Source: Nakazawaea peltata (lineage: Eukaryota; Ascomycota; Pichiomycetes; Alaninales; Pachysolenaceae). From it: a stretch of DNA of 64,000 nucleotides. Shown piece by piece: positions 1 to 64,000 of the stretch; the first letter of the stretch is position 1; each line of letters opens with the position of its first letter. Below the pieces are notes generated by a model that saw only the letters and a list, made by a program, of their open reading frames with translations, made no database searches and had not been told where the DNA came from. Both the position numbers and the translations under genes were made by a program. The stretch spans positions 509,554 through 573,553 of the forward strand of contig BCGQ01000002.1 of assembly GCA_001599355.1 (NCBI GenBank), given 5' to 3'.

Positions 1-3000
1 GTGGTGGCTATTTTTGTAGAGTAGTGGCGATCGCCAGCGATTGCTCGTTTGGTCCCGAACCATAACGTGAAAATTCTATCTTTCTCTCTTTCTAACAGCA
101 AAAATCCATCTTCATAGACCTTTGGCTGAATTGTATGGGTGGGTTGCATTTGATCGAATCCACTTGCATTATTTAATAAGTCCAAGGCCGCTATTGAGCC
201 TGAGAAAATATATGCTTCATGAATTGGGATGGTAAGGTAATGACGATAACCGGCAGTCTTTTTGATACGCCCAGATGTAGACCGTCTATAGATTTCAAAG
301 AGAACAATATTATTTGGAGTGAGGATGACTGCATACCTGATGAATTTACTATGCTTCCGGGGTTTCACATAGAGAAGCCCACTCATTAAAATAGTCCTCG
401 ATAGTGAAATATCACTGATGTTGTAAATTTTTTGAATTTGACGTGTAGAAATAGAGCTTTGATTATTTGAGCCACGGGCTTGATTCTCAAACAAACTTAA
501 ATCTATATCGGCAGTTTCTTTAAACAGCCTAAACTCCTCGCGATCTTTAAGCTTTCTTATTTTCCAGTATCTCGACAATAACCCAATACGTAACACCCAT
601 TCATCCCTTACTTCCTTAGTTGGAGCCATCAAACGTATGAGTACTCCTCCAGAAAGGACAATATCAAAACAGTTATTCTGCCGCTTCTCTAAATCCGAAG
701 TGTTGGCCACAGCTCCTGTCCAAATAAGATGAATGGCCCTCTCTAAGATCTTCGAAACTTTACCTAGGTCCGAGGGCCTTACATCTTCAATATCACATAG
801 ATCTAATACACCTTTGGACGAGGTGACTTGGAAAAATCGACGTTCCGATTCGTATAAACCGCCCAAATCATGTTTCTTGAACTTTTCTGGATCATAATTA
901 GGAGTTAACCAGTCAAAATGACATCCATCGTATCCGATTGGTTTGTTTTCAAAGAACAGAGGAATTTGGTTAGCCACTGATCTCAAGAGTTTGATATTCT
1001 TGACAGACCCGTCCAATGAAACCACTCCTAACTGAGGTACTGGAGGAAGGCCATCGCTTGCTTTACAGAACATCAAGTAGCTATCATGGGTTGAATAATA
1101 CTCAAACTTGAAGATCTTTCTCCCAAGAATCAGAGATGTATCATTTCCAGCATGGTCAGTAAGTCTTGCCAAAAACCCTTCCACTGGGAGAGGTTCAGAA
1201 ATTTCATTCCCTGTTATCAAGTTCACCTGTCGTGGGTAGGATACTGGAATGACCAAATGTATGGAGTATATGCTGGTGAGACTCAAAAGAGTAGAGAGAT
1301 TCAAGTCGGTATGAAGAGGGAACCAATCTAATCGATTTGATTCTCTCAAACAAATTTCTAAGCGAGACTTGAGCTCTTTGAAAGCTCTAAGCTTATCCAG
1401 GAGGGCCCATGACAGCTCAAGTTTCTTTTCTATCAGGTCTACAAGGTATTTTACAGCTTGAACTTTCTCCATGGAATACCCATCCTGGTTGAAATCTAAT
1501 CTTACCAGAGGTGCCAATTCTTCGTTATCATCTTCCTCTTCAATTGCATCCCATGGGACATTGATTGTGAGATCTAAATTGAGACAAGGAATGTTCAAAG
1601 GAATCGTCTTCTGTACGCGATGCACAAATATGTCTCTCAAAAAAGTGTACCAAGCAATTGAAGAGGAGGGCGTGTGAAGCTTAAGAATATAATAAACCCT
1701 TCTGTGATCCTCAGTCTCTATACTGAGGGAGATTGTTTTGTCTAAGTTGCTATAAAAGTTCACATATGAGGTTTTGATACTAATTTCCGTATCGATACCA
1801 TGCGGCTTGAATTCTTTTGTTTGATCAATGTTCCTGCGATCTTCAAACTGCAAATAAATAGGATTTTCGGGGTCAGAGTTCGAACGAGCTACAACAATAT
1901 GTTCCTTCCATCTTTGAGTGATCCTGGTATCTATCGCTTCATTGTCTGTTAGAATTTTAGGGCCAGTTTTCTTTACAGGTTCCTTTACGAGTACCAACAT
2001 TTTTTCGATTCTCAAGATCTCCCCTACTTTGAACTTCTTCAAGATCTTCTCCATCCTGATTCTGTTTTCTATTTCGTTTAACTCATATTTTAAAAAATGT
2101 TTAGAGTGACTGAACTCTGTCTTGAGAAGCTTTATAGCCTTGAAGTGCTGATCTTTCTCAGGAATCAGACATGAGACCGCCTCTCCTTGGAAAACAGGTT
2201 GGGGAACTACTTTTTTTATAGTATTCAGTCGCTTCTTTCGTACGCTATTGCCAGTTTCTTGGCGTTCAGGAACGGGAAATTCAAATTTAAGAGCGGTATT
2301 GACTACATGATCCTCTTCGGTATTATTCTCGCTTTCTTTTTCATGAACTGAGGATTGGGCATCCATATATGAAGAAGACGATATTGAAGATGAGGATTCA
2401 ATGCTACTGGACGAAGATCTTACTAGAGATATCTCATGACCATGACCAAGAAATGGACTCTTTTGAGAATAATACTTTGATCTTTCCTGTTGTCCCCTGT
2501 ATATCTGGTCGTAAACTAACAGTACTTTCTGATCTACATCACTTAAGGACTCCTGCCTAACCATATGAACAGAGCTCTTAGATGAATCTATACTAGGCAG
2601 CTCTTCCGGTTCATGAGACTCAACTGTAGACCATTGCAGTCTAAAATGCCGTTGACTTTGTCTGGACTTCATAGATAATATCGATTTTGCGTCGTTCATC
2701 ATTGTATCATCATCCACCTCCTCTTCCTCCTCGTCTTCATCACCCTCTTCTTGTTCCATCTCTCGTCTACTACTGAAAAAAACATCTGACAGCTCTTTAA
2801 TAGAGGCGTTGACATTTCCAAACCTATCCAAGAAGTTCCTGCGATGAGAAATCTTCAGCACAAATGGTTTCCTCGTGACTATCCAACTATTTGGAATACC
2901 CCCTAGAAGAATCGTAGTACAACTCAGAGCTATGTTCTTTGGCTCATCGTACCGAAGTTTAAATGCAGCAAAGGACCGTCTGGGGATCTGGAATTGCTTT

Positions 3001-3170
3001 CTTTGAAGCTTCCCGCCCGCGGATCGCGACTCATCTGAGGTTGTCATCGACCACACCCTGTCTGGAATGTTATCCACCAAAGCATCGTAGATGTCAAATC
3101 CTTTTCCATAAGCGCTGAGCTGCGATGGGCGGAGATTGCGCCAAGGTCCCGAGGCAGAGCTCAACGTCAT
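1..3170 (-). CDS. SPO71: SPO71-like sporulation PH-domain protein (3' end outside window)
   Basis: A single open frame runs from the ATG at 3168-3170 to the left window edge without a stop (about 1,056 codons), so the C-terminus is missing. The N-terminus (MTLSSASGPWRNL) leads into a compact domain, then an acidic run (about residues 138-152) and a Ser-rich linker. Near the window edge is a PH-like block that I recognise from Spo71: GLLYVKPRKHSKFIRYAV, then HYLTIPIHEAYIFSG. In S. cerevisiae, Spo71 is a roughly 1,250-residue meiosis-specific protein with two PH domains. It acts at the prospore membrane and recruits Vps13 during spore formation. The assignment rests on the PH block and overall size, recalled rather than searched. 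The gene is divergent from DPB4, with only 167 bp between start codons. CTG codons inside should be read as Ala. Confidence 0.72.
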   Translation of the reverse strand, partial: MTLSSASGPWRNLRPSQLSAYGKGFDIYDALVDNIPDRVWSMTTSDESRSAGGKLQRKQFQIPRRSFAAFKLRYDEPKNIALSCTTILLGGIPNSWIVTRKPFVLKISHRRNFLDRFGNVNASIKELSDVFFSSRREMEQEEGDEDEEEEEVDDDTMMNDAKSILSMKSRQSQRHFRLQWSTVESHEPEELPSIDSSKSSVHMVRQESLSDVDQKVLLVYDQIYRGQQERSKYYSQKSPFLGHGHEISLVRSSSSSIESSSSISSSSYMDAQSSVHEKESENNTEEDHVVNTALKFEFPVPERQETGNSVRKKRLNTIKKVVPQPVFQGEAVSCLIPEKDQHFKAIKLLKTEFSHSKHFLKYELNEIENRIRMEKILKKFKVGEILRIEKMLVLVKEPVKKTGPKILTDNEAIDTRITQRWKEHIVVARSNSDPENPIYLQFEDRRNIDQTKEFKPHGIDTEISIKTSYVNFYSNLDKTISLSIETEDHRRVYYILKLHTPSSSIAWYTFLRDIFVHRVQKTIPLNIPCLNLDLTINVPWDAIEEEDDNEELAPLVRLDFNQDGYSMEKVQAVKYLVDLIEKKLELSWALLDKLRAFKELKSRLEICLRESNRLDWFPLHTDLNLSTLLSLTSIYSIHLVIPVSYPRQVNLITGNEISEPLPVEGFLARLTDHAGNDTSLILGRKIFKFEYYSTHDSYLMFCKASDGLPPVPQLGVVSLDGSVKNIKLLRSVANQIPLFFENKPIGYDGCHFDWLTPNYDPEKFKKHDLGGLYESERRFFQVTSSKGVLDLCDIEDVRPSDLGKVSKILERAIHLIWTGAVANTSDLEKRQNNCFDIVLSGGVLIRLMAPTKEVRDEWVLRIGLLSRYWKIRKLKDREEFRLFKETADIDLSLFENQARGSNNQSSISTRQIQKIYNISDISLSRTILMSGLLYVKPRKHSKFIRYAVILTPNNIVLFEIYRRSTSGRIKKTAGYRHYLTIPIHEAYIFSGSIAALDLLNNASGFDQMQPTHTIQPKVYEDGFLLLEREKDRIFTLWFGTKRAIAGDRHYSTKIAT

Positions 3171-3256
3171 AGCAAATTACGAAAGTACTTTATCTTATCG
3201 AGCAAATTACAAATTAATTTAAGCGAAATTTCATTCAATAGCAGTTTATGAATAAT

Positions 3257-3262
3257 ACGCGT
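3257..3262. promoter_or_regulatory. MCB (MluI cell-cycle box) upstream of DPB4
   Basis: A perfect ACGCGT, extended by TCGCGA, lies 76 bp upstream of the DPB4 start. MBF binds ACGCGT in promoters of S-phase replication genes in yeasts, which fits a DNA polymerase epsilon subunit. The site also lies upstream of the divergent SPO71. Function is inferred from motif and position only. Confidence 0.5.
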
Positions 3263-3337
3263 CGCGACAGATTCAACTGAAAGGAGGATTGAAAGAAGAA
3301 GATTCAGGACGACCAAACGGAGCTAAAACCCTCGAAA

Positions 3338-4111
3338 ATGCCACCTAAAGCACTGAACTCCAACAATGGAGGAGATCTGAAGACTAGTTCCGCTAAAGAC
3401 AATGATGTTGTGTCGATTGACGTAAGTCTGAGTATTGGTTTTCACCGCTACTAAGCTTCTATACTAACTATGATTCAGGATATTTTGTTCCCTAAAGCTA
3501 CTGTCACAAGAATTGCCAAGTCGATTCTTGAGACTGAAGATCTGGATAAGGGACAGTTCATTTTGGCAAAAGACTCATTGACAGCTATACAAAGAAGCAG
3601 TGTCGTATTTATTAGCCACTTGTTCCACCATGCTCTCCTGAATAGCAAAGAGGAGGGACGTAAGACGACCAACGTTCAAGATGTGATGAAGGCATTACAG
3701 GATAATGGGTTCGGGTCATATATTCCGGTGCTAGAAGAGGAGCTTTCTAAGTTCTCCGAGCGTGAGAGTCTGAAGAAGCTGCTGAAGAGATCTGACGATG
3801 CTGATGATACTGTCGGAGAGACAGAAGAAGGAAACAAGAGATCGAAGACCAATGATGGGAAGAGGGCCAAGTCTAAAGGTGATGAAGAGGATGGGGAGGG
3901 AGAGGAAGAAGAAGATGAGGATGAAGATGAGGAAGTAGAGGAAGATGTAGAAGACGAAGACGAAGATGAAGATGATGACGAAGAAACTCCGTTGAAGCCA
4001 TCACAACTTTTATCGCAAGAACAAAAGCAACTTGAAGACGATGCCTCAGGATCTGAAAAAGATAACGTAGCTGAAGACGAAGATGAAGATGAAGATGAAG
4101 ATGAAGAGTAG
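3338..4111 (+). CDS. DPB4: DPB4, histone-fold subunit of DNA polymerase epsilon (one intron)
   Basis: The coding sequence is exon 1 3338-3421 (84 nt), intron 3422-3478 and exon 2 3479-4111, giving about 238 residues. Splicing gives MPPKALNS... then SIDDILFPKATVTRIAK, matching the Dpb4 pattern of a short MPPK lead followed by a D-LFPK-T histone-fold helix 1. The fold continues through FISHLFHHALLNSKEEGRKT and ends near residue 120. The tail is extremely acidic (Glu/Asp runs, about residues 155-238), as in other Dpb4/CHRAC-type subunits. Dpb4 pairs with Dpb3 in the polymerase epsilon holoenzyme and with Dls1 in the ISW2/CHRAC remodeller, where it binds histones and DNA. A start at the internal ATG at 3470 would lie inside the intron and lose the conserved N-terminus, so I reject it. 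An MCB site sits 76 bp upstream. Confidence 0.9.
3422..3478 (+). other. DPB4 intron (57 nt)
   Basis: Donor GTAAGT at 3422, branch site TACTAAC at 3462-3468 and acceptor TTCAG ending at 3478. It sits in phase 0 after codon 28, and splicing joins a conserved family N-terminus. Confidence 0.9.
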
Positions 4112-4139
4112 ATGAAGAGTAGATGTATTCACTATATAA

Positions 4140-4898
4140 TTAGTCATCCCCCAGCAAACAATGCTGGTAGATCGGGAAACCACAAAACTCCCCTCCGATC
4201 AGATAAATCACCAATAAAACACATAATATCATAATAACCGTAAATTTGACGTTACTCCACCACATACGTCTCTTAATAGCAATTGTACGTCTACGGAATG
4301 AATGTGATGCATTATTCAACTTGTCAGTCTTGTTGACAAGAAGATGTATTCTTTCACCTCTTTGTAAAACTCGCTCTATGTTATCGTTCATCAAGGTTCG
4401 CACCTGATCGACCTCATTATTCAGTTGAACTATTGAACCATATTGTTGAGAATCTGAGAAATCGTCGAGAATTCGAGCCAGTCTCGTCTCAAACTGGGTC
4501 TCATCCTTCTTATATTCGGTTAAGAGCTCATTTAAAACACCATACGCCACAGAGGAAGGTGTATTGATAGCTGTGATCGTTACAGCAACAAGATTCTCAC
4601 CAGGGACTGTATGGACTGTATCGTTAGCATAAAATACCCTAAGCTTATCTCCTGTTCTTGGTATGACACTTGACCCGAACAAGTCTTGGTCGCCAACGCG
4701 ACGTTGATCCTCTAATAACCCAAGAACATCATCAAACGTACTACGCCAGTCAGATATATTGTAATTGATAGCCTGTTCTTTCTCATGAGTGAAGATGATC
4801 TCTCCATTCCTCACGACTCCTGTGTAAATAACTACACAATGTTAGTATTAGCATCACGGGAGTTGATAGATCTACTTACAGAACGTTCCTGAGTTCAT
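4140..4898 (-). CDS. NYV1: Longin-domain R-SNARE, NYV1/VAMP7-like (one intron)
   Basis: Exon 1 is 4880-4898 (19 nt), the intron is 4832-4879 and exon 2 is 4140-4831, giving about 236 residues. The spliced N-terminus MNSGTFFIYTGVVRNGEIIF is the first beta strands of a longin domain. The SNARE motif (about residues 142-195) has the R-SNARE zero-layer arginine in NIERVLQRGERI and ends LVNKTDKL, as in VAMP7/Nyv1. A basic juxtamembrane stretch (RRRTIAIKRR) is followed by one hydrophobic anchor and a short luminal tail. The protein should act as the v-SNARE for fusion at the vacuole or late endosome. Ykt6 is excluded by the transmembrane anchor, and Snc1/2 by the longin domain. Sec22 is less likely from the SNARE sequence. 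The name NYV1 is inferred by type. Confidence 0.75.
4832..4879 (-). other. Intron of the longin SNARE gene (48 nt)
   Basis: On the minus strand: GTAAGT donor, TACTAAC branch site, and acceptor TGTGTAG about ten bases further on. It interrupts codon 7 after its first base. At 48 nt it is near the lower size limit for yeast introns. Confidence 0.88.
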
Positions 4899-5456
4899 GT
4901 TGGGTTAAAGTTAACAAGTTAAAGTTAAAACCTGAGTTAATGCTGGGACCTGAGTAATATCGTTGCCTGTGCCCCTGTGCCTCCTTTCTAAATACTTTTT
5001 CACTATCGCGTCTATAGCAACCTTCTTTGTTTCTCTTTTCCTTTCCCTTCTCCTTTCCCTTTATCTTTCTCTTTACCTTCCTTTCTTCTTTTTCCTACCA
5101 CCCCTTAAACGAAAATAACGAGATGACTTACAATACGAGACCCAACCGCTCGAATTAATTTCTAATTGAGCTTTTATAATTGAACTGCTAATCAACTTCT
5201 GCCCAACTTCTACACACACATTAATTTTTTATATACATTTATTAGTTTATAATAAAAGGAGGTGTTAAAATAAAACATTAAAAAAGCAGCAAATAACAGA
5301 GATCACAACTAGCACGGACCGGCAGTCGACCCCACTATGTAGAATCACGTAGACCCCCACAGAATTGATCACTAGATTAAAAGGAGAGACAATTCCAACT
5401 CCTCAAATTAATGCTAATAAAAAAAAAAAAGGTAAAAAACAGCTTCACTTCACAGC
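4899..5456. other. Intergenic region between SNARE promoter and PAB1 3' end
   Basis: About 560 bp with no gene. The plus strand carries a long pyrimidine tract (about 5020-5100) rich in CTTTCC units. Near the PAB1 stop codon, an A12 run (5420-5431) and T/A-rich DNA probably belong to PAB1 3' processing. Directly upstream of the SNARE start is a short repeated GTTAAAGTTAA (4904-4927). Confidence 0.5.
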
Positions 5457-7337
5457 TTATTTCTCAGCCTTGTATTGCTCGTAAGCAGATAAAGCATCGT
5501 TGAAGTGAGATTCGAACAACTTGTCGTCACTCAACAAGGACAAAATCTCCTCGTTGTCCAAGTCCAACATCATACCGGTGATCTTACCGGCAGCCTCTGG
5601 GTCGGTGGCCTTACCAGTGGCGACGATCTTTGGGTACAATTCCTCACCCAACATTCTCTTTTGTTGTTCTGGAGGGAATTGAGGCAAGATGGAGGCCAAG
5701 GAAGCACCTTCCTCTGGCTTGGTTTGTTGCTTTCTTTGACCGTTGTTTCTTTGGCCATTGTTGTAGTAACGTTGTTGTTGTTGTGGGACACCGTTGAAGA
5801 CTGGTGGCATACCGTAGACTGGCATTGGTTGGCCGTTTGGACCTCTTTGGAATTGACCTTGAGGAATTGGCATTTGACCTGGTCTTGGAATGTTTTGTTG
5901 CATCATCATTTGAGGGTTTGGAGCACCGAATGGAGCACCGGCTCTGGCGTTAGGTGGCAAGAAGCCTGGTTGTTGGTTTTGGCCGTAGAACATTGGGTTG
6001 ATGAATTGACCTGGGATACCTTGAGCAGCAGCTTGTTGCATTCTCATTTGGTTTCTGGCTTGGATTTGTTGCTCCAATTGTTGACGTCTGACATCCTTTC
6101 TTTGGGCCAAGGCAACGTACAATGGCTTACCGGCGATCATTCTTTGGTTCATCTCGTTGGTGGCCTTGGTGGCTTCCTCTGGGGTGGAGAAACAAACGAA
6201 ACCGAATCCCTTGGACTTACCAGCCTCGTCGAGGGCAACCTTGACGGAGGTGATGGTGCCGAATGGCTCGAACTCGGTCTTCAAAGTCTCTTCATCGACA
6301 GAGTCGTCCAAGTTCTTGACGAACAAGTTGACACCTTGGTACTTGGACAACTTCTCCAAACGAAGAGCCTCGTATTGCTTTCTCAATTCCAGCAATCTTT
6401 CACCCTTCTTTTGGGCACGTCCGACGTAAAGAGCCTTACCGTTGAAGTCCTTACCGTTCAATTCCTCGACGGCCTTGGCGGCATCTTCGTGGTTCTCAAA
6501 GTTGACGAAACCGAATCCCTTAGACTTACCGTCGGCATCCTTCTCGACAACGACAGAGGTGGTCTTACCGACACCTTCGAAGATCTCCTTCAATTTCTCG
6601 TCGGTGATGTCCTCGGCGATGTCCTTAACGTAAACGTTAGTGAACTTAGCCTTCAGTTCACCAACCTTTTGCTCACGTTCTCTTCTAGAGACGTGAGGAC
6701 CGACGTAAACCTCCAAATCGTTCAACAACATACCGTTGACGTTCTCAATAGCGGCAGAAGCAGCCTCCAGAGACTCGTAGTGGACGAAACCGAAACCCTT
6801 GGAGTTACCCATCTCATCGGTGGCGACCTTACAAGACAAGATCTTACCAAAGGCGGAGAAAGTGTCGTGCAAAGTCTTGTTGTCGATAGCTGGGTGCAAG
6901 TTCTTGATGAAAATGTTACCAGCACCGTTCTTTCTCAAGGATGGGTCACGTTGAGACCACATGATTCTGCAGGCTCTACCCTTGATTGGGGTGTAGTTGA
7001 GCTCATCCATGGCACGTTCACCGTCTTTCAGGTCTTGGAAGTTAACGTAGGCGTAACCCAAAGAACGCTTGGTGACGGCATCACGACAAACACGGATGGA
7101 GGAGACTTGTCCAATTGGAGAGAAGGCCTCGAACAAGTCGGATTCAGTGACATTAGTGTCCAATTCACCAACGTACAAGGAAGCAGAGTTTTCGACAACC
7201 TTGGCTTCGGAAGCAGTGGAGGAAGCTGGAGTGGATTCCTCAGCAGCTGGGGAAGCTTCCTTCAGAGACTCCGAGGAGATGGTCAAGTTGTCAAGCTTTT
7301 CTTGAACTTCGTTGACTGGTTCTTGAGCAGAGGACAT
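5457..7337 (-). CDS. PAB1: PAB1, poly(A)-binding protein
   Basis: 626 residues from the ATG at 7335-7337, which sits in a strong context (ACAAAAATGTC). An in-frame TTG 9 nt upstream is not a start. Four RRMs are visible, each with paired RNP motifs: SLYVGELD about residue 54, NIFIKNLH about 142, NVYVKDI about 235 and NLFVKNLD about 338. A Pro/Gln/Met-rich linker follows (about 420-530), then the C-terminal MLLE domain with [19 protein letters not shown]. Pab1 coats mRNA poly(A) tails, binds eIF4G and PAN/termination factors, and controls translation and deadenylation. Length and order match the family (S. cerevisiae 577 aa). Codon use is strongly biased (TTG Leu, GGT, AAG), as expected for a highly expressed gene, and this creates long antisense shadow frames. 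Confidence 0.97.
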
Positions 7338-8356
7338 TTTTGTCAATGAGGATTTTTTTTTTTAAAAATTTTCTTCTTCTTTTATAACCAAAAGAGTTTT
7401 TTTTTGTTTTTTTATGTTCCAGATGGATAACCGCCGATGATGATAACGATTACTCGTGAACCTGAAAGATTATATCGATGATATGTGAAACCAAAAGATA
7501 AAGTATCCAATGAAGATATATATCAGCGCTTAATTTTTAAATTTTTTTTAAATTTTTTTTGATTTTTCGCATCGTGAAAATTTTTCCTCAACATCTTCGG
7601 ATGGGAAATTTTGTTCTGTGTGGGACGCGAGGTAGTGTAATGGGGGCGAAAAGGAGGAATAGGGTTAAAGTAGGGTAAGGAGAGCAGAGGCAGATGGCGC
7701 AGGATAGAGAGGAGCGCAGGGGGCAAGGATAGGGCAAGGATAGGGGGCACGGGTAGAGGGAAGTGCAGAGTTAGCGGTGAAAGGGAGAACAGATCACATG
7801 TCAATGTTGGGTGAAGGGGAGGGGAAGAATGGAGGAGTAAGGGAGGAGAGATTGGGGACAGAGATTGGGACTAGACATTAGGAACAGATTGACAAATTAG
7901 GGGGTACTGAGAGACAGAGAGAAAGTTATTAAAAATTTATTAAGGAAAAAGCTTAAGAAAATTAAAATCCACCCACACGCAATTCTCAATTAAAAGGGGT
8001 TAATTATAGAGGGAAAGAGTGGGTAGGGGAGGAGCAGGAGCGCTACACTTAACAATCATTCAAAAAATTATCATTCAACTTAATCAGACGTGTGAATTGA
8101 GCGAATCCTAATAATACCCACTTCACCGCTATCACCACTAATTCATTTCTAGCGCGCTTCTTGCTCGGTCCTAGCTCACCTAGCCCCCTAACACCTAGCC
8201 CCTAGCCCCTAGCCCCTACACCACCCTACACCACTTCTCTAATAGTATAATTCATTTAATTATCATATACCTAATTAAAATAACCCCCGCATACCTCTAT
8301 AACTATGGTAGGGAAAAATATGCCGATTATTGATGCAATAAATATTAAGATCGTCC
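7338..8356. other. PAB1 promoter / RLI1 3' region
   Basis: About 1 kb without a gene. Near PAB1 are T/A tracts with AAAATTTT (RRPE-like) motifs (7363-7372 and 7530-7582) and a TATATAT at 7512-7518. From 7620 to 8050 the plus strand is purine-rich, so pyrimidine-rich in the PAB1 sense. It includes GGGTAA at 7673-7678 and a duplicated AGGGCAAGGAT near 7730. Close to the RLI1 end are three TAGCCCC units (8196-8216). Confidence 0.5.
7353..7413 (-). promoter_or_regulatory. Oligo(A) tracts in the PAB1 leader
   Basis: Read in the PAB1 sense direction, there is an A7-C-A9 tract (7397-7413) and an A11 tract (7353-7363) just before the start codon. A TATAAAA lies between them (7380-7386). In S. cerevisiae and animals an A-rich PAB1 leader lets the protein repress its own translation. 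The same control is plausible here. Only the A11 tract is certain to lie in the mRNA if the TATA at 7380 is used. Confidence 0.45.
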
Positions 8357-10177
8357 TTATAAGTTGTTGTTCTCCAAGAAAAAGTAGTTTCCAGACAACT
8401 TTTGTTCCTTATCCATTTGAGAATCCAACTTGTTGATTCTTGGTCTGAACGAGTTTGGATCTCTTCTGAATGTGACATTCAAGTTCTTCAAGAATCTGTT
8501 ACAACCAGTCAATAAACTCTCTGGGGTTCTAGCAGTGGCATCCTTGGATGGTTCACCTTCGAACACGATAACCTTGTCGGCCAAGTAGGTGGCCATGATG
8601 AAATCGTGCTCGACGATGAAGGCGGTCTTCTTGGCATGGATGATGAATCTTCTGATAACCTTAGAACAGACAATACGTTGTTCAGAATCCAAGTAAGCAG
8701 ATGGTTCATCGATAAGGTAGATATCAGCTTGGGCACCCAAAGCCATCACGATGGCAACTCTTTGCAATTCACCACCAGACAAATGTTGAACTTCTTGATC
8801 GATGATGTCCTCGATTCTTAATGGTTTGATAACATCGGTGTTGAATTGAGGGTGGAAGAAAGCAGCTTTTATTCTCTTGATGAACAATTGTCTGACAGTT
8901 CCTGTGAACTTTGGAGCAATCTTTTGTGGTTTCATCGATACGTTCAATTTAGGAGCCTTAGTTCCTTCATCTGGCTCTAAAGCACCGGCTAACAATCTAC
9001 AGAAGGTGGTCTTACCGGTACCGTTCTCACCCATCATGACTAAGATTTCAGAATCGTTGAATTCTCCCGGTTCAACGGTCAATTTGAAATCACCTTGAGT
9101 CTTGGTCATCTTCTCATAAACGAAAGCTCTGGATTGGTCGATGACCAAGTTATCAGAGGCATCACTCAACTTGAATTGTAAAGATTCGGTTCTGAATCTC
9201 AAGTTCTCAGTTGGAATATGACCATCAAGGAAAATATTAATACCTTCTCTAACAGAAGAAGGCATGGTAACGACACCGTAAACGGATGGAGTACCATATA
9301 AAATACAGACGAAATCGGACAAATAATCCAAGACAGATAAATCGTGCTCAACGACAATGACGTAAACGGATGGGCCCAACAAAGATCTGATCATAACGGC
9401 AGCGTTCAAACGTTGCTTAACATCCAAATAAGAAGATGGCTCATCAAACATATACACATTAGCATCTTGAACACAAGTCATACCAATGGCAAATCTTTGT
9501 AATTCACCACCAGATAATTTGGCAACTTCTCTCTTCCAAATTCCCTTCAATTCCAAAATATTGACAATCTGTTTAGCAGCGTCCTTTCTCTCCAATTTTT
9601 GATGCAACAACTCTCCAACCTTGTTAATTGGGCCCTTGATGGCTCTTGGGATGTTGTCAACGTACTGAGGCTTAATGATGGCCTTGATATCATCTTCCAA
9701 TACTTTGGTCAAATAGTTTTGTAATTCGGAACCTCTGAAATGTTTCAAGATGTCTTCCCATTCAGGAGGATCGTCATATCTACCCAAGTTTGGCTTTTGC
9801 TTACCGGCCAAAATCTTCAAAGCGGTGGACTTACCAATACCGTTGGTACCGACCAAACCTAAAACTTGACCTGGTCTAGGAGTTGGCAATCTATGCAACT
9901 TGAAAGAGTTGGCAGAATATCTATGAGTGACTTGACTTTCCAAGTTGGTTGGCAAGTTGATGATCTGAATGGCGTCGAATGGACATTTCTTCACACAGAT
10001 ACCACAACCAATACATAAAATCTCCGAGATGAAGGCGATCTTATCGGTCGGCAGTACCTCGATACAAAGCTTACCGGTTTTATTCACAGGGCACCCTTTT
10101 CTACATTCTTGACGACATCTCTTTGGCTTACACTTGTCAGTGGAGACAATCGCAATACGGGAATTCTTCTCACTCAT
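8357..10177 (-). CDS. RLI1: RLI1 (ABCE1), Fe-S ABC ATPase for ribosome recycling
   Basis: 606 residues from the ATG at 10175-10177, with an in-frame GTG just upstream ignored. The N-terminal Fe-S domain has all eight cysteines in the standard places: C16, C21, C25, C29 and C38, C55/C58/C61/C65 around [13 protein letters not shown]. Two ABC ATPase domains follow. The first has Walker [10 protein letters not shown] (about 106-114) and LSGGELQR. The second has GENGTGKTT (about residue 380) and [11 protein letters not shown], each with a DEPS Walker B. Rli1 splits post-termination ribosomes with Dom34/eRF1, and acts in initiation and ribosome export. It is essential and one of the most conserved eukaryotic proteins. 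Length equals the S. cerevisiae protein (608 aa). Upstream AAAATTTT motifs suggest growth-linked control. Confidence 0.98.
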
Positions 10178-10183
10178 CGTTTC

Positions 10184-10189
10184 CACGTG
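10184..10189. promoter_or_regulatory. CACGTG E-box just upstream of RLI1
   Basis: A perfect CACGTG lies 7 bp before the RLI1 ATG, probably within or at the edge of the leader. Another CACGTG lies at 10782-10787. Cbf1/Pho4-type bHLH proteins bind this palindrome. The position so close to the start makes a promoter role uncertain. Confidence 0.3.
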
Positions 10190-11840
10190 TTCTATATGAC
10201 TTTACCAATGGTCGTTGAGACTCTTTGCTCTTCACCACGCCAAAACTTTCTCTCTTCTCTCGAAAATTTTTTTCCTTTGTTATGAAAAAAAATTTTCTTT
10301 TTTAGTAACAAGTGTGAGAGTGAGCGTAACACGCATTAAGGAGAGGAATAAAATTTTTTGCGGTATGATCGGTTTGGAGATGGGAGGGAAATTACGCGGG
10401 AGAGGGAGGAAGAGGGGGTAAATGTGGGTATTGATTATATTGGGGTGAAATGTGATTGGATGAAGGGGGAGAGTATGGGAGAAGTATGGGAGGAAGAGTA
10501 GGGAAGAGAGAGTAGAGGAGGGCAGGTAGAGAGGGAAGATGAAGACTGTTTTGGAATGATTCTTCATTAGAAAGAGAGTGGAGGGGTGAGGTGGTTGGAT
10601 GGAAATTGAAGTGAAGTTGTGGAGATCTGTTGGTTTGATGAAATCTTGAATAAACAGCTCAGTAAAGCCCATGGTAGCTTAGTGCCCTTTAGTATGCGAC
10701 AATAATCGTAATTTGCTGCTCATATATGGCGTGGGAAACAGTCGTGTAAAATATCCCAATTACGCGTCTGCCATCCCTATTCACGTGCAAATAACATTGC
10801 GCTATTGTTCTCCTCGCCCATATAAATACCGGCCAATTTCCCATTTCCAATTTAAGAGATACAGCGGATTTTTATCGGATTTTTAAGGGTGAAACTAACC
10901 CCCTTTTTGGGGGATTTAGGTTTTCAATCGATCTGAAAATGTATGGAGCTGATGAATGAAGGTGTTTCCAGATGGTGATGGTTGTCATTAGGCTTATTTT
11001 ATTCTCCTGACCATTGCTTCAACATTGCTATTCATCGATATATTGTCAGTCGTTGTTGGTGGTCACTGTGGGATTACCCCCTTTTTTAAGTATGAGATCA
11101 GATTGGAATATTTTGAGTATGATAATTGATTGGAGAAAAGTTTTTGTCTTTTTTATTATTGTGGTCAAAGTAAGTGATGTGAGATAGTGATACATCTGAA
11201 TGGATTGTAAGGTGTCTAACGGACCCTAGTTATTGTGTCGCTGTATCGGGTCCTTGATATCTGCTGATCCAGTCATTAATCTCCATCTACCAATTGCATC
11301 CGTCCTTCAGTCATCGATACGTAGTAATTGTATAACCATTTAAGTAGTTGTTACCAGTGATTGGATAGCGCTAAGGAGTCGTTGTCCTCGTTAGTGGTCA
11401 CTCGTCGTCAATGATAATCGAAATCATCATCGAAATCGTCATCGATCATAGTTTAGGCAATTGTTATCCATCCGTAGTAATGATCTTCGTAGGACCGTCT
11501 GTGGTACCCTCGGTGTTACCCTCGAAATACCCTCGGAATTGTCCCCCCATTACCCCCGGTATCACCCATCCACCGCCTGTTTTCTCCTCTCGTCCAACTT
11601 CGCCGGAGGAAAAAATCCAAAAAAAATTGTCCAATTCATCGATTTAATTTAGAGAAGGATAACGGCGGGTAGTTGATTTGAACAGTGGTGAATCTAAGGA
11701 CTTGAAATAGTTATAGTTAGGCGTTGGGAAAGTGATTGGACTGAGAGATAGGAATTTTTTTCGGCGTTTACGGGGAATTTTGTAACGGCGGTTAATCAGA
11801 GACAAAGACAGAGACGAGACGACTACAGAGCGAGATAAAG

Positions 11841-11888
11841 AGCCAGATACAGAGCCAGATACAGAGCCAGATACAGAGCCAGATACAG
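11841..11888 (+). repeat. 12-bp tandem repeat in the CHD1 leader
   Basis: Four perfect units of AGCCAGATACAG, followed by a partial unit and looser copies (AGCCACAAACA, AGCCAAACAG) running to about 11910. The array ends about 25-45 bp before the CHD1 ATG, so it is very likely transcribed as 5' leader. Confidence 0.85.
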
Positions 11889-11935
11889 AGCCACAAACAA
11901 AGCCAAACAGAACAATCCAAACAATCCAACACATC

Positions 11936-14900
11936 ATGGCCCTCGCAGACGAAATAGAACTGAACCCTGAGTTGTACGGCTTGAGAAGATCAAGACGTGC
12001 CCATATCCCAGTGGAATCTTATGATCTCGAGAGCGATTCCGAATCACAACCGCGTAAAAGATCCAAACGAGATAAAAAATCGCTGGATTATCAAGAAGAT
12101 GACGACGATGAAATGGATGGGTTCGTCGTAGATGATGACGAGGATGACTATGAAGAATTTTCATCTCGATCCAAGACCAAGAGACCTCGTGGGAGACCCC
12201 CTGGGAAGAGCTCCAAAACTAAGAAAAGCTCTAAGAAACTGAAACCGGCTCCACTGGAGATCCGGTTTTCCGGCCGTAACAATAAGACAGTCAACTACGC
12301 CGTTGATTATGACGATGATGACGATTTACTCGAGTCCGACGACGAGGACCAGTACTCTTATGAAGCTGAAGGATCTGTCCCATACGAAGAATCCGAAAGT
12401 GACCTCCATTACATAGACCAAGTCATGGATCATCGTCGTAAAGGTGACACTGAGGAGGAAGGAGACTCCACAGAGATCATGGACCTTCAGACGGCCACGG
12501 AGCTCTACGAATTCAAGATCAAATGGTCCGATAAATCGCATTTGCATAACACTTACGAAACTTACCAAGATTTAAAGCAGTATAAAGGTATTAAAAAGGT
12601 GGACAACTACCTGAAACAGTTCATTATTCTTGACCACGAGATCCGTGCCGACCCTTATATCACCCGTGAAGATATCGAGCTGATGGACTTGGATAGAGAA
12701 CGTCGTCGTGACCAGAATCTGGAGTATACTCAAGTGGAGAGAATCGTCGACAGTGAGCGTGTGATCGAGGGAGGAGTATCCACGTTGAAATATTTCGTCA
12801 AGTGGAAGAGATTGAACTATGATGAGTGTACATGGGAATTGTCCGATGAGATCCTGCAATTGGCTCCAGATAAAGTCCAGCAGTACCAGCAGCGTGCCAA
12901 GTCGAAGATTTTGCCTAATTTGTCGCTGAATTATGGCTCAAATAGACCTAGATTCGAGAAATTGGTCTCCCAACCTCTGTTCATCAAGAATGGAGAATTG
13001 AGAGACTTCCAATTGACCGGTTTGAACTGGATGCTGTTCTTATGGTCGCGTAATGAGAACGGAATTCTTGCCGATGAGATGGGGTTGGGTAAAACTGTCC
13101 AGACTGTATCGTTTTTAAGTTGGTTGATCTATGCTCGTCGTCAAAATGGTCCTCATTTAGTGGTGGTTCCATTGTCGACCTTGCCAGCCTGGCAAGAGAC
13201 CTTTGAGAAGTGGTCTCCGGACTTGAACTGTATCTATTACGTGGGAAATACCGACTCTCGTCGTACTATCCGTGACTATGAGTTCTACACCAGCAATAAG
13301 AAACCGAAATTCAACGTGCTTTTGACTACTTATGAATATATATTGAAGGACCGGTCGGAATTGGGTTCGTTCAAATGGCAATTCCTTGCCGTTGACGAGG
13401 CCCATCGTTTGAAGAACGCCGAGTCTTCTTTGTACGAGTCTTTACGGGATTTCAAAGTCGCCAACAGATTGTTAATCACCGGTACTCCATTGCAGAACAA
13501 CATCAAGGAATTAGCAGCCTTGGTGGACTTCTTAATGCCTGGAAAATTACAGATCGACCAAGAAATCGATTTCGAAGATGGAGGTGAAGAACAAGAACTG
13601 TACATTAAATCTGTTCAAGAGAGTATTAATCCGTTCATTTTACGTCGTTTGAAGAAAGACGTCGAGAAGTCGTTGCCTTCCAAGACCGAGCGGATCTTGC
13701 GTGTCGAACTTTCCGATATCCAGACCCAATACTACAAGAATGTGTTGACAAAGAATTACTCAGCTTTGAATGCCGGAGTCAAAGGTGCCCATGTCTCCTT
13801 GTTGAATGTCATGCTGGAGTTGAAGAAACTGTCCAACCATCCGTACCTTTTCGACAATGCCGAAAGCATGGTATTGAGTAAAGCTGGGTCGTCTACTCGT
13901 GAGAATGTCTTGAGAGGTATGATCATGTCATCGGGTAAGATGGTTTTGCTCGACCAATTGTTGACTAGATTGAAGAAAGATGGTCACAGAGTACTTATTT
14001 TCTCCCAGATGGTCAGAATGTTGGATATTTTGGGTGATTACATGTCGATCAAAGGGTATAAATTCCAACGGTTGGACGGTACAGTTCCATCATCTCAGCG
14101 TCGTATTTCTATCGACCATTTCAACAAGGAAGGGTCGGAGGATTTCGTCTTCTTGCTTTCCACTAGAGCTGGTGGGTTAGGTATTAATTTGATGACGGCT
14201 GATACGGTTATTATTTTCGATTCTGACTGGAATCCTCAGCTGGATTTGCAACTGATGGCCAGAGCTCATAGAATTGGTCAGAAAAACCATGTCATGGTGT
14301 ACCGTTTTGTCAGTAAAGACACTGTAGAGGAGGAAGTTTTAGAGAGAGCAAGGAAGAAGATGATCTTGGAGTATGCTATTATATCGTTGGGATTGACCGA
14401 CAAGAAGACGTCTAAGAAACTGGATCCTTCGGCTGGTGAATTGAGTGAGATCTTGAAATTCGGAGCTGGAAATATGTTCAAGAACAGTTCCGAGAACCAA
14501 AAGAAGTTGGAAGACTTGAATTTGGATGACGTTTTGGATCATGCCGAGGATCATGTAACTACTCCAGAGTTGGGTGAGAGTAATTTAGGAGGAGAAGAGT
14601 TCTTGAGACAATTTGAAGTCACCGATTATAAAGCCGATGTCGAATGGGATGATATTATTCCGGAAGAAGAGTTACTGAAGATCAAAGAGGAGGAGAAGAA
14701 ACGTCAAGACGATGAGTACTTGAAGGAGCAACTTCAAATGTTCTCAAGAAGGGCTGCTGCTGTGAAGAACATGCAAGAATCTCAGAAACAGCCTATGTAC
14801 GCTGAGTATGATGAAGAAGATGAGTTGGAGGAGAAGAAACGTAAAGAAAGGGCTCGTAAGAGAAAGGCTCAGCAAGCCTTTAACACCTTGACCGACAAAG

Positions 14901-16174
14901 AAATCCGTGCTATTTACAAACAAATCGGTAAATGGGGTGATATCGACGGAATGTGGGAGGAACTTATTGTGGAAGGATCGATTTCTAACAAGAATTTGGA
15001 TTTGTTGAAGGAGTGTTATCATGATTTAGTTCAGACCGCAGTTGATTTGGTCACTAAGGAGGAAGAACGTCGTCATAAAGTACTTGCTGATCTTGAGAAG
15101 AAGGCTCAAGAACAGAGAGAGAGGGAGAAATCCACTCCTCCTCCATCTGGGGCTGGAAGTCCTCCTCCTTCTTCGGAATCTGGAGCTAAAGATGCTGTAG
15201 CATTATGGCAACAGAAACGTAAAGAGATCAAGAAACTGATTTTGTTTGATTATAAAGGTGTCACTAAGCTTAATGCCGAGGTTGTGGTCAATAGACCTAA
15301 GGAAATGAAGACATTGAGACAGCTTGTTCCTGCAAATGATCCTCTTAAATTCAGATTGGCAAGAATGCCTAAACCTGTGTATGGGTGGTCTTGTGATTGG
15401 ACTCATGTAGACGATGAGAAATTGTTAATTGGTGTATACAAGTTTGGTCATGGTTCGTGGATTCAAATTAGAGACGACCCATTGTTGGGATTACAAAATA
15501 AGATGTTTTTGGATGCCAATGCTGTCTCTAAGGAATCTTATACTGTCCAAGATGAACAAGGAAACACTGTTACTAAGGAAAGAGTGATCAAAAAGACCCC
15601 TCAAGCTATTCATTTGACCAGAAGAGCCGATTATTTGATGGGATTCCTTGAAGAAATCAAGAATGCCCCAGCCATTCCATTACCTCCAGTGAAGAAGGAA
15701 GTAACTGGAAGTTTGAACGGTGTTGGTGGTGGATTACCGATCCCAAGATTACCTACAAGTGCGGCATCATCTTCAGCCAAAAAGAATGGTACTCTGAGCT
15801 CGAATGGATCATCTTCAGGTCCGGTAAAGAAGTCCAGTTCCCCAGAAGCCCCTCCAACCAAGAAAGTTGAAGAGGATGAGCATATTGTGTTGGATGAAGA
15901 GGACTGTAAGAGACGTATGAACGCTGTCAGATCATCTTTACGTCTGTTGAAACAAGGATCCAAAGGAATGGACCGTGTCAAATGGGCTCAAGTGTTGAAG
16001 AAGGAACTTTTGGCCGTGGGAGATCACATTTCTAAAGAGCTCCAAACCACCAAAGCCAAGAACAAATTGGACAAACAATTGTGGTATTTTGCTCTGAGAT
16101 TCTGGCCAGCCAAAGTGCATAGTTCTAAGATCAGAGCAATGTACAAAAAAATCAAGGAAGCAGGAAAGTCGTGA
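11936..16174 (+). CDS. CHD1: CHD1 chromatin-remodelling ATPase
   Basis: 1,412 residues from the ATG at 11936 (S. cerevisiae 1,468). An acidic/basic N-terminus leads to tandem chromodomains (about 185-320), with [19 protein letters not shown] in the second. The SNF2 motor follows: DEMGLGKT at 380-387, DEAH at 487-490, and the helicase motif V/VI block ending MARAHRIGQ near 780. After a linker come the SANT/SLIDE-type DNA-binding domain (about 980-1220) and a C-terminal CHCT helical domain ([17 protein letters not shown], about 1340-1400). Chd1 slides and spaces nucleosomes behind RNA polymerase II. This gene also gives the best evidence for the altered code: codons 367, 632, 769 and 773 are CTG at positions that are Ala in Chd1/SNF2 proteins ([33 protein letters not shown]). 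Confidence 0.97.
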
Positions 16175-18094
16175 ATGTATAGTAAATTCAAAGATGATTT
16201 AATAGGTGTAGAAAGTAGGGGCAGTAGGCAGTGGGGCACGAGGGGGAGGAAGAGGGGGGGGGAGAGGGAGAAAAGAGAGGGGCAAGGAGGGCGAGGGAGA
16301 GTAAATGGACGAGCCATAACCTATCCGTTCCAGTCCACCGCGCTAAACTCAGCTTACGTTCCCTTCAACCCATCCTCTTTCCGTTCAGATCTCCTATAAA
16401 AATCTGCTGTTTTATTACATCGCACGACAATTAATGCCGAAAAAATTCACAGAGACAAAGGAAGAAATATTTAAGACATATTTTGATCTGCAGTGCATGC
16501 GGGAGACTAGAAGCTGAGAATGGGACTAGAGTGGGAGGAGGAGGGAGGAGAGAGAGGGAGGGGCAGATGGAGAGAGAGTGGGGAGAGCGAGGTGGAGAGA
16601 TGTGGAATGGATTGGAGGGTCTATAGAGGGTGGATTGGAGTGGATTGGAGTGTGATGTGTTGTGGAGGTGTGGAGTCATAGATCCGCTCTGTAATTACTC
16701 TCTTCACATCTCCACATAAGCCTCCTGTTGAGTGTCTAAGAAAAACTGTTGCGCTGCGCAAAATCATACTAAAAAAGTAAACTCATAACATTTAACCCGA
16801 GGAAAATGATGAGACTGTGATTACATAAGAAAAGAAAGGAGGGTAAAAAGAAGAGAAAAGGGAGGGTAACAAAGGAGTAAAGCCAGGTAAGATAAAGGTA
16901 GGGTAAGCAGTGAAGATAAGAGGAGGAGAATAAGGATAAATAATTATCAGATTAGAACAATAAAAAGAATAGATAATCGACTGATGTTATAGTTAAGATC
17001 TGTAATGAGGCATCGTAATGGTTACAGTTCCAGAGTTATCACTACCCTGACGGTGCTTTAATTGTACTGTATCCTCTCCTTGTAGGGTCTAGGTTTTTTG
17101 TGCTACTTTAATCCAAACGCACAACAAGCATTTGAGCACCGGCTTTGTTACTAGCGCACGGAATTTACCTGTACTACATAATAAATTGTACGTCAGCATA
17201 TTTTTTGTATGGCAATGCTAGACATACATTACATGGAGAGTTTCTTTTGTCGAGTATATAAATGAATACGAGTGCTGAGAGGCGAGTGGCAAGAAATTGA
17301 ATCAATTGGGATTCATTTCAATCATAGTTCTTCATCTTCAAACAAATCCAACTCAAGCCAACTCAAGCCAACTCAACCCAATCCAATTCAATCCTGCCCT
17401 ATTGCCCCAAACCTACACTCAATTATCCTTTGCATAACCAAGAAAAAAAACAAAATCCGCACAATAGATAGTAGATCACAATAGGGGATTCGCAAGCATT
17501 AAAAATCAAACGAGGGTAACAAAGAATATAATTTAAGTTTCAATTCCGGTGTGGCATGTTCGAGTCCAACCATTTACACCAACTTCAGCATTTACAAACC
17601 TCAACGACATCAATTGGCATCCATCATCCCATCACAAACGTCCCACATCCCATGTGCAGGTAAGTCCGCTTTTCAAGATTTCTGCCCTAGAAAAAGGGCA
17701 GAAGGAAAAAGTCTGATTCTAGAATACTGACCAAGACTCGTAACGGGGATAATAACAGGAGGCAGGTTTGACATAGCTGGGGATAGGTCTGGATCCAGAT
17801 TCCTGATAGTGATGGATTCAGATCTATCTTGATAGTTGAGCTCCATAAACAGTAGTATCCAACCCCGAATTACGCTCTGCTCCCTCCCCTCTCCCTCCCC
17901 CTCGTTTCTCGTTCTGCCCCTCTTCGTTCCCTCCCATTTTTCATGCCCAAGCCCTGAATACATATTTTTTCCCTCCAAATTGTGTGTGGAAAGTCCGGAG
18001 AGGGAAAAAAGCGGGTGTTGAATCGGATTCGAAGTAGATTGCAACAGATCACACCAAGGGCGGATAACAAATCACAGAGTCTCAGGAGTTGGAA
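16175..18094. other. Long upstream region of the Ser-rich regulator gene
   Basis: About 1.9 kb without a convincing gene. Two purine-rich blocks (16200-16320 and 16530-16680) follow CHD1. Four Reb1-like GGGTAA motifs lie at 16841, 16864, 16901 and 17514. Three ACTCAAGCCA-type units occupy 17351-17380. A short ORF begins at 17556 (MFESNHLHQLQHLQ...) and reaches a perfect GTAAGT donor at 17660, then a 9-bp hairpin at 17680-17703 and a TACTGAC at about 17725. No acceptor joins it in phase with the downstream gene, so I treat it as an upstream ORF or a leader intron of unknown use. Confidence 0.45.
17680..17703 (+). other. Perfect 9-bp hairpin in the leader region
   Basis: TTCTGCCCT (17680-17688) pairs exactly with AGGGCAGAA (17695-17703) around an AGAAAA loop. 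It lies 15 nt after the GTAAGT at 17660, so it could be part of a leader intron or a structured 5' leader. Confidence 0.6.
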
Positions 18095-20182
18095 ATGCGG
18101 AAAATGGGCATCTACCCTTCGTGGAAGAACAACAACAGCGCCAATGGCTCCTCAACAGCCGCCTCCCCCAACGCCCCTACAACGACCACCAACAGTGCTG
18201 CTTTAGATAACGAATCGGTAACGAATCACCGGGACGAAGGGCACGAGCCAATGGCCTTGAAGAGTCCTTTGGGGTTCTCAGGAGCCACATTTGATGGGGC
18301 TCTGTCTAGCGCCGGCGGCAATACGAACGCCCCGGCTGTGCCGCTGCCTTTGCCGAGCCCACATAAATCCTCCACCAGAGTGTGGAGATTGAAGAAATAT
18401 CGGAGCAGTGACGCCGAACAACAATCCACGCTCATACGAGACCCACTGGGAGCTAAAGGGTCCTCATTTGCATCTGATCATGAGCTGTTACAGCCCACGA
18501 CTTTGGCCCCTTCCAAAAATGGTACCAGAAGACTTCCGCCTAGACGGCCTAAAACTGATAAAAATGGGAACCCTCTTGAGTTTGTCTTCATCGATGCATC
18601 TCCGTTAAGGAAATCCACAACGGCTGAAGATGACGAGACATCAGCTGAACAGCCACAAATCACCGAGCAATCCACAAAAAGACCAGGCAAATTCCCAAAG
18701 AATATCTTCAGACTTTCCTCCGGCAGTAGAAAAGAATCAAGGACAATCAATACAGACATCGCTACAGCCCTGAAATCCAAGATATCTCCGTCTGACGAAT
18801 ATCCAGACTCGGCAGTGCTGGCCTTGAAACTGTCCAGTACATTACAGGATTTGACTCGGGCTCGTAACAGTAGTGTGTCTTCGGTCAATAGTAGACACTC
18901 ATTGAAGAGAAATTATACGTCTATTCTGCTGCAATCTCGGTTACCAGCGTCATCTCAAGCTTCAGTCGAGGGAAATACTGCTGGAATGGCAAGATCAGAC
19001 TCGTTAGTATACATAACTATTGACGATAACGGAAGAGCAGCTGTACTGCACCAGCCACAACTCAGTAAAACGATCAGCTCGTCGTCGTCGGTCGTATCGG
19101 ACTTTTTGAACTCGACTAGAAGTCGTTCTCCTCCAGCCGAACGTGCTGAAACCCAACCACCGGCTCCTCAGGGACTCTACGTAAACACTCATTTCTACAG
19201 CTCTCCTCTGTTACAACAGTCTCCATATTTCAACCAAAACAACCAAGGATCGACCCCGTACTCTTTAAGTGCTACGGACGATGACGAAGACGCTCTGTAT
19301 GATGATAAAGACGAGCTTTTCATCGGATCTCAAGCCAGTGACAACGATTATGAATTCAATGGTAATAACGATGCTTTGATTCTGTTCAGTAAAGTGATCG
19401 GATCTAAAAGACAGCAATTAAGTAGGAAGAATTCCAGTGTGTCGATTAGCTCGAATTTCAACAACATGACTCTCGCTAATACTCCTGTTCTGTCTCCTAC
19501 AGTGTCTCGTCCTCTTCATCAACGGTCTCTCTCATCGTTATCACAAACAGCCTTGCCTAGTAGACGTAGTTCTCCAGTCAGACGTCGTCTCAGACATTCT
19601 CAGTCGGTCTCGATCACCACGACTCCAGATATCAGTTATTATCAATCCGGTATTAATAATAAACTGAATCCATACATGTTGAAGACTCAAAGTGTGAGAC
19701 AGAACTCTGCTCATTCGACCGACTCTGCCTCATTTGATCGTCTTGGTCCCGCTTTGGACTTATCGTCGAGTTATACGACTCTGAGCATGTCCTCAGTAGC
19801 TACACCGACGAGTCCTGAACTTCATCGTGGGAGTTCTGGAGACAATAAACTCAAACAGAAGCAACAACAGTTATCGCAACAACAATTGCCCCAACACCAG
19901 TTGCCCCAACACCAGTTGCCCCAACTTCTGTCTCAGATGCCTCATCTCCAATCTTCTCATGACGATGACTTAGGCATCTCGTCTCAGACTTGGACTAACC
20001 CGGTGTCGGCTTTCAATAACCCTCTGTCGTCGGCCATGCATAATTTGGGATCCATAGAGTCCTCCAAAACCTTGACAAGCAATTTGGACCCGTCAGCCCA
20101 GCTGCAGCCCAACGAAGAGTTCGCCGATTTCGACTTGTTCGATTTCATCTCCTACGATAATAATCAGACTTATTTCAATTAG
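18095..20182 (+). CDS. Ser-rich, low-complexity protein of unknown function (regulator-like)
   Basis: About 695 residues from the ATG at 18095. An in-frame TTG 6 nt upstream is not a start, and the frame is closed by a TAA at 18065. I do not recognise the family. Visible parts are an N-terminal Ser/Asn/Thr/Pro tract, a short conserved-looking block RRPKTDKNGNPLEFVFIDAS followed by PLRK (about residues 147-170), many SP/TP and RxxS sites (RRSSPVRRRLRHSQSV about 490-505), an acidic patch (ATDDDEDALYDDKDE), a QLPQH repeat encoded by a 15-nt tandem, and an aromatic-acidic C-terminus EEFADFDLFDFISYDNNQ. Composition suggests a phosphorylated nuclear regulator with an activation-like tail, but no DNA-binding domain is visible. 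CTG codons should read Ala. Confidence 0.8.
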   Translation: MRKMGIYPSWKNNNSANGSSTAASPNAPTTTTNSAALDNESVTNHRDEGHEPMALKSPLGFSGATFDGALSSAGGNTNAPAVPLPLPSPHKSSTRVWRLKKYRSSDAEQQSTLIRDPLGAKGSSFASDHELLQPTTLAPSKNGTRRLPPRRPKTDKNGNPLEFVFIDASPLRKSTTAEDDETSAEQPQITEQSTKRPGKFPKNIFRLSSGSRKESRTINTDIATALKSKISPSDEYPDSAVLALKLSSTLQDLTRARNSSVSSVNSRHSLKRNYTSILLQSRLPASSQASVEGNTAGMARSDSLVYITIDDNGRAAVLHQPQLSKTISSSSSVVSDFLNSTRSRSPPAERAETQPPAPQGLYVNTHFYSSPLLQQSPYFNQNNQGSTPYSLSATDDDEDALYDDKDELFIGSQASDNDYEFNGNNDALILFSKVIGSKRQQLSRKNSSVSISSNFNNMTLANTPVLSPTVSRPLHQRSLSSLSQTALPSRRSSPVRRRLRHSQSVSITTTPDISYYQSGINNKLNPYMLKTQSVRQNSAHSTDSASFDRLGPALDLSSSYTTLSMSSVATPTSPELHRGSSGDNKLKQKQQQLSQQQLPQHQLPQHQLPQLLSQMPHLQSSHDDDLGISSQTWTNPVSAFNNPLSSAMHNLGSIESSKTLTSNLDPSAQLQPNEEFADFDLFDFISYDNNQTYFN

Positions 20183-20184
20183 AT

Positions 20185-21873
20185 CTATTTAGGCACTAAT
20201 GTACTAAGGTTTTCTTTAACATATGACATGCAGTCGTCACTGGTAGCTGTAGGATGGTCCAATTGCCAGACCAACAAGCGGTCGTTGAGGGGTCTCATCC
20301 AAGGACCGGGTTTCAATCCGAGCTCTTTGATCAATTTTTTCCCATCCAAAAGCGGCTTCATAGTGAAAATCGACTCGTCAAGGCCCTGGTCGAGACCCCA
20401 TTGGAAAAAGTGCGCGTACTGTGCAACTTTTTCGCTTGTGGGGTCCTCCAAGAGGGTCTGGAAGAGATGGTGGATAAGACAGAGATGCCAGGTGGGGGAG
20501 TTGCCGAGTTTCTTCATGAAGACACCGACGGAGGATCTCTTGGGGTTGGCCAAGAGCTGGGAGAACTCGTCACTCGAATCGATACATTTGGAGATCGTAT
20601 CACTTTCTTTAGCCGAGTATTTCAAACCTTCTCTCATCACTAGCTCGGCCGCGGACATCTCCGATTTCATTTTCTTGGGATTGGCTACTAATTTCAAATC
20701 TTTCCAGGGGTTTAAAATGGTCAGTAAATAGAGCAATTTCCTGTTGGATTTGTCCAGATTCAAGAACTGGGAGAAGAGAGGACTGAAGGTTGCGTTTTGG
20801 TCTATGAGGGAGGTGATTTTCGATAATCCACCGTTAACTATGGTGGAAAGAACTTGATTAGCTTCAATAAATCTGGCCTCGATCTCGCTAAGTTTATCGG
20901 TATTTAAATCTACTATAGTATCTTGTATATCACCGAAATTGAATATGACATCATGAAGTCCTGATTCGCAGATCAATTCTAATCCGTATTCTGGGGTATT
21001 GGAGCTCGTTAACATCTTATGAATTTCTACTCCTACTCTTTCACGACTAATTTTCTTTGTGAGCAGGTACCTAATTTGCGGATCTTGCATCAGTTGCATG
21101 GTATCTGGATGAATGGAGAATCCGAATCGCAGCAGGAATCTTATTAAACGGAGACATCTAAGTGGGTCATCCAAAAAAGTTTTACGAGGTTCTAATGGGG
21201 TTCTTAAAATGCCCAGATTTAGGTCATCGATTCCTTTCTTGGTGAAATCTTCCACTTTTTCTGTCATTAAGTTGTAGAAAAGGGCATTCAACGTGGCGTC
21301 TCGACGATACAGATCTTGTTCAGGTGTCCCATAGGTGACTGTAGGTATTCTACTCTCCTCAGTATACTCTTCATTTCTCAAATTGACAAAATCGATATCG
21401 AGACCGTAAAGTTTTGTAGTGCAAGTTTCCAAATGCTTGGATTTCTCCGGGTTTTTATCAATCTTATGCACCGAGCCACTTCCTGTGATCAGTTTGACTT
21501 GAGATTCCTCGTTATTTTCACGAATATATTCCATCAAATTGGAAGTGAATTGTTCTCCACTGATACAATTGATCAGAATATCGAGATCATTACTCTCGAA
21601 ACCGAGTAATTTGTCTCTGACCCAACCACCTGTGACACGGAGTACGAGTTTCTGATCCAGACCAAGCTCATTTGTCTTGTTATAATGGTCAGAGAACTCG
21701 ACAAGTAAGCGACGAATGTTGGTTTCGACAGGGCTCAACTTGATCTCGGGAACGATGCTCTTGGGTTCGTAGGATGGAGGCATCGAAGTCAAGTATTTGG
21801 AAAGACTGAAGACGGACTTGGAAGTGAGACGTCTTTTGACCGGATTTAATGGTACGGTCAATACTCTTTTCAT
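20185..21873 (-). CDS. CCA1: CCA1, tRNA nucleotidyltransferase
   Basis: 562 residues from the ATG at 21871-21873. The class II nucleotidyltransferase core shows GGWVRDKLLG (82-91) and the catalytic DLD pair D96/D98. Next come the RRDATLNAL block, then the DDPLRCLRLIRFLLRFGF helix. The enzyme adds or repairs the CCA end of all tRNAs in cytosol, nucleus and mitochondria. The first 30 residues are basic and Ser/Thr-rich (MKRVLTVPLNPVKRRLTSKS), mitochondrial-presequence-like, and a second Met at 31 (MPPSYEP) could start the cytosolic form, as known for yeast CCA1. Codon 100 is CTG where the family has Ala (DLDI-A-IN). The 3' end almost abuts the convergent Ser-rich gene, with 2 bp between stops. 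It is divergent from TRM1. Confidence 0.96.
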   Translation of the reverse strand: MKRVLTVPLNPVKRRLTSKSVFSLSKYLTSMPPSYEPKSIVPEIKLSPVETNIRRLLVEFSDHYNKTNELGLDQKLVLRVTGGWVRDKLLGFESNDLDILINCISGEQFTSNLMEYIRENNEESQVKLITGSGSVHKIDKNPEKSKHLETCTTKLYGLDIDFVNLRNEEYTEESRIPTVTYGTPEQDLYRRDATLNALFYNLMTEKVEDFTKKGIDDLNLGILRTPLEPRKTFLDDPLRCLRLIRFLLRFGFSIHPDTMQLMQDPQIRYLLTKKISRERVGVEIHKMLTSSNTPEYGLELICESGLHDVIFNFGDIQDTIVDLNTDKLSEIEARFIEANQVLSTIVNGGLSKITSLIDQNATFSPLFSQFLNLDKSNRKLLYLLTILNPWKDLKLVANPKKMKSEMSAAELVMREGLKYSAKESDTISKCIDSSDEFSQLLANPKRSSVGVFMKKLGNSPTWHLCLIHHLFQTLLEDPTSEKVAQYAHFFQWGLDQGLDESIFTMKPLLDGKKLIKELGLKPGPWMRPLNDRLLVWQLDHPTATSDDCMSYVKENLSTLVPK

Positions 21874-22603
21874 TGGGTGTTGTGATGAGATGGAGGATGG
21901 ATGATTTGGGTCGTGGAAGAAGGGAGAAAAGAAGGGAATGAGAAGAGCAGAATACAGAAAACAGAAAATAGAGAAAACTCAGTAAAGTAGAGGAAAAGCA
22001 GAGGAAAACTAGAGGAAAAAAGTAGAGGAAAATCTGAGGAGAGAAAAGGAAAAAAGGAGGAAAGGAAAGGAGCAAAAAAGGGGTGATGGAAATTGGAGGA
22101 GGAGGAATTAGGGAAGGTAGGAGCCGGCAAGGGAAGGCCGCATGGCACAGTGAGGTTGCAGTATCCTAATAAAATCTGATGCTCTCGTGTCGCATTCCCC
22201 TTCCCCTTAACCTCTAGTTCCCAATTCCTTTAGTTTCCCCCTTCTCTACACCCCTTAGATTTCTTCCTCAGGATCTCCAGGGTCTCCAAGATATCCAGGC
22301 TCTCTCTCAGATTTCCCACTCCCTTACTAAATATCCTCACTAAATTTTCACTTAGATTTCCACCTATTTTCTACTTATTTTCTCACTTATTTTCACCTAG
22401 CTCTCTCTTATTTCCACTTATTTTCACTTATTTCTTCCCCCTACTTATTTCATCACAGACTTTTTCATACTAATCTTTCTTAAACCCCCTACATTTCTTC
22501 CATAGTTTTTCCCTACATTTTGCTCACAATGTACAGGAAAATTTTTCTACCAAAAAATTTTTCGATGAGCTTCAAGGGCGCTTAATCTGATCCATCGAGT
22601 CGT
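21874..22603. other. CCA1-TRM1 shared divergent promoter
   Basis: 730 bp. The half next to CCA1 (21890-22140) is almost pure purine on the plus strand. The half next to TRM1 (22185-22510) is almost pure pyrimidine, so each gene has C/T-rich DNA upstream on its own sense strand. The TRM1 end contains RRPE and PAC motifs. No ORF here looks real. Confidence 0.6.
22537..22570 (+). promoter_or_regulatory. RRPE-PAC pair upstream of TRM1
   Basis: GAAAATTTTTC (22537-22547) and AAAAAATTTTT (22552-22562), followed at once by CGATGAGC (22563-22570). RRPE (AAAATTTT) plus PAC (CGATGAG) is the standard promoter pair of ribosome- and tRNA-biogenesis genes in yeasts. The pair is only about 35 bp from the first ATG, which may favour transcripts that start downstream of it and use the second Met. 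Confidence 0.6.
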
Positions 22604-24178
22604 ATGAGGTTGTATGTTGGACGAGCATTGAAATTGAGCCATTTTACAAGACCAATCATGACAGGAACAGCTACTCTGCCAATAGACACCGAGAAATTCA
22701 CCTTGGTCAACGAAGGTCAAGCCAATGTTTTGTACGCCAAAGACAAGGTGTTTTATAACCCGGTCCAACAGTTCAATAGAGATTTAAGTGTGACGGCTAT
22801 TCGTGCTTGGAGTGAGATCCAAGCCGAGAAACATGCTCTGAAGAAACGTAATGTCGAGGGAGAACCAGTTCAGAATACTGGGAATTGGATCGATGTTTTA
22901 GAACTGCTTAGTGCCTCTGGTTTAAGAGCCATCAGATACGCCAAAGAGATTCCTCAAATTAGAAGGGTCATTGCCAACGATTTTTCACCATCTGCTGTGG
23001 AGTCGATCACTCAAAACATCGAATATAATGATATTCTGTCCAAATGTCAGGCCAACGAAGGTGATCTGATCAAATACATGCAACAAAAGTCTAGTAAATT
23101 TCACGTGATCGATTTGGATCCTTACGGAACCCTGCTGCCTTTCATCGATGGTCTGATCCAGCTGATCAAAGATGATGGGTTGTTGCTTGTCACATGTACC
23201 GATCTTGGTGTTCTCCTGGGTAACGGATACCCTGAGAAATGTTTTGCTCTTTATGGTGGAACCAATCTGTGGGGGGATCTGACTCATGAAAGTGCTTTAC
23301 GTGTGGTTTTGAATATGATCGCTACGGTGCTGCTGAAACATAAGAAGTATATTGAGCCACAGCTCAGTCTCTCTATCGATTTCTACGTCAGATTATTCAT
23401 CAAAGTCTCCACTTCTCCTATCAAGGTGAAAGAATTGCTGTCAAATACTATGTTGGTTTACTCTTGTAGTGGATGTGGAGCTTCTCATTATCAATCGATG
23501 GGAAGAAAGATCTATAACGAGAAGAGCACCGGTGTTCAGAATCAGTATAAATTCAAAGTAGCCCAGGGACCTCCTTGTGGACCTCATTGTGAATTCTGTG
23601 GTTCAGTTCATCATGTCGCGGGCCCAATGTGGGGAGGACCTTTGCATAACCATGACTTCCTCGATAGAGTTCTTTCGATTAGTGAGAATAAGTTGGATAG
23701 AGAAGTTTATAAAACGATTCCAAGAATCAAGGGAATGATCACTTTACTGAAACAAGAGCTTGTGGAATCCCCATTATATTTCAAGCCATCTTCTGTTGCG
23801 TCTGTGTTGCGTATGACCTCGCCTCCTGTCATCGACGTAGTAGCTCTGTTGGGTAATGCCGGATACAATCTGTCGTTGACACATGCTCTGAAATCTCTGA
23901 TCAAGACCGATGCTCCATGGGAGTTTATTTGGTTGATTTTCAAGAAATGGATGGAAGAGAACAATATTCTGTTGAGTAAGAAGTTGAACGAGAACACTTT
24001 TGGTTACAAAATCATGAATAATACCTTATTGTGGGACCGTTTGAAGGAGAAAGAGGTGTCATTTGAGCTCAATGAGGTGTCTAGAAAGATTTCTAAGGTG
24101 AGAACCGATAAGATCTTGAGATATCAAATGAATCCCGAGAAGAATTGGGGGCCAAAGGCTAAACCTGATAGTAAATAG
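22604..24178 (+). CDS. TRM1: TRM1, tRNA (guanine26-N2,N2) dimethyltransferase
   Basis: 524 residues from the ATG at 22604. Met19 (MTGTATLPIDTEKF, ATG at 22658) is a second plausible start. In S. cerevisiae two TRM1 starts give mitochondrial and nuclear forms, and residues 1-18 (MRLYVGRALKLSHFTRPI) look like a presequence. The Rossmann methyltransferase core shows SASGLRAIRYAKE (SAM binding), DLDPYG and LVTCTDLGVL. A zinc-binding region has CSGCG and CEFCG pairs with GPMWGGPLH between about residues 285 and 350. The enzyme makes m2,2G26 in most tRNAs. CTG codons at 177, 178, 184, 187 and 205 fall at Ala-rich conserved positions (GT-AA-PFIDG-A-IQ-A-I; VL-A-GN-YPEKC), strong support for CUG as Ala. 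Confidence 0.97.
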   Translation: MRLYVGRALKLSHFTRPIMTGTATLPIDTEKFTLVNEGQANVLYAKDKVFYNPVQQFNRDLSVTAIRAWSEIQAEKHALKKRNVEGEPVQNTGNWIDVLELLSASGLRAIRYAKEIPQIRRVIANDFSPSAVESITQNIEYNDILSKCQANEGDLIKYMQQKSSKFHVIDLDPYGTLLPFIDGLIQLIKDDGLLLVTCTDLGVLLGNGYPEKCFALYGGTNLWGDLTHESALRVVLNMIATVLLKHKKYIEPQLSLSIDFYVRLFIKVSTSPIKVKELLSNTMLVYSCSGCGASHYQSMGRKIYNEKSTGVQNQYKFKVAQGPPCGPHCEFCGSVHHVAGPMWGGPLHNHDFLDRVLSISENKLDREVYKTIPRIKGMITLLKQELVESPLYFKPSSVASVLRMTSPPVIDVVALLGNAGYNLSLTHALKSLIKTDAPWEFIWLIFKKWMEENNILLSKKLNENTFGYKIMNNTLLWDRLKEKEVSFELNEVSRKISKVRTDKILRYQMNPEKNWGPKAKPDSK

Positions 24179-24999
24179 TCATTGTAATCAATTAATTTGC
24201 ATCTCTTTGAATAGAATTATGTAGATTGGGGTGTATTTTTCCGGATTTGTCTGCAAGCAATTATTACCGTAATAGGCAATTGAGCATTGGGGCAGAAGGG
24301 CAAGAATTAGAAGAGCAGAGAAAAGCAGTGAAGGGCAAAGGAGGGTAGGGCAAAGGAGGGTAGGGCAGAAAGGGCACAACAAGGTAACTGGGGCTGGTCG
24401 GGACCTTAAAAAGAGAGAGCACGACTGAGTGAGGTAGTGGATCACATGAATGGTGAACTCAGACAGTGAACTCAGACAGTGAACCCAGACAGTGAACTCA
24501 AACTACGAACTCAAACACTGAATGAACACGACCAGGACGCTTTAATTTGACACCCTTTACGCGTCTTACTATCTCCTCAAGCTAAACGGTCAAAACGTTT
24601 TAATCTTCGTTTAATCCCCGATGCTGCAAACCACCTAACTACTCCCGAACAATAGTTAACACGTTGTGCAGATTATTCATCTTGCACATTTCGAGTGAAA
24701 CGAGCGGAGCCTCGCAGCGACCTCCTGAAATTTGACGTGTCAGGAGGGCAAGAAAAAATTTCATAGGGGCAAGAGCACAGCAGGGAGAGAGGAGCACAGC
24801 AGGAGAGAAGTAGGACGGACAAGGCCCAGTAGATAGCCGAACGATAGCCGAACCCTAACCAAACAAGTCAATGTGATCACCAAGATCTCCAACGCTCCCC
24901 TAAAACATTAATCTACATCATCTCTTATAATCTTAATATTACTGTATATATAGAGGATTACCTCGTGTCTCAAATACGCGTAAATAAGTTTGGATGGAC
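24179..24999. other. TRM1-VRG4 convergent intergenic region
   Basis: 820 bp between two 3' ends, with no convincing ORF. It holds a two-unit 15-bp repeat (24333-24362), a five-unit 13-bp minisatellite (24453-24517), an ACGCGT at about 24560, and an 8-bp perfect hairpin at 24721-24747 (CCTCCTGA/TCAGGAGG). The DNA just before that hairpin (CGAGCGGAGCCTCG) can also fold. An unannotated small RNA here cannot be excluded. Confidence 0.4.
24453..24517 (+). repeat. 13-bp minisatellite, five units
   Basis: Units of GTGAACTCAGACA: two are perfect, one has a single change, and two are more diverged (GTGAACTCAAACT, ACGAACTCAAACA). The graded divergence across the array is typical of a slippage repeat. 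Confidence 0.85.
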
Positions 25000-26031
25000 T
25001 TATTTTGGCAAAGCCTTAGCGTCCTCTTCCTTTTGCTTTTGCTTAGCAACAGAGTAAACTAAACCGGAAGCGAAACCGATGAAGATAGAAGAGACAGAGT
25101 AGAAGTTGACGGCGGCTGGGAACAAGATCAAACCGGACAAAGCAATTGGCAATTTGTTCAAAGCACCAACCATGGAGTAAGTGGTAGAAGAGGTAACTCT
25201 GACACACCAAGCAGAGGTGTAAGAAATACCAACGGCACCGGCACCACTGATGACCATAGCGAAGATAGTGGCGAATCTAGAGTCGGCTGGGAAGTTCTTT
25301 TCGATGTTCTCGGCAGACCAGTCCTCGAAGATGAAAGAACAAACCAACAATAATGGGATAGACAAGATGTTGTTGTAGTACATGGTGTCAAAGTCCTTGA
25401 AGTTGGTCAACTTTATTCTCTTTCTCATGACTAAGACGAACAGAGCAGAGCAGAAACAGTTGACTAACATCCAGAAGTAACCGGCGTTCAAGTTGGAGGA
25501 GATCTCGGTGGAAGCAGAGTCGGACTTGTCACCGTAACAAGCAACGACAGAAGAGATAACCATCAAAAGGAAAGAACCCAAAGCCATGGAAGTGACTCTA
25601 CCACCGAACCAAAGGACTTCACCGTAAGCGATCAAGATAATGGTCAAGTTCTTGAAGATGGTGTAAACTGGAACAGACAAGAATTGAATGGCCTTGGAAC
25701 CGGTGTAAATCATACCGACAAGCAAGACGGCGATTGGGAACCACTTCTTGGCCTCGTTCTTGTTGAATTCTCTATAAGTGATGGTGTCAAAGTGCTTCAA
25801 AGTACCAATGACAGCGATACAAACGATACCTTGGACCAGCAACAAGAAGAAGTTCAAGTTGAACTTATACAGCGAAAGGACAAACTTGTTGGTCAAAGTC
25901 ATCAAGATGGATGCAAAACAGTACGACAGGATCGAAACTGGCAGCGAGTTGGCAATCGAAGCCAATCCAGTTTGTGGGAGTACAGCAGCTGGCAGGGTGC
26001 CAACATTGACATCGTCTCTCTTTTCGGCCAT
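25000..26031 (-). CDS. VRG4: VRG4, Golgi GDP-mannose transporter
   Basis: 343 residues from the ATG at 26029-26031 in a good context (GAAAATGGC). About ten hydrophobic segments are visible from residue 32 to 325. The two nucleotide-sugar signature motifs are present: [13 protein letters not shown] (126-138) and GALNK (289-293), which contact GDP-mannose. The C-terminus is Lys-rich ([15 protein letters not shown]), as expected for a cytosolic tail that helps Golgi-ER cycling. Vrg4 exchanges GMP for GDP-mannose to feed mannan and glycolipid synthesis in the Golgi, and is usually essential. Codon bias is strong, so expression is probably high. A TATATATA at about 26102-26111 lies roughly 75 bp upstream. 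Confidence 0.96.
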
Positions 26032-27251
26032 TTTCTATCTCAATTGTTAATTCTAGAATTAAAATTATTTCTTCCCGAAAAAACAGGTGTACAAATCTCA
26101 GTATATATATAAAAATTTGTAGGACCAGGAAAAAAATCTTTCTTTTGTCTGCAACGAAAAAGAAAAAACACGAATTTCGGATTGGGAAAAAGTTATTGTT
26201 GATAAGTTGGGTGGTTTGTAGGGGTTGGTTGTTGCGGGTTGGGTGTTGGTTGTTGGTTGTTGCGGGTTGTGGGTTGTGGCTGTTGTAGCTTTCGTAGCTT
26301 GTGAGTTTTGTAGCCTGTAGCGGTTTGTGGTAGCTTTTATAGCTTAACTTGTAGCTCTCCTGGCAGTTGCTGTTAGATCACTTAGTCGATCTTATATATG
26401 ATAAGTATTTACTCCCACCTCGATGCAGCTGCTTTAGGACACAGACATATCTTTTCAGCCGAAGGGAGAAAAAAAGGACGAAAAAAGAAACGAAAATGTA
26501 TTATGTAGTGTAATAGTTAAGGTAAGTTTTGTCCTTGGGGCAACGTGAAGGTGAGACGCAGAAGTGGGTAGTAGACCAAGTAGAGAGCCGAAGTATGGTT
26601 TTGCAGTACCGATTTATAGTATATTGTGTATTAGAGTTTGCATTTTAGTCCATGTATTAGGCCCTTATAAAGAGCGAAAATCTGAAATAAAATAGCACCA
26701 AGCGATGATCTATAGATATTCCTAATTAGGCTATTGTTTAGAGGGGACGACGCGGTGGGATGCACAGTGGGAGGGGAGATGAAAATTGGAAGATAGGAGG
26801 GAAGAAGTGAAGTTGAGGGGTGGGTATTTGGTTGGGATTTGAGATCTCCTCGGTTGGACCATTGGGATGGTTAGTTTTTATTCCCAACAGCTAGCACTCC
26901 AGACATAATTCTTACCTTTACTTGTCTTTTGTAATGCACCAAGCACCCTATTAATCTCTTGGGCAATAAAAAAGATGCACACAAAACTGCGCACAAACTG
27001 CGTACAAACTGGCGTACAAACTGCGCGCTAACTGCACGGTACTAATTAGACAGATCATTGGGATTTTGTGCACGACAATTAAGAAAGTGGGAAGGTATGC
27101 ACGACTATTAAAACTGTAATTTATACACGACTTTACTCTATACAACGTTCGTCTACTCAATATTCATCTACTCGACATCCCTCTACACAACGTCCCTCTA
27201 CACATCTCTCAATCAAATCCTATTTCTATACCATTGGTAAAGGTCCAGCCC
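26032..27251. other. VRG4 promoter / Zn2Cys6 gene 3' region
   Basis: 1.2 kb without a gene. A TATA element lies at about 26102. A GT-rich block (26210-26330) built of GGTTGTTG and GTAGCTTGT units is C/A-rich in the VRG4 sense. A palindromic CCTAATTAGG (perfect MADS/CArG-type) is at 26721-26730. Three CACGAC copies are at 27070, 27100 and 27126. Several GCGCACAAACTG-like copies occur near 26990-27030. Confidence 0.5.
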
Positions 27252-29318
27252 TCACAAAATCAAACCATCCATAAGATCCGTATCAAACATCAGCTCGAAA
27301 CCTCTCCCTGGTTCCTCAGAATTGAGCAGCCATACTTTATTCAAGTACTTATTCAGTTGAACCAGAACAGAACTGTTCAAAACTTCAGCCATACGACGAT
27401 TGGTCTCCTTGAAGAAATTCAACTGAGTTTGGTTGATAGTAGTCGAACCCAGCACTAAAATCGACCAGTAAGGAAGACAACATTCGGTACTCAGTAAAGA
27501 AATCTTGATCAATTCTGAAATAATCAGCTCGACGTCTTCTTGGATCAGTGGGTCTGAAGGTTTCATAATTGGATTCAACATTTTAGTGACTAAAATGTTC
27601 AGCAGTCTCATAGTTAAGACTGATACACTGATATTGTTCTTTAATAACATGTAATTAGGAGAAGTTTGTTCCAACTCCGGCAGTAATTCCTCCGGTTTCC
27701 AATCACGGATTTGCTTTTGTAACAAGAGACACCTTGAATAATCTTCGTCATTCAAAGGTAAGCAAACTCTACAAAGCCAAGACAGTCTCAGCAGACAAAT
27801 GAACGAGTCCAAAGCACTTCCGACAATCGGATTATTCATCCAAGGAACCACACAACCATCGAAGATTGTCTGTTTTAAATCGGGGAAGAAGTCGCCGTTC
27901 AAAATGTAGAATGGCGAAGGTAATAATCTCACTAATTCTTTATGATCACACATCAATATGGTCACTGAGTAATTGAAGATGAAACCTTCGACTAAGTTTC
28001 TTTCTAAAGGTGAGACAATGTCTGGGTTTTTGAAGTTTCTTAACAGTAATCTCTTGCTCCACAACTTGTAAAATACACTCAAATGTCTGGCGTACGAAGT
28101 TGGGGCCATTCCAGATGATCTTTCCATCAAAACAAACGATTGTACAGCGACAAGTAACCAATCTTCATCTCCTCTTATATCGGTATCCTTTAAACAGTCA
28201 CTTAATAACTTGATAGACTTATGGTACTTGGACCTAGCAAAGTCTCTGTACTCTGGAAGCTTGTTCCCCAAGTAAACAGCTCCTCCACTTAAGAAGATCT
28301 CCCGTAAGATTGGGGAATAAATCACTTGAGGGATACAAATCAGACCGGGACTCAACAGAGGATGACAATGTAAAGGTGAGATCAGAGGCATGAACTCGGT
28401 CACAAATAAATGGTATAAAAATGCATCGTTGGTCGAAAGAGACACGTTGGGGATCCATGTGCGGAACTTGTTCATGGTCATTTCCATGTATGGATCCAAA
28501 TTTAATGGGGCGATTTCAAAGTTATCCATTCCTGTTGGGGAATCTTGAGGGGTAAAACGTGTAGAATTGGAGGAAGATCTCAGAGATAAATCCAATTCTG
28601 TGATCTCTGGCGAATATCCACTGGAAGAAGACGAACTTTCAGGTGATAATGAAGCTACAGAGTACATATGTTCGAAATCCTGTGGGATGATCGGACTCTT
28701 CAAGACTAATCTTGTATGGGATCCATTATTGGATTCTGTGACACCCGATACAGCTCCTGAAACATGAGTTGGTCTATGGTCATCCAGCAGTGATACGGAT
28801 ATCACAAAGACACCTTTTTCATCGGAATGCAGATGAGTCTTGACGGCTCCTCCTAATACTGAGAGATCGCTGTCTTTGACGACCAGTTTCTTCATTTTTG
28901 GCTGGATATCCAACGTCTCTAACAATTTCAGGTTCTCCAACTTGAATTTCTCTCTTAATAAACGCTTCTCTTTGCCTGTCAGTCTCAATATCGCGTCCCT
29001 TCCTAAGGGCCAAACGCATCTCAAGCAGTTTCTGGCACACAGGGTGCACTCAGGGTACATTTCATCACACTTCTTCTTTCTCTTTCTACAGCAGAGACAT
29101 CCTGTCTTGGTTCTGCTCTTTTTAGCGGTGGTCTTAGCGCTCGAAACAACGGCGGCGTCACCTTGAATTTGCTCACCGGCGATAACGCCGTTAGGGAGCG
29201 CCCTTTCTTCATCGGATCCACTTTGGGCAGCGTCAGAGGAGGACTCCGCGAGCATCATATTCGGTTCAGTACGTACATCCATGCCGATATGATACGAGGG
29301 AGACCTTAGTTGCATCAT
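27252..29318 (-). CDS. Zn2Cys6 fungal transcription factor
   Basis: 688 residues from the ATG at 29316-29318. A binuclear zinc cluster lies at residues 74-101 with C74, C77, C84, C91, C94, C101 (C-x2-C-x6-C-x6-C-x2-C-x6-C), preceded by the basic TKKSRTKT. An N-terminal Ser/Asp-rich tail and a Ser-rich linker flank it. From about residue 290 to the end the sequence is a helical regulatory domain of the Fungal_trans_2 type, with NKFRTWIPNVSL, long Leu-rich helices, and a C-terminal acidic-hydrophobic EPGRGFELMFDTDLMDG that may activate transcription. I cannot assign a specific orthologue or target pathway. It is divergent from COG1, with 174 bp between starts. Confidence 0.9.
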   Translation of the reverse strand: MMQLRSPSYHIGMDVRTEPNMMLAESSSDAAQSGSDEERALPNGVIAGEQIQGDAAVVSSAKTTAKKSRTKTGCLCCRKRKKKCDEMYPECTLCARNCLRCVWPLGRDAILRLTGKEKRLLREKFKLENLKLLETLDIQPKMKKLVVKDSDLSVLGGAVKTHLHSDEKGVFVISVSLLDDHRPTHVSGAVSGVTESNNGSHTRLVLKSPIIPQDFEHMYSVASLSPESSSSSSGYSPEITELDLSLRSSSNSTRFTPQDSPTGMDNFEIAPLNLDPYMEMTMNKFRTWIPNVSLSTNDAFLYHLFVTEFMPLISPLHCHPLLSPGLICIPQVIYSPILREIFLSGGAVYLGNKLPEYRDFARSKYHKSIKLLSDCLKDTDIRGDEDWLLVAVQSFVLMERSSGMAPTSYARHLSVFYKLWSKRLLLRNFKNPDIVSPLERNLVEGFIFNYSVTILMCDHKELVRLLPSPFYILNGDFFPDLKQTIFDGCVVPWMNNPIVGSALDSFICLLRLSWLCRVCLPLNDEDYSRCLLLQKQIRDWKPEELLPELEQTSPNYMLLKNNISVSVLTMRLLNILVTKMLNPIMKPSDPLIQEDVELIISELIKISLLSTECCLPYWSILVLGSTTINQTQLNFFKETNRRMAEVLNSSVLVQLNKYLNKVWLLNSEEPGRGFELMFDTDLMDGLIL

Positions 29319-29492
29319 CTTATCTGGTTTGATATGGGTGAAACTCTTAATGAAACTGCTCTTCTTGATGATTAATCAAGATTAAATTTTTTTCGTCTTA
29401 TTTTTCGCTCTGGGTTTCTATTTGTAGATTATTATCGATTTGATCAATGTAACACCGGGACACCAAATTTTTCGCAGAGCCCGGTTGATATT

Positions 29493-32408
29493 ATGTACAC
29501 GACTGACGAGTTTGGAGAATTGGTATATGGTGCACGACTTGAATTTGACCACCTCACTACACAAGATTTATCTGAGCTTAACTTAAAGGTGTTCTCGATT
29601 CATACCAATCCACAATCGTCAATGAGTAACATAACAGGTCCTATTGATGTGACGAATCTAGGATCGGCTTCGGAACTCCTCACGGAGCATCTGGTCCAAA
29701 GCTTGGTCCAATTCAATCAGCGGATGACCAACGATATGCTGAATAAAAGGCAAGAATTGAGGAATCTTGTGGGCTCCAAATATAGAGATTTGTTGACGGT
29801 GGCAGATGATATCATCAAGATGAATGATCTTGTGCACGAGAGTGATGAGTCTTTAGCCAAACTCGTTTATAGAGAGAGTAATTACACTACGAAATCAATG
29901 CTGAACCTTGTCAGCTTTGGTGAGAGGATGGCCCAGCATCGGTGCGCAGAATTGATGGATCTGAACCTGGTTAGAATCACTATGAATTTGTTGGATGATT
30001 TGGGTGATTTTCTTGAAAATAAAGGTAGTGAATTGGTGCAAGAATTCAATTCTTGGAATAAAGTTTCTCTTGATGAGACCGGGCTTGAAGATGTCCTGGA
30101 TGACACATTTAATGGTGGGGATGAGCTTATAAATCTGGCCATATTTATTTATATGGTTGAATTTTTCTATGGGGGGACCACATTGAAATCGTCTACTAAG
30201 CTTAGGCTGAGATATGATTCTCATAAAACTACTTTGAGTAATATTATTCGTAAGATGTTGACTGATTTGGTCGTTGATGGGGAGAATGATTTGGTCACAA
30301 ACTTATTGATTCTGTACAGTATAGTTAGTCTTCGGACACCTGTAGAAGTATTGGGTGATTTTTTACTGCTTAGATTTGAACGGGTGGAACAATTCGATTT
30401 GAATTCCAGTGAATTCCAAGATGCGTTGAAATTCATCTTCAACACAATTGCTTATTTGAGTCTTTTCAAGGCTAAATTAAGTACGCTGTTGATTCGAGTC
30501 ATCCATTTGAATAACTCAAATGTTAAAAACCCTCGTTGTTGGTTAAGACAGGGGCTCATAACCAGATGGAGTAAATGGATCTCCGGGTATGATCACGTGA
30601 CCGATTTGAGGTATCCTCATGGGGTATCAGATTTGAAGAAGTTGGAGAGATCTGAAGTTGATAAGCTCAGTGACGAATGGAAATTGAAAATAGGAGTTTA
30701 TATTTTGAATCTGATCCAATTTAAAGGTGATTCATTACAAGGACAGGTAACAAAATTGGGCAATATTTTATTGACATTCAAACATTTCACGTCGTTGGTG
30801 GATTTGAAGCTGGATGAGATTTCCGATTCGTTGGTGAATGAGATTATAGCGAAATGGAATGGACTGTTTGGGGAAGAGATCAGTGATAGCTTTGAGAGGT
30901 ATGGGAAGGTTATGGGGAAGATATTGGATATTCCGAAGTCAGTATCGGAACAGTCAGTGTCACACCAGTCACTGTCACACCAGTCACTGTCACACCAGTC
31001 ACTCTTATTCACAACTAATAACGACATCTCCGACATCAACAACTACCTCCAACAAATTTCCAACCTCTCAAGACATCTCATCGGCTCTCATAAACAACTC
31101 CTTATCGATATCGACTCTTTTTACACCACTGCCAAATCAATTCTGCAAACATTATCAGAATTAATGACTTATCATGAGAAATTACGTAAGCCAGTCTTAA
31201 GTATTGATGATACTGAAGATGAACTGTTCTGGAATGAGGTATCTGAGAGGGTTAAGACCATCCATAAGAGCTGTATTGATGAGATATGTAGTCAAATCTC
31301 TGGAATTGAGGCCAATTTCTTGAAGAAATTAGGTGAAATCAGTTCTAGTGGTGTTGAAATGGACCCTAACACTTATTCCGGTTTCTTAAGATGTCTTATT
31401 AGTCTTAATTCGCGTCCTAGATTGACTGAGATCTTTGCTCCAGATTCAAAGGTGACTCAAAGAGTTTATTCGGCCACCATAACCGATTTCCTTAAACCTT
31501 TCATGTCAACTTTATCAGCTGATCAGTTGGCTCTAATTAAGAGGGAGGTTTGTTCGGAAAATGGTGTAGTTGGAGCCAGCACACTTTGGGATGGTCAAGT
31601 TCCATTACAACCATCATATGAGGTTGTTATTCGACTTTTCAAGTTCAGTGTCTCGATGTCTAATCATGGGGAGTATAATGATATTTTACAGACTGAGGAG
31701 AGTAAGAAATTGAAGAAGGAGATATTGGGGGATTTGATTGAGGGGATATTGAGGGAGATTAAGCCAAAGGTTGAGCCAGAGGTTGAGCCAGAGGTTGAGC
31801 CAGAAGCTGAGCCAGAAGATGAACCAAAAGATGAGCCAGAAACCACTGATTCCAATACTGTCGATTCCACTGCTCCTGTCCTGACCGAACCTTCTCTGGC
31901 ATCTAAAAAGAAGAAAAAGAAGAATAAGAAGAAGAAGTCAAAGACTGGAGCTTCAACAGACAATGAGAAAGAACCTCAGACTACAGAAGAGACTCCAGCA
32001 GAAGAGACTACATCACAAGAGATTCCAGAAGAAGAAACTCCTACTGAGGAGACACCTACTGAAGAAACTCCTACTGAAGAAGTTCCTACTGAAGAGATTC
32101 CTGTCGAAGAAACTCCTGTCGAAGAAACTCCTGCTGAGGAAACTCCCGTCAACTCTGTCTCCCAAGACACTGACCAAATGACCAAATGGATCTTAGCTTA
32201 CGCAAACATTTGTTACCTCGTCTGTTTCGATCTTCAACAATCTCTGTCTCATTTACTCAGTGTTGAGGCTCTTCTGAACCACGAAATCATCCGTAAACTG
32301 CCTCAATTGTTGGACTTAGACCTCGAGGAATCCAGTCCCGTCTTGGCTGCTACTCGTAAACACATCTTTGATTTCTTCAAAACGAACAAATCACTCTATA
32401 TCTTCTAG
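29493..32408 (+). CDS. COG1: COG1, conserved oligomeric Golgi complex subunit, with repeat expansions
   Basis: 971 residues from the ATG at 29493. A second ATG at residue 43 (MSNITGP) is a possible start. The Cog1 N-terminal signature is seen at about 55-115: LTEHLVQSLVQFNQ, then KRQELRNLVGSKYRDLLTVAD. Cog1 is a lobe A/B linking subunit of the COG tether for retrograde intra-Golgi vesicles. The protein is much longer than S. cerevisiae Cog1 (417 aa), partly from low-complexity insertions. These are SHQSL repeats (about 490-504), an EPEV/EPEA block (about 760-785), a Lys run (about 805-815) and an EETPT repeat (about 828-885). The end (ILAYANICYLVCFDLQQSL...) returns to ordinary helical sequence. 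Assignment is from the N-terminal signature and size class. Confidence 0.82.
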   Translation: MYTTDEFGELVYGARLEFDHLTTQDLSELNLKVFSIHTNPQSSMSNITGPIDVTNLGSASELLTEHLVQSLVQFNQRMTNDMLNKRQELRNLVGSKYRDLLTVADDIIKMNDLVHESDESLAKLVYRESNYTTKSMLNLVSFGERMAQHRCAELMDLNLVRITMNLLDDLGDFLENKGSELVQEFNSWNKVSLDETGLEDVLDDTFNGGDELINLAIFIYMVEFFYGGTTLKSSTKLRLRYDSHKTTLSNIIRKMLTDLVVDGENDLVTNLLILYSIVSLRTPVEVLGDFLLLRFERVEQFDLNSSEFQDALKFIFNTIAYLSLFKAKLSTLLIRVIHLNNSNVKNPRCWLRQGLITRWSKWISGYDHVTDLRYPHGVSDLKKLERSEVDKLSDEWKLKIGVYILNLIQFKGDSLQGQVTKLGNILLTFKHFTSLVDLKLDEISDSLVNEIIAKWNGLFGEEISDSFERYGKVMGKILDIPKSVSEQSVSHQSLSHQSLSHQSLLFTTNNDISDINNYLQQISNLSRHLIGSHKQLLIDIDSFYTTAKSILQTLSELMTYHEKLRKPVLSIDDTEDELFWNEVSERVKTIHKSCIDEICSQISGIEANFLKKLGEISSSGVEMDPNTYSGFLRCLISLNSRPRLTEIFAPDSKVTQRVYSATITDFLKPFMSTLSADQLALIKREVCSENGVVGASTLWDGQVPLQPSYEVVIRLFKFSVSMSNHGEYNDILQTEESKKLKKEILGDLIEGILREIKPKVEPEVEPEVEPEAEPEDEPKDEPETTDSNTVDSTAPVLTEPSLASKKKKKKNKKKKSKTGASTDNEKEPQTTEETPAEETTSQEIPEEETPTEETPTEETPTEEVPTEEIPVEETPVEETPAEETPVNSVSQDTDQMTKWILAYANICYLVCFDLQQSLSHLLSVEALLNHEIIRKLPQLLDLDLEESSPVLAATRKHIFDFFKTNKSLYIF
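30959..31003 (+). repeat. 15-bp in-frame tandem repeat in COG1 (SHQSL)
   Basis: Three perfect copies of GTCACACCAGTCACT, preceded by a partial copy. The unit length is a multiple of three, so the frame is kept. Confidence 0.9.
31770..32147 (+). repeat. Low-complexity coding repeats in COG1
   Basis: Three runs: 12-nt units encoding EPEV/EPEA (about 31770-31842), an AAG/AAA lysine run (about 31905-31940), and 15-nt units encoding EETPT/EETPV (about 31980-32147, best from 32029). Codons vary between units (GAA/GAG, ACT/ACA), so the arrays are not brand new. Confidence 0.85.
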
Positions 32409-32500
32409 ATTAATCATAATATAAATGCTATTTTTGAAAAATGTAGGGAAAAAAAACAGTGACACAAAAATAAGGTTTGACACTAATCGGTGTCCTCAGA

Positions 32501-32896
32501 ATGATCAACGATAAGATCGTTATACGACGGTCTAAACTTTATTTACGAGCTATTCAGAAACTGAGACGATTCAGAATGCCCAACCACACATTTGTACGGC
32601 AGGCCCCACATATTTCTAAGCGGCCAACTCATCTGAATGCCTCTAATGGGGCAAGAATCACACCTAAACCAAGAGGTTTCACGAAGGTGCCAAGGTCAAT
32701 ACTGTGGTTACGAAGACGTCAGAGAGTGAAGATGGAACGAAGAAGAGAGAAGGAGCATTATGGGAGTAGACCCTTGTCGAAAAGCCAGTCTAATCGTGTA
32801 GTTGAATCGATTGCTGGACGAGTACAAAATATGCATATTCTGAATGAACTGAATGAGATGAATGAGAGGGCAAGGAAAGATAAGAACCTGAATTAA
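32501..32896 (+). CDS. Small basic protein of unknown function
   Basis: 131 residues from the ATG at 32501. ATG at 32576 (MPNHTFVRQAP) is an alternative start. The protein is very basic, with many Arg/Lys and few acids until the C-terminal helix ILNELNEMNERARKDKN. The Arg-rich amphipathic N-terminus (MINDKIVIRRSKLYLRAIQKLRRF) could be a mitochondrial presequence or an RNA-binding region. I do not recognise it. The spacing (92 bp after COG1, same strand) and a frame open throughout argue that it is real. A small mitochondrial translation or assembly factor is a guess only. Confidence 0.55.
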   Translation: MINDKIVIRRSKLYLRAIQKLRRFRMPNHTFVRQAPHISKRPTHLNASNGARITPKPRGFTKVPRSILWLRRRQRVKMERRREKEHYGSRPLSKSQSNRVVESIAGRVQNMHILNELNEMNERARKDKNLN

Positions 32897-33003
32897 GTTC
32901 TGAATTGGCAAGCATACCGAGAGTTGAATTGATGCGTCTACTGATGAAATATAGGCTTATCGATCTATATACTCTACATCTGATAATGATAATGATAAAT
33001 AGG

Positions 33004-33052
33004 TAAATAAATAGTTAATAAATAAATAAATAAATAAATAGTTAATAAATAG
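33004..33052 (+). repeat. AAAT microsatellite
   Basis: TAAATAAATAG and TAATAAATAAATAAATAA tracts, a tetranucleotide (AAAT)n repeat interrupted twice by GTT, in the 3' gap between the small basic gene and the complex I subunit. Confidence 0.85.
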
Positions 33053-33141
33053 AGGTAGAATAATGATATCATGAATCATATACCAGTCATAAGGTCAATA
33101 TCAATCATAAAATCAACACTGATCTCACTCAATATCCTTCA

Positions 33142-33482
33142 TCATTTCGATGGATCATTCTTTTGATATCCCAAATACCCCTCAATCTGTGAAACAGGTA
33201 ACATATTCAAATAACGCTCACGGATCTCCCTGCAATCTTCAAGATGGTTAGGTCCAGCTGTCTTATAACAACCCTCAAGAGCTCTTCTAACTAATTTCAC
33301 AGCAGCAGATCTAACAAATTGCTCTCTAAGCATCGATTCCTGAGCTTGTCTCAAGGCCTCCGCATCAGTATAATCAATGGTGTCAAATGACACATTAGGT
33401 GATCTGATATGTTCTTTTCCTAATCAAATGTTAGTCCCCTGCAACTACTCAATGAATTCCATAATTCAAACTTACCACTCAT
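33142..33482 (-). CDS. Mitochondrial complex I subunit, PDSW/NDUFB10 type (one intron)
   Basis: Exon 1 is only 7 nt (33476-33482, ATGAGTG), the intron is 33420-33475 and exon 2 is 33142-33419, giving 94 residues: MSGKEHIRSPNVSFDTIDYTD... Helical core: REQFVRSAAVKLVRRALEGC, then YKTAGPNHLEDCREIRERYL, with paired Cys as in the fungal roughly 12-kDa PDSW (NDUFB10) homologue of NADH:ubiquinone oxidoreductase. It should be an accessory subunit of the membrane arm of respiratory complex I. Complex I is absent from Saccharomycetaceae and present in Pichia/Pachysolen/Candida lineages. Without the intron the protein would lack a start ATG, since the frame begins only at a GTG. It is divergent from CWH43. 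Confidence 0.82.
33420..33475 (-). other. Intron of the complex I subunit gene (56 nt)
   Basis: GTAAGT donor, GACTAAC branch site, acceptor GATTAG. It splits codon 3 (G|GA) after a 7-nt first exon. Confidence 0.88.
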
Positions 33483-33615
33483 TCTATTCCAATACTTCTC
33501 CACTTCAATACTTCTCCACTTCAATACTTCACTCCTTCTTCTCCCTTTCTCCTCCCCACTATCAATTAAATTCTACCCCAGTTCTGAGCGGTGTTTAGTG
33601 TTTTCGGTACCTGGT

Positions 33616-33713
33616 ACACGACTTTCCCTCAACTCCCAATGAGGAAGTTTGATATTGTTGACACGACTTTCCTCAAATCCTAATCAGGATTTTAACCTCT
33701 TTTACACGACTTT
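33616..33713 (+). promoter_or_regulatory. Triplicated ACACGACTTT with MADS-type boxes
   Basis: ACACGACTTT occurs at 33616, 33661 and 33704 (spacing 45 and 43 bp). The first two copies are each followed 18-19 bp on by a CC(C/T)AAT-type box: CCCAATGAGG (33635-33644) and CCTAATCAGG (33679-33688). Both fit the Mcm1 consensus CCYWWWNNRG. The array lies in the 279-bp divergent promoter of the complex I subunit and CWH43. Confidence 0.55.
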
Positions 33714-33750
33714 ACACGCGCCAGACCTGGAAAATCTCCATCTTAATTTG

Positions 33751-33762
33751 ATGGGCGGTTAA
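33751..33762 (+). promoter_or_regulatory. Three-codon upstream ORF abutting the CWH43 start
   Basis: ATG-GGC-GGT-TAA, whose stop overlaps the CWH43 start as TAATG. If translated it would end exactly where the main frame begins, so reinitiation could set CWH43 output. It matters only if the mRNA starts upstream of 33751. Confidence 0.4.
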
Positions 33763-36686
33763 TGGTTACTGAGAAGAACCACCAAGAGCTGTACTACCTC
33801 ACAATGACTACCACCGCTGGAAAACCAGTCCTTGAGTTCAATGCGTCTCTCATAGCGTACGCTCATACCATTTTTGCTCTCGGCGCCTTCCTCTCAGCCT
33901 TGGTGATCGGTTGTTCACTTCATTACCACAAGATCGTCCAGAACTCCTTCTATGGATATCCAGATGAATGGTTCCCAAGTGTCTCTGCCACTATAGGTGA
34001 TAGATACCCTGAAAGGTCGGTGTTTCAAATCATGATCGCCTTAACAGCAGGTCCCAGATTCATGCTCTTACTGCTCTGCTACTTAAGACTTTATAAAGAG
34101 AGATCAGTCTACAATTTGATAGGTCTGGTTTCAGGTCTTATAAGAACCATCACTTGTGGTGGTTGGGTCTACATCACTTCTACAGATGATCATGATTTCC
34201 ACGACATCTTCATGATTAGTTATATTGTTTTGACTATCCCATGGACTTTGGCTGTCACCAACTTAACAGAGAAGGGAACCAAGTTGAGAAAATACAGAAA
34301 ATATACCAGTTTGGCCTTCTTTGCTGCCTTAGTCCCATTGGTGTACTTGTTTATCCAACATAAGGTCCATAGGGTCGCTGGTGCCTACTCTTATTATGCT
34401 TATGTTGAATGGAGTTTGATCTTTTTGGACGTTGGTTTTGATGCTTGGACTATTGTTGACTTCAAAGATATCGATATTCAATTGATTTCTACTAATGATG
34501 GGTCTGTATTTATCAAATCCCTGCAAAAGCTGGAGGAAGTCCCTGTAACTACCCCAAAACTGACCCTCAAACCTTCCATTAAATCCGTTAACAACGGTTT
34601 GAGCATCTCTTACTTTCAATGCACTGTAAATATCATCAATTCATTCATGTTTTGGTCGATGCTTTCGTCGTTATTTGTCTGTGTTTGGCATTTCCCATTA
34701 TGGTACATGGGAATTTCAGGTTATGAGGCCGTCATTGTTTGCATTATGTCACCTTTTATCTTGACAGTTCCTCTTATTAGAAAATTCTTTGCTTCGTACC
34801 CTTCGATTCCTCGTTTGATCTCGGTCATATTTGCTGTCGGAGCCTACAAGATCCAAGACCCAGCCAACAGATTGTTATCCATCACAACTGGAGTCTTCTT
34901 CGTTTACTGTGCCTTAGCCAGTGAGGTTTGGTACATCAACAAGACTCGTTCTCAATATTTACAGTTGTATGCTGCTTGTTTCGGGGCTGGTTTGATCTTG
35001 AGTTCCATTGCTAAGCTTCTGTTCTGGACCAACAATCCAATTTGGCCAATTATGCACCGTGAAAATGGTGGGTTAAACGTATTCGGTGTCATTCTCGGTA
35101 TATTTGGAGCTGTTTTCACTCCAAAAATTCAATCTCACATCTTGACTTCCAAAGACTCGCTGAATAAAGGCTCGTTATTATTTGCTGCTTGCGGTCTTGG
35201 TGGTTTGATGTTCAGTTTGAGTGCAATGTTGACCGACTCCACCACAATAACTCTCTGGTGTTGGGATGGTTATCCAGTCACTGGTCCCCAACCGGTCCCT
35301 CATGGTTTCATCACTATCGCTTTCATGGCTGTAGGGTCGTATTTCGGGTACAAAAAGATCCAGACCACTTCTACCAACGCTTTCTTCCTCTTTGGTGCCG
35401 CTGGCGCCTTTGTCTTGTATATGTTCAACGGTTGGTTAGGTTACTTTGGAGGATTGGTCTACACTTTGTTCCTCATGGGTCTGATTCCTGTAGTTTTCTC
35501 GGCTGCTTCAGCACATAACCCGGGTGTTATCTTCTTTATTGCTTCGTTTATTCAAGTATTATTGAGTTTAGGTCACGTCTGGGTAGTTGCTTATGCCTTT
35601 GTTCCGGGAGGATTTTTATTAAGAGAAAGAACCGATATCATTTTGGGTGTATCCACCGTTTTTGTTGGTTTGGGTTTGAAGGCTTACGTCCCTAAGTCAG
35701 ACCAACCTATGGAGTCTCAAGAAAAGGACAAAGAAGAAAAGTTTAACTTCAACTTTGATGAGTCACTCAGGAAATTATTTAGATTATTGACACTCCTTGT
35801 AGCCATTAGCGGGGTAATCACTTTCAAGAGATTCAATGTAGAAGAGCCAAAGCCATATCATCCGGACTCCAAATTGATCACTGCCGGAATCTGGACTATT
35901 CATTTCGGATTAGACAACGATATGTGGGCCAGTGAATATAGAATGAGAGATTTAATTAGGGATGCCGAATTGGATATCATAGGGCTTTTGGAAAGTGATA
36001 ACCAAAGATTGATTATGGGAAATAGAGACGTGACGCAATTCTTGGCAGAAGATTTGGGAATGTATGCCGATTATGGACCAGGCCCAAATAAGCACACCTG
36101 GGGTTGTGCATTATTGTCCAAATTCCCAATTTTGAACTCGACGCACCATTTGTTACCGTCACCTGTCGGTGAATTGGCCCCTGCAATCCACGCAACTTTA
36201 GACGTTTATGGAGAACTTGTCGACGTTGTTGTCTTCCATAGTGGACAAGAAGAAGATGTGGAGGACCGTAGATTACAAAGTTTGGGAGTTGCCGAGATCA
36301 TGGGATCTTCAGACAGACCAATGATTTTATTGAGTTACTTGGTCACCACCCCATTAGAAGGTAACTACAATACCTATGTTAGTGAGAAATCAGGGATGCA
36401 CGATATTGATCCAACCGACTGGGATAGGTGGTGTGAATACATTCTCTACAAAAAGTTGAAGAGAACAGGATATGCCAGAATCAGCAGATCCTCAATCACC
36501 GATACCGAATTGCAAGTCGGAAAATTCGTCGTAGTACCCGAAGAGGAAAGAGAAGTTTATTCTCAAGAAAGAATCAGAGAGGCCAAAGTTCCGAAAGACC
36601 TTCGGTTCCCTAGAAAATTCTATGGAAACGGAATTAGAGACCATAAGTTCCATGTCCTCGATGACAAGCCAAGGTATTTCGAGTAG
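33762..36686 (+). CDS. CWH43: CWH43, GPI-anchor lipid remodelling protein
   Basis: 974 residues from the ATG at 33762. Met15 (MTTTAGKPV, ATG at 33804) is an alternative start. The N-terminal half is a multi-pass membrane region: a PGAP2/Frag1-like domain (about 30-235) then a further block of membrane helices (about 275-640). The last 300 residues are soluble and resemble the endonuclease/exonuclease/phosphatase fold (TIHFGLDNDMW, LLESDNQRL, GCALLSKFPILN, VVFHSGQEED). Cwh43 replaces diacylglycerol by ceramide in GPI anchors and is needed for wall-protein anchoring. The size matches the fused yeast form (about 950 aa). In animals PGAP2-like and CWH43-C parts can be separate. Confidence 0.95.
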   Translation: MVTEKNHQELYYLTMTTTAGKPVLEFNASLIAYAHTIFALGAFLSALVIGCSLHYHKIVQNSFYGYPDEWFPSVSATIGDRYPERSVFQIMIALTAGPRFMLLLLCYLRLYKERSVYNLIGLVSGLIRTITCGGWVYITSTDDHDFHDIFMISYIVLTIPWTLAVTNLTEKGTKLRKYRKYTSLAFFAALVPLVYLFIQHKVHRVAGAYSYYAYVEWSLIFLDVGFDAWTIVDFKDIDIQLISTNDGSVFIKSLQKLEEVPVTTPKLTLKPSIKSVNNGLSISYFQCTVNIINSFMFWSMLSSLFVCVWHFPLWYMGISGYEAVIVCIMSPFILTVPLIRKFFASYPSIPRLISVIFAVGAYKIQDPANRLLSITTGVFFVYCALASEVWYINKTRSQYLQLYAACFGAGLILSSIAKLLFWTNNPIWPIMHRENGGLNVFGVILGIFGAVFTPKIQSHILTSKDSLNKGSLLFAACGLGGLMFSLSAMLTDSTTITLWCWDGYPVTGPQPVPHGFITIAFMAVGSYFGYKKIQTTSTNAFFLFGAAGAFVLYMFNGWLGYFGGLVYTLFLMGLIPVVFSAASAHNPGVIFFIASFIQVLLSLGHVWVVAYAFVPGGFLLRERTDIILGVSTVFVGLGLKAYVPKSDQPMESQEKDKEEKFNFNFDESLRKLFRLLTLLVAISGVITFKRFNVEEPKPYHPDSKLITAGIWTIHFGLDNDMWASEYRMRDLIRDAELDIIGLLESDNQRLIMGNRDVTQFLAEDLGMYADYGPGPNKHTWGCALLSKFPILNSTHHLLPSPVGELAPAIHATLDVYGELVDVVVFHSGQEEDVEDRRLQSLGVAEIMGSSDRPMILLSYLVTTPLEGNYNTYVSEKSGMHDIDPTDWDRWCEYILYKKLKRTGYARISRSSITDTELQVGKFVVVPEEEREVYSQERIREAKVPKDLRFPRKFYGNGIRDHKFHVLDDKPRYFE

Positions 36687-38735
36687 TTAGCTCATAGACG
36701 GAAAATCATAACACCAATAATAAAATAAGCTCTATCATCATCTTCCGAATTTCGTAATTCTTCCCGGCCGGTAAAAAATAATATAAATAATATAATGTTC
36801 TGGAACGCGAAATGGAACTATTTGAGATTTTTTTCTTGTGTTTCCTGTTGTTTGTGTTGAGGAAAACTGTGCATCCTCTGAAATCCAGTAATTGTGGGAT
36901 ATTTTTCGGAACGGCAGGGATTTAAAACAAGAATAAGACTAGAGGGAAATGCAATGCAGTAATAAACCTCTGCTCGCGATTAGCTGTAGGCGAATTGTTA
37001 TTGTAATCAGTTGGGTCTTAATATTATGCTAGAATACGAGGTAGGGATGTGTCTCATATGCTTTCTTGGGGAGTACCTTGTACGCGAGGCCCAGTCGAAA
37101 ATCATATTTTTAGCAGCATTTATGCGTGGACTTAACCGTTTGCATTTGACTCTTATTACCTTGAATAGGTTGTGTCTTATTCTTATTGTTCAGTCTTTAC
37201 AGATATCTGCATCTATGAGTCCGGTTCTGTCGGAAACGCCATCTTACTAGACAAAGATATTGCTCTCCCCTTACGCATGAGGCAGTTGCTTCCGTTAGTA
37301 CCCCCGGCGGATTAGTAGCGGCAGATGGCTGCCCCCAATTAAGCGCAACGCGAAGCGAAAAACTTCGAAGAGTCTGATCTTCGTTTTCCTGCCCCGAACA
37401 GACTTTTCTCGAAAGGGAAAAAGATCTGTCGGTAATCGATCCGCTCCGGTGAATGTTTTTTTGTAGGGGTAAACTTGGTGACTATCAAAACTTGACACCT
37501 ATCAGAGTTCTCCCTTTTCTCTCACAAAAATTCACAGTATCTTCATACACTTCATTCCTGTCTATGCTTGAAATATGCCCCTTGAGATTCCGCTGAAAAA
37601 AACTCCCTCTTGTTTTCCATGCAATGTACCATCTATTGCCCCTGGCTTAGACTTTCTTCAGGCTCTTGTTGTCGTATTTTTTCTAAGAAAAATTTCCAAA
37701 AACGGGCATTTATTGCGACCTCACAAAAAATATTTACAACAGCAAGGGTCCTGCCCTTTTTGAATGAAATAACGATTGATTGACAAGGTTATGAAATCGG
37801 AATTATTCCCGTCCCGAATTTTATGGTGATCCTGCACTTTTGAAAGATTGTTCCTCATGCTGACTCTGAGTTTGTATGATATTTTCACCCTCTTACTAAG
37901 ACATGCCGTGCTTAAAATAAAACGGGGAAGTTTTTCATCCCCTTCTAAGCGACAGGGCTGGGGCAACGGCTTCCTAAGACAACAATCCGTTGCATTTTTT
38001 TAAAAGTCCTGTAAAATATTTTATTGCGTAATTAAATTTTTATCTCAAATACCTTCAACTTCTTTGTCATCGTCGTCTCTCCATCTTGATCAAACTCCAC
38101 GCGGCTGTAGTCCCTCCCTCCAGAATTGATTTAGCTCGGTCTCGCGAACAATCCCCTCGTTTTTTGTTTTTCAGAAAATTTCTTTTTCTCCCTCTTCTAA
38201 AGGCATTAAAATCAGACTCGGATTGGTTTGTCAGAATCACTACATATTTCTAGTCTCAGTGTCATACAATCTCAACAGAAAAATCAGTGTAGTCCGAATA
38301 TTTTATTTGTCGCCATAAACACGCCCAAATCCTCGGACGCTCTACTGTCTCTCACCACCTGCATGGTAATTTCCGCCGTACATCTACATAAACGTCTACA
38401 TATACGAAACGGTTAATTCGGGAGATTGACCGGGGGTCTAGTCAGGAATGGTTGAATTGTCATGGGTTATTGGTGAGGATTGAATTGAGGGTTTGTAGAA
38501 TAAAAAGACGGATCAGCGATCATTAATGTGGTTCAATCACCTGGTACATGTAGGATGGTCATCTAAGACCAGTCATTCTAATAGTATAGACTTAATATGC
38601 TCAACCATCAAGGCCAGCAAATTTGATATATTAACATTTTGAATAAAACACGATAACTAAACTTTGGGGGTAATTTAATATGTAGTATTAGGAATTGATG
38701 AGACCCTGAAATTTGTAAGTAGGTTGGAGTAACCG
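36687..38735. other. 2-kb convergent gap, ORF-poor
   Basis: Between the 3' ends of CWH43 and the bHLH gene. Only frames of 60-81 codons occur and none looks conserved. A mildly GC-richer patch at about 37260-37460 holds several foldable segments. One is CGAAG/CTTCG near 37350. Another is a longer imperfect hairpin at about 37399-37430 closed by a GAAA loop. Convergent yeast genes normally lie much closer together, so an RNA gene, a decayed gene or a structural site is possible. I cannot identify one. Confidence 0.4.
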
Positions 38736-39788
38736 TCATTGCTGACGTTGGTGATTCTGTGGTTGGGATGGGTCTGGTTCAGGGTAGTACACCACGTACC
38801 CTGGTGTCCCAGATAACAGGGAATGATATTGTTGTCCTGGATGATTGAGATGCTGAACTCTCAATTGTGTCTGACTTCCCTGGGCAGCAGTATGAACACC
38901 TGGTTGGTGGAAATTCTTGATTTCTCCTGGGTGTGATGATGCAGATATGGGTGGAGGACGTTGGTGAGTAAGTGGGGGTTGGGGTATCAGAGGATGCACC
39001 ATACCAGGTATTTGATATGTGTGACCCTCCGGTTGCTGATGAGCTGGAATAGAATATTGATATTCCACATAAGGTTGCATTTCATATTGATGAACGTTAT
39101 GTACTTGGGGTTGTTGTGAGAGTTGAATTTGCATGTTATGATGATGAGCATGCTGTTGTTGGTCTACAATGCCCCTCAATGCCCTTACCTCATATTCAAG
39201 TGTTTCAATATATTCTACAGTTTTCTTTAAGACCGACAGTTTCGAGTCCGTAGATCCTCTGACCGTTGGAACAAGTTCCCTCAATTGTTGGAACCCGTCA
39301 CTGATTCTTTCTCTTCTTCTTTGTTCGGATCTTATATGAAGATGACGCCTCAATGAAGGTGCCAATGAACTTCCCGAGCTTGATACCTCATTTAATTCCG
39401 ATTCTGTGCTGACCTCCTCTTTGACTTGAATTTCTGGTGCCAGTGAATCCGATTTTGACGATAATATCGATTGATCAGAATGGGCCCTTTGTTTATTCAT
39501 TTGTTCTCTCCCCTTGTCAGAAAGTGATGATATTGGGGGTAGCACAGGATAAGATCTCAGTTTATCCTCACCTTGATATTGGGGTTTCGCCTGGGTCAAC
39601 TCCAGCCGTGAATTAAGTTCGTCATCAACCAGTTCCTGTCTCGAAATCGAGTCTGAAATAGTCATTCGGCTACTTGTCGCTACAGTTCCATCCGAATGAC
39701 TTCTAGGAAACGGCTGAGGCGCTAAAGAACTCGAGTCCTCAGATATACTACTTGGAGGTGGCTGATCATTTCCCCTCTGATTATCCAT
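38736..39788 (-). CDS. bHLH transcription factor
   Basis: 350 residues from the ATG at 39786-39788. The bHLH domain is at about 148-198: basic region RRHLHIRSEQRRRERI with H151, E155 and R159, the combination that selects CACGTG, then helix 1 SDGFQQLRELVP, a loop, and helix 2 SKLSVLKKTVEYIETLEYEV running into a short leucine-zipper-like stretch. The N-terminus is Ser-rich. The C-terminal third is Gln/His/Pro-rich (QQQHAHHHN, QPPLTHQRPPP) and probably an activation region. In yeasts such factors control phospholipid, glycolytic or sulfur genes (Ino4, Tye7, Cbf1 types). The sequence does not let me choose. A 3.3-kb ORF-poor region lies upstream. Confidence 0.9.
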   Translation of the reverse strand: MDNQRGNDQPPPSSISEDSSSLAPQPFPRSHSDGTVATSSRMTISDSISRQELVDDELNSRLELTQAKPQYQGEDKLRSYPVLPPISSLSDKGREQMNKQRAHSDQSILSSKSDSLAPEIQVKEEVSTESELNEVSSSGSSLAPSLRRHLHIRSEQRRRERISDGFQQLRELVPTVRGSTDSKLSVLKKTVEYIETLEYEVRALRGIVDQQQHAHHHNMQIQLSQQPQVHNVHQYEMQPYVEYQYSIPAHQQPEGHTYQIPGMVHPLIPQPPLTHQRPPPISASSHPGEIKNFHQPGVHTAAQGSQTQLRVQHLNHPGQQYHSLLSGTPGYVVYYPEPDPSQPQNHQRQQ

Positions 39789-42700
39789 TTCAATGATCCC
39801 AATGAACTCGTATATTCAATTTCAAATGAAGCAAAAAATAAGTTCGGAATATATTTTTTGGGGGGGTATTACCGTGAGTTTTGGAATGTGTTTTTCTAAA
39901 AAAAGCTCCGGGGAAATACTTAACTTTGTATGGTATCAATTAGACCGCTTGAGAATTTGATCGTCACAATATCGATCGGTTATAGCTCGTGAGCTTAACC
40001 TTAATTTTATTGTTCCCTATGATCGAAGTCAAAGTCAAAAACTGTGCCCAAAAATATTTTCTGGGACTGTGAAATTAATCTGTTTTCTCGCTTACAGTTT
40101 TGGTAAGTATGAACCAAAAGGGCTTGTGGAGATCTCAAAGCAGAAAAAAATAAAGGCTTGGAATTGGGGTGAGTTGAGTGTTATTGCAGAATAATCCCAG
40201 TAAGTGTCTTTGTGTCGTGGTGGAAAAGGAGTAAGTGAACGATGTAGATGGGAATTCTTCGTCAGCCAAAATTAACCTAGCATGTATCACCGTCTCTTTA
40301 AATCTAAACTTTGAAAGCCTTCGGTGGGTTCCCCGTTGTTTATCTTACCTGAAGTAGACCTCTATCGAATATCTATAGGGAAAAATTGAATCGAGTGAGT
40401 AAGATCTTAGAAAATGAGAGTTATGGAAAAGACGGAATTATCATCTATTTTATACAGATCTGAGTAGGTCACTCAACGGCACAATAAAGAAATTTTTTTA
40501 ACCAACAAATAGTGTACCGAAAACATATGTTAAGCTATGGACATATGAATCTCGAATGATATCGTCCAAGAATGCAGCATCGACTAACATGGAAAAACAA
40601 AAAAGCTATGGAACAGAACCCCAGGAAGCTCCAGATACTGCAATCCCTTGTGCCCTGTTGTATGCCCCTCATATGTATCCAGCTTAGACTCTGTGTCATC
40701 TTGCGCACATCCATGCATTAATCTGTGCGTATATGCATGATCACTTCTTGGTGCTATTCCCTGTATAGTAATAATTTCAGAACGACAAGTAAATAAACCT
40801 CACGTTATTCTTTCCGATCAAAAAATGAGACAAAAATCGGTCGAGCATGAATGTGGATGTATACTGCTTGCTTTATGGATCTGGGTTGCTACCAATTATT
40901 TGAGACCCAAGTTTTCAATGATTCTCTACGATATTTATCATAAATAATGTTTATGCAATTGACCTTAAAAAATACGACCGACCATTTGCCTCAATCTGAA
41001 ATAACCCTAGTGCTTCTTTTCAAGGAATAGTGTTCCGAAAAAAAAAGCGACAGCCAGCAGATCTCGAGCGTTTGTATAGTGTTGTCGTTTTAGCGCTTTA
41101 ACGTACGAGCGCATTTTCGTCTGCACTTTATCAACTTCCTCGGATAACTCTATTAGGAAACATCCACGACAAAGAACAGCAGGCGGGGATTATGCTCGCT
41201 CGACAACAAAAACCCCTTTGGAAAATTATGTTCGGCACCACTACCTCAAGTGTTGCAGCAGCTTTGAGCGTCTTTTTAGATAGGCAGAGTACCGGTGTAG
41301 CCAAAATGACTGTTAACGCAGTACAGCAAAGACGTTACTTGTTGCGAGCCGATTGTCTTTTGACAAGCTCAACTCATGTGTCGGTAGTTACTTGTACTTC
41401 AATTACCAACAGCAGAAGTATTATTCTGATCAGTAATATTATTTTTAAGAGAGGCTTGGGAGATTGTTTTCGGAGCAAGCTCAGGATTCACTTTTTCACA
41501 CAAAAAAAAACAGTGATAACTCTTTCTACTGGACGAAAGAGCTGGCAGTACAGATGCAGCCTTAGCAGCTCCATGTAGTCTGTGTGTAGACGTGTCGGAT
41601 ATATAACCGCGTTACTTTAGGCTCTTGCATATTCTATAAACCTTGCCCAAAATGCGTCCCCTTTCTCAAATCCAAACAGTGATCAATCAACCAGTTTATT
41701 GTGTCCAGAATATAGTCCATCCCCTGCTTCGCTTATTGTTGAAGCTGGACCAGATCTATGTAATAGCGTCGGATTTTTGCCTTAGCTAATTGAGCACAAA
41801 ACTGCACTCCTTGCGCGGTTTTGGTTCCGGCGTTATTTGAGAGGTTCTCCCGAGCTGTGTTACGAAGAGGCGGCGCGCGCAGTCGCTCTCGCCCCTAATC
41901 TTCTCAATGTGGCCTTATCTGCGGGTCTCTCCTATTCCAATTGACTATAAACGTCTTGGGGAGACCCGCATGGCGCGTTTCAATTCTGCGGACGTATCTG
42001 TTGTTAAGTATCTTGGTCTTCACTCGCAGATCTGAAGAGCCCATTTCCTATTTTATTGCGGGCTTGTTGGGCAAAATCGTGTCTCCTGTACTCATCCAAT
42101 TGTCTCGGACGATTCTATTGTTAAATTCCTCGAAATGCTGGAATTCAGATCGTCTCTTTGATTACTTGCTCATTCGGATAAAAAGAAATAATAATTTCTC
42201 TACGTTGTGACCCAATTGGGTTTGCCGGAACTAAAATAATAACTTGAGAGGGTACATTTTAAGGTATTGAGGTATAATGATTTTCAACGGCACCTGCGGG
42301 ATTTCAATAGACCAACCGTTGGTTCATTCCAATCTAGATTTAGTTTTGAAATCTAAAATGATTTAAGCAAAGGCTTCGGAGGGAGGGGGTCTCTCCCATT
42401 AGAGCAAATCTCAAAATACAAAATTAAAGTTTATGTACCTTCTTAGTGGTCATCACTGGTGCTTGGTCCCCTATTGTTCATCTCTATTCTTGAATATAAT
42501 AGAAATCGGCGTAACCTCAACAGGTACTACTCTCTTATAGTCAAAAGATGGGAGTGAACAAATAATAGCAATCAGGTTGGTATAGCCCCAAATAATATTT
42601 GTACTCTTCGAAAAGTGGTGCTCTCGAAATATTTTACTCTAACTCACATAATTACCTGTTTGGGGTTTGTTCCGATATTGCAATTGAGTGTGCTTACAAT

Positions 42701-43059
42701 CTTGCTGCGAAGTCTTAAGCCCCGTTCCCCTAAGACTGGAAAAAATCGATCATCTTCGCAACATTTCAACTGATCCGACATGATGGTCGATCTCTATTAT
42801 TCAACTCAAGGGAGATCTGGAGTATCTCGTAACTGACCAGACGATGAAAATCCCCACCAGCTCTCAGACCTTGGTCATTTTCGAAAGTGGATTCCGCCTT
42901 CTATATGCAGAAGGTCTACCTGCATAAACTCTGCCTTTGTTTCAAGAGATCCAGAGAGCACCCGCCGGCATTTTTTCGTTTGTTGTGCGCAGGGCAGCCG
43001 CAAGATCCATCTCTAAGTTTACAATTCAGGGCTATGTTGGGTAGAAAGGTCTATTATAT
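39789..43059. other. 3.3-kb gene-free region upstream of the bHLH gene
   Basis: No convincing gene. The longest frame is a 128-codon ORF at 41192-41578, of unusual composition and no recognisable family. A GC-richer islet at about 41780-42000 holds a short coding-like stretch and an imperfect 12-bp inverted repeat (41921-41932 / 41958-41969). It might be the worn remnant of an inserted element, with several breaks, but I cannot name the family. Small hairpins occur at about 40694-40720 and 42891-42908. The rest is AT-rich and unstructured to the eye. A very long regulatory upstream region of the bHLH gene is the simplest reading. Confidence 0.4.
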
Positions 43060-45138
43060 TTAATCTAACATATCGTAAAGTTTCTCGAGGTCATATGTTT
43101 CTCTCCAGTAGGTTCCCTTCCATTTTAAAATCACAAGGAGCAGGGCTAAAACAGCACATATTGCGGCCAAAATAGAGAAAAGAATTCCTGGTCCAATGGC
43201 CACGATCAGAGGCTCCGTAACAAAACTGGCAATTGTTGCCAAGGTCATTCTGACCAAATTATTCAAAGCCACTCCAGTAGCTCCTCTTCCAGGTAACGAA
43301 TCTACTAAGTAAGTGACCGTAGCTCCAATAACCATCATACTTGCAAATCCAAATATGGCCGTTCCTATCAATGGAGTGACCCATTGAGCCTTTTTCTCAA
43401 GGCACCAACCTGTGATCAATAATGCCACAGGGTACAAACTTGCAGCAAGCCATACATTAACGCCAATTCTCAGCTCAGGAGCCGATTCTCCATTATGCTT
43501 CTCGGCATAGTCTCTAAGAAGCTTGTCCGTCCATTTCCCTCCCCAAATAGATGCAATGATATAGGTCACCGAGTTGGGTATGTACACCAACCCAACAATA
43601 ATTTGATCAAAATTATATGGTGAACGAGAATATTCGTATGTAAGGGTCAAATTTAAGAAATAAGTGCATGAGAAAACCGGGCCGGCATAAAGTACCGCAA
43701 GGAGAACCGGGGGATATCTCAAGAAAACAACAGACTTCAACGGCTTCAAAATGAATACATAAAAATCTTCTTTGAATTTCATCCAACTTGTCTTGGAAGG
43801 CTCTGAGGATTCCTGGATCACTTTGGATCTCAATTTCTCCAAATCGTTCTGCTTCACTCTCTCTAAAAGCTCAGATTGCTGGTTGGTACGGGCCTTCGTC
43901 AATGTGGGCAGGTAAGAGTCGGTGAAGGGATAATGATGGTGATAATTCTCGTCCTCTTCAATATCTTGATAAACTGACCTTACTATGGATCTAACGGAAT
44001 GATTTGACATGACCCTCCTTAGATCCTCTTGGCTAGCTTCTATGTTCTCTTTATCATCTTTAGTTGGTTCCTTCTCATTCTCATCTAAGGAATCATCTGT
44101 CTTCTCGATTTCCTCCTCCATATCTTTAGGTTTTCTTCTTCTCAGGGCAAGAATCCTCCTAATAGTATCACGATTATCTTCACGTCTTAATGTCTCTGGA
44201 AGACAGAAGATAATAAATATGGAACAGAGACCAGAGAATATCATCATAAACCATTGGGTAGATCTCCAACCGAGATATTGACTCAACACACCTCCAATAA
44301 TAGGCAGGAAAAGTGGTCCACCTAAAGGTCCCAAATAATACACACCCATTGCTCTTCCTCTTTCATGAGTAGCGAACAAATCTCCAATAGTACCGGCACC
44401 TACACTTTGGACACTAGCAGTTGCAGCACCACTTAAAGTACGGAACACAATAAGCATACCGATATTGGTGGACAAAGCACATCCAATCGAGAAAACACAC
44501 AGCAAAATAAAACTGATGATATAAATAGATCTTCTACCGAACAGTTCGGAATAACTAGACCAATATAAAGGAAAGAATCCCATAGTAAATAAATAAATAC
44601 CAACACTGATGTTAACAGTGCTAACCGTAGTATCCAATTCAGAAGCGATATCATCGATGGCCGGCATCATGATGGAGGTTCCCATAGGTCCGATGATAGC
44701 ACAGCAAGCAACGACTGCTACAATAGTGAACTTGACTTTACGGGGATAATTTCTGGAGTCCTCATACTCTGTTATCAACGGTAGCATAGATAAGAGACCT
44801 CTTCTGTTCTCTTTGGGCACAGCAAGAGAATCATCGAGACCAAAAAGTGAAGATTTGAAACTCAGTCTTGAATTCACCATCGAAAGATGAGACTTTGTCT
44901 GTACTGCAGTGGCAGAATATGGTTGTGGAGCGATATGTTCATCTTCTAAAGTGGTGTTCCTTGCGCTTTCCGCGTCTATCACCTGCTCATGAGACTCACC
45001 CGGAATCGCTTGTGACGCCAAGGAATCTCCCGATGACAATGACAGGATATCACTTATAGTACTGGAAACGTCAGTGATACCAGGAGCCACGGTAGTACTG
45101 GCAACTGGTTCGTCTCCCGACACAGGTCCTTCTGGCAT
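43060..45138 (-). CDS. MFS drug/polyamine:H+ antiporter, DHA1 family (QDR3/DTR1-like)
   Basis: 692 residues from the ATG at 45136-45138. A roughly 130-residue Ser/Glu-rich cytosolic N-tail precedes six membrane helices. Motifs include LFGRRSIYIISF (motif A type after TM2) and the antiporter-like GPLGGPLFLPIIGG, then GWRSTQWF and CLPETLRRED at the end of the first half. A large charged central loop (about 325-455, with KKRRKPKDMEEEIEK-type sequence) follows, then six more helices and a short tail. The long N-tail and loop and the length resemble S. cerevisiae Qdr3 (689 aa), a plasma-membrane exporter of polyamines and some drugs. Dtr1 or another DHA1 member is possible. Substrate cannot be told from sequence. 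Confidence 0.85.
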   Translation of the reverse strand: MPEGPVSGDEPVASTTVAPGITDVSSTISDILSLSSGDSLASQAIPGESHEQVIDAESARNTTLEDEHIAPQPYSATAVQTKSHLSMVNSRLSFKSSLFGLDDSLAVPKENRRGLLSMLPLITEYEDSRNYPRKVKFTIVAVVACCAIIGPMGTSIMMPAIDDIASELDTTVSTVNISVGIYLFTMGFFPLYWSSYSELFGRRSIYIISFILLCVFSIGCALSTNIGMLIVFRTLSGAATASVQSVGAGTIGDLFATHERGRAMGVYYLGPLGGPLFLPIIGGVLSQYLGWRSTQWFMMIFSGLCSIFIIFCLPETLRREDNRDTIRRILALRRRKPKDMEEEIEKTDDSLDENEKEPTKDDKENIEASQEDLRRVMSNHSVRSIVRSVYQDIEEDENYHHHYPFTDSYLPTLTKARTNQQSELLERVKQNDLEKLRSKVIQESSEPSKTSWMKFKEDFYVFILKPLKSVVFLRYPPVLLAVLYAGPVFSCTYFLNLTLTYEYSRSPYNFDQIIVGLVYIPNSVTYIIASIWGGKWTDKLLRDYAEKHNGESAPELRIGVNVWLAASLYPVALLITGWCLEKKAQWVTPLIGTAIFGFASMMVIGATVTYLVDSLPGRGATGVALNNLVRMTLATIASFVTEPLIVAIGPGILFSILAAICAVLALLLVILKWKGTYWRETYDLEKLYDMLD

Positions 45139-46409
45139 CTTTAGAGCTCTTCTGATAATGACCTATGGTATTATTGCTCTTGACTACGGCGTCAAATCAG
45201 GTCTCGGTCAAGACTTTTTTCTAAGGCACAAGACGATGACTAACTAGGAAAAATTATAAGAGCCGAGGGAGGAGGATGTGAGCCGAGATGGGGGAGGAGG
45301 GGGGAGGGGAGAGAGTAAAGAAGAGGGGAAAAGAGGAGGTGGATTATATGAGAGTGAGTGTGTAGGAGAGTCATCAGACGGTGACTTGGTCTAGATGGGA
45401 ATCCAGGGAGTGATTTGGGCGGACAGTTGTGGATTGTTAAAGTCAGTACTATTAGGAAGTGGAACTTGCGCTATCCGAAGGATTGTGGGAGGAGAGGGAA
45501 AATAAGCAGGGAAAAGGAACTGGATAGGGGAAGAGGTAGGGAAAAGGGAAAAGGAAGGGCAAAAGGGAACAGTAAAGAGAAGCCTGTGGTGAGGAACAGA
45601 TGAGGCGATTGTGGTACGGAATAAATGAGTAGATGTGGCGTAAGGGAACTGTGGATCTAGAAAACTCCATTAATCTTCTGAACCCCCATTTCTACAGTAT
45701 ACTCATCTAATTCGAAATGATAATATCTCCCCTTCAGTGAACTGCTTCTCCACATCTTACTGCTTCTTCCCTTATCTCATTATATAATTTTTATATACTG
45801 TGATTAAGGAAAAACATTATATTTTGTAGTGAAAATTCCCCTACAGTAATCTACAGCCCTACCTCTAATTACACACCCTTTTTCCGACCGCTCAGTGAAT
45901 ACTGCAGCAAAAAATCACATACTTTTCTCAAATCGCTCAGAAATTGACTACTAATTAAGATTTATAACCATACCACGCGCAGGGCCAGATTCTCACTTTA
46001 ATTTAAGTGAGACCTCAGAGAGATCTAATTACATTACTTCCACTGCCTCACCGCCGCAGCCTCTCCACCACTCCACCACTCCACCACCACTATCCCGAAC
46101 TATCACTAATTTTTCGACACTTTATCCAACTTTATTCAGCACCCCCTCACTCTTAAATAACCCCCCTTTCTATCCCACGTCCCCTCCTCGTTTCCCTTTC
46201 GTTCCCACGTCACTTTTCTCCCTTACTTTCCCTTCTTTTCCTTCTTTCCCTTCTCTCTCCTATTTTTCCTACCTTCCCCATATTCCCCTAACTTTTCCCA
46301 TCCCTGCTCATCGTTTATTTTTTCCCTCATCTTAAAAAACCTACTAAAATCATCCCTTAATCATCCATCCCCTAATCAATTCATACATATACACCTCCCC
46401 CATCAAACA
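45139..46409. other. MFS-acyltransferase divergent promoter region
   Basis: 1.27 kb. The MFS side (45260-45360 and 45490-45600) is purine-rich on the plus strand. The acyltransferase side (46030-46370) is strongly pyrimidine-rich with CCACTCCAC units. Each gene thus has C/T-rich DNA upstream on its own sense strand. No real ORF was seen. Confidence 0.5.
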
Positions 46410-47651
46410 ATGCCTGTCGAGTCAAATACCGACGAGATACCGCCAATTGACGCGTCCAAGATGCCCGAAATCAACGATTTAGATAGATGGACTTTCATAA
46501 GGATCCTCAAGCTGATTTTCTTAGCTTGTTATTTCGTGACGGGGGCAATTTCCATTTGCCTCAGCCAATTCCTCATAATTATCACCACTTTTTACAACAA
46601 AAAGTTACAGCGCTTGTTACTTAACTATACCAAAACAAATTTTATCATCTTATTTGCCTCCGTGATCCAATGGGTCACTCCTTCAAAGCTTGTTATCACC
46701 CACGATGAAACCATCCCCCAGAACACTTTCCAATACAGATCGACCTTCTTTGGAACAAAGATTTTGGAATCCCATTTGAATAATAACGCCATTGTTATCG
46801 CCAACCATCAAATATACACCGATTGGGTCTATTTGTGGTTCATGGCTTACCTCAATTATATGGGTAACAACATTTACATCATAATGAAGGAGTCGTTGAA
46901 GAAGATCCCAATCTTGGGTTACGGGATGAAGAACTACAACTTCATATTTCTCTCGAGGAGATGGGAGAATGATCGTTCATTAATGACTAGACAATTAGCA
47001 AAGATAGATTATTATTGCCGTGTCTTGAAGGACAAGACTCGTTATTTGAACTTACAGAAATTCTGGATCATCTTATTCCCAGAAGGAACTAACATGTCAG
47101 ATGATAGATTAGAGAAATCCAATGCTTGGTGTGATAAGATTGGCAAACCTAGAATGAAACATGTGTTATTCCCAAGGGTTAAAGGATTATATTTCACCAC
47201 CTTGAAATTATCCCAAAGTTCTACTACTATATATAATGCCACTATTGGATATAGTGGAGTCAAAGCGACCGAATTTGCTCAAGATGTATACACGATGAAG
47301 AGAATGTTCATCCTGGGCCATGGACCCAAAGAAATTCATATCCATTTCTCCAAATCTGATATAACCGAGATAGATAACTTTGATTATAAAGGTTCATTAC
47401 TTACAGGTGAAGTTAATGAAGAAGAAGAAGTTACTAATATGGCTTATTTCGAGACTTGGTTAGTTAAGAAATGGAATCTCAAGGATTTAATGATGGCTCA
47501 ATTCTATGAAACTGGAAACTTTGGTGAAGATCTTCCTCGTTATGAGATCGATTTGAGAGTTAAAAGTTACTTTGACATCTTGAGGATCTTTGTGATTCCA
47601 ATAAGTTTCAGTGTCGTGCTTTATTATCTGCTCCTAATTATTTTCAAATGA
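46410..47651 (+). CDS. Lysophospholipid acyltransferase, PSI1/CST26 family
   Basis: 413 residues from the ATG at 46410. One or two N-terminal hydrophobic segments (about 33-60, 77-88) precede the acyltransferase domain. Motif I is NHQIYTD with H133 and D138 (HX4D), and motif III is FPEGTN at 223-228. The C-terminus ends in a hydrophobic helix (ILRIFVIPISFSVVLYYLLLIIF). This architecture matches the yeast Psi1/Cst26 and YDR018C family, which loads stearate onto the sn-1 position of phosphatidylinositol at the ER. It is convergent with FAT1, the stops being 47 bp apart. Placement in the family is firm, but choice between paralogues is not. Confidence 0.87.
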   Translation: MPVESNTDEIPPIDASKMPEINDLDRWTFIRILKLIFLACYFVTGAISICLSQFLIIITTFYNKKLQRLLLNYTKTNFIILFASVIQWVTPSKLVITHDETIPQNTFQYRSTFFGTKILESHLNNNAIVIANHQIYTDWVYLWFMAYLNYMGNNIYIIMKESLKKIPILGYGMKNYNFIFLSRRWENDRSLMTRQLAKIDYYCRVLKDKTRYLNLQKFWIILFPEGTNMSDDRLEKSNAWCDKIGKPRMKHVLFPRVKGLYFTTLKLSQSSTTIYNATIGYSGVKATEFAQDVYTMKRMFILGHGPKEIHIHFSKSDITEIDNFDYKGSLLTGEVNEEEEVTNMAYFETWLVKKWNLKDLMMAQFYETGNFGEDLPRYEIDLRVKSYFDILRIFVIPISFSVVLYYLLLIIFK

Positions 47652-47698
47652 TCAGATCAACCGCTTTAGATTATATACTTATAATATGATATACTCTA

Positions 47699-49717
47699 CT
47701 ATAATTTAGCTCTACCAGCAGTAATATCGAGCCAATTCTGTTCGGTCAAAAACTCATATTTCAAACTCTTTGGATTCATCCAGTAAATCGTTTGGTCGTT
47801 ATTCTCACCCCTTGGCAATTTAGTGTTCTTATATTGCTTCTTAGGAATCTTATGAGTATGACTATTGGTGATTGGACCGAATCTAATGAAGAGAGGACGA
47901 GCATAATTTGGGATATTCGACTTGACATGACTCGAAAGTTTATCGAGTAAAGATTCCGGCTGTGAAACATTCTCGGTAAGCTCGATCACCGCAAATCCAC
48001 ATCTTCCCTCATGATTAGGGACCTTAATTCCAACTACACAACATTGCAGAATCCCTTCTAATTTCAATAACTGATTTTCCACTTCAGTTGTACTGACGTT
48101 CTCGGATTTCCAACGGAATGTGTCACCCATTCTATCTACAAAATACAAAAGACCATCTTTATCGAACTTCATCAAGTCTCCAGTACGGAAATAAGCATCA
48201 CCTTTCTTTAAAATATCACGCAAAACTTTAGAATTTGTCTCCTCTTTGTTATTGTAATAACCTTGGAATGAGGATTCAACTTTTCTTGGGTTGAAGATCC
48301 TAATGACCATCTCACCAACTTCGTCTGGATCAGTTTCGGTGGCAAAACCAGTCTTTGGATCTCTCCAGATCTTGGAATCGTCTTCAGGGTCCATCCGAAT
48401 GATCTTTTGTTGGTAATGAAGTAAACTATTGATGAGCGCACCATAATTCCTACAAGCACCAATTCCATATTCACCGACTTGCCATGTTGTGGTGGCTATT
48501 GGAGATTCAGTAGAGGCATAGAATTCTCCAATGGCATAAATATTGAATCTGTCTTTGAATTCTTTCCAAATCTCCCTTCTCAATCCATTACCATAAGCAC
48601 AAACTACATTGTGTTTCTTTTCATCCGGATGGACCGGACTGTTCAATAAATAACGGCATACTTCTCCTACATATTGGATATGGGTGGCCTTTGTCAACTT
48701 CAGTTGAGTCCAGAATGTCGACAGAGAGAACGACTTTGATATCGCAATGGCTCCTCCTCTAGCAAGACATGGAAGAACACCAAGCATAGCCAGAGTAGAA
48801 TGATACATTGGCATACAAGTGTACACTGTCGACTTATTATTGATACGGTTGATATGAGCAAAGAGTGTCGAAGCCAAAAACAGTTTTCTCCAACTAAGAA
48901 TAGCACTCTTTGGTAACCCTGTAGTACCACTTGTATAAATAAGAACCAGGATTCCCCAATCACTATCGTTTGGTCTTCTCATTTCATGAGGAACAAGAAG
49001 AGTTGGACTTCTAGGATTATTGATGGAATTGAACACATTAACTTCATCAACATAATGAAGAGCAATATGAGGCATCAGCTTCAAAAGCTCAGGTTCACTT
49101 TCTCTCATTTGATCTTGAACTTCCGGATCAACAAATACATGTGATGCTTCTACAATCTTAATAGAATGAACTAAAGGTTCTTTGGTCAAATTGTAATTGA
49201 GGAAACTTGGTGTAGCCCCAATATTCCACAACGCAAACCAATAGAACAAGAACAAAGGTTTATTGGTGAAATCCAATGCCACTGTGTCCTTATTTGTGAT
49301 CCCATATTCATGAACCAATATATAAGATAACCTCAAGACGATGTCGTAGAATTCTTGGTAGGTATAAGTGTCTATCTCGAACTCCTCATCACCTGTCATC
49401 CCCGGAACTCTCTTAGAATGAACAATGGCAGGTCTATTAGGAAATCTCTTGACCGCTTTTTCAAATGGATACCAAAATGATACCTTACCTTTATAGCAAT
49501 TGGCAATATGAGACAGCACTTTAGATAAAAAGTACGGGATGATATGTAAATCCTGAGAGATTCGATACTTAGCATCTAAGTAACCGGCACCAAGTGCCAG
49601 AGCTGCAACAAACTCTTTATATGTAGTGATTTGATTCATTGACGTCGATTTCACCTGTGATCTTCTGACATTGACTGACCTTACCCGCCCTATGACCACC
49701 TTGCTAATTTGGCTCAT
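47699..49717 (-). CDS. FAT1: FAT1, very-long-chain acyl-CoA synthetase / fatty acid transporter
   Basis: 672 residues from the ATG at 49715-49717 (S. cerevisiae 669). AMP-binding core: YTSGTTGLPKSAILSW (about residue 253), YASTESPIATTTW, then FRTGDLMKFDKDGLLYFVDRMGDTFRWKSENVST of the VLACS/FATP signature (about 540-570). A hydrophobic stretch follows the basic N-terminus (KEFVAALALGAGYLDAKY). The last three residues, AKL, fit a type 1 peroxisomal targeting signal. Fat1 activates very-long-chain fatty acids at peroxisomes and the ER and takes part in fatty acid import. It converges on a phospholipid acyltransferase and diverges from CDC14. Confidence 0.95.
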   Translation of the reverse strand: MSQISKVVIGRVRSVNVRRSQVKSTSMNQITTYKEFVAALALGAGYLDAKYRISQDLHIIPYFLSKVLSHIANCYKGKVSFWYPFEKAVKRFPNRPAIVHSKRVPGMTGDEEFEIDTYTYQEFYDIVLRLSYILVHEYGITNKDTVALDFTNKPLFLFYWFALWNIGATPSFLNYNLTKEPLVHSIKIVEASHVFVDPEVQDQMRESEPELLKLMPHIALHYVDEVNVFNSINNPRSPTLLVPHEMRRPNDSDWGILVLIYTSGTTGLPKSAILSWRKLFLASTLFAHINRINNKSTVYTCMPMYHSTLAMLGVLPCLARGGAIAISKSFSLSTFWTQLKLTKATHIQYVGEVCRYLLNSPVHPDEKKHNVVCAYGNGLRREIWKEFKDRFNIYAIGEFYASTESPIATTTWQVGEYGIGACRNYGALINSLLHYQQKIIRMDPEDDSKIWRDPKTGFATETDPDEVGEMVIRIFNPRKVESSFQGYYNNKEETNSKVLRDILKKGDAYFRTGDLMKFDKDGLLYFVDRMGDTFRWKSENVSTTEVENQLLKLEGILQCCVVGIKVPNHEGRCGFAVIELTENVSQPESLLDKLSSHVKSNIPNYARPLFIRFGPITNSHTHKIPKKQYKNTKLPRGENNDQTIYWMNPKSLKYEFLTEQNWLDITAGRAKL

Positions 49718-50072
49718 GTGATTGCAGTGTAAATTGTAAATTGCTCAAACCTGCAAGCCCCGGGAAACGAAAAACGAAAAACGGAAAACGGAAAACGGAA
49801 AACGTAAAACGAAAAACCAACAAACGAACAAACCGTAAAATTAATAAAATGCTAATCATCCATAAATCAATAAACTGCTCACCTCCCGATCAGGAAGTCT
49901 CATCACATCTCCTATTTAGGTAACTCCCCTACTCCCCCCAAAACCCCAGTTAGGAAATCTATCAACAAAACTGAACTTTGTGTTCAGATGGATTGTTTCT
50001 TTTTTTCCAAATATAAACAAGGGGATATCACAAGTTGGGGGGTTATTGAATCGAGAGACCCAAGACTCAAAG
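49718..50072. other. FAT1-CDC14 divergent promoter
   Basis: 355 bp. It contains the 7-bp repeat array at 49763-49818. Downstream of it, toward CDC14, are CCTATTTAGG-like and C-rich sequences (49910-49955). The frame stays open upstream of the CDC14 ATG but contains only a GTG, so no longer protein is supported. Confidence 0.5.
49763..49818 (+). repeat. 7-bp tandem repeat between FAT1 and CDC14
   Basis: Eight units of the form (G/A/T)AAAACG: GGAAACG, then two AAAAACG, three GAAAACG, TAAAACG and AAAAACC. The ACGAAA core loosely resembles the SCB cell-cycle motif CRCGAAA, but the match is imperfect. Confidence 0.85.
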
Positions 50073-51791
50073 ATGGGTAGAATGAACAAATTCAATACTT
50101 CCGATTTACTGGAACGTCTTAATGCCATCGAATTCTTAAGAGACAGAATTTATTTAGGTGCTTATGATTATAGACCTAAGAATTCGGACCAAGTTGTATA
50201 TTTCACGGTGGAAGATTCGTTGCCTTACAATCAGTTCAACCTTGATTTTGGTCCTTTACATATCGGGCATTTGTATCGTTTTGCCGTTGTCTTGCATAAC
50301 ATCTTGAATAGCAGTGCTAATAGAGGTAAGGCTGTTGTATTTTATTCTTCATCTGGATCTCGTGAGAGATCTAATGCCGCCTGTATCTTATGTTGCTATA
50401 TGGTATTGATCCAAAATTGGTCTCCTCATCAAGTATTACAGCCTATTGCTCAATGTGATCCTCCTTTCATGGGCTTCAGAGATGCCGGTTATTCTCACGC
50501 AGATTTCGAAATCACAATACAAGATATCGTTTATGGAGTCTGGAGAGCCAAGGAGAGAGGAATGATCGATTTGACCACTTTCAATTTGGAAGAATACGAA
50601 CAATATGAAAGAGTCGACCAAGGTGATTTCAATGTCATTTCTAAAGATTTTATTGCATTTGCATCCCCAGAACAAAAGACTAAGGGCCATCTTAATGAAC
50701 CATTCAAAAAAGTTTTAGAATATTTCACCTCAAATGATGTTAAATTGGTCGTTAGACTCAACTCGCATTTATATGATAGTAACGAATTCGAAAAGAGGGG
50801 CATCCAGCATATCGATATGATCTTCGATGATGGTACTTGTCCTACTATGGAGTATGTTCAGAAATTTATTGGTGCTGCAGAGACAATTATTAATGAGGGG
50901 GGTAAAATTGCCGTACATTGTAAAGCAGGTTTAGGACGTACTGGATGTTTGATCGGAGCTCATTTGATTTACACTCATGGTTTCACCGCTAATGAGTGTA
51001 TCGGATACATGAGAATGATCAGACCTGGTATGGTTGTCGGACCGCAACAGCACTGGTTATATTTACATCAAAATGAATTCCGTGATTGGAGGCATACTAT
51101 GGTCTTGGATACGATCCCAGATGATCTTACAAGATTGTATTCATTGATCAAATATGAGGATTATAAAGCCAGAAGAAAAGACAAATCTTCTCGTATCTCT
51201 TTATCTTTAGATAGAATGGAGAGCAGTAACATTGAAACTTCTCCAGCTACACCTGTCAGAAGACGTAAAATATCTGGTCAATTAAAGAGTGCTCATAGAG
51301 CTGTTCCTATTCAAAGTCCTGGCCAACCAAGAAAATACTCTCCAAAGAGACCTGATGATAACAAAACTAACAATTCTGACGAAGAATCCGAATATAGAGT
51401 ATTTGATGATGCTCAACAAGGACCAATGGATCAAGAACCAGATGAAGTCATGGAGGAAATAGGCTCAAGTCCAGATAAAAGATTGTCTCCATCTGACTCT
51501 TCCAAACCTGATAATGGATACCAATGGAGAGTCTTGAGATCAATCACCAACCCAAACTCATCCAATAAGAACATTCATTTGACTAAGACTAGAACCACCA
51601 CCACTACCACAACAACAACAACGATTGCTTCATCACCTCCTCAAGCTCCAGGAAGATTACCAAAATCCAGATCTACCACTAGAATCAGTTCTGCTACAAG
51701 AAACAATGGTAGAATCACTAGCTCAAGTGATAAGATCATCGGTGGTGCAGGAATAAGAAAATCCAGTCTGCACCAAATCCGTTCTCCATGA
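50073..51791 (+). CDS. CDC14: CDC14, mitotic-exit dual-specificity phosphatase
   Basis: 572 residues from the ATG at 50073. This start puts the catalytic cysteine of HCKAGLGRTG at residue 283, the same number as in S. cerevisiae Cdc14. The N-terminal domain shows EFLRDRIYLGAYDY, then VVYFTVEDSLPYNQF and LDFGPLHIGHLYRF. The WPD-like loop is DDGTCP, followed by the P-loop and IRPGMVVGPQQHWLY. The tail after about residue 350 is basic and Ser/Pro/Thr-rich, with a run of Thr (about 505-515), and should hold localisation and phosphorylation sites. Cdc14 dephosphorylates CDK sites to drive mitotic exit and cytokinesis. It is released from the nucleolus in yeasts. Confidence 0.97.
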   Translation: MGRMNKFNTSDLLERLNAIEFLRDRIYLGAYDYRPKNSDQVVYFTVEDSLPYNQFNLDFGPLHIGHLYRFAVVLHNILNSSANRGKAVVFYSSSGSRERSNAACILCCYMVLIQNWSPHQVLQPIAQCDPPFMGFRDAGYSHADFEITIQDIVYGVWRAKERGMIDLTTFNLEEYEQYERVDQGDFNVISKDFIAFASPEQKTKGHLNEPFKKVLEYFTSNDVKLVVRLNSHLYDSNEFEKRGIQHIDMIFDDGTCPTMEYVQKFIGAAETIINEGGKIAVHCKAGLGRTGCLIGAHLIYTHGFTANECIGYMRMIRPGMVVGPQQHWLYLHQNEFRDWRHTMVLDTIPDDLTRLYSLIKYEDYKARRKDKSSRISLSLDRMESSNIETSPATPVRRRKISGQLKSAHRAVPIQSPGQPRKYSPKRPDDNKTNNSDEESEYRVFDDAQQGPMDQEPDEVMEEIGSSPDKRLSPSDSSKPDNGYQWRVLRSITNPNSSNKNIHLTKTRTTTTTTTTTTIASSPPQAPGRLPKSRSTTRISSATRNNGRITSSSDKIIGGAGIRKSSLHQIRSP

Positions 51792-51863
51792 TATTTCATT
51801 TCGCTTCTACATTATTTGTCTCAACCCATATATTCCTCAGCTTTATATAACATCATAAACTAA

Positions 51864-53366
51864 CTAAATTCCAAATACCTGGTGGTTGAATAGCTCAATT
51901 GCCTTACTGTAACCTTGTTCCCACTCCCATATAAAACCCGAATCTCCTTTGGACTTAATGTGCTCAGCTAAACGAGATCTTGACACTGCGCGAAGCCTTC
52001 CTATTCTGGAACCGTTAAATTTCGCAAATGCCAAGGCGTCTGACCACAGAGTACTGAACCCTTCTTTGTACCTCCAATGTTCGTAATTCTCCTTGGAATT
52101 TTGATTATTCCAATAGTCAGAATGACCAGAAAGTTCTCTGTCTAAGAGAGAGTTGAAATCGTCATTTGAAGGTAAATTGATTTGGGGGTTTCTCAGAGGG
52201 ATACAGTTAGAATCAACCATTGGTCTGAACCCCCATTCTCCACCATCACCATGTTGAAATTTGTAAGTCCAGAAATATGAACCGCAATTAGCCTTCTTAT
52301 TGAATTCTTGATGCTGAGTTTGGCCATATTTAGCAACTAATTGATTTCTATCACCACCACTTTTGTCCCATGATTGTCCATCAAGAACACAAGAATACTC
52401 TCCTACAAGGATATCGGCGTCGCCGGACAAATTAGTTAACAAATCATTTGGTAAATCTCCAATGATCAGATCAACTGACTTTTTCTTGTCATCGTCACTA
52501 AAACATCTGTAACAATGGGTATCTATAACAACACCTAAAGTAGCAGACTTGGAATTGATGTTTTGCTCTTCATCAAGTATCCATTTAACCAATTGATCAG
52601 GCCACCATCCATCAGAGATCACTATTGGGATAGTTGGATTAACTTCTCTTATAGAGTTGATCAGTTTCTTGTAGTAACTTTTCTGAGGGGATCCGTCACC
52701 ATTGAACTCTGATTCGTTCACTATTTGGAGCCCAACTACATTTTCGTAAGATTTCAAATCTTTTGCCATAAATGTGACTACTTCAACCAGAAGTTTTTGT
52801 GAAGACGAACTACTCCAAAACCCAGCTTTGGATAAAACTTCTCCACTATGATCTCCTGTATTTGCTCCACCAGGGAGTGCATGGAGATCGACTAATACAC
52901 CAATATCATACTCCAGAGCTTTTGCGATCATCTGCTTATAGCTATTCCAAGCATTATTGTAGATTTTGGCCACTGAAGAGAAATTGGTTCCTGAACTGAA
53001 TTTCCCGCCATCAACCCCCCAATATCCAATTGGAATTCTCACCGCAGTAACACCTTTAGATTTCAACCATGACCAATCATCATCGTTCATATACTCTCTC
53101 CAATGTTTTTCTAAGAGTTCTCTTGCTCCATCTTCACCCCTCTTGGAAATCAACTTCTTAACAGCATCCAATTCCAGCCCAGCCCCATCCTCAAAGTAAT
53201 CTCCATACATAAATTTCTCCAATACAAAGACGGATCCGAGATTCACACCGAAATTGAATCTGTTTTGATAAATAGAACGCTTATCCGGCTCCTTCCCCAG
53301 AGGGACAACTCCTTGACTAGCACTTATATTGCTGTGAATCGATAATTTCTTAAGTTTGTCCAACAT
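51864..53366 (-). CDS. Intracellular GH5 glycosidase, YBR056W/exo-1,3-glucanase-like
   Basis: 500 residues from the ATG at 53364-53366, with no signal peptide. GH5 (exo-glucanase-like) features: FNFGVNLGSVFVLEKFM, then VTAVRIPIGYW (about 106-116), VLVDLHALPGG (157-167), acid/base E218 in IVNESEF and nucleophile E323 in VGEYSCVL. Length and lack of secretion signal match S. cerevisiae YBR056W (501 aa), a cytosolic relative of Exg1. Substrate is unknown; steryl glucoside or a glucan fragment is possible by analogy with other cytosolic GH5 members. The gene is convergent with CDC14, 72 bp apart. Confidence 0.88.
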   Translation of the reverse strand: MLDKLKKLSIHSNISASQGVVPLGKEPDKRSIYQNRFNFGVNLGSVFVLEKFMYGDYFEDGAGLELDAVKKLISKRGEDGARELLEKHWREYMNDDDWSWLKSKGVTAVRIPIGYWGVDGGKFSSGTNFSSVAKIYNNAWNSYKQMIAKALEYDIGVLVDLHALPGGANTGDHSGEVLSKAGFWSSSSSQKLLVEVVTFMAKDLKSYENVVGLQIVNESEFNGDGSPQKSYYKKLINSIREVNPTIPIVISDGWWPDQLVKWILDEEQNINSKSATLGVVIDTHCYRCFSDDDKKKSVDLIIGDLPNDLLTNLSGDADILVGEYSCVLDGQSWDKSGGDRNQLVAKYGQTQHQEFNKKANCGSYFWTYKFQHGDGGEWGFRPMVDSNCIPLRNPQINLPSNDDFNSLLDRELSGHSDYWNNQNSKENYEHWRYKEGFSTLWSDALAFAKFNGSRIGRLRAVSRSRLAEHIKSKGDSGFIWEWEQGYSKAIELFNHQVFGI

Positions 53367-53556
53367 CCTTGTTGCTCATCTCATCTAAAAACCCCGCGTG
53401 GGAGTCCCCGGCCTATTTATATTTTTTCCCTACACTGCTCCGCCCGTTTCAGGCTAAGTTTGCTGGATTGCTGCGAGGGGCTAGGAACACTTTTTTTTAC
53501 TGAGATAGAAAGCGAATGATCTAAAATTAGAAAATGTTATATACGTTAGTCATGAA

Positions 53557-54594
53557 TTAGGTGAAGTAAAGGGAGGTTCTTTGAACTGTTCCACGCGATT
53601 TGTATTCTGTAGAGTATCCTCTAGCAACATATTGTTCGAATTCCTCCTCTTCATCGGCCTTGCTGAAAATACCATTGAGATCATCGTTGATTTTGATATC
53701 GATTTTGTCTAATTTGGTGTTTTCATAGATACTGGATTGAGATCCACCAATCCAGATACAATTGGAGAAGAGTTTTACTTCGGTGTCCAAATTTTCGGTG
53801 TCGGTATCGAAACTGAAATTGGAAGACGACAGAGAAATAGACGAACCTTTGGAATACTCGGCATCTTCATAAACACTGTAATTGTCCAGGCACCCCATGT
53901 TCAGATCACCGTATGCTTCTAATGCTAACTTATAATCTTCAAATGCCAGATCTAACAGATTATTTGAGTGGTTTGAGTCGGATTTCTTGTGGTGAGACTC
54001 TTGAGGCTTTACTTTTTCAGCATCGGCGAGATCCTCAGAGATACTCTCTGGTATTGTCTTTGGTTGGATCAATGACTCCGGATTACTTGAGATATTGAAA
54101 TCCGAACCCAACATCACCGAAGCCCTCTTCGATCTCAGAGATCCGTTGGAAATAAGATGCCTCATAGTCAGATCATTGGTCCCAGAGAAAGAACTCTCAG
54201 CAGAGGATAAAGTAGACGACGCGGACGAGTCAGAACCTGTGATGAATTTAGACAATCTCTTAGTAGCCGACTTAGCAGCATTAGAAGGCTGTCTCTTGGA
54301 ATACACAGAGTAACGCGAATTCAAACTAGGCGACAGCGAAGTCGATGAAGAATTCGGATCCAAACTGTAACTGATCATAGAGACAGGTCTTGTCGAAGGC
54401 GACGAAGGTATAGAAGATGCAGATGAAGTGGTTTGAAGATCGGAATTGGACTCTGTACTCGTAAGAGCCAATGGAGACGAAGCGCTGATAGTCAATTTCC
54501 TCTTCAAATCCACGGTACTGGCGCGTCTTCTGGATTTGATAGTACCCCACAAGGATCTCTTGTTTCCCTCTTTATGATCGGAGACTGAAGTCAT
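53557..54594 (-). CDS. Ser-rich protein of unknown function
   Basis: 345 residues from the ATG at 54592-54594. The first 220 residues are Ser-rich and basic with many RxxS and SP sites (RRRASTVDLKRKLT, TRPVSMISYS, KRLSKFITGS). A C-terminal part is acidic (LAFEDYKLALEAYGDLN, SVYEDAEYS, DEEEEFEQYVARGYST). There is no recognisable domain, signal peptide or membrane segment. The composition is that of a phosphoprotein such as a bud-neck or signalling adaptor, which is only an impression. A CACGTG palindrome lies 168 bp upstream. Confidence 0.75.
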   Translation of the reverse strand: MTSVSDHKEGNKRSLWGTIKSRRRASTVDLKRKLTISASSPLALTSTESNSDLQTTSSASSIPSSPSTRPVSMISYSLDPNSSSTSLSPSLNSRYSVYSKRQPSNAAKSATKRLSKFITGSDSSASSTLSSAESSFSGTNDLTMRHLISNGSLRSKRASVMLGSDFNISSNPESLIQPKTIPESISEDLADAEKVKPQESHHKKSDSNHSNNLLDLAFEDYKLALEAYGDLNMGCLDNYSVYEDAEYSKGSSISLSSSNFSFDTDTENLDTEVKLFSNCIWIGGSQSSIYENTKLDKIDIKINDDLNGIFSKADEEEEFEQYVARGYSTEYKSRGTVQRTSLYFT

Positions 54595-55283
54595 TCTTGT
54601 TAAATATATAAAACCAATGGGCTTATCTTTGTAGTTTACCGTTGATCCTCAGACAAGATATTCAAAAACAAGCACGATCTGATGTATATGTATGAAATCA
54701 GTGTCGATCCCTGTTTATAAAAAGCGTGCCTTTTTTTTGCTGTTGTTCCCCTTTTTTCCCTTCACGTGAAGCGTACTAAAAGTCTCGACTCGAAAGGAAA
54801 CGAAAAATATCGTGGCCCAAATGATGTAAGATCTCTTAAAATGATGAGCGAACGATTGTTAAGGCGATTAGGCGAGACTCGTGTCAAAATTGCCAGACTA
54901 TTACCTTAAGAGATGGATTGGAGGTGGTATAAGGTAGTAGATCTACTCAAAACTTACACCGAAGCAAACTTTAACCTTATATATGGTAACGTCGAATCCC
55001 CTGTAGAAAATTTTGCAAACCTTATTGTTATCACAACCAACCCCCCCAATTTCCTAATACGGCCACAACACCTCCTTTCGAGTCCTCCTACAGCTACTGA
55101 TTAGGAAAAAAAAAAAAACGGGCTCAGGAAAAAAATTCGTGTTTATTCTGTAAAGGGGAAAGAATTAAAAGGGTGCGGCGCAGATAAAGATTGCAGGTTT
55201 ACAGGGGTGCATTTAAACACAAAGGGGGAAAGCGGATTGGTTAGAATTAGATCTGGACTGCGCCAAAAAAAGATTTAAACTAT
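54595..55283. other. Upstream region of the Ser-rich gene / GLY1 3' end
   Basis: 690 bp without a gene. It holds the E-box at 54763, a MADS-type CCTAATACGG (about 55054) and an A13 run (about 55108-55120) followed by TTTAT-rich DNA toward the GLY1 end. A 63-codon ORF at 54913 has no coding character. Confidence 0.45.
54763..54768. promoter_or_regulatory. CACGTG E-box in a TTCACGTGAA palindrome
   Basis: Upstream of the Ser-rich gene. It is the site type expected for H-E-R bHLH proteins such as the one encoded at 38736-39788. Regulation by that protein is untested. Confidence 0.35.
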
Positions 55284-56424
55284 TTAGTAAGATTTGATTT
55301 CTCCGGCAGAACCAGCCTTGGACTCTTGGGCAATCTTGAAGGACTCAACAACGGCCTTCTTCAAGTTTTCGATACTCTCTTCACTCAATTGGTAGTGGAA
55401 AGCAATTCTACCGTAACCAACAAGGTTAACGTTGTATTTCTTACCCATCTCGATCATGACATCTGGGTTGATATTCAGCTCCAGCATATTAACGAAAACG
55501 AAGTTGGTGTCGGTTGGAATTGTGAGAGGAATACCTTGGGATTCAAAGTAGTCGGCAACCTCCTTAGCTTGCTCGTGGGTCTTGGCCAACTTAGCGTAGT
55601 TCTGTTCAACAGCGTAAATAGCCATTCTCAGCATCATACCACTTTGACGGATACCACCACCGGTTTGCTTTCTGAAGTGGTTCAGTTTCTTGATGTAAGC
55701 CTTAGATCCGACCAAAACAGATCCAATTGGAGCACCCAAAGTCTTAGAAAGACACAAAGAGATAGAGTCGAAGTACTTGGCAACCTCGATTAATGGGACA
55801 CCTTCGGCAACGGCGGCGTTCCAGATTCTAGCACCATCACAGTGTAAAATAATGTTCTTTTCCTTACAGAAAGCAGAGATCTTGGCGATCTCAGCAATTG
55901 GGATTCTGTGACCTTGAATAGTGTTCTCAAGGGCAACGATTCTGGTTGGACAAGTGTGAACATCGTATTCTTGGGAGACAACTCTCTTTTTGATATCCTC
56001 AACAGTCAAGTATAAACCGTTGGATGGGAGAACATTGATAGGCATCAGTTGAGTCAAGGTGGAAACACCGGCGGCCTCATTTCTGAAGATGTGAGCTCTA
56101 GCATCCAAAAGAATACTGAAAGGTGGCTCTGGAATATGAGCCTTCAAACCAATTTGGTTAGACATGGTACCACTGCAACAGAAGAGACCCAGCTCCTTAC
56201 CAGTTAACTTGGCAACCAAAGCCTCCAAAGCGAGAGTGTCTTCGTCTTCGTCGTAGACGGCGTCACCGATGGTGGCAGTCGACATGAGTTCGAACATCTC
56301 CTTGGTAGGAACAGTGAAAGTGTCACCTATCTATGTTAGTGAAAATTCCTAAATCAATATCTTATCTTTTCTATTACTTACTTCTAAATTCGTTATGAGT
56401 ACGAGGGAATTCTTCCTTAGTCAT
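55284..56424 (-). CDS. GLY1: GLY1, low-specificity L-threonine aldolase (one intron)
   Basis: Exon 1 is 56382-56424 (43 nt), the intron is 56327-56381 and exon 2 is 55284-56326, giving 361 residues. The spliced N-terminus reads ...NEFRSDTFTVPTKEM, the conserved R-SDT-T-PT start of the PLP fold, which is lost if the gene is started at the internal ATG at 56297. Other marks are GDAVYDEDEDT, then GLFCCSGTMSNQIG, HCDGARIWNAA (PLP-binding Asp) and the Schiff-base lysine in SKTLGAPIGS (about K209). The enzyme splits threonine or allo-threonine to glycine and acetaldehyde, a major glycine source in yeast. Strong codon bias suggests high expression. A TATATATAT lies about 65 bp upstream. Confidence 0.95.
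56327..56381 (-). other. GLY1 intron (55 nt)
   Basis: GTAAGT donor, CACTAAC branch site, acceptor GATAG. It interrupts the Ser codon of the R-SDT motif after its first base. Confidence 0.88.
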
Positions 56425-59400
56425 CTTGTTATTGTATTGTCTTGGTTAACTAATGCGTTAGATCTTACGATAGTTCCAAATCACACTGATATATATATCT
56501 TGATGGGCTTATCGGTATTTAAATAAAACTTAACTGTATGGGTTATGGATCCCAAAAATTTCAACGACTCAACGGCAAACTGCCTATCAAATCCCATCTT
56601 TCCCAATTTTTTTGCGCTCCAGTTGCCTTATCGGTTTAGCCGATCGAGTGAGCACCAAAAGGCAAAAACGAGCTCAGCTATCCGATAACGAAGGTCGTGC
56701 GCGGTACTCTAAAACAAGGTTGCTCAAGGTTTAAGAAATTTTGTCGAAGAGCGAAAAGAAACGAGAGTGACCCAAATCTCTCTTAGAAGCGAGATATATA
56801 TGATTGAAATAAAAGGAGGTTTTGAGGCAACTAAAAATATTCGTTGGGGGGATTTTCAACAACGGTTGTTTTATAGAAATATTATGACTGAGTTGGGTCA
56901 GTTCTAGTTGACACATCATTACTTAACGGGTTCAAGGAGATATAGCAGACGACGCATTACTGTGTCAGGGTAGCTATTGTCATTTCGATTAATTCCATTT
57001 CCCACATAACACTCCAATAGTACGGATTATGAGAAAAACAGAAAAGAAAAAACAGTAGGTGAAGCATATGAACTACGCAAAGTATGCTTCTCTACCGAAA
57101 TGCAGTGCTTCTCAGAACAATAGAAAAGGTAAATCATGTTGCATAATTTCTGCGTGTTCTTTCAATAATACAAGTGCTCGCCATGCACGATTTTGCTTTG
57201 GCAACAGACTGGCACAACTTTCTGCGCGCCCGATCAAGAAAATTTCAGCTAGGGACGATATGAGAGCTGAGGAATAATAAACAAGTCCCAATATTTTTCC
57301 GATCATGTAATTGAGTTCGGGAGACACCTCCGAGTCTTGCATCAAAGATCAACTATTACCTTAGTTGAATCTTCATCTGCCTGCGAGATTCTCTACACAT
57401 CAACATGGCTTGTTTGGTGTCTCTCTTCTTCCAAGTATGTAGACCTTTAAGTTCCAACTGTTCCCCTTATTAATCTGTGTTGTTACTAGTGGATGTTGTG
57501 CCTACGGGCGATCTCTTATGTTAAGAGGGCACTGAACAATACAAAAGCTCTTTTCTTTTTAATTGTTAATCGCTCTTAAGGCGAGAGAAGAAAAGCAAAA
57601 AGAGCACAGTTGATCGCAGCAACAAACTGAAAATTGTTTCATCATATGCAGGCCTGAAGCCAGGTGCAAAACTTTTTCTGTTGCTTGTCGCCTCTTCTCG
57701 ATAGTTCACACTATTATCTCCCCAGAGGTCATGATTGTACTCGGGGGCCATCTCAAGTGAGTATATGGCTGCTATTCTCTAAGCTCAATCTCCGGGGAGA
57801 TCCATGTAAATTTCACTACGTGAGGCGCTTTCGCTTGAAACTGCCACGGTAGACGCTAACTTGGACTTTTCTGTATGTACAAACTAAAAATACTTTTGGA
57901 ACATTTTTTTAAGACGAGCCTCGCTGAGGATCTGTATGCCCCAAATACGTTGAACTCTTGAGTGAAATATCTTGGAGCTAGACAGCATCAACTCAGAGGC
58001 TTCAGCATCTTCCCGCTACCCCAATTTCTGTTTAAATACAGTAGTACGCCATATATTTTTACAAGTTTGGTGCGTAATAATCTTAAGCCCGAGAAATGTA
58101 CAGAGAAGATTCATTATTTCTTATTACAGAGGTCACTTTAATTTCTTGAGTATTCTATTCTGCACCCTTGGCACGGAAAGAGAGGTGAAGCGCTGTTTCA
58201 GAGAGCACCGCGATTTGGATGTATCAAAGGTTAAACTATGTAAGATTTCTTAAACTGAGGATTTCTAGAACGATGAAAAAGGTGTTCTACAGCGTTAACA
58301 ACGTAAATTGATCATTTTCCTCCTTCCACATCGACATCAAACCAAATTCCCCGCTGCATAGCTTGACATGTCACATACCCATACGGGGAGCGACGTAATA
58401 ATATAAGGTAGTGAATGTCTATTCTGCTTTCTCTGCAAACCGAGTCTTTAATTCGCCGCAGGGCCGAGCTCACTGGAAATGAGAAATTAAGACCGACCAA
58501 AGTTTATTTAGCCGGGAATCATCCTCATATTGCTGCATCAATCACACAAAAGCCGAGCAGTAAACGCTTTTGTTAGGAGAGTTATTGAGCATCTGTCCGC
58601 CCTCATTTTTGCATATTTTCCTAAAATTAAACTTTAGAGTTCCCTCCATAAAAAAGGCTTTTGCAGGTTTTGCTTAGGTAACGCACTTTTTTTCCTGCTG
58701 ACAAAAAAATCGGTGTTATGAGGTCAGTGCTTGTTTAGAGAAAATAGAAAAATATCTATGTGTGACTGAGACAAACGATTAGACTGGGCGACAAGGTGCG
58801 CATTATGCGTGTCTCATCTGAGCTGTGTATGGTCAAAAGAGGGTGGACCATCTCTCGCCATCTGATGGCAAACATTATTATCCCGAGACGCGTGGCCATG
58901 AAGACGGTGATTCGTGTTTGTTCTCAAATTGATAAAGCCGCGGATACTGACTTCACCCAGAATAAGTGATGACAATGTCACGGTCCCCACATCCCTTATA
59001 ATGTCGTGGAATTTAGTTTGTAAGTAGTGACGACCTAGATAGCGTGGAAAGTTCCACATAAACAAACTAATTACATATAAATACATCGATATTACATTTT
59101 AAAAGATCAAGGATATGAGGCCAGGAGTCTATTGAAGCCACTCTAAGAAGGCATATATAGGTAAGCTAATCTTGAGAGTTCCCTAAATTACCTACTTTCA
59201 GCTTTCTTTTTTTCTGATTCTTGGGTATTTCTGCTAGTGATTCGAAATCCCGTGCAAGAATCTGTAATTGAAATGAACCCTTCTCGTATATAGTGATGTT
59301 TTCAATAAATCCCTGGTATTCAACACGTCATTGATACAAATTCCGTATCAAATTGTGAAATCCATCACCTGGCTTGCGGCACTAAGACAGACCTATCAAA

Positions 59401-60616
59401 AATTCAGGTGAATTTAAAGTATGAACAGGGTTATCTAAACAAAGGCAAAAGAAAATAGATTGACGAGGTGCCACAAGTTATAGGCGGCGCAAATAAGACA
59501 TCAGCTGCCAAAAAGGTAAAAAGGGAAAACTAAGACATATGAGTTGTTTCAGGATCCTTGATAGAGGGGGCAACCATGGTTGTATTGTTGGGTTTCTAAA
59601 TAATAACAGGAACAAGTGAGAAAATCTGGTAGACGATCATCACCAGCAAATGGGCCAGCGTAGTGGAAACCACGTCCATTCAAAAAAAGAAATAGAGTAT
59701 TGAAACCGCACTGCAAAGAGAACCTTAATGCAGAAAACAATAGGTCTTATAACATCAATTAGCTGATATCTTTAATAAGAATAAGAAATATTTTGTTAAA
59801 TGCAATGTAATGTAATGCAATATGCAATAATAAGTTTCCCCTGTAAGCAGAGTAGCCTTTGGAACTACTTACTATAGCATAAATTTGCTATGATATATTT
59901 TATCCCACTCTGGGTTAAAGTTTGAGAACCGTGCATATTGCATGAAGATTATTCTTAAAAACCCAGTTTTTCTCTCTTTGCAGCAAAGTTTTAGTTCGAA
60001 GACTATTTTATGCATTAGGAGTGCATGTTATTTCTGTAGCTCGACTCACAACAAGCCTGGATTTATGTTGTGATCGTCATCCTCTATCTCCCAAAAAGTT
60101 GCTATTTATTTTTAACCACATCCACATTTCAATCTTTTATATATATATCCTTGCTTTCATTTGGTAAAAGTATCTTGGTTGACACTCTTGCTTTCCAACT
60201 ATCTCCGGATTGTACTTTGAAAGCTTCAAAAACGCACGACAGCTTCTTCTACCAGTGTCGGATTCCCTACATTGAGCTTCTAGAAGATATTACCGAAATT
60301 TTATACACTTAAGGTTTTTTTTTAGCAGGGATTCACTTATTTTATCACTTGCTAGGTTACTTTATTTTTCCACAGCCGAGACATCTTGAACAGGTTGCGA
60401 TTATTGCTACTTTTTAACCTTTTTCGTGCGCGCGCATCATACATTATTCTGTGCAGAGATTGAGGTGACTAGGAAGCAAAGGTCTAAGCTGACAACAAAC
60501 AGAGACCTTGTGATTGAGTTACAAATTTTTGGAGTATAAGATTTATAATTGGCAAAGTTTGGACTTTGAATATCATCCCTGCATTATATCATTCAATTCA
60601 CCAGAGAATTCATAAG
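56425..60616. other. 4.2-kb gene-free region between GLY1 and the TPR gene
   Basis: No credible gene; the longest frames are 60-93 codons and look random. The first few hundred bases are the GLY1 promoter (TATA at about 56488). A 59-nt foldable segment lies at 57547-57605. Short TGCAATGTAATG-type repeats lie near 59797-59835. Several T-rich tracts and a GCGCGCGC run (about 60431) lie near the TPR gene. It could be a long regulatory region for the TPR co-repressor gene, a site of an unannotated RNA, or structural DNA. Nothing seen decides between these. Confidence 0.4.
57547..57605 (+). other. 59-nt imperfect hairpin in the gene-free region
   Basis: GCTCTTTT (57547-57554) pairs with AAAAGAGC at the far end. 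After a small bulge, CTTTT pairs with AAAAG, and the interior TCGC/GCGA closes a short loop. An adjacent smaller hairpin, CTCTTA/TAAGAG, lies at about 57513-57527. Confidence 0.45.
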
Positions 60617-62653
60617 ATGAGCCCAAGACTTCAGAACTCAACGTCTCCAAGAATAAAGAGGATGAAAGTACAAGATTCCAGAGAAGAGCCAGGAACTGGG
60701 GCTATGACACAAAAGAACATGTTCGCTTCCGAGGCTTTTCTGACGTGGTTACTGTGCGGTAAATGTGCAAACGGTTACGGCGCTATTGAACTTCTGATTA
60801 ATTCTTTTAATTCGGCATTGAAATATGAACCTTATCATAGAGTGGCCCTTTGTGGCTTACTGTCTCTGTCAAGAGCCAGAGATCTCAAAGAGAATTCTAC
60901 CGATGGATCTCTGAAGATTGTACAATTATTAACCAACTGTGTCAAACAATACAAGGAATTGGCTGAGGACCTGGGGATTTGGAAAGAGATTGCCGAATGT
61001 CATTTGGTGATTGGCCATTCGGATCAAGCACATCACGCCTTACAAAGAGCAATACAATTAGATGGATCTGACCCTCTGTTATGGCTATTAAATGCTCAAA
61101 CTTTGGTGAGACTGGGTTCCAATAATGAAGCTATGCAATCTTTAGGTCAATGCTTGAACTTACTTCCATCTAATATCGATGGTCTCCGTGGGTCCGATGA
61201 AAGAGTTACCACTCTTCGGGCTCTGCATGCCGAATTGGCTGCTATTCATGCATCAGAGGGCAATATCGAATTGGCTACTAAAGAATTACAAATCACTTTA
61301 AGTTTACCGGCTCCACCTCCTGATAAAGTCGACGAACATGCTGCTCTTTGGTGTGCTTTGGCCACCGCAAGAGAGCGTGATGGTGATATCGAAGGAGCTA
61401 TTCTGCTGTGTAATTCAGGATTGACCGCAATTGGAGAGTACCCAAGATTATTGATTCATCTTGCGTACTTATCATTGCTCGAGGACAGTGAACATGTCAA
61501 TCCTTCACATGCTGCTTCTCTTTTAGAGAAAGTGATTGCTCTGGAGACCAATAACTCTCAATTCTCAAAGGATGCCAATGTTGAACCATTCTTGCCTGTA
61601 TTCTTATTGGGATATGCTTATACCATGGCTGAGGCTTATAAAGATGCTTATGACGCTTATCAAATTGCTTTAAGAAGATGTCCTTCATCTCCTATTCCTT
61701 GGATTGGAGTTGGAAGTTTGTATTTATGTTTGGGTCAATTAGGAGATGCATTATCAGCTTTCTCTCAAGCGGCTCGTTTACAAATTGATGAGGCTACTAA
61801 AAATAAAAACTCTACTGGAGCCAAAATTATCGGTTTGGCTATTGGTATCACTTGGGAAGGATTGGCTTGTGTTTATGAAAGATGTGACGATCAATCGAAT
61901 GATGCTGCTGACGCTTGTACTAGGGCAAGTTATTGTTACAAGGCTATCGGGGAGAAGTATGCTGCATCGAGTATTGAGGCCAGAGCTGAGGCTCTCAGAT
62001 CTACTGATCCAAAGGCTAAGCCTGCTCCAAGAAATGTATTGACTATTGTTCATAGATTATTGAGAGATTTAGTTCCTTTGTCATGCCACGAAAGAGCCGA
62101 AGTATTGAAAGAGACTCAAATTTCTATGGGTAATGAGGGTGTGTCAGAAAAACAAAATGAGATTCCGGCTCCACAACCTCTGGCTGTCGCTCAACAGCAA
62201 GCACCAGAAGTAGCAAAAGTGATGCGTCCTCAATATATCTCACCTCAACAGCAACATCTGCTGAACACTCCACAATATGAACACCGTAAAATTGTTCAAC
62301 AGATTCCTGTTCAAAGTCCATACCAACATCATCCGCAGCATCTGATTCCAGCCCACTCACCTCCTCCAGGTTATGAGTCTTATTCGGTACCACATCCAAT
62401 GGCTGGGTATGCAATGCAACCGATGTCCAACGGACCACCACCACCACCTCCTCCACCTCATCACCACCCTCTGCAACAACCTCCTCAATTCTACATGAAG
62501 CCAGGCCAATTCTATGGAATCCCTCAACAAGTGATCCTGACAGGTCCTCCTCCTCCTCAATCTGGTTACCTTTATCAACAACCAGGTTACGTACCTATGG
62601 AAAGGATGCCTTCACAACCAAAAATGTATTCTGTACAAACCGAATGGAGATAA
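60617..62653 (+). CDS. TPR-repeat protein, Cyc8/Ssn6-like
   Basis: 678 residues from the ATG at 60617. An in-frame TTG 51 nt upstream is not a start. Tetratricopeptide repeats run from about residue 45 to 450, with clear units such as WKEIAECHLVIGHSDQAHHA, DAYDAYQIALRRCPSSPIPW and YLCLGQLGDALSAFSQAARL. The last 170 residues are Gln/Pro/His-rich, including PPPPPPPHHHP. This layout, TPRs then a Q/P-rich tail, is that of Cyc8/Ssn6, which joins Tup1 as a general co-repressor. The TPR sequence is diverged and the protein is shorter than yeast Ssn6 (966 aa), so it may be a second, derived copy or another TPR factor. The C-terminal third of the TPR region contains CTG codons that should read Ala. 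Confidence 0.75.
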   Translation: MSPRLQNSTSPRIKRMKVQDSREEPGTGAMTQKNMFASEAFLTWLLCGKCANGYGAIELLINSFNSALKYEPYHRVALCGLLSLSRARDLKENSTDGSLKIVQLLTNCVKQYKELAEDLGIWKEIAECHLVIGHSDQAHHALQRAIQLDGSDPLLWLLNAQTLVRLGSNNEAMQSLGQCLNLLPSNIDGLRGSDERVTTLRALHAELAAIHASEGNIELATKELQITLSLPAPPPDKVDEHAALWCALATARERDGDIEGAILLCNSGLTAIGEYPRLLIHLAYLSLLEDSEHVNPSHAASLLEKVIALETNNSQFSKDANVEPFLPVFLLGYAYTMAEAYKDAYDAYQIALRRCPSSPIPWIGVGSLYLCLGQLGDALSAFSQAARLQIDEATKNKNSTGAKIIGLAIGITWEGLACVYERCDDQSNDAADACTRASYCYKAIGEKYAASSIEARAEALRSTDPKAKPAPRNVLTIVHRLLRDLVPLSCHERAEVLKETQISMGNEGVSEKQNEIPAPQPLAVAQQQAPEVAKVMRPQYISPQQQHLLNTPQYEHRKIVQQIPVQSPYQHHPQHLIPAHSPPPGYESYSVPHPMAGYAMQPMSNGPPPPPPPPHHHPLQQPPQFYMKPGQFYGIPQQVILTGPPPPQSGYLYQQPGYVPMERMPSQPKMYSVQTEWR

Positions 62654-63194
62654 AAAGAGATAAACTAGACCGTTTTGCATTCATTTATAGCAGCACTTTG
62701 CCTATAGTGGTCAACTGGCTTGATTTCATTTAAGTCAAACTGCTGTTTTAATTATATATCATTTTGCTTATTATATAATGTCATTGACATAGGGGTTATT
62801 CTAATTGATTAATTTAGTGATAGAGTTGTAAGAGGTGTAGATGACAAAGATGAAGTGCTCTAACCTCTTGGAGAGGTATCACCATCTTCAGGGAACCATC
62901 ATCAAGAGACATAAGTAAGCGATGGGGGTATGATTACATAAGCTATCCCAATTAGGAAATATAGGTAGTACACGACCTTACCCCCAAATTACCCCCAATT
63001 ATCACCCCTATCAAGAGATATTGCAAGAGAAGATTCAAATGACCCTCGAAAGATATAATAAATAAGACCTTACTTTTCCCATCTAAGAAAGCATAATTAT
63101 ATTATATTTTGTTTAATATACACCTTTAACAACCGTAAAAATAACAAATAGCATAAAGCTAGTCAACGACTAGCAAAGTTAGAGACTAACAAAT
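62654..63194. other. Convergent intergenic region, TPR gene / glucanase
   Basis: 540 bp between 3' ends. It contains CCCAATTAGG (62947-62956), a MADS-type box, followed by ACACGACCTT (62970-62979) and TTACCCCC repeats (62978-63007). This resembles the array upstream of CWH43 but sits where no promoter is expected. Confidence 0.45.
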
Positions 63195-64000
63195 TTAGGT
63201 GGCACCAGAAATACCAGCAGAGAATGCCAAACACCAAGTCAAACTTTGTCCATCATCAAGATAGTCACTAGAGAATGAAGAAGATGAGAAGAAAGAATAA
63301 GAAGTAGCGGCGTCATACAAAGCTTGGTTAAGACGCAAAATACCAGTCCATCCACTCGAGACAGAGTCGATAATTGAAGAGAGAACTTCATCCCACTCTT
63401 GTTTAACGTAAGTAGAACCACGAATCAACGAAGAAGCTGGAGTAATTGGCAACATGTGGATACCATGGATGTACTCAATGTTTGTACCAAAGTAGGTGGT
63501 GTAATCAATTTTATTGTCGAAGAGAATACCAGCTACCTTGTTTGGAGTGAAGTTGCTTGGCTCAACATCGTTGTCGTCAGAGTATAAGTAGTATTTGTTC
63601 ATGGATCTAGCGGAAACAGCCAACATCAAATCACCTCTGGATTCCATAGATTGGTCTCCAATGACTCTACCCCACAATTTCATACCATAAGCGAAGTTGT
63701 AATCTTCAGAAGAAGATTCTTGGTTCTTACCATCGGCACTAGCAGCCAAACCAGCAGCCCAAGAGTGTCCTTGGAACCAATCGAACATTCTGGAGACTGG
63801 GAAATAGGTGTCATCGGAAGATGGGTTAGCAACGTCTCTGATCAAGGAATTAACGTAATCCTTGTTGTCTTGAGCCCAGGTACCTCCAAATTTAGAATCA
63901 ACGTAACCAATGACAGCAGCAGCATGGACGAAATAACCGTAATGGAAATGGTGGTCATTGTAAATAGTTCCACCAAAGTCCAGGTTAGTATCTTGGCTGG
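63195..64000 (-). CDS. GH81 endo-1,3-beta-glucanase, C-terminal part (ENG1/ENG2 type; 5' end outside window)
   Basis: The open frame enters at the right edge and stops at 63195, showing about 268 residues. The GH81 signature [20 protein letters not shown] is present near the edge. Also typical are [15 protein letters not shown], then [26 protein letters not shown] and the C-terminal [13 protein letters not shown]. Family members Eng1 (secreted, cell separation) and Eng2/Acf2 (intracellular) cut 1,3-beta-glucan internally. The N-terminus, which would show a signal peptide or not, is missing, so the two cannot be told apart. Strongly biased codon use suggests high expression. Confidence 0.93.

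Follow-up and report, generated by a model that had tools for sequence, protein, structure and literature searches.

CUG is very probably translated as alanine, as in NCBI translation table 26, in the window, the 64-kb stretch of budding-yeast nuclear DNA that was analysed as a whole. This reading, taken from the sequence, supports the meaning originally proposed for the codon: alanine ranked first among the 20 possible meanings in comparisons with homologues that covered 71 of the 81 CTG codons in eight genes. The reassignment, a rare departure from the standard genetic code, is correct, but it was already known, having been published in 2016 for one group of yeasts; Muhlhausen 2016 and Riley 2016 are said to be the original papers on the CUG-Ala code. 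CTG accounted for 220 of the 12,370 codons (about 18 per thousand) in 21 ORFs of the window, a set from which the SPO71-like frame and the frame at 20228-20731 (antisense to CCA1) were excluded.

CTG columns in homologues of solved structure

The proteins of eight ORFs were aligned to homologues of solved structure with CTG masked as X, except for RLI1, which has a single CTG and was searched with alanine at that position. The best one to five matches were used per search. Near-identical chains (four further Chd1 constructs, 3wgc, 4lnj, 6zce, 1cvj and 20zn) and aligned stretches without CTG were left out of the tally, and the 10 CTG codons that did not enter it lay outside any alignment listed. 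The Chd1, Rli1, Pab1 and 5oge chains are presumably from yeast; we take 9ns4 and 9ns2 to be fission yeast chains, 4f02 and 9vzp to be human, and 3axs, 2dul and 3h37 to be from Aquifex, Pyrococcus and Thermotoga, respectively. Two proteins stayed outside the tally: the GH5 glucanase gave no match in the structure search at 1e-20, and the sole structure match of the CYC8-like TPR protein was an engineered TPR protein, aligned away from the CTG sites. The principal codons were as follows.

13034..13036, plus strand: CHD1 codon 367, CTG opposite Ala in the Chd1 homologue 5o9g
13829..13831, plus strand: CHD1 codon 632, CTG opposite Ala in 5o9g
14240..14254, plus strand: CHD1 codons 769 and 773 in the helicase block, CTG opposite Ala residues of 5o9g
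21310..21312, minus strand: CCA1 codon 188, CTG at an Ala position (A, A, A and L in four homologues)
21574..21576, minus strand: CCA1 codon 100, CTG in the motif DLDIxIN (T, A, A and V in four homologues)
23132..23218, plus strand: TRM1 codons 177, 178, 184, 187 and 205, five CTG (3axs/2dul: P/P, V/M, V/A, S/S and S/C)
23330..23335, plus strand: TRM1 codons 243 and 244, tandem CTG opposite Ala-Ala in 3axs and 2dul
25441..25929, minus strand: VRG4 codons 35, 65 and 197, CTG (Ala in the closer homologue 9s35; L, F and L in 5oge)
48722..48949, minus strand: FAT1-like acyl-CoA synthetase codons 257, 309 and 332, CTG opposite Ala in long-chain fatty acid transport protein 2 (9vzp)
55629..55631, minus strand: GLY1 (threonine aldolase) codon 223, CTG opposite Ala in 3 of 3 aligned homologues
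55683..55685, minus strand: GLY1 codon 205, CTG opposite Ala in 3 of 3 aligned homologues
56190..56192, minus strand: GLY1 codon 36, CTG opposite Ala in 3 of 3 aligned homologues

Over the 71 CTG columns alanine scored +19.6 bits, the best of the 20 residues, with serine at -1.1 and leucine at -37.0; aligned column by column, alanine led and neither leucine nor serine dominated. The lead survived the dropping of any single gene. In two bootstraps of 10,000 replicates each, alanine came first 9,979 times when columns were resampled and 9,947 times when genes were. Unanimous columns numbered 12 for alanine, two for leucine and two for serine; among those with at least two homologues the counts were Ala 5, Leu 2, Gly 2, Pro 1 and Ser 1. 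The column-weighted share of alanine in the homologues was 27%, and in 45 of the 71 columns fewer than half of the homologues had alanine. PAB1 (four columns) and RLI1 (one column), each taken alone, did not favour alanine.

For gene-matched random sets of 71 non-CTG columns the alanine score averaged -22.1 bits (sd 5.5). None of 5,000 reached +19.6; nor did any of 5,000 draws when GCN columns were excluded, or of 5,000 draws of unconserved columns. That the lead is an artefact of a bland residue in variable columns was ruled out, with random alanine at about -22 bits and serine as the bland winner. Of the 49 codons sampled in 12 columns or more, 48 kept their standard residue, CTG being the one exception. 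A further 12 codons were sampled more thinly; six of them (AGC, CGC, ACG, CTA, AGG and CCC) missed their standard residue, on 1 to 11 columns each and by no more than 3.2 bits, too few columns to judge.

The original prediction had been built on ten CTG codons of CHD1, TRM1 and CCA1, described as invariant alanine positions of which none needed leucine or serine. All ten proved to be CTG in the frame and at the positions given, and the pattern over the whole CTG set was far beyond chance. The four CHD1 codons (367, 632, 769 and 773) all stood opposite alanine in 5o9g, the sole Chd1 homologue aligned, and CCA1 codon 100 did so in two of four homologues and not in the other two (T and V). Invariance failed for TRM1, for which 3axs and 2dul were the two homologues found: alanine occurred in one of its five columns, and none was invariant alanine. 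That neither leucine nor serine was needed held for nine of the ten codons and failed at TRM1 187 (S/S). It failed also in the wider CTG set: at CCA1 373 and at TRM1 222 the two homologues that could be aligned both carry leucine, and serine stands opposite CHD1 331 (a single homologue) as well as TRM1 187. The ten sites were favourable picks: 14 of the 18 aligned CTG columns of CHD1 were not alanine in 5o9g, though none was leucine.

Protein family profiles

Pfam totals were taken over 35 families in 17 proteins, with one family per domain. Alanine exceeded leucine by 90.6 bits, being ahead in 21 families, behind in 7 and level in 7, and serine by 45.4 bits, being ahead in 19, behind in 8 and level in 8; with TRM1 removed, the totals were +55.4 and +27.5, respectively. 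A slight preference for leucine (0.1 to 0.5 bits) was given by CWH43, LPLAT and VRG4, and a preference for serine (0.4 to 3.5 bits) by SPO71, the COG1-like protein, PAB1 and LPLAT. Weaker overlapping families were excluded (e.g. ResIII, HDA2-3, DEAD, Aminotran_1_2, TRM5-TYW2 and further RRM and TPR families); some of the excluded families prefer leucine or serine, such as TPR_16 and TPR_2 in the CYC8-like protein. Five ORFs were scored with alanine only or were uncompared (histone-fold, 18095-20182, 53557-54594, bHLH and GH81). In one-site tests of the five predicted TRM1 codons with the Pfam TRM family, alanine scored above leucine at all five and above serine at four, serine being ahead at 187.

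With the best NCBIfam family of each protein, the scores for alanine, leucine and serine were 427.1, 399.6 and 414.8 for TRM1, 257.8, 245.4 and 252.3 for threonine aldolase, and 121.6, 112.8 and 118.6 for the CCA enzyme. For the CCA enzyme and TRM1, some of the weaker NCBIfam matches put leucine or serine ahead by 0.8 to 1.7 bits.

Alternative readings of CUG

A CUG-Ser code of the Serinales or Ascoideales type (NCBI table 12) moves the same codon away from leucine, and is very improbable as the code of this window. Serine was second in the tally and ahead of alanine in 24 of 71 single columns, and it was the best residue (-8.0 bits) across the 44 columns in which no homologue had alanine; it was also ahead in the eight Pfam families counted against alanine and at TRM1 187. 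Its second place is to be expected of poorly conserved columns, since serine was the commonest winner in the random non-CTG draws (1,874 of 5,000). At the CTG columns of a CUG-Ser yeast serine should score best; here it lay 20.7 bits below alanine, and the Pfam total too went against it. The homologue cells at CTG columns held alanine in 41 of 136 and serine in 8 of 136. According to PMC11540330, Serinales and Ascoideales avoid CTG, a codon that is not rare in the window. The least probable reading, very nearly negligible, is the standard code, with CUG as leucine and the alanine matches as selected coincidences. Leucine was ahead of alanine in 13 of 71 columns, including the sites in CCA1 (373) and TRM1 (222) noted above, and VRG4 codons 35, 54 and 197 are opposite leucine in the more distant homologue 5oge (66.3% identity); the closer homologue 9s35 (75.4% over 301 non-CTG columns) has A, G and A there. 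Over all 71 columns leucine was tenth of 20 residues, 56.6 bits under alanine, and in the 44 alanine-free columns it was the lowest of the three (-24.5, against -16.7 for alanine). Leucine was found in homologues, column-weighted, opposite TTG in 74%, TTA in 62%, CTT in 48% and CTC in 42%, and opposite CTG in 8%.

Ambiguous decoding is unlikely, though less so than either serine or leucine. CUG would then be read mainly as alanine, with a minority of another residue from mischarged or competing tRNAs, and would be kept off the most constrained sites. Such decoding of CUG occurs in other yeasts, according to PMC8629427. In the window, alanine was present in half or more of the homologues in 26 of 71 CTG columns and in 124 of 204 GCN columns (Fisher p = 0.0005), and the CTG share of alanine codons was small in RLI1 (1/35) and PAB1 (5/59). 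Against this, two CTG codons occupy alanine sites in the Chd1 helicase block, the trend was reversed in CCA1 (alanine in at least half: CTG 6/11, GCN 1/7), and the correlation with usage was weak (Spearman -0.46, p = 0.034, 21 ORFs, exploratory). Mutational distance is preferred as the cause of the weaker conservation at CTG sites: CTG differs from GCN at two or more positions, so that it may have arrived slowly at old alanine sites without any ambiguity. Scarcely less doubtful than ambiguous decoding itself is a broader proposal, that the window represents a CUG-Ala lineage beyond the three described genera, or mainly-alanine decoding with a biologically meaningful minority residue, which would place CUG at tolerant sites and keep it from highly expressed genes. 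The lower conservation of CTG-coded than of GCN-coded alanines could offer a handle on the spread of the reassigned codon; the evidence for this is not strong.

Decoder, clade and annotation

With CUG read as alanine, the decoder would be a tRNA with anticodon CAG, derived from an alanine tRNA gene and charged with alanine, and the ancestral leucine tRNA(CAG) would not read CUG, as published work on the clade suggests. PMC5951914 describes a tRNA(CAG) that arose from a tRNA-Ala gene in the alanine clade, and gives Pachysolen, Nakazawaea and Peterozyma as the published CUG-Ala yeasts. No tRNA or other RNA was found in the 64-kb window by ARAGORN (with and without introns) or Rfam (gathering thresholds). 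In the NCBI taxonomy, Alaninales has one family with exactly these three genera.

The window agrees with the CUG-Ala code of Alaninales (table 26), CTG being alanine in nuclear genes and the other well-sampled codons standard; no difference was found in the features compared, which were codon meanings in the window sequence. We infer from the code alone that the window probably belongs to the CUG-Ala yeasts.

The standard table would put leucine for alanine at about 18 codons per thousand, including positions at which homologues of Chd1, threonine aldolase and the CCA enzyme carry alanine, and table 26 is advisable for annotating genes, predicting structures and expressing the proteins in other hosts. 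The scientific yield is that a reassignment already in the literature is confirmed for one further piece of sequence, and its value is in annotation. The GC content of the window (41.5%) is near the 42.3% given for Nakazawaea ambrosiae in PMC10106607, a weak pointer to the clade.

Gene content of the window

Long open reading frames (ORFs) were present on both strands, and the genes were those of a budding yeast. Proteins were named from Pfam and structure matches; the yeast gene symbols are presumptive.

Long ORFs of the window (coordinates, strand, product)
6-3176, -, SPO71-like (domains PH_SPO71, PH_4 and Spo7_2_N; extends past the left edge)
3470-4111, +, histone-fold protein
5457-7337, -, PAB1
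8357-10177, -, RLI1
11936-16174, +, CHD1
20185-21873, -, CCA1
22604-24178, +, TRM1
25000-26031, -, VRG4
27252-29318, -, Zn-cluster factor
29493-32408, +, Vps51/Exo84/Cog1-type protein
33762-36686, +, CWH43/PGAP2IP-like protein
38736-39788, -, bHLH factor
43060-45138, -, MFS transporter
46410-47651, +, acyltransferase
47699-49717, -, FAT1-like synthetase
50073-51791, +, CDC14-like phosphatase
51864-53366, -, GH5 glucanase
55284-56297, -, threonine aldolase GLY1
60617-62653, +, CYC8-like TPR protein
63195-64000, -, GH81 glycosyl hydrolase, C-terminal part (fragment, extends past the right edge)

The Vps51/Exo84/Cog1-type ORF contains 12- and 15-base tandem repeats (30951-31003, 31762-31841 and 31984-32146). 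GLY1 and the CYC8-like gene are separated by about 4.2 kb (56331-60517), a distance that seems long for yeast intergenic DNA; stop-to-stop frames of more than 95 codons are absent there, and Rfam gave no matches at gathering thresholds.

Residues aligned with CTG codons

In eight ORFs (CHD1, CCA1, TRM1, VRG4, GLY1, FAT1-like, PAB1 and RLI1), CTG codons were masked as X to keep the query neutral among readings, and the translations were searched against the sequences of solved structures; RLI1, with its single CTG, was the exception, its query carrying Ala at that site. The printed alignments of distinct homologues containing CTG sites were pooled, and residues were scored by BLOSUM62 sums, averaged per column. 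The tally covered 71 of 81 CTG codons in 136 cells (Ala 41, Leu 12, Gly 11, Glu 9, Ser 8, Val 8, the rest fewer).

The tally agreed with the original prediction that CUG is read as Ala: Ala totalled +19.6 bits, 20.7 bits over the next residue, and neither Ser (-1.1) nor Leu (-37.0) dominated; Thr scored -14.9. Resampling columns left Ala on top in 9,979 of 10,000 bootstraps, and resampling genes in 9,947 of 10,000; dropping any one gene did not displace it. Six of the eight genes favoured Ala individually, the exceptions being RLI1, with 1 column, and PAB1, with 4. Unanimous columns numbered 12 for Ala, 2 for Leu and 2 for Ser, the remainder being scattered; among columns with at least two homologues, five were unanimous for Ala, two each for Leu and Gly, and one each for Pro and Ser.

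In gene-matched random sets of 71 non-CTG columns, Ala averaged -22.1 bits (sd 5.5), and none of 5,000 draws attained the observed total or lead. Nor was the CTG-column result for Ala attained in 5,000 draws excluding GCN columns, or in 5,000 from columns where no homologue carried the window's residue. When every codon was tallied, 49 were represented by 12 or more columns; 48 of these recovered their standard residue, and CTG alone did not. AGC, CGC, ACG, CTA, AGG and CCC did not recover theirs either (1 to 11 columns, margins of at most 3.2 bits), which we read as noise. Leu occupied 74% of homologue positions at TTG columns vs 8% at CTG columns.

Profile scores and individual codons

For the Pfam comparison, 17 proteins were each translated with tables 26, 1 and 12 (CUG as Ala, Leu and Ser), and 35 families, one per domain, were scored. 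The margin of Ala over Leu was 90.6 bits, with 21 families favouring Ala, 7 opposing it and 7 tied; over Ser it was 45.4 bits (19, 8 and 8). Without TRM1 the margins were 55.4 and 27.5 bits. The largest gains over Leu were in TRM1 (35.2 bits), the Zn-cluster factor (13.0), GLY1 (11.1), CHD1 (9.8) and FAT1 (7.2). The top NCBIfam family also favoured Ala for TRM1, GLY1 and CCA1; some lesser matches disagreed.

Ten codons had been placed at invariant Ala positions, and all ten are CTG in frame. CHD1 codons 367, 632, 769 and 773 all face Ala in the tally. At CCA1 codon 100, Ala occurs in two of four homologues and is missing from the other two. None of the five TRM1 sites is invariant Ala in 3axs and 2dul, the only homologues recovered at E 0.001. 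Set one at a time (Pfam TRM, 201.8 with no site set), Ala outscored Leu at all five; Ser outscored Ala at 187. Better evidence comes from TRM1 codons 243 and 244, where both homologues have Ala.

TRM1 sites (codon; residues in 3axs/2dul; Pfam TRM score with Ala/Leu/Ser)
177; P/P; 203.2/201.1/202.2
178; V/M; 203.4/201.6/202.4
184; V/A; 204.7/201.4/202.3
187; S/S; 203.6/200.9/204.7
205; S/C; 204.0/201.2/203.4

Conservation, decoding and usage of CTG

Ala was absent from every homologue at 44 of the 71 CTG columns, where Ser scored highest and Leu below Ala. Fewer CTG than GCN positions were conserved as Ala (26 of 71 vs 124 of 204; Fisher p = 0.0005), the difference running the opposite way in CCA1. 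This weaker conservation may reflect mutational distance, because at least two base changes separate CTG from any GCN codon; imperfect decoding of CUG could also produce it.

The code corresponds to NCBI table 26, labelled for Pachysolen tannophilus. CUG-Ala was discovered in 2016 and its clade was given in 2018 as Nakazawaea, Peterozyma and Pachysolen (PMC5951914), CUG meaning fitted known clades in 453 of 462 yeast species, the other nine having no confident meaning (PMC8629427), and codon-usage work handled Alaninales likewise (PMC11540330). NCBI taxonomy places the same three genera in the single family of Alaninales. The literature searched gives no reason to think that the window holds a new code. 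In the Ala clade, CUG is read by a tRNA with anticodon CAG derived from a tRNA-Ala gene (PMC5951914); by analogy with that clade, rather than from the window, the decoder would be a tRNA(CAG) of tRNA-Ala origin. No tRNA was detectable in the 64,000 nt.

CTG made up 220 of 12,370 codons in 21 ORFs, or 24% of alanine codons provided that it encodes Ala. RLI1 has one CTG vs 34 GCN codons and PAB1 five vs 54, compared with a CTG share of CTG + GCN of 45-53% for the Zn-cluster factor, TRM1 and CCA1: highly expressed genes may avoid CTG. In an exploratory comparison of the 21 ORFs, higher codon bias, crudely measured, accompanied a lower CTG share of alanine codons (Spearman -0.46, p = 0.034).
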